From positions 1 to 23,578 of IMG/VR virus record IMGVR_UViG_3300034105_003101: a DNA stretch of 23,578 nt; one strand, 5' to 3'. This document shows, piece by piece, positions 1-23,578 of the stretch; position 1 is the stretch's first letter, and every line of letters starts with the position of its first letter. Source of the stretch: a virus. The translations under genes and the position numbers were made by a program. The notes beneath the pieces are model-generated. The model ran no database searches. It was not told where the DNA came from and saw nothing but the letters and a program-made list of their open reading frames with translations.

Positions 1-75
1 CCAAAAAAGCTCGTGGAGACCGTGCTTCGCATGGCCAAGGGCACCACGGGTCTCCTGGACAGCCTGAAAGCCTAG
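1..75 (+). CDS. Tail assembly chaperone, zero-frame product, C-terminal end (gpG-like, partial)
   Basis: The frame from base 1 is open and ends at TAG 73-75; only the last 24 residues are in the window. No fold can be recognised from so little. The call rests on context: the fragment lies directly before a tape measure gene, where lambdoid and many other siphoviruses encode gpG, a chaperone that coats the tape measure protein during tail assembly. It also carries an A AAA AAG slippery heptamer in the correct frame. After the heptamer the zero frame continues for 21 codons and stops, giving the short form of the protein. Confidence 0.75.
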   Translation, partial: PKKLVETVLRMAKGTTGLLDSLKA

Positions 76-311
76 ATGACTGGGTGTGGGGGATTCGCCG
101 GCAGGTGAGCCTCCTACTCGATCATGGCCACCAATACGCCCGGCATTATCCAATCGGCATGGTTTGGGAAGAATCCCAGATCGTCGTCCAGCGGATCAAC
201 CAAGAGCTAGCAAGCAGTACCGCGCTGCTCCAGATCGCTGGTTCAGCCGTGATGTCCAAACCCGGGGCCAAGGCCCTGCAAAAAGTGCTGAAGGAGTTGA
301 CGAGTGGCTAA
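1..311 (+). CDS. Tail assembly chaperone, -1 frameshift product (gpGT-like, partial)
   Basis: After slipping back one base on the heptamer at 3-9, translation continues in frame 3, which is open from the heptamer to TAA 309-311 and adds 100 residues. This extension has no plausible start with a ribosome site of its own; the GTG at 84 has no Shine-Dalgarno. It overlaps the tape measure start at 304 by 8 bases. This is the gpG/gpGT arrangement: the long form carries a T domain that in lambda binds the major tail protein while the G part holds the tape measure. The extension contains residues such as DDWVWGIRRQVSLLLDHGH near its start and ends in a Lys- and Leu-rich helix-like segment. Frame, slippery site, stem and position agree, so confidence is high although the N-terminal part is missing. 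Confidence 0.85.
   Translation, partial: KKARGDRASHGQGHHGSPGQPESLDDWVWGIRRQVSLLLDHGHQYARHYPIGMVWEESQIVVQRINQELASSTALLQIAGSAVMSKPGAKALQKVLKELTSG
3..55 (+). promoter_or_regulatory. Programmed -1 ribosomal frameshift signal
   Basis: A AAA AAG (3-9) is the strongest bacterial -1 slippery heptamer and sits in the required X XXY YYZ phase relative to the zero frame. After a 5-base spacer (10-14), GGAGACC (15-21) pairs perfectly with GGTCTCC (49-55). GTGC (22-25) can extend the stem with GCAC (41-44) across a 4-base bulge. Spacer length and stem stability fit a ribosome-stalling element. The efficiency cannot be read from sequence. Confidence 0.85.
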
Positions 312-3300
312 GGGTAACCGCGACGTAGAGCTAGTAATCCGGGCTAAAAACGAAGCCAGTAAAGCTCTCGACGCGGTTTCCTCAGCGCTCGACTCCTTGA
401 GCAAGTCACAGGCTGGTGTGGCCAAGGGGTCCGACAAGACCTCCGGGCTGCTGGCCAACCTTGGGGCAGAACTCTCCAAGCTCAATTCCCAGATCGGCGG
501 CATGTCGACGCTGGATCGTCTGTCCAACAGCATGGAGAAGGCCGCGGGCTCAGTTGTACGACTGGAGCAAGGTCTCGCATCGCTGACGGACGACCAAGCC
601 AAGCTGGCCGCCGAGATCAGCAAGACGGAAAGCGCGCTGGCCGGGCTGAACACTCAGTCCACCCAGATGCAGCAGACGCTGACCAAGCAGTCCGCCGCCG
701 CGAAAGCCGCAAAAACCGAACTGGCCGCGCTCAACGAGCAGGTTAAAGCTGGCGAGACTTCGCTCGGCAACTCGGTGAAGAACTCCCAGAAGTACGAAAC
801 CCAGCTGCAGTCGCTCGAAGCGAAACTGTCGGCCACGAAGGTCAAACACCGGGACCTCACCCGAGAAATCCTCAACGCCGAGACGCCATCGAACAAGCTG
901 GTTGCGGCTTTCGAGCGTACCGATGCCGCGCTGATCAAACAGTCGGCTGCACTGGCTAAGGCCCAAGCGTCCTACGCGGGCACGGCAGGTGCGACCAAGG
1001 AAATTGAAAGCTCGCTGGCCCGCCTGCGCACCGCCCAGGTTACTGCGGCCGCCGCATTCGAGCAGAGCAGCGCTTCCCAGCAGAAGACTGCCGCCAGCCT
1101 GAAGGAAGTCGGCGGGGCCGTCCGGGATGCCGCCAAGCAGCTTTCCACCCTCAAGGTCACTGCCGAGGGTAACGCTACCGCACTAGAGCGTCAGGACTCG
1201 GCGCTGAAGCAGTCCCGCGTGCAGTTGGACGCTGTGAAGGCTTCTGCCCTGCAGGCTGACGTTGCGCTGGAGAAGATCGGCGGCACGGTTCGCCAGCGGC
1301 TGTTGCGCTCACTGGTCGACTCTCAGGTTGAGCTGAAGAAGTACCAGCAGGCTTGGCAGGAATCGACGGCGGCAGTCAGCCGAGCCGTTGCGACCGGTGA
1401 GAAGACTGCGACACCGAGCCCTGAGCTGTCGGCCAACATCGCCATCGCCAAGGCTTCCAAGATCGCCTACCTCGAGTTGCAGGTTGCCCTGCAGCAGATG
1501 CGCACCGCTGTCCGGGAAGCCGGCACCGACGTGATCAAACTCTCCGGGGCGCAGCAGACTTTCGTCAGCGCACTGGATCGGGTGAAAGGTAAGACCCTCG
1601 AGGTTGCCGCCGCCCAGCAGAAACTGACCGGTGCAGCGGCCACGGCCGGCGCATCAGTCGTGAATACGGCAGCCCGGCAAGCGAACGCCTACCAGCAGGT
1701 GGGTGGCTCTGTTTCCCGGATGGCCAACGAGGCGAACAAGGCCGGCAAGTCGCTGACCGATCTGGAAGCCAAAGGTCGCCAAGCCCTGTCGTGGGGTCAG
1801 CGCCTGAACAGCGAGATGATCGCACTGGCGACCTCGTTCGTCGGCGTCTACGCGGCCATCCAGCAGCTCACCAACGTCACCAAGACGTTCCAAGATATGG
1901 AAGCCGTCTCGTCTCGACTGGGCGTAGCGTTCGGCGGCAACACTCAGGTCATCGGCCGCGAGATGCGCTGGTTGCAGGAAGAGGCTGACCGGCTCGGGAT
2001 CGACATCCGCGTGCTGGCAGGTGAGTATTCCAAGCTCGCCATCGCCACCAAAGGTTCTGCACTGGAAGGTAAGGCTACGCGGGACATCTTCGTCTCGATG
2101 TCTGAGGCTTTCCGGGTCAGCAAGCTCTCGTCGACCCAGATGGAGGGGGCCTTCAACGCCATCACCCAGATGGTGTCCAAGGGCAACGTCTCGATGGAAG
2201 AGCTGCGTCAGCAGCTGGGTGAGCGGCTGTACGGCGCGTTCACTCTCGCCGGTAAGGCGATGGGTAAAACTGGCAAAGAGCTGAGTGACCTGATCTCCAC
2301 CGGCAAGCTGGCCACCGATGAGTTCCTGCCTAAGTTCGCCCAGCAGCTCGACGAAACCTTCGGTCCACAATTGCCGGATGCGTTGAAGTCGCTGACCACC
2401 GAGATCGGCCAATTCCAGAACGAGCTGACCAAGGCCCAGATGCAAGTTGCCAAGGGCGGCTTCATCGAAGGGCTGCGCGTCGGCCTCGAAACCCTGACCG
2501 TCTTCTTCAAGTCAGATGAGGGTGTCCGGTTCTTCAACAGCCTGGGTGCTGCAGCCGGGGGCATGATCAAGGTCATCGCGGCGCTACCCAAATACTTCGA
2601 CGAGATTTCCATCGTTCTCGGGGTGCTGTTCGCCCGCAAGGCCACCGGCTGGTTCACGGACATGGCGACCGGTGCCACCAAGTTCACGGCGGCGATGAAA
2701 CCGTTGCCGGCGGCAATCGCAGCGACCACGGTCAAGTACGACTACATGGGTGTGGCTATCCACAGCACCTCTGTGGCCACAGCAGCCACCCTGCCGCTGC
2801 TGACCCGCATGCAGATGGGGTTGGTCGGCGTTCGCACGAACCTGATGGCCACAGCCTCCACGATGACGATCGCTCGAGCCTCCACGCTGGCTCTGGCAGG
2901 TTCGATGAACGTGCTGCGCGGTGCATTTGCGCTGGTTGGCGGCCTGCCGGGGCTGTTGATCACCGGCCTGACGATGGCGTTCGGCTATTGGCTGACCAGC
3001 GCCAACGATGTGATCGACACCACGTCGAAGCACGAAGAGCAGATGACTCGGCTCATCGACCTGTACGCCCGCACCAAGGGCGGCGCAGAGGGTTGGGCTG
3101 TTGCGCTGAAGGAAGTGAACGTCCTCAACGCTTCCAAGGTCGCCGAGCAGATGCGCGACCAGTTGCAGGAAGAGATCAGTAAAATCGCCGTCAACATTGA
3201 GATGGGCGATGCGGGCCTTGGTCGTTTGCGACTAGCCCGAGGGGATTTCGGTGACACCGGCAAGGAGTTATTCGAGCTGCTGCGCAAGGCTGAGCGCGGC

Positions 3301-5490
3301 GAGATCACGATCAACGCACTGTCCAAGCGCCTGAGTGAGATGGGTGCCGCTGCATCAGGTGCCGCACCTGAAATCAAGAAGGCTTTGGTTGACTCTGCTG
3401 AGCTGGTCACTTCGGCAGCCAAGCTCGAGGCCGGCCTGTCCAAGCAGGTTCTCATCGCCGAGAAGGCCGGGGGTGCCATCGGTAACGTCTCACCTGCTGT
3501 GCGCGAGCTAACCAAGGACCTGGACTCGCTGGCCGAAGCTGCCGGTGTAAACGGCGGCGTGGTGACCGAGAAGTTGGTCGACCCGTCTGTGAAGCTGGGC
3601 GAAGCACTCGACACTCTGCTGGGCAAGGTTCCGAGCCTGACCGATGAGCTGAAGTTACTCGAGCAGACCAAGGAAATTGACGACATCCTGAAGACTGCCG
3701 ACGCGATTGTCGGCCTCGACAAGACCAGTGCAGCCTACCTGAAGCTGGTTGACACCGCGAAGAAGGCTAAAGGTGAGCTACAGGCCGCCTTCGACGAGAA
3801 GCAGTTCAAAGAGTCGTACAACCTGCTGTCCAAGGGTGGCAGCGGCGTTGAGCAATCGGCAGCCCTGCTGCGTCAGCGTGAGGGTTTCCAAGGAACCGCC
3901 AAGTACGACGTGAACGCCTTCCGGGCGGGATTCGGTTCGGACACCACCACGCTGGCAGACGGCACGATCCAAAAGATCACCGAAGGCATGAAGGTCAGCG
4001 TGGCCGATGCCAACCGTGATCTGATCCGCCGCATCGGTGAGTTCCAAGATGTCATTCGCGGCCAGGTGGGCAAGGAGAAGTTCGCTTCCCTAGACCCTCA
4101 GCAGCAGGCCGTGCTGACTTCGGTGGCCTACAACTACGGCAGCCTACCAAAGGAAATCGCTGCTGCAGTCCGTGAGGGTTCGGTACAGGACGTGTCCGCT
4201 GCGATCAAGGCTCGTGGAACCGACAACGCGGGTGTCAACTCCAACCGCCGCAATCAGGAAGCGTACCTCTACCAAGCCTCGCCACAGATCAACGCCGAAG
4301 CCAGCGGCAAGATGGTGGACGAAGAGTTGAAGGCTGGCGAGCGCAAACAGGAACAGGCTGACCAGTACCACGAGCGTTTGGGTCAGACACTTGAGCTGAA
4401 GAAAGAAGAAGCAGAACTCAAGAAGCGGGAAGCTGAAACCGATCAGCGCCGCACCCTGCAGGAAGAGATCAACCTCTCGCTGACCAAGGCGAACAACGAC
4501 GCCAAGAAGGCTGGCACCGAGCTGACCGCTGCCGAGAAGCAAACGATCACCGAAACCACCGCAGCCCTGTATCAGATCAAGGCTGCTGAGGACGCGATCA
4601 CCGAGGCCAAAAAGCAGCAGGAAGCCGCTGATACCCGGATCAACACGCTGACCCAGACTCGCCGGGACTTGATAGACCAAGCCCGGTTCGCGCTTGAGAC
4701 GGGTAACGCCGAGGGCTACGAAGCGCTGAAGCTACAACTGATCGGTGTCGAGCAGCAGTTGCAGGCCGCCATCGCAGCACAAATAGCGTTCTGGGAAGCC
4801 TCCGCTGACCCTGAAAAAGCAGCGGCCGCCATTGCTAACCTCAACAGTCTGAAGAATAGCCTCGGTCAGGTTAACCAAACTTCAATCCTGACCGCATTCA
4901 ACGTCGGCAAGATGTTCGGCGACAACCTGATTGCAGGTGCCAACAACTTCTTGGCCAAAATCCGCGAAACTGGGGATGTGCTCGGTTCGCTGAAAGAGGC
5001 GTTCCGACAGTTCGCCTCGGACTTCCTGCTGCAGTTGGCGCAGATGATCCTCAAACAGGCCATCTTCAACGCGCTGCAGGCTGCTGGGGTCGGCGCTGGC
5101 GGCGGAATAGGCGGCGGTATCATGGCCGCATTCGGGGCAACCCAGCAGCACACGGGCGGTATCGCCGGGGCGCAGAATAACCGCAGCCGAACTGCTTCAC
5201 CGGCTTGGTTCGCCAATGCCACCCGGTATCACTCAGGTGGTGTCGCCGGCCTCAAGCCGAACGAAGTGCCGACCATCCTCGAGAAGGGCGAAGAGGTGTT
5301 GCCAGCGAGCGATCCGCGTCACGTCAACAACGGTGGTGGAAGCGCGCCGGCTCAGTCGGTTAAGATCGTCAACGCAATCGACGCTGGCAGCTTCGTCTCC
5401 GCGGGTGTGGAAGACGTGCAGGGTCAGAAGGCGATCCTCAATTTCATCCGAGCAAACTCAAGCGCCGTTAAGGGCGCCCTCGGCGTTTAG
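304..5490 (+). CDS. Tail tape measure protein with internal lysozyme-like domain
   Basis: This 1728-residue protein sets tail length and is thought to pass down the tail tube at infection. GTG start with AAGGAG at 291-296, 7 bases away. Residues 1-500 are Ala/Lys/Glu/Gln-rich coiled coil. Residues about 525-690 match the conserved N-terminal domain of tape measure proteins, with a stretch like SMEELRQQLGERLYGAF. A hydrophobic segment lies at about 864-900. Residues about 1185-1325 resemble GH24 phage lysozymes: E1193 and D1202 have the E-x8-D spacing of the T4 lysozyme catalytic pair, followed by GFG and later a VAYNYG motif. The position of the catalytic Thr is not conserved. More coiled coil follows (about 1340-1500). 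The C-terminus has the glycine-rich HSGGVAGLKPNEVP-type motif typical of these proteins. It is about twice the length of lambda gpH, suggesting a long tail. Confidence 0.95.
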   Translation: MAKGNRDVELVIRAKNEASKALDAVSSALDSLSKSQAGVAKGSDKTSGLLANLGAELSKLNSQIGGMSTLDRLSNSMEKAAGSVVRLEQGLASLTDDQAKLAAEISKTESALAGLNTQSTQMQQTLTKQSAAAKAAKTELAALNEQVKAGETSLGNSVKNSQKYETQLQSLEAKLSATKVKHRDLTREILNAETPSNKLVAAFERTDAALIKQSAALAKAQASYAGTAGATKEIESSLARLRTAQVTAAAAFEQSSASQQKTAASLKEVGGAVRDAAKQLSTLKVTAEGNATALERQDSALKQSRVQLDAVKASALQADVALEKIGGTVRQRLLRSLVDSQVELKKYQQAWQESTAAVSRAVATGEKTATPSPELSANIAIAKASKIAYLELQVALQQMRTAVREAGTDVIKLSGAQQTFVSALDRVKGKTLEVAAAQQKLTGAAATAGASVVNTAARQANAYQQVGGSVSRMANEANKAGKSLTDLEAKGRQALSWGQRLNSEMIALATSFVGVYAAIQQLTNVTKTFQDMEAVSSRLGVAFGGNTQVIGREMRWLQEEADRLGIDIRVLAGEYSKLAIATKGSALEGKATRDIFVSMSEAFRVSKLSSTQMEGAFNAITQMVSKGNVSMEELRQQLGERLYGAFTLAGKAMGKTGKELSDLISTGKLATDEFLPKFAQQLDETFGPQLPDALKSLTTEIGQFQNELTKAQMQVAKGGFIEGLRVGLETLTVFFKSDEGVRFFNSLGAAAGGMIKVIAALPKYFDEISIVLGVLFARKATGWFTDMATGATKFTAAMKPLPAAIAATTVKYDYMGVAIHSTSVATAATLPLLTRMQMGLVGVRTNLMATASTMTIARASTLALAGSMNVLRGAFALVGGLPGLLITGLTMAFGYWLTSANDVIDTTSKHEEQMTRLIDLYARTKGGAEGWAVALKEVNVLNASKVAEQMRDQLQEEISKIAVNIEMGDAGLGRLRLARGDFGDTGKELFELLRKAERGEITINALSKRLSEMGAAASGAAPEIKKALVDSAELVTSAAKLEAGLSKQVLIAEKAGGAIGNVSPAVRELTKDLDSLAEAAGVNGGVVTEKLVDPSVKLGEALDTLLGKVPSLTDELKLLEQTKEIDDILKTADAIVGLDKTSAAYLKLVDTAKKAKGELQAAFDEKQFKESYNLLSKGGSGVEQSAALLRQREGFQGTAKYDVNAFRAGFGSDTTTLADGTIQKITEGMKVSVADANRDLIRRIGEFQDVIRGQVGKEKFASLDPQQQAVLTSVAYNYGSLPKEIAAAVREGSVQDVSAAIKARGTDNAGVNSNRRNQEAYLYQASPQINAEASGKMVDEELKAGERKQEQADQYHERLGQTLELKKEEAELKKREAETDQRRTLQEEINLSLTKANNDAKKAGTELTAAEKQTITETTAALYQIKAAEDAITEAKKQQEAADTRINTLTQTRRDLIDQARFALETGNAEGYEALKLQLIGVEQQLQAAIAAQIAFWEASADPEKAAAAIANLNSLKNSLGQVNQTSILTAFNVGKMFGDNLIAGANNFLAKIRETGDVLGSLKEAFRQFASDFLLQLAQMILKQAIFNALQAAGVGAGGGIGGGIMAAFGATQQHTGGIAGAQNNRSRTASPAWFANATRYHSGGVAGLKPNEVPTILEKGEEVLPASDPRHVNNGGGSAPAQSVKIVNAIDAGSFVSAGVEDVQGQKAILNFIRANSSAVKGALGV

Positions 5491-5499
5491 GAGAACAAC

Positions 5500-6531
5500 A
5501 TGGCATACGCCACCGGCACCGTAGCCAATCACACAGCGATGTGGGACACGCTGCTGACCTTCCTGACAACCAACGCTACATTGGTGTCAGCGGGACAGGC
5601 TTGGACCAAGGTTTGGGAGATTCCGGGGCAACCCGAAGTGGTTATGCGCAGCCCGTCTGGTGCTCACGTCGCCATGAAGCGCACCGATGAGACGTTGACT
5701 GCGGGTGAGTCAGTGATCTGGTTGAGTGGCTGCACGGGTGTTGTTCCGTCTGCCCCCAACTACATGAGTCACGTCAACTCGCTTGCCCGCGGCCCGGCGG
5801 CGTTCCTCGATCATAACCCGATGACCTACTGGATCGTGGCCAACGGTCGCAGGTTCGTCTTGGTAGTCAAGATGTCCACTGTCTACCAGGCTATTTACGG
5901 TGGGTTTTTCCTACCGTATGCGGCACCAACGGCGTACCCGTACCCAATGTTCATCGGGGGGACTCGAGGATTCTCGTCGTTGCATAGCTTTTACCAAGCC
6001 CCACTCTCATGGCGTGCGGTTGAATCCGACTACCACCGTCAGTTTGTGTACCCCCGGGCAGCGTATGTCAGCATCGTTCAGTATTGCGACAGCCCGGCGA
6101 CAATGATGCGACCGGACGCAATTTGGATGGGCGGGACAATTGACTACAACGGGACGATGCCGATCCTGCCGCGTTTTGTGGTTGGACCACGCGGCTTCCC
6201 CAGTTCGGTTGAAGATACTCTTGACGGAAACGCATACCTATCAACCCCAAATTCAACCGGAGTTACCCGGTTCGGTTACAACACCGTGCGCAGCCGGATG
6301 ATCGCAGGTCTCAACGGTGAGTTGGCACTGACCCCAATCACACTGATGGCGTTCAACACAGTCGATCCGGTCACCCCGGTGACCTACGGGATATTGGATG
6401 GGTGTTACTCAGTTCCCGGCTACGACAACTCAGCAGAAACAATCATCACAGTTGGCGGCGTGAACCATTTAGTTGTCGCCAACATCGCCCGCACAGGGGT
6501 TGACGAATACTGGGCTCTGGCTCTGGAGTAA
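5500..6531 (+). CDS. Minor tail / virion structural protein
   Basis: 343 residues; ATG preceded by AGGAG with 6 bases between, 9 bases after the tape measure stop. It has no signal peptide or membrane segment, and is rich in Tyr, Pro, Gly and Thr as expected for a beta-structured virion protein. Residues near 110-150 (ANGRRFVLVVKMSTVYQAIY, then GGFFLPYAAP) match, as I recall them, a family of tail proteins found directly after the tape measure gene in Pseudomonas siphoviruses. The exact role (distal tail, fibre or adhesin) is unknown. Position in the tail operon is the main functional evidence. The following gene has a similar size and an analogous aromatic segment, so the two may be distant paralogues. 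Confidence 0.8.
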   Translation: MAYATGTVANHTAMWDTLLTFLTTNATLVSAGQAWTKVWEIPGQPEVVMRSPSGAHVAMKRTDETLTAGESVIWLSGCTGVVPSAPNYMSHVNSLARGPAAFLDHNPMTYWIVANGRRFVLVVKMSTVYQAIYGGFFLPYAAPTAYPYPMFIGGTRGFSSLHSFYQAPLSWRAVESDYHRQFVYPRAAYVSIVQYCDSPATMMRPDAIWMGGTIDYNGTMPILPRFVVGPRGFPSSVEDTLDGNAYLSTPNSTGVTRFGYNTVRSRMIAGLNGELALTPITLMAFNTVDPVTPVTYGILDGCYSVPGYDNSAETIITVGGVNHLVVANIARTGVDEYWALALE

Positions 6532-6535
6532 CCCA

Positions 6536-7582
6536 ATGACTTACAGCGTTTCTGCAATCAGTTCAGTGAACGAGATACCGGCATTGCTCAAGAGCTTTGC
6601 AGACACTCTCGGGTATACAACGACTACCGTCAGCGGAACTTCGGTAACCGTTAAGCACCCGACCTACACCCTCGCAAAGGTATTCACGATTTCCGCGCTA
6701 ATAACAGGGTCAGCCGAGACCTTGCGACACCGAATATCTGTTGCGTGTAGTGCCCCCGGCGCAACAGCTGCGATCGCCGAGTCTCCGAAGTTGAATCCTA
6801 CCGGGGTGAACAACGCCGCTTCGGTGGTCGTATCGTTACCTACCAAAATACACCTGATCGGAAAACTCGCTGGCGGTTCATCCAACCCCTCCGAGAGTTT
6901 TATCGCCGGGGTGATCGAGTATGGATTTAACCTTTATCGCCACTTCTACCTCGGCCATATCGAGAAGATCACAGCATTCGACGGCGGCGAGCTAACCACT
7001 GGTTCAGCATTCCAAGTGACCGGCAAGTCCACTCGGACTGTCAATTACATGGATAACGGCGACACCTACTACCCGTTCAGTGCCAACACCAATGTCAACG
7101 GTGATGCAGGAAACGGCGGGGCCTACATCAACCATGTGGCGAACGCAGTTCCATGGCGAATGTTCTCGAGCGCGGCTGGTGTCGGTGGGCAAACGATAGA
7201 TACGTTCTTGGCCACCTACGGCGGGGCAATGATCCTCGGCGGGATCAAGGATGGGATCAACACCGGCTACTTGGCGTGTGGAAAGAGCCCTTTCGCGGCA
7301 GCACAGGTAATGGCACCGGTCAATCTGTACATCGGCAAGCGCATCGCTAGCGCTCAGTATTTCCAAGCCGTTGGTAGGGCCGCGGGTGCTCGCATGGTCA
7401 ACATGGAAGACCTTGAGCCTGGAGTTGAAGTTTCAGTCGGCACGCAGCTTTGGCGGGTGTTCCCGGTGTTCTCCAAAACATCAGCAAAGTCCACAACCTA
7501 CGTCATCAACACCCCCTCAAACGGATTCCCACCCACCAACACGAGTTACTTCATGGGTATGGCCTACAAAGTGAGCGACTAA
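6536..7582 (+). CDS. Minor tail / virion structural protein
   Basis: 348 residues. The open frame extends upstream to 6473, but the ATG at 6536 has GGAG 7 bases before it and follows the previous stop by 4 bases, so this start is chosen. The protein is Gly/Thr/Ser/Asn-rich without membrane segments. A middle segment (YGFNLYRHFYLGHIEK, followed by FDGGEL) resembles a conserved motif of virion proteins located downstream of tape measure genes, as I recall them. Function is unknown. It is probably part of the distal tail together with its neighbours, with which it is co-transcribed and nearly contiguous. Confidence 0.78.
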   Translation: MTYSVSAISSVNEIPALLKSFADTLGYTTTTVSGTSVTVKHPTYTLAKVFTISALITGSAETLRHRISVACSAPGATAAIAESPKLNPTGVNNAASVVVSLPTKIHLIGKLAGGSSNPSESFIAGVIEYGFNLYRHFYLGHIEKITAFDGGELTTGSAFQVTGKSTRTVNYMDNGDTYYPFSANTNVNGDAGNGGAYINHVANAVPWRMFSSAAGVGGQTIDTFLATYGGAMILGGIKDGINTGYLACGKSPFAAAQVMAPVNLYIGKRIASAQYFQAVGRAAGARMVNMEDLEPGVEVSVGTQLWRVFPVFSKTSAKSTTYVINTPSNGFPPTNTSYFMGMAYKVSD

Positions 7583-7585
7583 GCG

Positions 7586-9286
7586 ATGGCGGTCGGTGGA
7601 TTTCTAAGTAGCGGTTTCAACGATTGGTTCCCACAACCGGGTAGCGAACCGTTGGGTCTCGACTGGGACTACGGCCCCCTAGTCCTAACGGATAGTGCAG
7701 CGGCAATCTCAGGTCCGTTCGCTGACAGCCGCCCGATGGGGTCCAACAGCTACTCCCCAACTGCAGCTTCACGGAGCTTCAGCTACTTCGACGACTACTA
7801 CAATCGGATGCACTTCGTCCCGTTACGGTTCGACTTCGGAGCAATCACCTCGACGTTAACTACCGACATCGTTGTCTGGAACGCATACCTCTACGACACG
7901 GTGACACTCAGTGACATTGGTATCGACTCGAGTGTGGGTCTCAGCGTCGACCCCGATGCCCCGCTTGTATTCAATCCGCTGCAGAGTCGATCTTTCACTT
8001 TAGAAGCGAATGTGAACGGGTCGGCCACGGTCGACACTCAAATCGCATGGCAGTTCGACATCCCGTTCACCTACAACTTCCAAGTGACCGGAACGAGGGT
8101 TAAGGAATGGCCACTTGAGCCGAATTGGTCGCAGCCCTACCGGATCATTCACAGCTTTAGGACTGAGATTCTTCGCAGCCGATCGGGTAAGGAACAACGT
8201 ATCGCCCTGCGCACGTCACCGCGAAAGTCACTTGAGTACCAGTCACTCGCTCAAGGTACAAAGTTCAACGCGGTCAAGGACTTACTGTGGTCGTGGCAGG
8301 ACAAATCCTTCGTACTCCCCGAGTTGGTCAGATACGTCACCACTACCACCGATTTGGCACCGGGCGCGGACACACTGCTAGTGGACAGCGCAACCGATTG
8401 GATCACAGACGGTACGACGGTTCTGCTGAGCTACGCGGGGGTAACCGAATTGCGAGTAGTCAACAGCGTAACCGGAACTTCGATTACGTTTAAAACCGTG
8501 TCAGGGAAATCTTGGCCAACCGGTTCGCGCATGTACGCAGCTCTGACCGGGTACATGGGTGGCTCGATGCAGGTCGACCGGCTGACTAACAACTTGGTTA
8601 GCGTGGGGACCAAGTTTGAAGTGACCCCGTTGTCCGAAGCTTGGGTCGAACCGCCAGCCGCCGCGCAGACGTATAACGGTCGTGAATTATTCCTGAAGAA
8701 GCCGAACTGGAGTAAGGAAGTCGGGTCGACCGCTCAGCACGAAGTCGACGAGTTGGATTTCGATCGTGGTGCAGTGTACCGGTACAGCCCGGTGGCGTTC
8801 GGCACTGAGGTTCGTCGAGCGCTATACCTGAACCGTAATGCCAACGAAGCGACTGACCTGTTGAACTTCTTTAAGCGGATGCGCGGTCGTCAGGGTGAGT
8901 TTTATATGCCCACTTGGGAATACGATTTTGCACCGAAGGTTCAAGCCGAAGCGGCCTCAGCTTCCATGAAGGTCGAAGGGGGTGATTTTGCCACCGCATA
9001 CGGATCGTCGACGGTGCATAAGGCCATGTTCGTAATGCTGGCGAGCGGCACACTCCTGCTGCGCAAAGTAATGAGTGTCGAGCAAGTGGTCGCAGATGGG
9101 GTCACGGACTCGCTAATTACCGTCGACTCCAACTGGGGTGTCGCGTTCAACCAAGACACGATCGTGATGTGCGGGTGGATGCCCGTATGGCGACTAGCCT
9201 CGGACGACCTAACTGTTGAGTGGCTAACCAACACAGTCGCTCAGGTGCAGATGACAATGAGTACACTTGAGGATTTACCAGTTTGA
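7586..9286 (+). CDS. Minor tail protein (tail tip or baseplate hub candidate)
   Basis: 566 residues; ATG lies 3 bases after the previous TAA with only a weak ribosome site, so translation is probably coupled to the gene before. The sequence is beta-rich with many Trp, Tyr and Asp. A segment around residues 410-455 (RRALYLNRNANEATDLLNFF, then RGRQGEFYMPTWEYDF) resembles the part of phage tail proteins that describes an Arg-rich helix followed by a Trp strand. I recognise it from tail modules that also carry a BR0599-type gene, which is the next gene here. The order (tape measure, minor tail proteins, gpL-like, tip) places it at the distal tail. No enzymatic motif is visible. Confidence 0.78.
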   Translation: MAVGGFLSSGFNDWFPQPGSEPLGLDWDYGPLVLTDSAAAISGPFADSRPMGSNSYSPTAASRSFSYFDDYYNRMHFVPLRFDFGAITSTLTTDIVVWNAYLYDTVTLSDIGIDSSVGLSVDPDAPLVFNPLQSRSFTLEANVNGSATVDTQIAWQFDIPFTYNFQVTGTRVKEWPLEPNWSQPYRIIHSFRTEILRSRSGKEQRIALRTSPRKSLEYQSLAQGTKFNAVKDLLWSWQDKSFVLPELVRYVTTTTDLAPGADTLLVDSATDWITDGTTVLLSYAGVTELRVVNSVTGTSITFKTVSGKSWPTGSRMYAALTGYMGGSMQVDRLTNNLVSVGTKFEVTPLSEAWVEPPAAAQTYNGRELFLKKPNWSKEVGSTAQHEVDELDFDRGAVYRYSPVAFGTEVRRALYLNRNANEATDLLNFFKRMRGRQGEFYMPTWEYDFAPKVQAEAASASMKVEGGDFATAYGSSTVHKAMFVMLASGTLLLRKVMSVEQVVADGVTDSLITVDSNWGVAFNQDTIVMCGWMPVWRLASDDLTVEWLTNTVAQVQMTMSTLEDLPV

Positions 9287-9310
9287 ACATTCAATCCGCC
9301 GGGGTGACGC

Positions 9311-10150
9311 ATGCTCGCTGAGTTCATTACCAGTCGCTTCTTCGGTCGCCCCGTTGAACTGTACAAATTCACCTACGGCCCGCGGGCAGAGGACGTTCAC
9401 TTGTACACGGATGGTGAAACTCCGATCGTACATGGGGGTCAAACTTACAGCCCGGTCACGATCAAGCGCGGACCTACCAGTAGCAACGGGACACTGGACA
9501 AGACAATGCTCGAAGTGGTTCTCCCGCACACACTAAAAGTTCCGCAGATGTTCCGCATTTTTCCACCAAGTAGCACCGTTAGTCTGACCATCCTACAGGG
9601 CCAAGCCGGCGACCCGGATGCTCAGTTTGTTGTGGCGTGGGCCGGTAGGATCGTCTCGGTTTCGTTCGAGGGGATCGAGGCTAAGCTGTCGGGTGAGCCG
9701 ATCAGCACTTCATTTCGTCGATCAGGTCTGCGCCGAAATTATCAGTATATGTGCCCCCATGTGGTCTACGGCCCGCATTGCCGTGCTAACAAGCCATCTG
9801 CGACGACTGTAGTCACTGTAGCCGCGGTAAGTGGTCGCGGCGTTACGCTAACTAGCGCACTCGGGTCCGCTGAGTTGCACACCGGCGGGATGATTGAGTG
9901 GACGACGAGCGCGGGATTGCCAGAGTCAAGAACCATCCTTGAGGTTGGGGCCACCACCGAGGGCGCTACGACAATGCTACTGACTGGAATACCGACCGGG
10001 ATGACAGCCGGGATGTCGATTTCCGCAGTTAGGGGTTGCAAACACACCTTATCTGCCTGCAAGAATGACCATAATAATGCGGTCAATTTTGGCGGCGATC
10101 CGTGGATTCCGATGAAGAACCCGATTGGCAACACCTCCCCGTTTCAGTGA
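9311..10150 (+). CDS. Minor tail protein, BR0599/DUF2163 type, gpL-like
   Basis: 279 residues; ATG preceded by a GGGGTGA ribosome site. The protein belongs to the phage family often annotated as BR0599 or DUF2163. Evidence is the C-terminal motif RGCKHTLSAC followed by NNAVNFGGDPWIP, and an earlier CPHVVYGPHC. The four cysteines are C148, C157, C243 and C250. Their C-x8-C and C-x6-C spacing resembles that of the lambda tail-tip protein gpL, which binds a 4Fe-4S cluster. The separation between the two pairs is longer here. It probably sits at the tail tip, linking the tube to the central tip protein encoded at 10608. Cluster binding is an inference from the cysteine pattern. Confidence 0.88.
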   Translation: MLAEFITSRFFGRPVELYKFTYGPRAEDVHLYTDGETPIVHGGQTYSPVTIKRGPTSSNGTLDKTMLEVVLPHTLKVPQMFRIFPPSSTVSLTILQGQAGDPDAQFVVAWAGRIVSVSFEGIEAKLSGEPISTSFRRSGLRRNYQYMCPHVVYGPHCRANKPSATTVVTVAAVSGRGVTLTSALGSAELHTGGMIEWTTSAGLPESRTILEVGATTEGATTMLLTGIPTGMTAGMSISAVRGCKHTLSACKNDHNNAVNFGGDPWIPMKNPIGNTSPFQ

Positions 10151-10165
10151 TACTGTTCGTAGATT

Positions 10166-10184
10166 ATTCAACTGGAGGTGACAT
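10166..10184 (+). promoter_or_regulatory. Possible operator dyad overlapping the ribosome site of the next gene
   Basis: ATTCAAC-TGGAG-GTGACAT lies in the 34-base gap before the ATG at 10185. The first half-site is identical to the operator motif seen at 13379, 16146, 19122 and 23322, and the second matches GTGGAAT at 5 of 7 positions. The match includes the GGAGGTG ribosome site, so part of the resemblance may be chance. Confidence 0.3.
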
Positions 10185-10412
10185 ATGCCCATTTTAGTGA
10201 TGATCGCCATCTCGATTGCTTTGTCGCTGTTGGCCTACATGCTCATGCCAAAACCGAAGCAGCCAAAGCCCCCTGCTGCAACTGACATGGAGTCGCCAAC
10301 TGCCGACGCCGGTCGTCCGGTTCCTGTCATATTCGGCGAATGCACCGTCACAGGGGTTAACATCCTTGGCTACTGGGACAAGGCTCTGCGAACCTACCGG
10401 GTCAAAGTATGA
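10185..10412 (+). CDS. Small tail-tip accessory protein with N-terminal membrane segment
   Basis: 75 residues; ATG preceded by GGAGGTGACAT. Residues 4-21 form a hydrophobic segment that ends in LMPKPKQPKPP, a signal-anchor followed by a Pro/Lys linker. The rest (about 30-75) reads ADAGRPVPVIFGECTVTG and has the look of the small protein that precedes the central tip protein in many siphoviruses. In such modules it may take the place of the lambda gpI region, but a specific role is not established here. It overlaps the next gene by ATGA. Confidence 0.7.
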   Translation: MPILVMIAISIALSLLAYMLMPKPKQPKPPAATDMESPTADAGRPVPVIFGECTVTGVNILGYWDKALRTYRVKV

Positions 10413-10618
10413 TTGTTAGCGACGACTGCGTGCTGGTCATTTCAGATTTGATTCCGCCGCACTGCGCGTGGGGTCTGCGCTATTTTTGGCGGCAGCATAA
10501 TCTGGACTTCGCTGACTTTCTGCAGAACGGAATCGGCGCCAAGACACTTTGGGACACCGGCGACAGTCAGGCACGGGCGGCAGTGACCCGCAAGCTGGAG
10601 GTCCAGCGTGGGTGGTAG
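10409..10618 (+). CDS. Small conserved tail-module protein
   Basis: 69 residues. ATG overlaps the stop of the previous gene (ATGA), implying translational coupling, and its own end overlaps the GTG of the tip protein by 11 bases. The pattern GLRYFWRQHNLDFADFLQNG, with a later TGDSQARAAV, fits a small family found between the tail accessory gene and the tip gene in many phages. These have a Cys near the start of the motif (C23 here) and a helix-turn-helix-like amphipathic arrangement. I know no established function. Placement argues for a role in tail-tip assembly rather than a free enzyme. Confidence 0.65.
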   Translation: MIVSDDCVLVISDLIPPHCAWGLRYFWRQHNLDFADFLQNGIGAKTLWDTGDSQARAAVTRKLEVQRGW

Positions 10619-12869
10619 CAAAAAGCCTAAACAGGATGTTACCGATTATCTTCTCTCCATCCATTGCGGAGTCTGTCATATGGCAGACTCCATTGAGCGC
10701 ATCCGGTACGACGACAAGGTTATTTTTGAAGGGCGAGCGTCGACAAATGGACCGCTGAGCATCAACAATCCGTCGCTATTTGGGGGACCTAAGAAAGAGG
10801 GTGGTGTTCGCGGGCTGATTGAAGTTCTACTCGGAGGGGTGACACAGGTCCTCCCGGACAGGCTGATAGCTAAGCTCGGACAAGGCGCAGATGGGACACC
10901 CGGATTCAGGGGCATCACCAGCATCTTTTTCAGTGGGGGCGGTAGCGAGCCGAAGGCCGGATTCATGTGGGGATCAAACTCCCCTTACCTAAAGGCCATC
11001 GACGTTACCGCCCGGCGTATGCCGAAGGGGTTCTACGCGGCCAAAGCATGGGTCCCAGCTTACTCTGGCCAACCGCTAAGCGAGTGCACCACCGCAAACC
11101 CGGCGCACATAATCTACGAATGCTTGGTCAACGACGACTGGGGGTTGGGCCTACCCGATACGATGCTCGACACAGCATCGTTCACTGCGGCGGCCGACAT
11201 CCTCTATGACGAGATGTTTGGCCTAGCGATGAAGTGGGTGGCGCAGTCGAGCATTGAGGATTTTATCAATGAAGTGCTCGGGCACATCGACGGCACCCAC
11301 GGGATCGACCCGCAGACCGGGAAGGTTTATCTATCGTTGGTTCGGGGCGGTTACTCTGAGGTCGGCTTATTCAACCTCAACCCCGACAATTGCACCGTCA
11401 CAAGATTCCAGCGAAAGAGCCTTAGCGAGACCGTCAACGAGATTGTCGTAACGTGGACCAATCCAGAGAACGAAAATGAAGAGACTGTTTCCGTTCACGA
11501 TCTGGCCAATTACTCGAGTCAAGCCAAACTTTCCAGCAGCGCTTCAAACTACTACGGGGTGAGGTCTGCCGATTTGGCCCTCAGACTGGCCATGCGGGAC
11601 TTGGCACGCGGGGCATGCCCCCTCGCTTCGTTTGAAGTGGACGCTGACCGGGCGGCGTGGGCCTTAAAACCGGGCGGTGTGGCGACCTTGACGTGGCCGG
11701 AATACGGCATTGACGCACTACCCGTTCGCATCACTGGCGTTAATTACGGTAGACCTGGTGCCAGCAAGGTACAAGTCACCCTGTTGGAAGATGTGTTCAG
11801 CATGCCGGCGACGGCCTATGTGGACGTATCGAGTAGCCTCGATGACAACCCACGACTCGCCCAACCCGGTCCGTTGGACTACTTTCAGGGCGGCTCCACA
11901 CCCTACTACTTCGTCAGCCAAGAGATCGGTAGTGCCGAAGCCTCTGCGATGGCTGCGACTTCGAGCTACATAACACTACTCGGCGCATCTGACGAAGACC
12001 TGTCGACCATCGAGATGATGCGTCCGTCGACAAACTCTCTGGGCACAACAACCTATCTGGTTGAGGGTAACCTTCCAGTTAGCGGACACGCAATTCTCCA
12101 TAACGCTTTGGTTGTTGAAGCGCTGTCTGCCGGTGTAATTTTTGACTATGGCGTGGGTAACGTGGATGCAGATTTGGGGGTGTTCGTTTGGATCGGCACC
12201 AACCCATCAACGTCAGAGTTGGCACTGATAAGCGCAAAGGGCGGCACCTACACGATCAAGCGCGGAGTCCTCGACACCGTACCTAAAGTTTGGGCAGCGG
12301 GCACACCCGTTTGGTTTTTTGGATCATCCGACATATCCGACGAAGACGAGTTCTTGGTTGGGCAGACGGTCAACTACAAGCTAGTTCCTCAATCTATGGG
12401 CGGCTTAGCTGACATAAGCGGTGTCCCGATCAACGCAGTCACCACTGACAACCGCCAACATCGCCCTTACCGGCCGGCGAACGTGAAGATAAACACTGAG
12501 GCTTGGCCAATAGAGGCAGAGTCCCCGCTCGTCGTGTCGTTCTCACGCCGCAACCGCTTGACCGAGGAACCCGTGGTGCAGGACTGGACCGGCGGGGACA
12601 TGACGCCCGAGGCCGGCCAAACAGTTACGGCTACCCTGCGGCGCGTGGACACCAACGCGGTGCTGGTCGAAACTACCGGGATCGCCGGAACAAGCGTCAC
12701 GCTAAGTTCGACGTACAAGGGGGACGTGAGCTTAACACTGACTTCCGTCCGGGGCGGCTTAAGTAGCTACCAGCCAAGCGCTCACTCATTCGCGCTAATC
12801 TCTCGGCGAATAACAGAAGCGGGTGTTTTGCGCATAACAGAAGCGGGTGTCACCCGCATCATGGAGTAA
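10608..12869 (+). CDS. Central tail tip / host specificity protein (gpJ-like)
   Basis: 753 residues; GTG start with GGAGG about 6 bases upstream, overlapping the previous gene. The size, last-of-module position and sequence agree with the phage tail protein family that builds the tip and contacts the host. Residues about 120-330 contain motifs such as AHIIYECLVNDDWGLGLP and GHIDGTHGIDPQTGKVYL, typical of gpJ-type tip proteins. The middle (about 330-430) is the conserved hub-like part. Beyond about 450 the sequence is Ser/Thr/Gly-rich and beta-structured, a likely receptor-facing region. The C-terminus carries an 8-residue repeat, ITEAGV(L/T)R. It is shorter than lambda gpJ (1132 residues), which fits the compact tip proteins of this group. 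Confidence 0.9.
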   Translation: MGGSKKPKQDVTDYLLSIHCGVCHMADSIERIRYDDKVIFEGRASTNGPLSINNPSLFGGPKKEGGVRGLIEVLLGGVTQVLPDRLIAKLGQGADGTPGFRGITSIFFSGGGSEPKAGFMWGSNSPYLKAIDVTARRMPKGFYAAKAWVPAYSGQPLSECTTANPAHIIYECLVNDDWGLGLPDTMLDTASFTAAADILYDEMFGLAMKWVAQSSIEDFINEVLGHIDGTHGIDPQTGKVYLSLVRGGYSEVGLFNLNPDNCTVTRFQRKSLSETVNEIVVTWTNPENENEETVSVHDLANYSSQAKLSSSASNYYGVRSADLALRLAMRDLARGACPLASFEVDADRAAWALKPGGVATLTWPEYGIDALPVRITGVNYGRPGASKVQVTLLEDVFSMPATAYVDVSSSLDDNPRLAQPGPLDYFQGGSTPYYFVSQEIGSAEASAMAATSSYITLLGASDEDLSTIEMMRPSTNSLGTTTYLVEGNLPVSGHAILHNALVVEALSAGVIFDYGVGNVDADLGVFVWIGTNPSTSELALISAKGGTYTIKRGVLDTVPKVWAAGTPVWFFGSSDISDEDEFLVGQTVNYKLVPQSMGGLADISGVPINAVTTDNRQHRPYRPANVKINTEAWPIEAESPLVVSFSRRNRLTEEPVVQDWTGGDMTPEAGQTVTATLRRVDTNAVLVETTGIAGTSVTLSSTYKGDVSLTLTSVRGGLSSYQPSAHSFALISRRITEAGVLRITEAGVTRIME
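12810..12850 (+). repeat. Short direct repeat inside the tip protein gene
   Basis: ATAACAGAAGCGGGTGT occurs at 12810-12826 and again at 12834-12850, a 24-base period that encodes ITEAGVLR and ITEAGVTR at the protein C-terminus. Similar Thr-Glu-Ala/Asp-Gly repeats end many phage tail proteins. The number of copies could vary between related phages. Confidence 0.8.
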
Positions 12870-12875
12870 TTACTG

Positions 12876-13358
12876 ATGGCACTGAAAGACAGCGAATTTC
12901 CAGATGCAACACTACCTTTGGTTGGGACCGAACTTGTTACCCTTATCCAATCGGGTGCGAATAAAAAGCTAACAGTTTCCGATCTGATAAACAGAAGCTT
13001 GGTCACGTCCGACACCGGCTATTCTGGCTACGGGACGGGTTCGGGCGGCACGGTTGTGCAGATCACCAGTAAGAGTACCGGGGTCACACTCAACAAGCCG
13101 TCTGGTCAAATAACAACAGCAGCGAGTTCGTTGGGGGCCAACACGGCGGTTAGCTTTACCCTAACGAATAGCAAAATAGCCGCCAACGACATCCCGCGTA
13201 TTGTGATTAAAAGCGGAGCAACTGCAGGGGCCTACCTCCTAACGGTTGACGCTGTGTCGTCGGGGTCTTGCCAAGTATCCATTCGCAATATGACCGCCGG
13301 ATCGCTGTCCGAGGTACTTGTGCTGCAGTTCAACATCGAAAAAGGAGCAATTGCCTAA
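12876..13358 (+). CDS. Small virion surface / tail fibre-like protein
   Basis: 160 residues; ATG 9 bases after a GGAG and just downstream of the tip gene. Residues 1-45 look like a short adaptor. Residues 48-75 read GYSGYGTGSGGTVVQITS, then TGVTLNKPSGQITT. This introduces a beta-sandwich-like domain that I recognise as recurring at the C-terminus of phage tail fibres and as stand-alone decoration or tail proteins. It has no membrane segment. It is the last gene of the tail operon. It may decorate the tail tip or act as a minor fibre; the sequence does not decide which. Confidence 0.72.
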   Translation: MALKDSEFPDATLPLVGTELVTLIQSGANKKLTVSDLINRSLVTSDTGYSGYGTGSGGTVVQITSKSTGVTLNKPSGQITTAASSLGANTAVSFTLTNSKIAANDIPRIVIKSGATAGAYLLTVDAVSSGSCQVSIRNMTAGSLSEVLVLQFNIEKGAIA

Positions 13359-13378
13359 TTCCATCTTTGATTACGAAC

Positions 13379-13404
13379 ATTCAACCCCCCGTTGACATAT
13401 CAAC
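13379..13404 (+). promoter_or_regulatory. Operator dyad and possible promoter element before the lysis genes
   Basis: ATTCAAC-CCCCC-GTTGACA (13379-13397) is a copy of the operator motif. It overlaps a consensus -35 hexamer TTGACA (13392-13397), and GTTGA-CATA-TCAAC (13391-13404) forms a second small palindrome. No good -10 lies 17 bases downstream; the nearest candidate is TAGGAT at 13434-13439, which fits a GTGAAT -35 at 13411. The 129-base gap between tail and holin genes is therefore probably a control region, but the promoter itself is uncertain. Confidence 0.5.
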
Positions 13405-13421
13405 AAAAGGGTGAATCGGCA

Positions 13422-13476
13422 TCTCCGAGCTGCTAGGATTCTGACCCTGGACAACACGGAATTACCTGCTCGGAGA
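13422..13476 (+). other. Nine-base-pair RNA hairpin masking the holin ribosome site
   Basis: TCTCCGAGC (13422-13430) is perfectly complementary to GCTCGGAGA (13468-13476) with a 37-base loop. The 3' arm holds GGAG (13472-13475), the only Shine-Dalgarno-like sequence before the ATG at 13488. The pairing could delay translation of the lysis genes. The GGAG-to-ATG distance of 12 bases is long, which weakens the argument a little. Confidence 0.5.
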
Positions 13477-13487
13477 CTCTGGACCGT

Positions 13488-13856
13488 ATGGGCCACACGA
13501 CGAACGTAACGAATGCAGCGGTGGCCACAGCCATCACTGTCTGGGGGATCGCCACCGGGCTGACCTATGAGGTGCTGCTGGCGGGCTTTGCTGGCGGACT
13601 TGTGTCGCTCTCATTCCTCGGCCCGTTGACGATCTGGCAACGCATCTGGACGCCGTTCGCGGCAACCCTCACGGCCGGCTACACGTCGCCGATATGGGCG
13701 TACTACCTGTTGAAGTGGTTGGATCGGGACATGCCGGCGCTCCCACTTCTGGTTTTCTCCGCATTCTGCATTGGCTTGGCCGCGCAGGTACTTATCCCGG
13801 TTGGGTTGGAATGGGTGCGACGAAAGGGTGCTACCTACGAAGGGCCATCTATATGA
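13488..13856 (+). CDS. Holin-like small membrane protein
   Basis: 122 residues, ATG start. About three or four hydrophobic segments are visible: roughly 10-30, 31-50, 58-72 and 80-105. The tail is short and basic (VRRKGATYEG). Holins are small multi-span proteins that form the timed hole in the inner membrane. Size, topology and position directly after the tail operon support this call, but no family signature proves it. The stop overlaps the ATG of the next membrane protein (ATGA), so the two are translated together. A stem in the leader may limit initiation. Confidence 0.65.
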   Translation: MGHTTNVTNAAVATAITVWGIATGLTYEVLLAGFAGGLVSLSFLGPLTIWQRIWTPFAATLTAGYTSPIWAYYLLKWLDRDMPALPLLVFSAFCIGLAAQVLIPVGLEWVRRKGATYEGPSI

Positions 13857-14134
13857 CATTGGAAACCGCTCAGATTTACCTAAATTCAGCCGCCGCGCTG
13901 GTGGTCTTGTGGTCATCGGTCTGTGCGCTTTCCCATATGAACCGACACACACGCTTCGACATACGCATCGCCTACATCCTGATGGGAGTTGGTGCACTGG
14001 CCGTGCTGCTGGCTCCGGGTTACCTCGAGCGGATGCCCGACCCCGGCATGATGTTGCTTGCATGGGGTGCCGCCCTGTTGTGCATAGCCAACCGGCGGCG
14101 CAGGCAACGGCAGGAACGCCGCATCACACATTGA
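13853..14134 (+). CDS. Second holin-like membrane protein
   Basis: 93 residues. The frame is open further upstream, but ATG 13853 overlaps the previous stop and gives a sensible N-terminus. Three hydrophobic segments lie at about 8-28, 38-57 and 63-78. Between the first two is a charged loop (SHMNRHTRFDIRIAY), and the end is strongly basic (RRRRQRQERR), as in class I holins. The loop matches a family of small proteins in Pseudomonas phages as I recall it. Together with its partner it may form a holin and antiholin pair or a hetero-oligomeric holin. No endolysin follows; the leftward operon begins 31 bases downstream, without a clear terminator between them. Confidence 0.62.
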   Translation: MTLETAQIYLNSAAALVVLWSSVCALSHMNRHTRFDIRIAYILMGVGALAVLLAPGYLERMPDPGMMLLAWGAALLCIANRRRRQRQERRITH

Positions 14135-14165
14135 GAGGGCGACCATACCGGGGTCGGAAGTCGCA

Positions 14166-14330
14166 TCATTGCTCGGGGCCCGCAGCGGTTTGAAACCTTT
14201 CACAGCCGACAGCTTCGGCGTCCACAGCGCACTTCACCGCCTTGGCCTGGTAGACCTGCTGCTCGATGTGGTCAATTGTGTAAAGCGCAACGCATGTGAA
14301 GACTGCCGCGAAAATTATTAGCCGGGTCAC
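14166..14330 (-). CDS. Small membrane-anchored protein of unknown function
   Basis: 54 residues. GTG start with AAAGGAG 7 bases upstream, a strong site, and 2 bases after the previous gene's stop. Residues 3-18 (RLIIFAAVFTCVALYT) are hydrophobic and would anchor the protein. The remaining 35 residues are polar with C34 and C43. It is the last gene of the leftward operon and faces the lysis genes. It could be a small inner-membrane factor or a spanin-like component, but no lipobox or long coiled coil supports the latter. Confidence 0.6.
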   Translation of the reverse strand: MTRLIIFAAVFTCVALYTIDHIEQQVYQAKAVKCAVDAEAVGCERFQTAAGPEQ

Positions 14331-14332
14331 AG

Positions 14333-14539
14333 TCAAACTCCTTTTGAAAAGCGTGTAGTTAGTATTTCACGAATTTTTGCCAGCTCAGTTCTAGCCACCG
14401 ACAATGTTCTTCCCGGTTGACCCGCACACCTCGGTGCGGGGTCGTCCACGCCCCACGTCAACCCGCATGCTCGACATTCCAGCTCACCGGTGCGTGTCGG
14501 TCGAGGAACCGGGCAGCCGCTCAAGGTTGGCTTCTGCAA
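14333..14539 (-). CDS. Small zinc-finger-like protein
   Basis: Up to 68 residues. C22-x2-C25 (ECRACGLTWGVDDPAPRC) and C38 form a probable zinc knuckle; C9 is the likely fourth ligand. This treble-cysteine pattern with an Asp-Asp-Pro-x-Pro-x-Cys tail recurs in small phage proteins of unknown role. The start is uncertain. No ATG is available; TTG at 14539 overlaps the previous gene, and an in-frame TTG overlaps its TGA stop. Neither has a clear ribosome site, so translation probably depends on the upstream gene. Confidence 0.6.
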   Translation of the reverse strand: MQKPTLSGCPVPRPTRTGELECRACGLTWGVDDPAPRCAGQPGRTLSVARTELAKIREILTTRFSKGV

Positions 14540-14721
14540 AAATCATAGGCACGGATGTAGGTCTTCAGGTTCGGCCCCACTCCGTGCTCGACGACTATGC
14601 GGGGACATAACCCCTGCTGAAGCACCAAAGGTGCAGGTCTGATCCCGAACGGCGCCAGCACCATGAACAGGTTCCCCATAAGCACGGTGGCGAATGCCCA
14701 GCCAGCAGCGAAGCGGGCCAT
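14521..14721 (-). CDS. Small membrane protein, unknown function
   Basis: 66 residues. The ATG at 14721 overlaps the TAA of the gene before (TAATG), which is preferred to an upstream TTG. Residues 4-24 form a single hydrophobic segment (AAGWAFATVLMGNLFMVLAP), consistent with a signal anchor. The rest is polar and has two cysteines. Nothing identifies its function. It belongs to the run of coupled small genes between 16096 and 14166. Confidence 0.6.
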   Translation of the reverse strand: MARFAAGWAFATVLMGNLFMVLAPFGIRPAPLVLQQGLCPRIVVEHGVGPNLKTYIRAYDFCRSQP

Positions 14722-15038
14722 TAGGGGTAAGTCCAACGGAAGCGACCTTCGATCTGCCCGGCTTCGGTGTCGAACACCAGTGCAGAACTCTTGGTCGCGG
14801 CGAAGGTTGGGCGGCAGGCCCTGATTAGCTCACCGGGTGATACTTCGATCAACAGCGGGCAGTCCACCGGCGGCAACTGGTCACGCGGGTTAAGGTGAAT
14901 ACCGGTCCCGTTACGCAGCCGGGCAAGTTCATCTTCAGCCGCAATCAGCTTGTTCATCAGCAGCAGCTGCTTATCGACAGCGTAGGAAATGCGCCGCTTC
15001 AGAATTTCGATCCGGTCACGATTCGACAGATTTGTCAT
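14721..15038 (-). CDS. Hypothetical protein with coiled-coil N-terminus
   Basis: 105 residues. The frame extends upstream, but ATG 15038 overlaps the previous stop (ATGA) and is chosen. Residues 3-45 are charged and helical (a coiled-coil pattern with Leu/Ile repeats and LIAAEDELARL). The second half is beta-like and ends IEGRFRWTYP. Nothing recognisable indicates a function. Translationally coupled to both neighbours. Confidence 0.6.
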   Translation of the reverse strand: MTNLSNRDRIEILKRRISYAVDKQLLLMNKLIAAEDELARLRNGTGIHLNPRDQLPPVDCPLLIEVSPGELIRACRPTFAATKSSALVFDTEAGQIEGRFRWTYP

Positions 15039-15235
15039 TGGCGATAACCCTGCAGCCGAAGACCGAGCCAATGTGAGAACAGGGCTACTGACGGAATGAG
15101 GAACCAGTCGAATGCGACCCAGAAATCAGGAGTTTGTTTACTCAACTGGTGAATCAGCGCGACCACAACCAAGCAGAGCACCACTTGCCGGCGGCTTGTG
15201 CGGGCGCCGAACAGCTTGAATAGGATGCGGTTCAT
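15035..15235 (-). CDS. Small two-span membrane protein
   Basis: 66 residues; ATG overlaps the previous TGA. After a basic start (KLFGARTSRRQ) there are two hydrophobic stretches, about 17-30 and 38-56, which suggests a hairpin in the inner membrane. The end is basic (LRLQGYRQ). Function unknown. Its place beside other small membrane proteins, close to the lysis genes, might hint at membrane remodelling or superinfection exclusion; that is only a guess. Confidence 0.58.
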   Translation of the reverse strand: MNRILFKLFGARTSRRQVVLCLVVVALIHQLSKQTPDFWVAFDWFLIPSVALFSHWLGLRLQGYRQ

Positions 15236-15480
15236 TGCGCACTCTCCGCTGCAATCATGGTATCGGCGTACTCGAGGCGCAGGCGGACCATCTCGGCTAT
15301 CAGCGCGGCAACTCCGAACTCGAGCACACCCATAGTGTTGCGCTGCTGCAGTGACAGGTTGGCGTCATCCAAGCCGATGTGGCTGTGGGCCGCGTAGTAT
15401 TGGCGCATGGTCATACCGCGTGTATCTGAGTAGTCGCTCCGTCCTTTTGGAAAAGCGTAGGCTTTAATCTTCTCGCTCAC
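15232..15480 (-). CDS. Small conserved phage protein, unknown function
   Basis: 82 residues. GTG at 15480 with GAGGA 8 bases upstream, overlapping the previous gene by 17 bases. The pattern TRGMTMRQYYAAHS near residues 20-33, with YADTMIAAES at the end, resembles a small family found in many phages and prophages (an MTLRDYFA-type motif and a C-terminal YADAM helix). No function is established for it. Mostly helical, soluble. Confidence 0.65.
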   Translation of the reverse strand: MSEKIKAYAFPKGRSDYSDTRGMTMRQYYAAHSHIGLDDANLSLQQRNTMGVLEFGVAALIAEMVRLRLEYADTMIAAESAQ

Positions 15481-15733
15481 GTTGAAAGTCCTCGTCAGAT
15501 TTGTAGATGCCCGGCGCGCTGAAGTAGCAGCCCCGGCTGTTGGTGCGATGTGGGAACCACCAACCGGAACACCGGCAGGTCATCGGCCGCACTGGTCGCT
15601 CATTCATCCAGCGGTCAGCTCGGTACTCGCGGCTGCCGCAACTTCGGCATTTTGGGAGCCGGAGGTATTCGTCCGGGTGCTTAGGTAGCACTCTGCGGGT
15701 TTGACACTTCCGGCACCGGCAATGTGTTTTCAC
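15464..15733 (-). CDS. Zinc-ribbon protein
   Basis: 89 residues; GTG start 3 bases after the previous stop, without a strong ribosome site. C7-x2-C10 and C29-x2-C32 form a classic zinc ribbon (CRKCQTRRVLPKHPDEY, then PKCRSCG). C53, C55, H62 and C69 may hold a second metal. Such small ribbons in phages often bind DNA or host proteins, but no specific role can be assigned. I recall a similar N-terminus in Pseudomonas phage hypothetical proteins. Confidence 0.68.
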   Translation of the reverse strand: MKTHCRCRKCQTRRVLPKHPDEYLRLPKCRSCGSREYRADRWMNERPVRPMTCRCSGWWFPHRTNSRGCYFSAPGIYKSDEDFQRERED

Positions 15734-15736
15734 GGG

Positions 15737-16096
<360 letters not shown>

Positions 16097-16140
16097 CAAA
16101 TTACCCTTGCGCCAGTCGCGCTGTTGATTGGTGTAGTCGA

Positions 16141-16170
16141 AGTATATTCAACTATTTGTGGAATGGTCAA
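16141..16170 (-). promoter_or_regulatory. Leftward promoter with operator dyad in its spacer
   Basis: On the minus strand TTGACC (16165-16170), 18 bases, then TATACT (16141-16146). The spacer is filled by the dyad ATTCAAC-TATTT-GTGGAAT (16146-16164 on the plus strand), so a bound regulator would block RNA polymerase. It overlaps the last codons of the gene at 16148-16327. Confidence 0.65.
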
Positions 16171-16327
16171 CAGTCAGTTCGATGTCCCGATCATTCCAGC
16201 CGGCAATGGCCCAGCAGGACGCGAACAGGTCAGTGCGTAACAACATGGGTTTGGCCTTGCCGTTGTTGCGGGCAATTGTTCCGCGCAGGTAATGCTGCTG
16301 GCCGTTGTTCTGCTGGGATTTGCTCAT
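16148..16327 (-). CDS. Small hypothetical protein
   Basis: 59 residues. ATG 16327 overlaps the previous TGA (ATGA) and is preferred to the upstream in-frame start at 16402. Polar N-terminus (SKSQQNNGQQHY), then AKPMLLRTDLFASCWAIAGW. No domain is recognised. Its final codons overlap an operator-bearing promoter for the next operon. Confidence 0.58.
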   Translation of the reverse strand: MSKSQQNNGQQHYLRGTIARNNGKAKPMLLRTDLFASCWAIAGWNDRDIELTVDHSTNS

Positions 16328-16605
16328 TTCAGTTTCATCTCCACGCGCCCATTGACGCGCACGCAGCGGTGAGTGAGTTTGTCCGCGGCTTTCCGGCAGC
16401 AATACTGCAGGCCGTCACGGGTTGGGAAATCGGGGGATGCGGGTGCGAAGTCGCTGACCGGGTGGTAAGCCCGGCAGCTGACGCACAGCTTCATTTCGTA
16501 GTGCTCGCCGTCGCCGTGGCTGCTGGCTATGCGGTTTATGCGAGATTCCCCGCACGAACCGCTGCCGTCATCCTCGGGCCACTGGGGTTCGAGGTTGGCT
16601 TCCAT
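16324..16605 (-). CDS. Small zinc-binding protein
   Basis: 93 residues; ATG overlaps the previous stop (TGATG). C41-x2-C44 followed by YHPVSDFAPASPDF, DGLQYC and C69-C70 resembles the zinc domain (CxxC, Phe, DGL-x-x-C) found at the start of HNH or endonuclease VII-like phage proteins. The catalytic HNH residues are absent, so this is probably only a binding module. It sits between a MazG-like enzyme and a small unknown gene in a coupled run. Confidence 0.62.
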   Translation of the reverse strand: MEANLEPQWPEDDGSGSCGESRINRIASSHGDGEHYEMKLCVSCRAYHPVSDFAPASPDFPTRDGLQYCCRKAADKLTHRCVRVNGRVEMKLK

Positions 16606-17081
16606 CAGAACTTCTTGCCGCCAGCGGCTGCACGGTTCTCGAGCTTATGGTCTGCCCGGTTCTGGTTGTAGGCCAGTTTCTCGATCGTGGCGCCGGCAAG
16701 GTCGAGTTCCAAGAAGCCCGCAAGGTCGAGGATGCGGATCATCGCGTCAGCCAGTTCCACCTCGAGCATCTTGCGGTGCGGCAGCTTGTCGTCCATCAGG
16801 CCCTTGCGGTGACCTTCCATCGCTTCGCTGATCTCCGAGTGGATCAGGCACAGCTTCTCGGGGACGTTCACCTGCTCCAAGATGAGCGGCATGCCCGTCT
16901 TCAGGTCAGTCCACCAGCCGCTGGCCGCTGCGAGTTGGTGGCAGAGGACTTGTGCGTGTGTCAAACCGTCGTGCGCAGCGTAAACACTGTCGCTGTCGGT
17001 AACTTCGCACCGGGGGTCGATGTCCGCCAGAACATTCTCAATGGATTGGCAGGCTAGGTGTACATGGTTGAGTTCGTTCAT
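16605..17081 (-). CDS. MazG-like nucleotide pyrophosphohydrolase
   Basis: 158 residues; ATG with GAGGA 8 bases upstream. The all-alpha NTP pyrophosphohydrolase family hydrolyses (d)NTPs to NMP and PPi, needing Mg ions held by acidic residues. The signature is visible: E83-x2-E86 within HSEISEAMEGHRKG and E109-x2-D112 within EVELADAMIRILDLAG. The N-terminal 60 residues are additional. In phages such enzymes may clean up nucleotide pools or lower alarmone levels; which substrate it uses cannot be told. The DUF3310 gene follows upstream, a frequent neighbour in phages. Confidence 0.8.
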   Translation of the reverse strand: MNELNHVHLACQSIENVLADIDPRCEVTDSDSVYAAHDGLTHAQVLCHQLAAASGWWTDLKTGMPLILEQVNVPEKLCLIHSEISEAMEGHRKGLMDDKLPHRKMLEVELADAMIRILDLAGFLELDLAGATIEKLAYNQNRADHKLENRAAAGGKKF

Positions 17082-17092
17082 AAACTAATTCC

Positions 17093-17494
17093 TCAAAATT
17101 CAGTTGGGTAGCAGGACAGCATCAGCAAGCGGATGTCCGTTTTGATCAGGTGCGGGTACAGCGGGCTGTTGGATTCCAGCCAGAGCGCCAGTCGCCGGAG
17201 AATGGAGGACTCGAGGTCTCCCATTTGGTTGACGTGGCAGTATTCGTCCATCCCGACAACCCAGTCGTGGACCATGTGCTTCTCGGTGGCCAAGGTCTCG
17301 CGCAGCTGGACGAAGTGAAAGGCTTTCTCCAGGTCAGCCTTGCCGCCCTTCTCGGGGTGTCGGCTGACGTACTTGACGATCGAGTGAGCACAACCGTCCA
17401 ACTTGTTGGCCATCGAGAACTCGATGGGCTGGATCGCCTTGGTCTTGTAATGGTCGCCGGCAATCTGGGTTTGCAGCGGGTTTGAATCGGACAT
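17093..17494 (-). CDS. DUF3310 family protein
   Basis: 133 residues. ATG 17494, preceded by AAGGAGG 4 bases away, is preferred to the TTG one codon earlier. Residues 8-65 match the DUF3310 family: AGDHYKTKAIQPIEFS, then AHSIVKYVSRHPEKGGKADL, with the conserved Tyr-Val-x-Arg and Lys-x-Gly-x-x-Asp-Leu pattern. This family is found in many phages, often near nucleotide metabolism genes, and is sometimes called nucleotide-kinase-like, without solid proof. Residues 70-133 are an extra helical part. Confidence 0.85.
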   Translation of the reverse strand: MSDSNPLQTQIAGDHYKTKAIQPIEFSMANKLDGCAHSIVKYVSRHPEKGGKADLEKAFHFVQLRETLATEKHMVHDWVVGMDEYCHVNQMGDLESSILRRLALWLESNSPLYPHLIKTDIRLLMLSCYPTEF

Positions 17495-17529
17495 CAATCC
17501 TCCTTGTCGCTCAGTGTTTCATTGGTTTT

Positions 17530-17557
17530 TGAAGGGCCGCAGGATACCAGCCCTTCA
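17530..17557. repeat. Perfect 8-bp inverted repeat between genes
   Basis: TGAAGGGC (17530-17537) and GCCCTTCA (17550-17557) can form a hairpin in the 75-base gap between the genes at 17570 and 17494. On the transcribed (minus) strand it is followed by AAAACC rather than a T run, so it is not a standard terminator. AGCCC at 17549 could instead pair with GGGCT near 17568, giving two exclusive folds. Confidence 0.5.
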
Positions 17558-17569
17558 CCCGTAGGTGGG

Positions 17570-18082
17570 CTACTCGGCGGCGGCAGGCTCGAGGAACACG
17601 GCCAGTACAGCCTCAACCGCCTCGGCGATCGACTTCGACATTGGCGGCGGCTCGAAGCCCATCTCACGGATCGCGTTGCCGTTGTGGGCGAAGTCGTCCA
17701 TCAGTTGGTTGAGGACGCCACGGATGGCCACAATACTCAGCTCAGGGTGACCGATGCCCCCAATCACCACCGAGAGTTGGTTGTTTACGGCCACCTGCTC
17801 CATGAGCAGTTGTATCCGCACCCGATGCTGCCGCAAATTCGATACTCGCAGGTATGTTTCCTCGGTAATCAGCGTCCGCTCAACGGAGCCGTTGGACTGG
17901 GCGCGTGGAGTTGCCGGGTCCAGCAGGTTTTCGAGATGCGAAACGAAGTCGACGTAAGCCTTCGGCATGCTGATGGGCACTTCTGGTGTCATACGAGCAA
18001 TAATCATCGGCTGAACACCTAACTTAGAACTCCCGACGATCATCAGGTCATTCTCGCGTCGCACTATCCAATAGCTGCTCAT
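17570..18082 (-). CDS. Hypothetical protein in the rdgC operon
   Basis: 170 residues; ATG overlaps the rdgC stop (ATGA). It has a beta-like N-terminus, a helical middle (HRVRIQLLMEQVAVNNQLSV) and a helical end containing FEPPPMSKSIAEAVEAVLAV. No domain is recognised. Tight coupling to rdgC suggests a shared role in DNA metabolism or recombination, but that is only context. Confidence 0.68.
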   Translation of the reverse strand: MSSYWIVRRENDLMIVGSSKLGVQPMIIARMTPEVPISMPKAYVDFVSHLENLLDPATPRAQSNGSVERTLITEETYLRVSNLRQHRVRIQLLMEQVAVNNQLSVVIGGIGHPELSIVAIRGVLNQLMDDFAHNGNAIREMGFEPPPMSKSIAEAVEAVLAVFLEPAAAE

Positions 18083-19071
18083 ACCAACTCATCCTCGTCG
18101 ACGGGATCTTCGATCCAATCGGCCTCGCTCAGCCCGGTAGCCACCAGCTCACCGCCTAAAGCCTCAACGACTTCAGCAACCATTGCCCGCAGTTCGGTGG
18201 ACAGCAGAAGGTAGGTGGCTCGAGCTTCAGTGAGGGTGTTGGCGTCCTCACCCAGATCATCGGACAGCTTGTCGCCCATCTCGACTGGCCACTGGATACC
18301 CTTGAACACCAAGTCGGCGGTGAGGTTGAACGGGATTGCCCAGTCGTCTCTCAGGTTGAAGCTCAGTTCCAGCTCGGTCACTTGGCGGCCATTGGCAAAC
18401 AGGTCAACAATGTCCTCGTCGCTCAGGCACACGTTCTTTCCGCTCAGGGTCTCGGGTTTTTCAGAAGGCACTGAGGATTTGAACGCTTCGCCCACGGACA
18501 GGGTGTTGCTCGGGCTCACACCGTTGGCTACCCAGTGGGTGAATGAAACAACCGGGTCGACCTTAACTGCCAGTGGACGCACCGGGAGGCTACCAAGGGC
18601 TTCACGCAGCAAGCACAGCACGTCTTCAGCTTTCTTGGCACTGTTGGTGTCGATGAAGATGTACGGGTACTGGATCAGCGCGTTGAGCCGGCTGTGGACG
18701 ACGAAAGCGTGCGGCAGCATGGCCATCACCACCTCTTCCTTGATCTGCGACTTCTCTTTGGCCCAGAGGCGGCGCTGCTCGGCTTCCTCGATCTTGGCGA
18801 CCTTCGCCTCGACAGCCTGCTTGACCGCTTTGCCCGGCAGCAGACGTTCCTGCTTCAGCACGCTGATCAGGTAAGTGTCGAGGTTGACCAGCCCAACCAA
18901 GCTGTTCTCGCCACCGAACGGTGACACAAAGCCCATAGTGCTGAATTCTTGGCTGGCGATCTGCCGGGCTGCTTTGGGCACCAAGCATTTACCCAAGTTC
19001 ATCGGGGTTAAGCCGCAGTCGTCATTGACGATCTGGTAAACCGTTGCGTTGCGGAACTGTTGAATACTCAT
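18079..19071 (-). CDS. rdgC: RdgC-like recombination-associated protein
   Basis: 330 residues. The frame is open to 19116, but ATG 19071 has GAGGA 7 bases upstream and gives the expected start. RdgC is a ring-shaped, non-specific double-stranded DNA-binding protein that inhibits RecA action. Family features seen: the N-terminal part with GFVSPFGG, EKSQIKEEVVMAMLPHAFVV (the conserved LLPxAF region, about residues 106-125), FIDTNSAKKAEDVLCLLREA (about 140-160), then SLPVRPL, and the C-terminal LxLxFNLRDDWAI-type strands. E. coli RdgC has 303 residues, so the size fits. Phage copies are known; one role would be protecting or steering phage DNA recombination. First gene of its operon, behind an operator-bearing leader. 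Confidence 0.9.
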   Translation of the reverse strand: MSIQQFRNATVYQIVNDDCGLTPMNLGKCLVPKAARQIASQEFSTMGFVSPFGGENSLVGLVNLDTYLISVLKQERLLPGKAVKQAVEAKVAKIEEAEQRRLWAKEKSQIKEEVVMAMLPHAFVVHSRLNALIQYPYIFIDTNSAKKAEDVLCLLREALGSLPVRPLAVKVDPVVSFTHWVANGVSPSNTLSVGEAFKSSVPSEKPETLSGKNVCLSDEDIVDLFANGRQVTELELSFNLRDDWAIPFNLTADLVFKGIQWPVEMGDKLSDDLGEDANTLTEARATYLLLSTELRAMVAEVVEALGGELVATGLSEADWIEDPVDEDELV

Positions 19072-19115
19072 TTGTAAGTCCTCGTTCTCGGACAATGCTG
19101 TGAATGTGCAGCGCA

Positions 19116-19145
19116 ATGGTAATTCAACTGTTTGTGGAATAACAA
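19116..19145 (-). promoter_or_regulatory. Probable rdgC operon promoter with operator dyad
   Basis: ATTCAAC-TGTTT-GTGGAAT (19122-19140) is the best copy of the operator motif. On the minus strand TTGTTA (19140-19145), 18 bases, then TACCAT (19116-19121) is arranged like the promoter at 16141, though both boxes are weaker. A further half-site GTTGAAT lies at 19153-19159. The leader to the rdgC ATG is about 40 bases. Confidence 0.55.
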
Positions 19146-19606
19146 GTCATCGGTTGAATTATTTGCACCGGATCGAGTGGCGAGGGCAACCGTGAATCCT
19201 CGTCGTGCTTTTGAGGGTGATCGAGTTGGTCGGTTCTCGCCGTTCAAGTCCGGGGCGGTCGCTGAGGGTGATCGAGGCTTTTTGCTTTGCTGCCCGGTTG
19301 AGTTGCTGAGGGTTCCGGTTAGGTACTTGAGGGCTTTTCAAGGGTAACGGTAGGTTACGCCAGCCCGCACAGGTGCGACCCGTTACGCCAGATGCTGCAG
19401 GGGTGTTGCCGGGCATCCGCCGGGGGCCGAAAAACCCTGAAAAAGCGGGGTTTGGGGGTCTGGGCTGGGCGTCAAACTAGGGTCTAGCGCCGCCTGGGCT
19501 GGCCGCTGGCGGGGCTTTCCTGGGCGGTTGGGGCATTGCGTAGGGTTAGCGGCTGCGCACGGCTGGCGCGCTTATAGGCGGCCTGGGGACCGTTTGCCGT
19601 TTGGCT
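19146..19606. other. Gene-free G/T-rich region
   Basis: No frame here has a ribosome site, family match or coupling to neighbours. The plus strand is rich in G and T, unlike the flanking leftward genes. TGAGGGTGATCGAG occurs twice (19212-19225 and 19263-19276), and short stems such as CTTGA/TCAAG near 19330 and AAACCC/GGGTTT near 19428-19454 are present. On the minus strand the latter is followed by a short T run and could be a weak terminator. A replication or packaging role is possible. Confidence 0.5.
19447..19469 (+). other. G-quadruplex motif
   Basis: Four G tracts (19447-19450, 19454-19458, 19462-19464 and 19467-19469) are separated by loops of 3, 3 and 2 bases, which satisfies the standard G3+N1-7 definition. 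It lies in the gene-free region, 143 bases before the tandem array. Confidence 0.7.
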
Positions 19607-19611
19607 GGGCT

Positions 19612-19845
19612 GGGCTGGCGCATTACCTGGGCTGGCGCATTACCTGGGCTGGCGCATTACCTGGGCTGGCGCATTACCTGGGCTGGCGCATTACCTGGGC
19701 TGGCGCATTACCTGGGCTGGCGTATTGGCTGGGCTGGCGCATTACCTGGGCTGGCGTATTGGCTGGGCTGGCGTATTGGCTGGCGTATTGGCTGGCGTAT
19801 TGGCTGGCGCATTGGCTGGCGCATTACCTGGGCTGGCGCATTGGA
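19612..19845. repeat. 17-bp tandem repeat array with 12-bp truncated units
   Basis: The unit GGGCTGGCGCATTACCT starts at 19612 and repeats every 17 bases to 19765. Units at 19714, 19748 and 19765 read GGGCTGGCGTATTGGCT. From 19782 to 19829 there are four 12-base units lacking the first five bases, and a last diverged unit follows at 19830. In all there are ten full units, four short ones and one partial. Because 17 is not a multiple of 3, the array spans all reading frames, and it is unlikely to be coding. Such arrays can be iterons of an origin or protein-binding sites. Confidence 0.9.
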
Positions 19846-19876
19846 TCGACTAGCGCCAGCTGGTCAAATGCCGGGC

Positions 19877-19904
19877 AATAAAAACCCCGCTCAAATGGCG
19901 GGGC
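19877..19904 (-). terminator. Rho-independent terminator of the right-hand leftward operon
   Basis: On the minus strand CCCCGC, a short loop, GCGGGG, then TTTTTATT. Arms are at 19898-19903 and 19885-19890; the T run corresponds to 19877-19884. It lies 25 bases after the stop of the last gene (19929) and would insulate the repeat region and rdgC operon from upstream transcription. Confidence 0.85.
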
Positions 19905-19928
19905 TTGGGTTTGGATCGGTGCCGGGGC

Positions 19929-20114
19929 TTATTCATCCGGCGGTATTGTGACCGGTAGCGCCAACCATAGCGCCAGAATGACGGCAGCCATAACGCCAGC
20001 GCCTAGCCATTCCCCTTTTATTGCAAAGCCAACGGCAAAGACTGCAGCAACTAGGCGCGCCAGCATTACCGCCGCCACGTCGTCGCCTATGCTTTTTTGA
20101 GTTCGGCGGTTCAT
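19929..20114 (-). CDS. Small two-span membrane protein
   Basis: 61 residues. ATG 20114 overlaps the previous stop (ATGA), preferred to a GTG two codons upstream. After a polar basic start (MNRRTQKSIGDDV) there are hydrophobic segments at about 15-32 and 37-56. Last gene of the operon, directly before its terminator. Function unknown. Confidence 0.62.
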   Translation of the reverse strand: MNRRTQKSIGDDVAAVMLARLVAAVFAVGFAIKGEWLGAGVMAAVILALWLALPVTIPPDE

Positions 20115-20518
20115 AACCACACCTGCCCATCGTCGCCCAGGTAGGCGTCAACTTGCCCGGCAGCATCGCTCGCCTTGGTCAAGCGCTCGCCCAGTTCCTC
20201 GGGTAAATCGCCATCCCAAAAGCCGGCCCCGTGGCCGTTGCGCGTCAATGCGAAGTCGTGGCCGGCTAGCGCGAACCCACCGTGCTCTTTCCGTGTTGGA
20301 TAAAGGCCCGCCGCCTCGACAATATCAGCATGGTTTGCCGTGAAAAAGTCTAGACAACCGGCGCGGCATTTATCGGCACCGGCAGTGCTAAGTTCGTAGT
20401 CGTCTAGGTTTACGTCGTCACCGTCTACGGTATCGGCGCTAGACCACAAAAGGGCTGTCGTGTAGCCGGATAAAAAGGCGGCAAAATCGGGTGAATTTAT
20501 AGCGTCTGATTTTTTCAT
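20111..20518 (-). CDS. Conserved phage hypothetical protein (LTRNGHGAGFWD family)
   Basis: 135 residues; ATG with GGGG upstream. The family pattern is clear: FLSGYTTALLWSSAD near the N-terminus, a middle with DCxxFF-type spacing (CLDFFTANHADIV), then GHDFALTRNGHGAGFWDGD and a C-terminal YLGDDGQVW. It is widespread in phages and plasmids, and I know of no established function. Asp- and Glu-rich, acidic overall. Coupled to the next gene by ATGA. Confidence 0.8.
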   Translation of the reverse strand: MKKSDAINSPDFAAFLSGYTTALLWSSADTVDGDDVNLDDYELSTAGADKCRAGCLDFFTANHADIVEAAGLYPTRKEHGGFALAGHDFALTRNGHGAGFWDGDLPEELGERLTKASDAAGQVDAYLGDDGQVWL

Positions 20519-20520
20519 AA

Positions 20521-20772
20521 TTAAACCCCTACATAGCTTTTAAGCGCACGGCGTGCGGCGCTTTCCGATTTAAAAAGGCGCATATCGCCGGCCGTGTTGT
20601 GCAATACGCCGTAAGTGGTGCCGACCACTAAAAAGCGCTCAAAATCGTGTTGCACACTGCAGGAACACTCGCCGGCGTAGGTTAGATAACCGTGGTTATC
20701 GCATAAGACTAGGCGCGCCACTTTAGGGGCTGTCGCCCGTAGCGCGGTTCGGTCAAATTGGCGTTTGATCAT
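20521..20772 (-). CDS. Small hypothetical protein
   Basis: 83 residues. ATG 20772 overlaps the previous stop (ATGA) and is preferred to an upstream TTG. Basic N-terminus (IKRQFDRTALRATAPKVARL), then LCDNHGYLTYAGECSCSVQH with two cysteines, and a basic helical end (SAARRALKSYVGV). No known domain; possibly nucleic-acid binding from its charge. That remains a guess. Confidence 0.6.
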   Translation of the reverse strand: MIKRQFDRTALRATAPKVARLVLCDNHGYLTYAGECSCSVQHDFERFLVVGTTYGVLHNTAGDMRLFKSESAARRALKSYVGV

Positions 20773-21104
20773 GGCGCGCAAACTCCAATAAAAGGCCCGA
20801 CAATATCCAACGGGCTAGGCTGCAGGCCCCGGTAATTGCCCGATAAATGCCATATCGACAGCCCGCGCGGGCGCATAGTGCCCCTGAACATAGCCCAGAC
20901 CGCGCCCTTTGCTTCAAATGCCGTTAGCTCATGGCGCGGCGCCCCGTTTGGCAAAGGCGCATAGGGAACAACGGCGTGAATAGTCACCCGACGGCCGTCG
21001 CGCGTCACATAATCGCCGGGGCCTGTTATAACCAAGGCTTTGCGGTTTATGGGCAAAGTGTTTGCCAGCTGGGCAAAGCTAAAATCTACTTTCGGCATGG
21101 TCAT
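20769..21104 (-). CDS. Conserved phage hypothetical protein
   Basis: 111 residues; ATG overlaps the previous stop and has AAGGAGG 8 bases upstream. The motif GDYVTRDGRRVTIHAVV, followed by AKGAVWAMF and RPRGLSIWHLSGNY, belongs to a small beta-rich family recurrent in phages. No established function. It is one of several such common small families clustered in this operon. Confidence 0.72.
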   Translation of the reverse strand: MTMPKVDFSFAQLANTLPINRKALVITGPGDYVTRDGRRVTIHAVVPYAPLPNGAPRHELTAFEAKGAVWAMFRGTMRPRGLSIWHLSGNYRGLQPSPLDIVGPFIGVCAP

Positions 21105-21313
21105 TGCGCGGCCTCCTTTTCATAATTTCCAACGGGTGACGGGCCCGCGCAACCGCGCCATCCGTTAGCGGCAGCCCAATTGTAAAGGTCCACGCTGTCG
21201 ACCATTACCGGCGATACCGGCAAAAAGCCTTTTTCATCTTTTTCGGAATAAAGGAACGTGCCCACGGTTCCGCACGGCGCAGCGCATTGGATTGCTAAAT
21301 ATGCTTTTTGCAT
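21101..21313 (-). CDS. Small hypothetical protein
   Basis: 70 residues. ATG 21313 is chosen over the GTG five codons upstream because GTGGAG then serves as ribosome site. Starts MQKAYLAIQCAAPCGTVG; three cysteines in all. No domain is recognised. The 38-base gap before it holds an operator-like dyad, so expression of this and following genes may have an extra control point. Confidence 0.6.
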   Translation of the reverse strand: MQKAYLAIQCAAPCGTVGTFLYSEKDEKGFLPVSPVMVDSVDLYNWAAANGWRGCAGPSPVGNYEKEAAQ

Positions 21314-21321
21314 GGTTGAAC

Positions 21322-21340
21322 ACTCCACAAACGGTTGAAA
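21322..21340. promoter_or_regulatory. Operator-like dyad inside the leftward operon
   Basis: Read on the minus strand: TTTCAAC-CGTTT-GTGGAGT, 16 of 19 positions identical to the copy at 19122 but in the opposite orientation relative to the direction of transcription. It fills one of the few intergenic gaps of this operon, just upstream of the ATG at 21313, and overlaps its ribosome site. Confidence 0.5.
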
Positions 21341-21351
21341 GGGTGGGCGCG

Positions 21352-21699
21352 TTAAATGGCGGCGCGGCGCTTGATTAGGCGCGTTGGCGCGGGGTCATTC
21401 TTGCGGTAGTCGCGCAAGTTTTCGCGGGCCTCTGAATAGTCCGCGCTTGCGGTTAAGTCTTCCCAACCGTGCCCATAATTACCCTGCACGACGTGCAAAA
21501 GTTCGGTTTTAGGGCTGCGCGCCAGATAGGCGAAAAAGTAACGGGCGGTTGAGCCGTTCGCGTTACTCGGTCGCCGGTAGCCAACGGCCTTGGCCACGTC
21601 GACCAGCTGCAAAACCGTGTCGCTGTTTAAAGTGTAAAAATCAGCGGTAAGGTTTAAGCCGGGTAACATGGCAAGCGCTGCAGTTTTTTTGCTGGTCAT
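21352..21699 (-). CDS. Conserved phage hypothetical protein
   Basis: 115 residues; ATG overlaps the previous stop. The N-terminal half contains DVAKAVGYRRPSNANGSTAR, then FAYLAR. The second half has VVQGNYGHGWEDLTASADY and ARENLRDYRKNDP, the well-known small domain (QGNYGxGWEDVT, ARExLxxYRxNEP) of phage and prophage proteins. Its function is unknown to me. The combination looks like a fusion of an N-terminal helical segment with this domain. Confidence 0.75.
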   Translation of the reverse strand: MTSKKTAALAMLPGLNLTADFYTLNSDTVLQLVDVAKAVGYRRPSNANGSTARYFFAYLARSPKTELLHVVQGNYGHGWEDLTASADYSEARENLRDYRKNDPAPTRLIKRRAAI

Positions 21700-21968
21700 T
21701 GTGTAGCCTCCAATTTGCGGAATTTAACGGGGGTGGGGTTACACTTTGCCAGTGCAATGATGTAGGCGGCCCAGCGGTTAGGCGGAAAAAGGGCGAGCGG
21801 TGGGGCCTGCAATTTTTCACAACTGATAACGATTACATGCTCGTGCGTGTCATACAGTTTCAAGCGTGCGGCCGCCGCGTCTTGCGCCGGTAGTGTCTTT
21901 TCGACCCGGTAAGCAATGCCGATTGCGCCAGCTTCGCGCCCAATAAAAACAAGTTTAAAAGTGTGCAC
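21696..21968 (-). CDS. Small conserved phage protein
   Basis: 90 residues. GTG 21968 has GGGGAG 8 bases upstream; GTG 21977 is the alternative. Motif HTFKLVFIGREAGAIGIAYR near the start and LKYDTHEH-like LYDTHEHVIVIS in the middle match a small widespread phage family. No function assigned. Coupled with its neighbours on both sides. Confidence 0.68.
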   Translation of the reverse strand: MHTFKLVFIGREAGAIGIAYRVEKTLPAQDAAAARLKLYDTHEHVIVISCEKLQAPPLALFPPNRWAAYIIALAKCNPTPVKFRKLEATQ

Positions 21969-21970
21969 AG

Positions 21971-22315
21971 TTAGCACTCCCCAAATCCGTAGCCGTCTTC
22001 AGAACCGCCCCAGGTGTTGTAGTCACCTTGCGGCATGATCACTTTCAAACAATACCCACGGGGGTCGCCCCTGACAGTTGCCTCAAATTGCACGCCGTGG
22101 CGCGCTTTGATCTTTTCAAGCCCGGCGCGCAATTGGTCGCGCTGGTCAACATAATCCTCAAAATTACAAAGTTTCTCTGCATTGCGCTGGCACTTAATAC
22201 CCAGCAAATGCAGATCATCCTGAAGACGTGCCGCGTCTTTGATTTTCGGAAAATTGCGCGCCACTACTGCTATAGCCTTGGCTCGCCGTTCGCTTTGTTC
22301 CTTTGTCATAGCCAT
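21971..22315 (-). CDS. Conserved phage protein (GDPRGYCLK family)
   Basis: 114 residues. ATG 22315 with GAGGG 8 bases upstream is chosen over an upstream ATG at 22384 that would lie on top of the promoter. Helical N-terminus with RQAEKLC-like spacing (CQRNAEKLCN), then FEATVRGDPRGYCLKVIMP and YNTWGGSEDGYG, the signature of a small family found in phages and plasmids. Function unknown. First gene behind promoter 22357-22397. Confidence 0.78.
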   Translation of the reverse strand: MAMTKEQSERRAKAIAVVARNFPKIKDAARLQDDLHLLGIKCQRNAEKLCNFEDYVDQRDQLRAGLEKIKARHGVQFEATVRGDPRGYCLKVIMPQGDYNTWGGSEDGYGFGEC

Positions 22316-22331
22316 TTGTAAAACCCTCGTT

Positions 22332-22397
22332 TTGCTTGTTTGTTTTAAGAGGCCCCACAATACCACAAGCGGTTGCCTTTTCAACTGTTAGTTGAAT
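22332..22397 (-). promoter_or_regulatory. Leftward promoter with perfect operator dyad and conserved leader
   Basis: On the minus strand TTGAAA (22379-22384), 16 bases, TATTGT (22357-22362), with a TG upstream of the -10 (extended type). The -35 is the left half of the dyad TTTCAAC-TGTTA-GTTGAAT (22379-22397). In the leader, TAAAACAAACAAGCAA (22332-22347) is identical to that of the promoter at 23299. Confidence 0.75.
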
Positions 22398-22399
22398 GA

Positions 22400-22690
22400 T
22401 TAGCCGATTAAATCCTCGACTTTGCGACCCCTGCCCGCGCCATGGTTTACGCCCGCTTTAGTCGGGCACGCGGTAACCGCTGCAACCCGGACGGCGCGAC
22501 GTTCTTTTGTTACGTCCAATAGCCGCCAATTGGCCAATGCTTGGATATACGCCACGGCTTGTGCAAGGTCTGGATCGACTGCAATGCTTGCCGGTATATG
22601 CTCCAAAAGCGCCAGCATTGCGCGGGCGCGCTTTTCCGTTATTGCAGGGCGGCCGATAACGCCGGCCGTTCGACCTTTTGCGCGGATCAT
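22400..22690 (-). CDS. Small basic hypothetical protein
   Basis: 96 residues. ATG 22690 overlaps the previous stop (ATGA) and is preferred to a start at 22729. Basic ends (MIRAKGRTAGVIGRPAITEK, and GAGRGRKVEDLIG) flank a helical middle. The GRPAITEKRARAMLALLEHI part looks like a short amphipathic helix pair. I recognise no DNA-binding motif with certainty, so it is left as unknown. Its stop is just beside the operator at 22379-22397. Confidence 0.62.
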   Translation of the reverse strand: MIRAKGRTAGVIGRPAITEKRARAMLALLEHIPASIAVDPDLAQAVAYIQALANWRLLDVTKERRAVRVAAVTACPTKAGVNHGAGRGRKVEDLIG

Positions 22691-22860
22691 TGGGCAGCCC
22701 CTACCCAGTCGAGCCGGTAACGGCAGCAATTAACAGTTACAAACTTAAACCGATAATCTGGCTTGTTACTGTAATGGGCTGGCCAATAAACAGGCGAGCC
22801 GTCGCTAAGCCAAGCCGCGACAGCGCCCCCTTTACCCTTAACCGCTTTTATCGTGATCAT
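22687..22860 (-). CDS. Very small hypothetical protein
   Basis: 57 residues; too short for many gene finders. ATG 22860 overlaps the previous stop, and its own TGA overlaps the next ATG, so it fits exactly into the chain of ATGA-coupled genes. Sequence features: a basic start (MITIKAVKGKGGAVAAWLSD), then GSPVYWPAHYSNKPDYRF and a pair of cysteines (VNCCRYRLDW). Similar Trp/Tyr-rich small proteins exist in phages; function unknown. Confidence 0.7.
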   Translation of the reverse strand: MITIKAVKGKGGAVAAWLSDGSPVYWPAHYSNKPDYRFKFVTVNCCRYRLDWVGAAQ

Positions 22861-23045
22861 GCCGCCACCTGCAGCGCCAATGCTTTATGTTCGGCGCAAA
22901 TAAGCCATGCCAGCGAATCGCGACCATTGCAGCCCAGCCAATCGCCACAAAAGCGGGCAACATAAACGGCGGTAGGCCTTCCCGTATGTTCTAGCGTGAC
23001 GGTATAGCGGCTATCGGTGCCCCCGTTGTCGTGAGTAATGCGCAT
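22857..23045 (-). CDS. Small hypothetical protein
   Basis: 62 residues; ATG 23045 with GAGGTGG 7 bases upstream. Pattern SRYTVTLEHTGRPTAVYVAR, FCGDWLGC and a helical end (SLAWLICAEHKALALQVAA), with three cysteines. Looks like a small beta-beta-alpha domain. No family assigned. Confidence 0.62.
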   Translation of the reverse strand: MRITHDNGGTDSRYTVTLEHTGRPTAVYVARFCGDWLGCNGRDSLAWLICAEHKALALQVAA

Positions 23046-23057
23046 GATTAGGCCACC

Positions 23058-23252
23058 TCATCCGAGTAGATAAAGCGCGCGGGGCGCCGGGTTATTAGCA
23101 GCGTATGCCGTGGCCTTTGCACGTATGCCGGCCACTTGCCGTTGTTCTTCAATTGCAGGGCTGGCGATAGTCACGCGGCCGGCGCGGTTTACTGCCAGTG
23201 TGAGGCGCTGTTTCCAACTAAGCGGGCGTTTTGCTTTAAAGGATGCTTTCAT
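23058..23252 (-). CDS. Small basic protein, first gene of the early operon
   Basis: 64 residues; ATG with GGAG 9 bases upstream. Very basic N-terminus (MKASFKAKRPLSWKQRLTLA), then a helical part with EEQRQVAGIRAKATAYAANN. Such first early-operon proteins are often host-takeover or DNA-binding factors, but nothing here proves that. It lies just behind a good promoter, so it is probably among the earliest proteins made. Confidence 0.65.
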   Translation of the reverse strand: MKASFKAKRPLSWKQRLTLAVNRAGRVTIASPAIEEQRQVAGIRAKATAYAANNPAPRALYLLG

Positions 23253-23266
23253 TTTGTTTAACTCCG

Positions 23267-23340
23267 TTGCTTGTTTGTTTTATCAAAACCACGGGCGAAC
23301 TATAGCCAAGCAAGGGCAGCTATTCAACTGTTTGTTTACA
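23267..23340 (-). promoter_or_regulatory. Strong leftward promoter with operator half-site and conserved leader
   Basis: On the minus strand TTGAAT (23322-23327), 17 bases, TATAGT (23299-23304): close to the sigma-70 consensus. ATTCAAC-TGTTT-GTTTACA (23322-23340) overlaps the -35; its second half is degenerate. The leader contains TAAAACAAACAAGCAA (23267-23282), shared with the promoter at 22357. Confidence 0.8.
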
Positions 23341-23384
23341 AGTAAAGCGACCGTTTGTCGGGCTTTTGCTTGCCGTTACTTTGC

Positions 23385-23578
23385 CAGCACACCTACCCAC
23401 CACCAGGGCAGCACACCCACCCACCACCAGGGCAGCACACCCACCCACCACCAGGGCAGCACACCTACCCACCACCAGGGCAGCACACCTACCCACCACC
23501 AGGGCAGCACACCTACCCACCACCAGGGCAGCACACCTACCCACCACCAGGGCAGCACACCTACCCACCACCAGGGCA
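23385..23578. repeat. 24-bp tandem repeat array, running off the window
   Basis: Eight full units of 24 bases start at 23385 and every 24 bases to 23553, and a ninth is cut by the window end. The unit begins CAGCACACCTACCC and ends ACCACCAGGG; units 2 and 3 carry C instead of T at base 10. The period is a multiple of 3, so the frames remain open, but no start with a ribosome site precedes them and nothing supports a protein. The minus strand is very G-rich. Confidence 0.92.

What the first reader, a model, noticed from the sequence alone, without database searches (positions are those of the whole stretch)
13379..23340. A shared 19-bp operator dyad in the gaps between transcription units
The motif ATTCAAC-N5-GTGGAAT or close variants occurs at 13379 (ATTCAAC-CCCCC-GTTGACA), 16146 (ATTCAAC-TATTT-GTGGAAT), 19122 (ATTCAAC-TGTTT-GTGGAAT), 21322 (reverse: TTTCAAC-CGTTT-GTGGAGT), 22379 (TTTCAAC-TGTTA-GTTGAAT), 23322 (ATTCAAC-TGTTT-GTTTACA) and perhaps 10166. 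Half-sites are inverted, spaced by exactly 5 bases, and the sites coincide with or abut promoters of the lysis, rdgC, zinc-protein and early units. This looks like the binding site of a single phage regulator that co-ordinates early, middle and late control, comparable in concept to a repressor regulon with many dispersed sites. The regulator gene is not in the window.
Basis: partly seen in the sequence, partly recalled or inferred. Interest (0 to 1): 0.85.

Follow-up and report, generated by a model that had tools for sequence, protein, structure and literature searches.

The report
Genome-wide repressor operators in a phage
The repeated 19-base mirror-image sequence is real: it is one of about 25-30 docking sites scattered over a bacterial virus genome for a lysogeny-type repressor, whose gene I found on a neighbouring contig; its predicted DNA-binding half looks ordinary, but its other half is folded like a DNA-cutting enzyme that has probably lost the cutting residues.

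Summary
A weight matrix trained on six other records, with the window held out, finds seven sites of at least 15 bits in the window (0.05 expected). Site 10166 is noise. The true consensus is symmetric: ATTCAAC-N5-GTTGAAT. Sites often come as abutting 19-bp dyads. Related Casjensviridae phages carry the same operator at roughly 20-30 copies, 7-11-fold enriched between genes, with matching sites upstream of holin and rdgC. About a quarter of strong sites are overlapped by a sigma-70-like promoter, well above a flank-shuffle control. The window is a fragment: a contig from the same metagenome that begins with the window's terminal repeat carries 18 more sites, an integrase, a Cro-like gene and a CI-like repressor. 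Site-rich phages have this CI; nine relatives lacking it have few or no sites. The predicted CI has a P22 c2-type DNA-binding domain and a PD-(D/E)XK nuclease-fold C-terminal domain, apparently degenerate. Best reading: a dispersed-operator lysogeny regulon, working like P1 C1 or L5 Rep, built on an unusual repressor. No binding or expression data exist, so the CI assignment is inferred.

The parts
13379..13397 (.). operator dyad ATTCAAC-CCCCC-GTTGACA, first of an abutting pair upstream of holin
   Evidence: 16.7 bits in held-out matrix; same pair and register upstream of holin in G007, Stutzerimonas prophage, G004, AchV4
   Evidence: 17.8 bits; conserved in the same register
13488..13856 (+). 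holin gene downstream of the operator pair
   Evidence: phrog_198 holin 6e-8; 63-65% identity to homologs in relatives
16146..16164 (.). operator dyad ATTCAAC-TATTT-GTGGAAT lying in the spacer of a minus-strand promoter
   Evidence: 26.4 bits; promoter-like TTGACC-18-TATACT at 16170-16141
16141..16170 (-). sigma-70-like promoter TTGACC-18-TATACT upstream of the gene that starts at 16096
16165..16183 (.). weak abutting second dyad GGTCAAC-AGTCA-GTTCGAT
   Evidence: 7.8 bits, 19 bp from a strong site; suggestive only
19122..19140 (.). operator dyad ATTCAAC-TGTTT-GTGGAAT in the spacer of the rdgC promoter
   Evidence: 25.1 bits; dyad between TTGNNN and TANNAT with 18-bp spacer conserved upstream of rdgC in three relatives
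19116..19145 (-). rdgC promoter candidate TTGTTA-18-TACCAT
   Evidence: read from sequence; aligned with relatives; below the automatic scan's threshold
18079..19071 (-). rdgC gene downstream of the 19122 operator
   Evidence: Pfam RdgC 4e-58
21322..21340 (.). operator dyad ACTCCAC-AAACG-GTTGAAA overlapping the ribosome-binding region of the minus-strand gene starting at 21313, with an extra GTTGAAC half-site at 21315-21321
   Evidence: 18.2 bits; sequence
22379..22397 (.). strongest operator dyad in the window, TTTCAAC-TGTTA-GTTGAAT
   Evidence: 30.1 bits
22360..22378 (.). weak abutting dyad ATACCAC-AAGCG-GTTGCCT
   Evidence: 7.1 bits, 19 bp from a strong site
22357..22384 (-). promoter TTGAAA-16-TATTGT whose -35 lies in the dyad, upstream of the gene starting at 22315
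23322..23340 (.). operator dyad ATTCAAC-TGTTT-GTTTACA
   Evidence: 18.9 bits
23299..23327 (-). promoter TTGAAT-17-TATAGT whose -35 lies in the dyad, upstream of the gene starting at 23252
23385..23578 (.). 24-bp tandem repeat that ends the contig and opens contig G001, which carries the repressor gene
   Evidence: TRF; 97% match over 119 bp at G001 12-130

Best explanation
The dyads are operators of a phage lysogeny repressor. A dimer of a CI-like protein (gene at L102:15358-16020 on contig G001, the adjoining part of the same phage genome) binds ATTCAAC-N5-GTTGAAT, one HTH domain per half-site. It represses by covering the -35 or filling the -35/-10 spacer of sigma-70 promoters. Abutting 19-bp dyads are probably filled co-operatively by two dimers. 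About 25-30 such sites lie over the whole genome, so the prophage is silenced at many promoters at once rather than only at one early switch. A small Cro-like protein (YdaS-type HTH) beside the primase gene probably shares the operator at the divergent switch. Shown by sequence analysis: the sites, their conservation, promoter overlap, tandem phasing, and co-occurrence with the CI gene. Inferred: that CI is the binder, co-operativity, lysogeny, and transcriptional repression.
For: Sites: held-out matrix finds 7 window sites of at least 15 bits, 0.05 expected. Conservation: pattern within 2 mismatches 28x in AchV4 (control 4), 27x in YMC16 (1), 28x in G004 (3), 26x in G007 (2). In a Stutzerimonas genome 15 of 29 sites with at most 1 mismatch fall in a ~57 kb prophage of a 4.6 Mb genome (counted from the listing). 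Placement: 17 of 31 AchV4 sites in the 5% non-coding DNA and 20 of 27 YMC16 sites in 9.9%. Promoters: 35 of 126 strong sites overlapped by promoter-like sequence, 9.3 +/- 3.1 with shuffled flanks; dyad-in-spacer 15 against 1.6; -35 in dyad 19 against 4.9. Tandem: a second site 19 bp away at 12-17% of 163 strong sites, 0.45% base rate. Syntenic footprints upstream of holin (5 phages) and rdgC (4 phages). Regulator: CI in G001 (phrog_2967 9e-33), 65% identical to AchV4's with the same VSHEAVRKWF helix, an operator just upstream of it (29.1 bits), and an integrase on the contig. CI not detected in nine relatives, which have at most 2 strong sites where tested or near-control pattern counts. CAAC-N5-GTTG 1.53 per 10 kb at CI loci against 0.19 for other spacings; 0.25 against 0.16 without CI. 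Outer operator base shifts with recognition-helix residue 3.
Against: No binding, expression or lysogeny data. The CI gene is on a different contig, joined by a tandem-repeat overlap (97% over 119 bp), shared metagenome and complementary gene content, with about 1.3 kb estimated missing at the other junction. The helix/operator shift maps to essentially one branch of the CI tree, so it is one coincidence, not many. The Cro-like gene is also in every site-rich genome checked, so CI and Cro cannot be separated there; CI-less Phobos-type phages keep two strong sites, one at their cro start. Some sites lie inside late structural genes and are not at promoters. Loci were chosen by CI homology, and promoter calls are consensus matches.
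Confidence: 0.8

Rival explanations
1. The main reader of the dispersed dyads is the small Cro-like (YdaS-type) protein, not CI; the sites damp early genes during lytic growth.
For: Homologs lie beside the primase in all site-rich genomes checked, with operators flanking the gene. CI-less Phobos, PspYZU01 and Ppu-503 keep the Cro homolog and two strong sites, one at the cro start.
Against: Phages with this Cro but no CI have only 0-2 strong sites in the stretches held, and S-ESS1 has none. SS2019XI and AH2 carry CI and a small protein in the cro position that looks unlike it by eye, yet SS2019XI still shows the CAAC-N5-GTTG spike. CI's recognition helix is identical where the operator is identical.
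Confidence: 0.12
2. The sites act mainly as stoperators: repressor bound between and within genes blocks elongating RNA polymerase, as in mycobacteriophage L5. (This is a rival about mechanism; it is compatible with CI being the binder.)
For: Many sites, some in late operons or directly before major tail, fiber or adaptor genes without a promoter call; L5 precedent (PMC6550527).
Against: L5 sites are asymmetric and oriented with transcription; these are symmetric. A significant share sit exactly on promoters.
Confidence: 0.25
3. The motif is only a recurrent sigma-70 -35 element (TTGAAT/TTGACA) and the mirror half is incidental.
For: TTGAAT or TTGACA in one half-site serves as -35 in 19 of 126 strong sites.
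Against: Both half-sites and the exact 5-bp spacing are enriched, in 15 other cases the dyad lies between the hexamers, and adjacent dyads keep 19-bp phase.
Confidence: 0.03
4. The sites belong to a host regulator.
For: They are at sigma-70-type promoters.
Against: In the Stutzerimonas genome they concentrate in the prophage; presence follows the phage CI gene across several host genera.
Confidence: 0.02

Closest known systems
Phage P1 C1 repressor and its 22 dispersed operators (PMC8546580)
   Same: One lysogeny repressor, some twenty operators over the phage genome, repressing lytic genes.
   Different: P1 operators are 17 bp and asymmetric; here 19-bp symmetric dyads, often in abutting pairs. 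No relation of the proteins was tested.
Mycobacteriophage L5/Bxb1 immunity repressor and stoperators (PMC6550527)
   Same: Up to about 30 sites over the genome; site motif diverges together with the repressor.
   Different: L5-type sites are 13 bp, asymmetric, mostly promoter-free and oriented with transcription; here symmetric and frequently on promoters.
P22 c2 / 434 / TP901-1 CI DNA-binding domains
   Same: Predicted N-terminal domain matches P22 c2 bound to operator DNA (3jxb, Z 10.6, rmsd 1.6, 65 residues).
   Different: The C-terminal domain matches PD-(D/E)XK nucleases (I-Ssp6803I Z 11.6, Hjc Z 9.3).
Achromobacter phage AchV4 gp78 and Klebsiella phage YMC16/01/N133 gp07 (PMC7996906; Casjensviridae)
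   Same: Orthologous CI-like gene, 57-65% identical among the three, same helix, same operator, similar gene order.
   Different: Proposed there as cI-related from HHpred; I found no mention of operators, palindromes or motifs in that paper.

Membership tests
Dispersed-operator lysogeny repressor system (works like P1 C1 / L5 Rep) | One motif repeated about 20-30 times over the phage genome | tested here: met
   26-28 pattern matches in four relatives with low reversed-pattern controls; 18 in G001 plus 7 strong in the window
Dispersed-operator lysogeny repressor system (works like P1 C1 / L5 Rep) | Sites concentrated at promoters or gene gaps | tested here: met
Dispersed-operator lysogeny repressor system (works like P1 C1 / L5 Rep) | Phage-encoded HTH repressor with integrase or prophage state | tested here: met
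   CI and integrase on G001; prophage in Stutzerimonas. That the window's phage itself forms lysogens is inferred
Dispersed-operator lysogeny repressor system (works like P1 C1 / L5 Rep) | Repressor binds the sites and represses | not testable with these tools
   needs gel shift, footprinting or reporters
L5-type stoperators | Asymmetric sites oriented with transcription | tested here: not met
   the two half-sites are mirror images in nearly all sites listed; the matrix itself was symmetrised, so symmetry rests on the listed sites
Lambda/186 CI repressor family | XRE/lambda-repressor-like HTH domain | tested here: met
   Pfam HTH_3 5e-6; P22 c2 match
Lambda/186 CI repressor family | LexA/S24-like C-terminal domain | tested here: inconclusive
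   CTD alone (pLDDT 93) matches PD-(D/E)XK nucleases; absence of LexA/S24 from the list does not exclude it
PD-(D/E)XK nuclease superfamily (CTD fold) | Fold | tested here: met
   predicted model: I-Ssp6803I Z 11.6, NhoI 10.1, Hjc 9.3
PD-(D/E)XK nuclease superfamily (CTD fold) | Catalytic D...ExK residues | tested here: inconclusive
   by eye on alignment A6 the E-x-K strand reads H-(I/V)-(S/A) in most rows while the D of VD(F/L)Y is kept in most; no structural superposition of active sites was run
Casjensviridae | Related tail genes, gene order and about 58-60 kb genome | tested here: met
   tail protein about 31-36% identical to family members; late/RdgC/early order as in AchV4 and YMC16; window plus G001 = 58.2 kb. 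Formal demarcation not run

The most novel reading that the evidence does not exclude
A family of temperate phages silences its whole genome with a repressor made of a P22-type DNA-binding domain fused to a decommissioned PD-(D/E)XK nuclease domain used for oligomerisation. Paired dimers on 19-bp-phased tandem dyads, and possibly bridging between distant operators, would hold 25-30 sites shut and perhaps condense the prophage.
Probability: 0.35. Interest if true: 0.8.

Novelty: new variant of a known kind. Interest (0 to 1): 0.62.

Why it matters
Dispersed-operator lysogeny control is well described in few phages, notably P1 and L5-like mycobacteriophages. This adds an apparently separate example in phages of common Gram-negative hosts, with symmetric, tandem operators that can be read straight off genomes and should predict immunity groups. 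The predicted repressor pairs a classic HTH with a nuclease-fold domain, a combination I did not find described for a lysogeny repressor in the papers searched (the searches were narrow), and it raises the question of how such a repressor oligomerises and is induced.

Tried and rejected
Near-identical contigs L006 and L007 are copies of the window and give no independent conservation. Megablast to phages found nothing. The palindrome is absent or rare in FoX4, phiAxp-2, phiWae15, Chi, Enc34 and S-ESS1, which first looked like non-conservation and then proved to follow absence of the CI gene. 10166 rejected as a ribosome-binding site. The uniform random-position control for promoter overlap (1.4 expected) was too lenient because half-sites resemble -35 hexamers; replaced by flank shuffling. 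The H/Q helix-operator association looked very strong (Fisher 4e-18), but the tree shows about one informative switch, so it is down-weighted. De novo gapped-palindrome search gave nothing above noise in AH2. A holin-leader hairpin had no covariation support. Rfam found no reliable RNA. Literature searches found no report of this operator or of a nuclease-fold phage repressor, but the library is partial and these searches were narrow. LexA/S24 folds were not among the listed structural matches of the CTD, which does not exclude them.
Full report
CHECK OF THE OBSERVATION. Exact-pattern counts exceed dinucleotide shuffles (12 against 1.4, none of 100 shuffles as high), although both strands of a palindrome are counted. 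To avoid circularity I trained a 19-position weight matrix on 86 sites from six other records and scored the held-out window. Seven sites reach 15 bits; 0.05 are expected. They are 22379, 16146, 19122, 23322, 21322, 13398 and 13379. Site 10166 scores 7.6 and is a Shine-Dalgarno sequence. The consensus is A/T-T-T-C-A-A-C, five bases with A/T preferred at the centre, and the mirror image (the matrix was built from both strands of each site and is symmetric by construction; the individual sites listed show the symmetry directly).

THE WINDOW IS A FRAGMENT. It is a complete IMG/VR record of 23,578 bp from a siphophage with tape measure, tail, holin, rdgC and pyrophosphatase genes. Its tail protein is about 31-36% identical to those of Casjensviridae. 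Two nearly identical contigs exist, one of them from metagenome 3300042393.

RELATED PHAGES. A de novo search for gapped palindromes gave TTCAAC-N5-GTTGAA as a leading motif in Klebsiella phage YMC16/01/N133 and Achromobacter phage AchV4. Whole-genome counts within two mismatches are 27 and 28 against reversed-pattern controls of 1 and 4, and near control level in FoX4, Chi, Enc34, phiAxp-2, S-ESS1 and PspYZU01. In AchV4 17 of 31 matrix sites lie in the 5% of non-coding DNA and in YMC16 20 of 27 in 9.9%.

THE REGULATOR. A scan for relatives of AchV4 gp78, a CI-like XRE protein, found contig IMGVR_UViG_3300042393_000897 (here G001), from the same metagenome as the window's copy. It begins with the 24-bp tandem repeat that ends the window (97% over 119 bp) and ends at what looks by position like the start of the major tail gene, while the window starts just before the tape measure gene. 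Together they make 58.2 kb, the size of the family. I take G001 as the adjoining part of the same phage; this is inference. G001 carries 18 pattern matches, a primase, exonuclease, helicase, endolysin, integrase and small terminase, a Cro-like gene at 6726-6968 with operators on both sides, and the CI gene at 15358-16020 with a 29-bit operator directly upstream. Its recognition helix VSHEAVRKWF is identical in AchV4 and YMC16. The CI was not detected in nine relatives, which have near-control counts or few strong sites. CAAC-N5-GTTG occurs at 1.53 per 10 kb in 70 CI-bearing loci against 0.19 for other spacings, and 0.25 against 0.16 in six phage stretches without CI.

A PROPHAGE. The Stutzerimonas stutzeri 28a22 genome holds a CI 52% identical to AchV4's with phage tape measure, holin, rdgC, primase and integrase homologs around it. 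Counting the listing, 15 of its 29 sites with at most one mismatch fall within about 57 kb of the 4.6 Mb genome. This argues for a phage-specific regulon and against a host regulator.

HOW THE SITES ARE PLACED. Of 126 strong sites, 35 are overlapped by a sigma-70-like promoter; with flanks shuffled and the dyad kept the mean is 9.3, sd 3.1. Two layouts recur. The dyad fills an 18-bp spacer (15 against 1.6 expected), as at 16146 (TTGACC-18-TATACT). Or one half-site forms the -35 (19 against 4.9), as at 22379 and 23322. Upstream of rdgC the spacer layout is conserved in four phages, and upstream of holin an abutting pair of dyads keeps the same register in five phages while the N5 spacers vary. 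Over 163 strong sites a second site lies exactly 19 bp away in 12% (one side) and 17% (other side) of cases, against a 0.45% base rate. This phasing also appears as an unselected GTTG in the training flanks.

SPECIFICITY. Across CI homologs the base just outside CAAC is mostly T when recognition-helix residue 3 is H and mostly A when it is Q (63:6 against 40:94). The Cro-like protein remains a plausible partner: CI-less Phobos-type phages keep two strong sites, one at the cro start.

THE REPRESSOR'S SHAPE. AlphaFold2 on 16 homologs (pLDDT 88.7) gives an N-terminal HTH domain closest to P22 c2 bound to operator (3jxb, Z 10.6, rmsd 1.6 over 65 residues) and a C-terminal domain matching PD-(D/E)XK nucleases. 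The C-terminal domain predicted alone (pLDDT 93.0, pTM 0.86) matches I-Ssp6803I (Z 11.6, 119 residues), NhoI, archaeal Hjc and, lower, EcoRV and DpnI. By eye on the alignment the E-x-K strand reads H-x-S in most rows, so catalysis is probably lost; I did not superimpose active sites. Lambda and 186 repressors matched essentially over the first domain among the rows listed.

VERDICT. A dispersed-operator lysogeny regulon is the best explanation (0.8). It works like P1 C1 and L5 Rep; it is not an L5-type stoperator system by site symmetry. New variant of a known kind. All function is inferred from sequence and predicted structure.

Noticed in passing
L102:15358-16020 (contig G001): The CI-like repressor's C-terminal domain is predicted as a PD-(D/E)XK nuclease fold with an apparently degenerate active site, rather than a LexA/S24 fold.
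   Followed up: partly
19610-19825: 17-bp (CTGGGCTGGCGCATTAC, about 10 copies) and 12-bp (GGCTGGCGTATT, 5-6 copies) tandem repeats in a gene-poor gap between the rdgC operator and the early genes.
   Followed up: no
23385-23578: 24-bp tandem repeat, 8 copies, that breaks the assembly; it continues at the start of G001.
   Followed up: partly
13417-13487: Possible hairpin (CTCCGAGC...GCTCGGAG) in the holin leader; relatives have a different inverted repeat at the same place, but no covariation support was found with four sequences.
   Followed up: partly
L104-L107 (Stutzerimonas stutzeri 28a22): A prophage of this phage group, about 57 kb by its operators, usable as a laboratory model lysogen.
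   Followed up: partly
L030 (Aquamicrobium zhengzhouense): CI homolog 43% identical to AchV4's with seven CAAC-N5-GTTG sites within 20 kb, suggesting the system reaches Alphaproteobacteria.
   Followed up: no
window 19877-19969 (-): Sub-threshold Rfam hit to Trp_leader (28 bits, gathering 41), probably chance.
   Followed up: no
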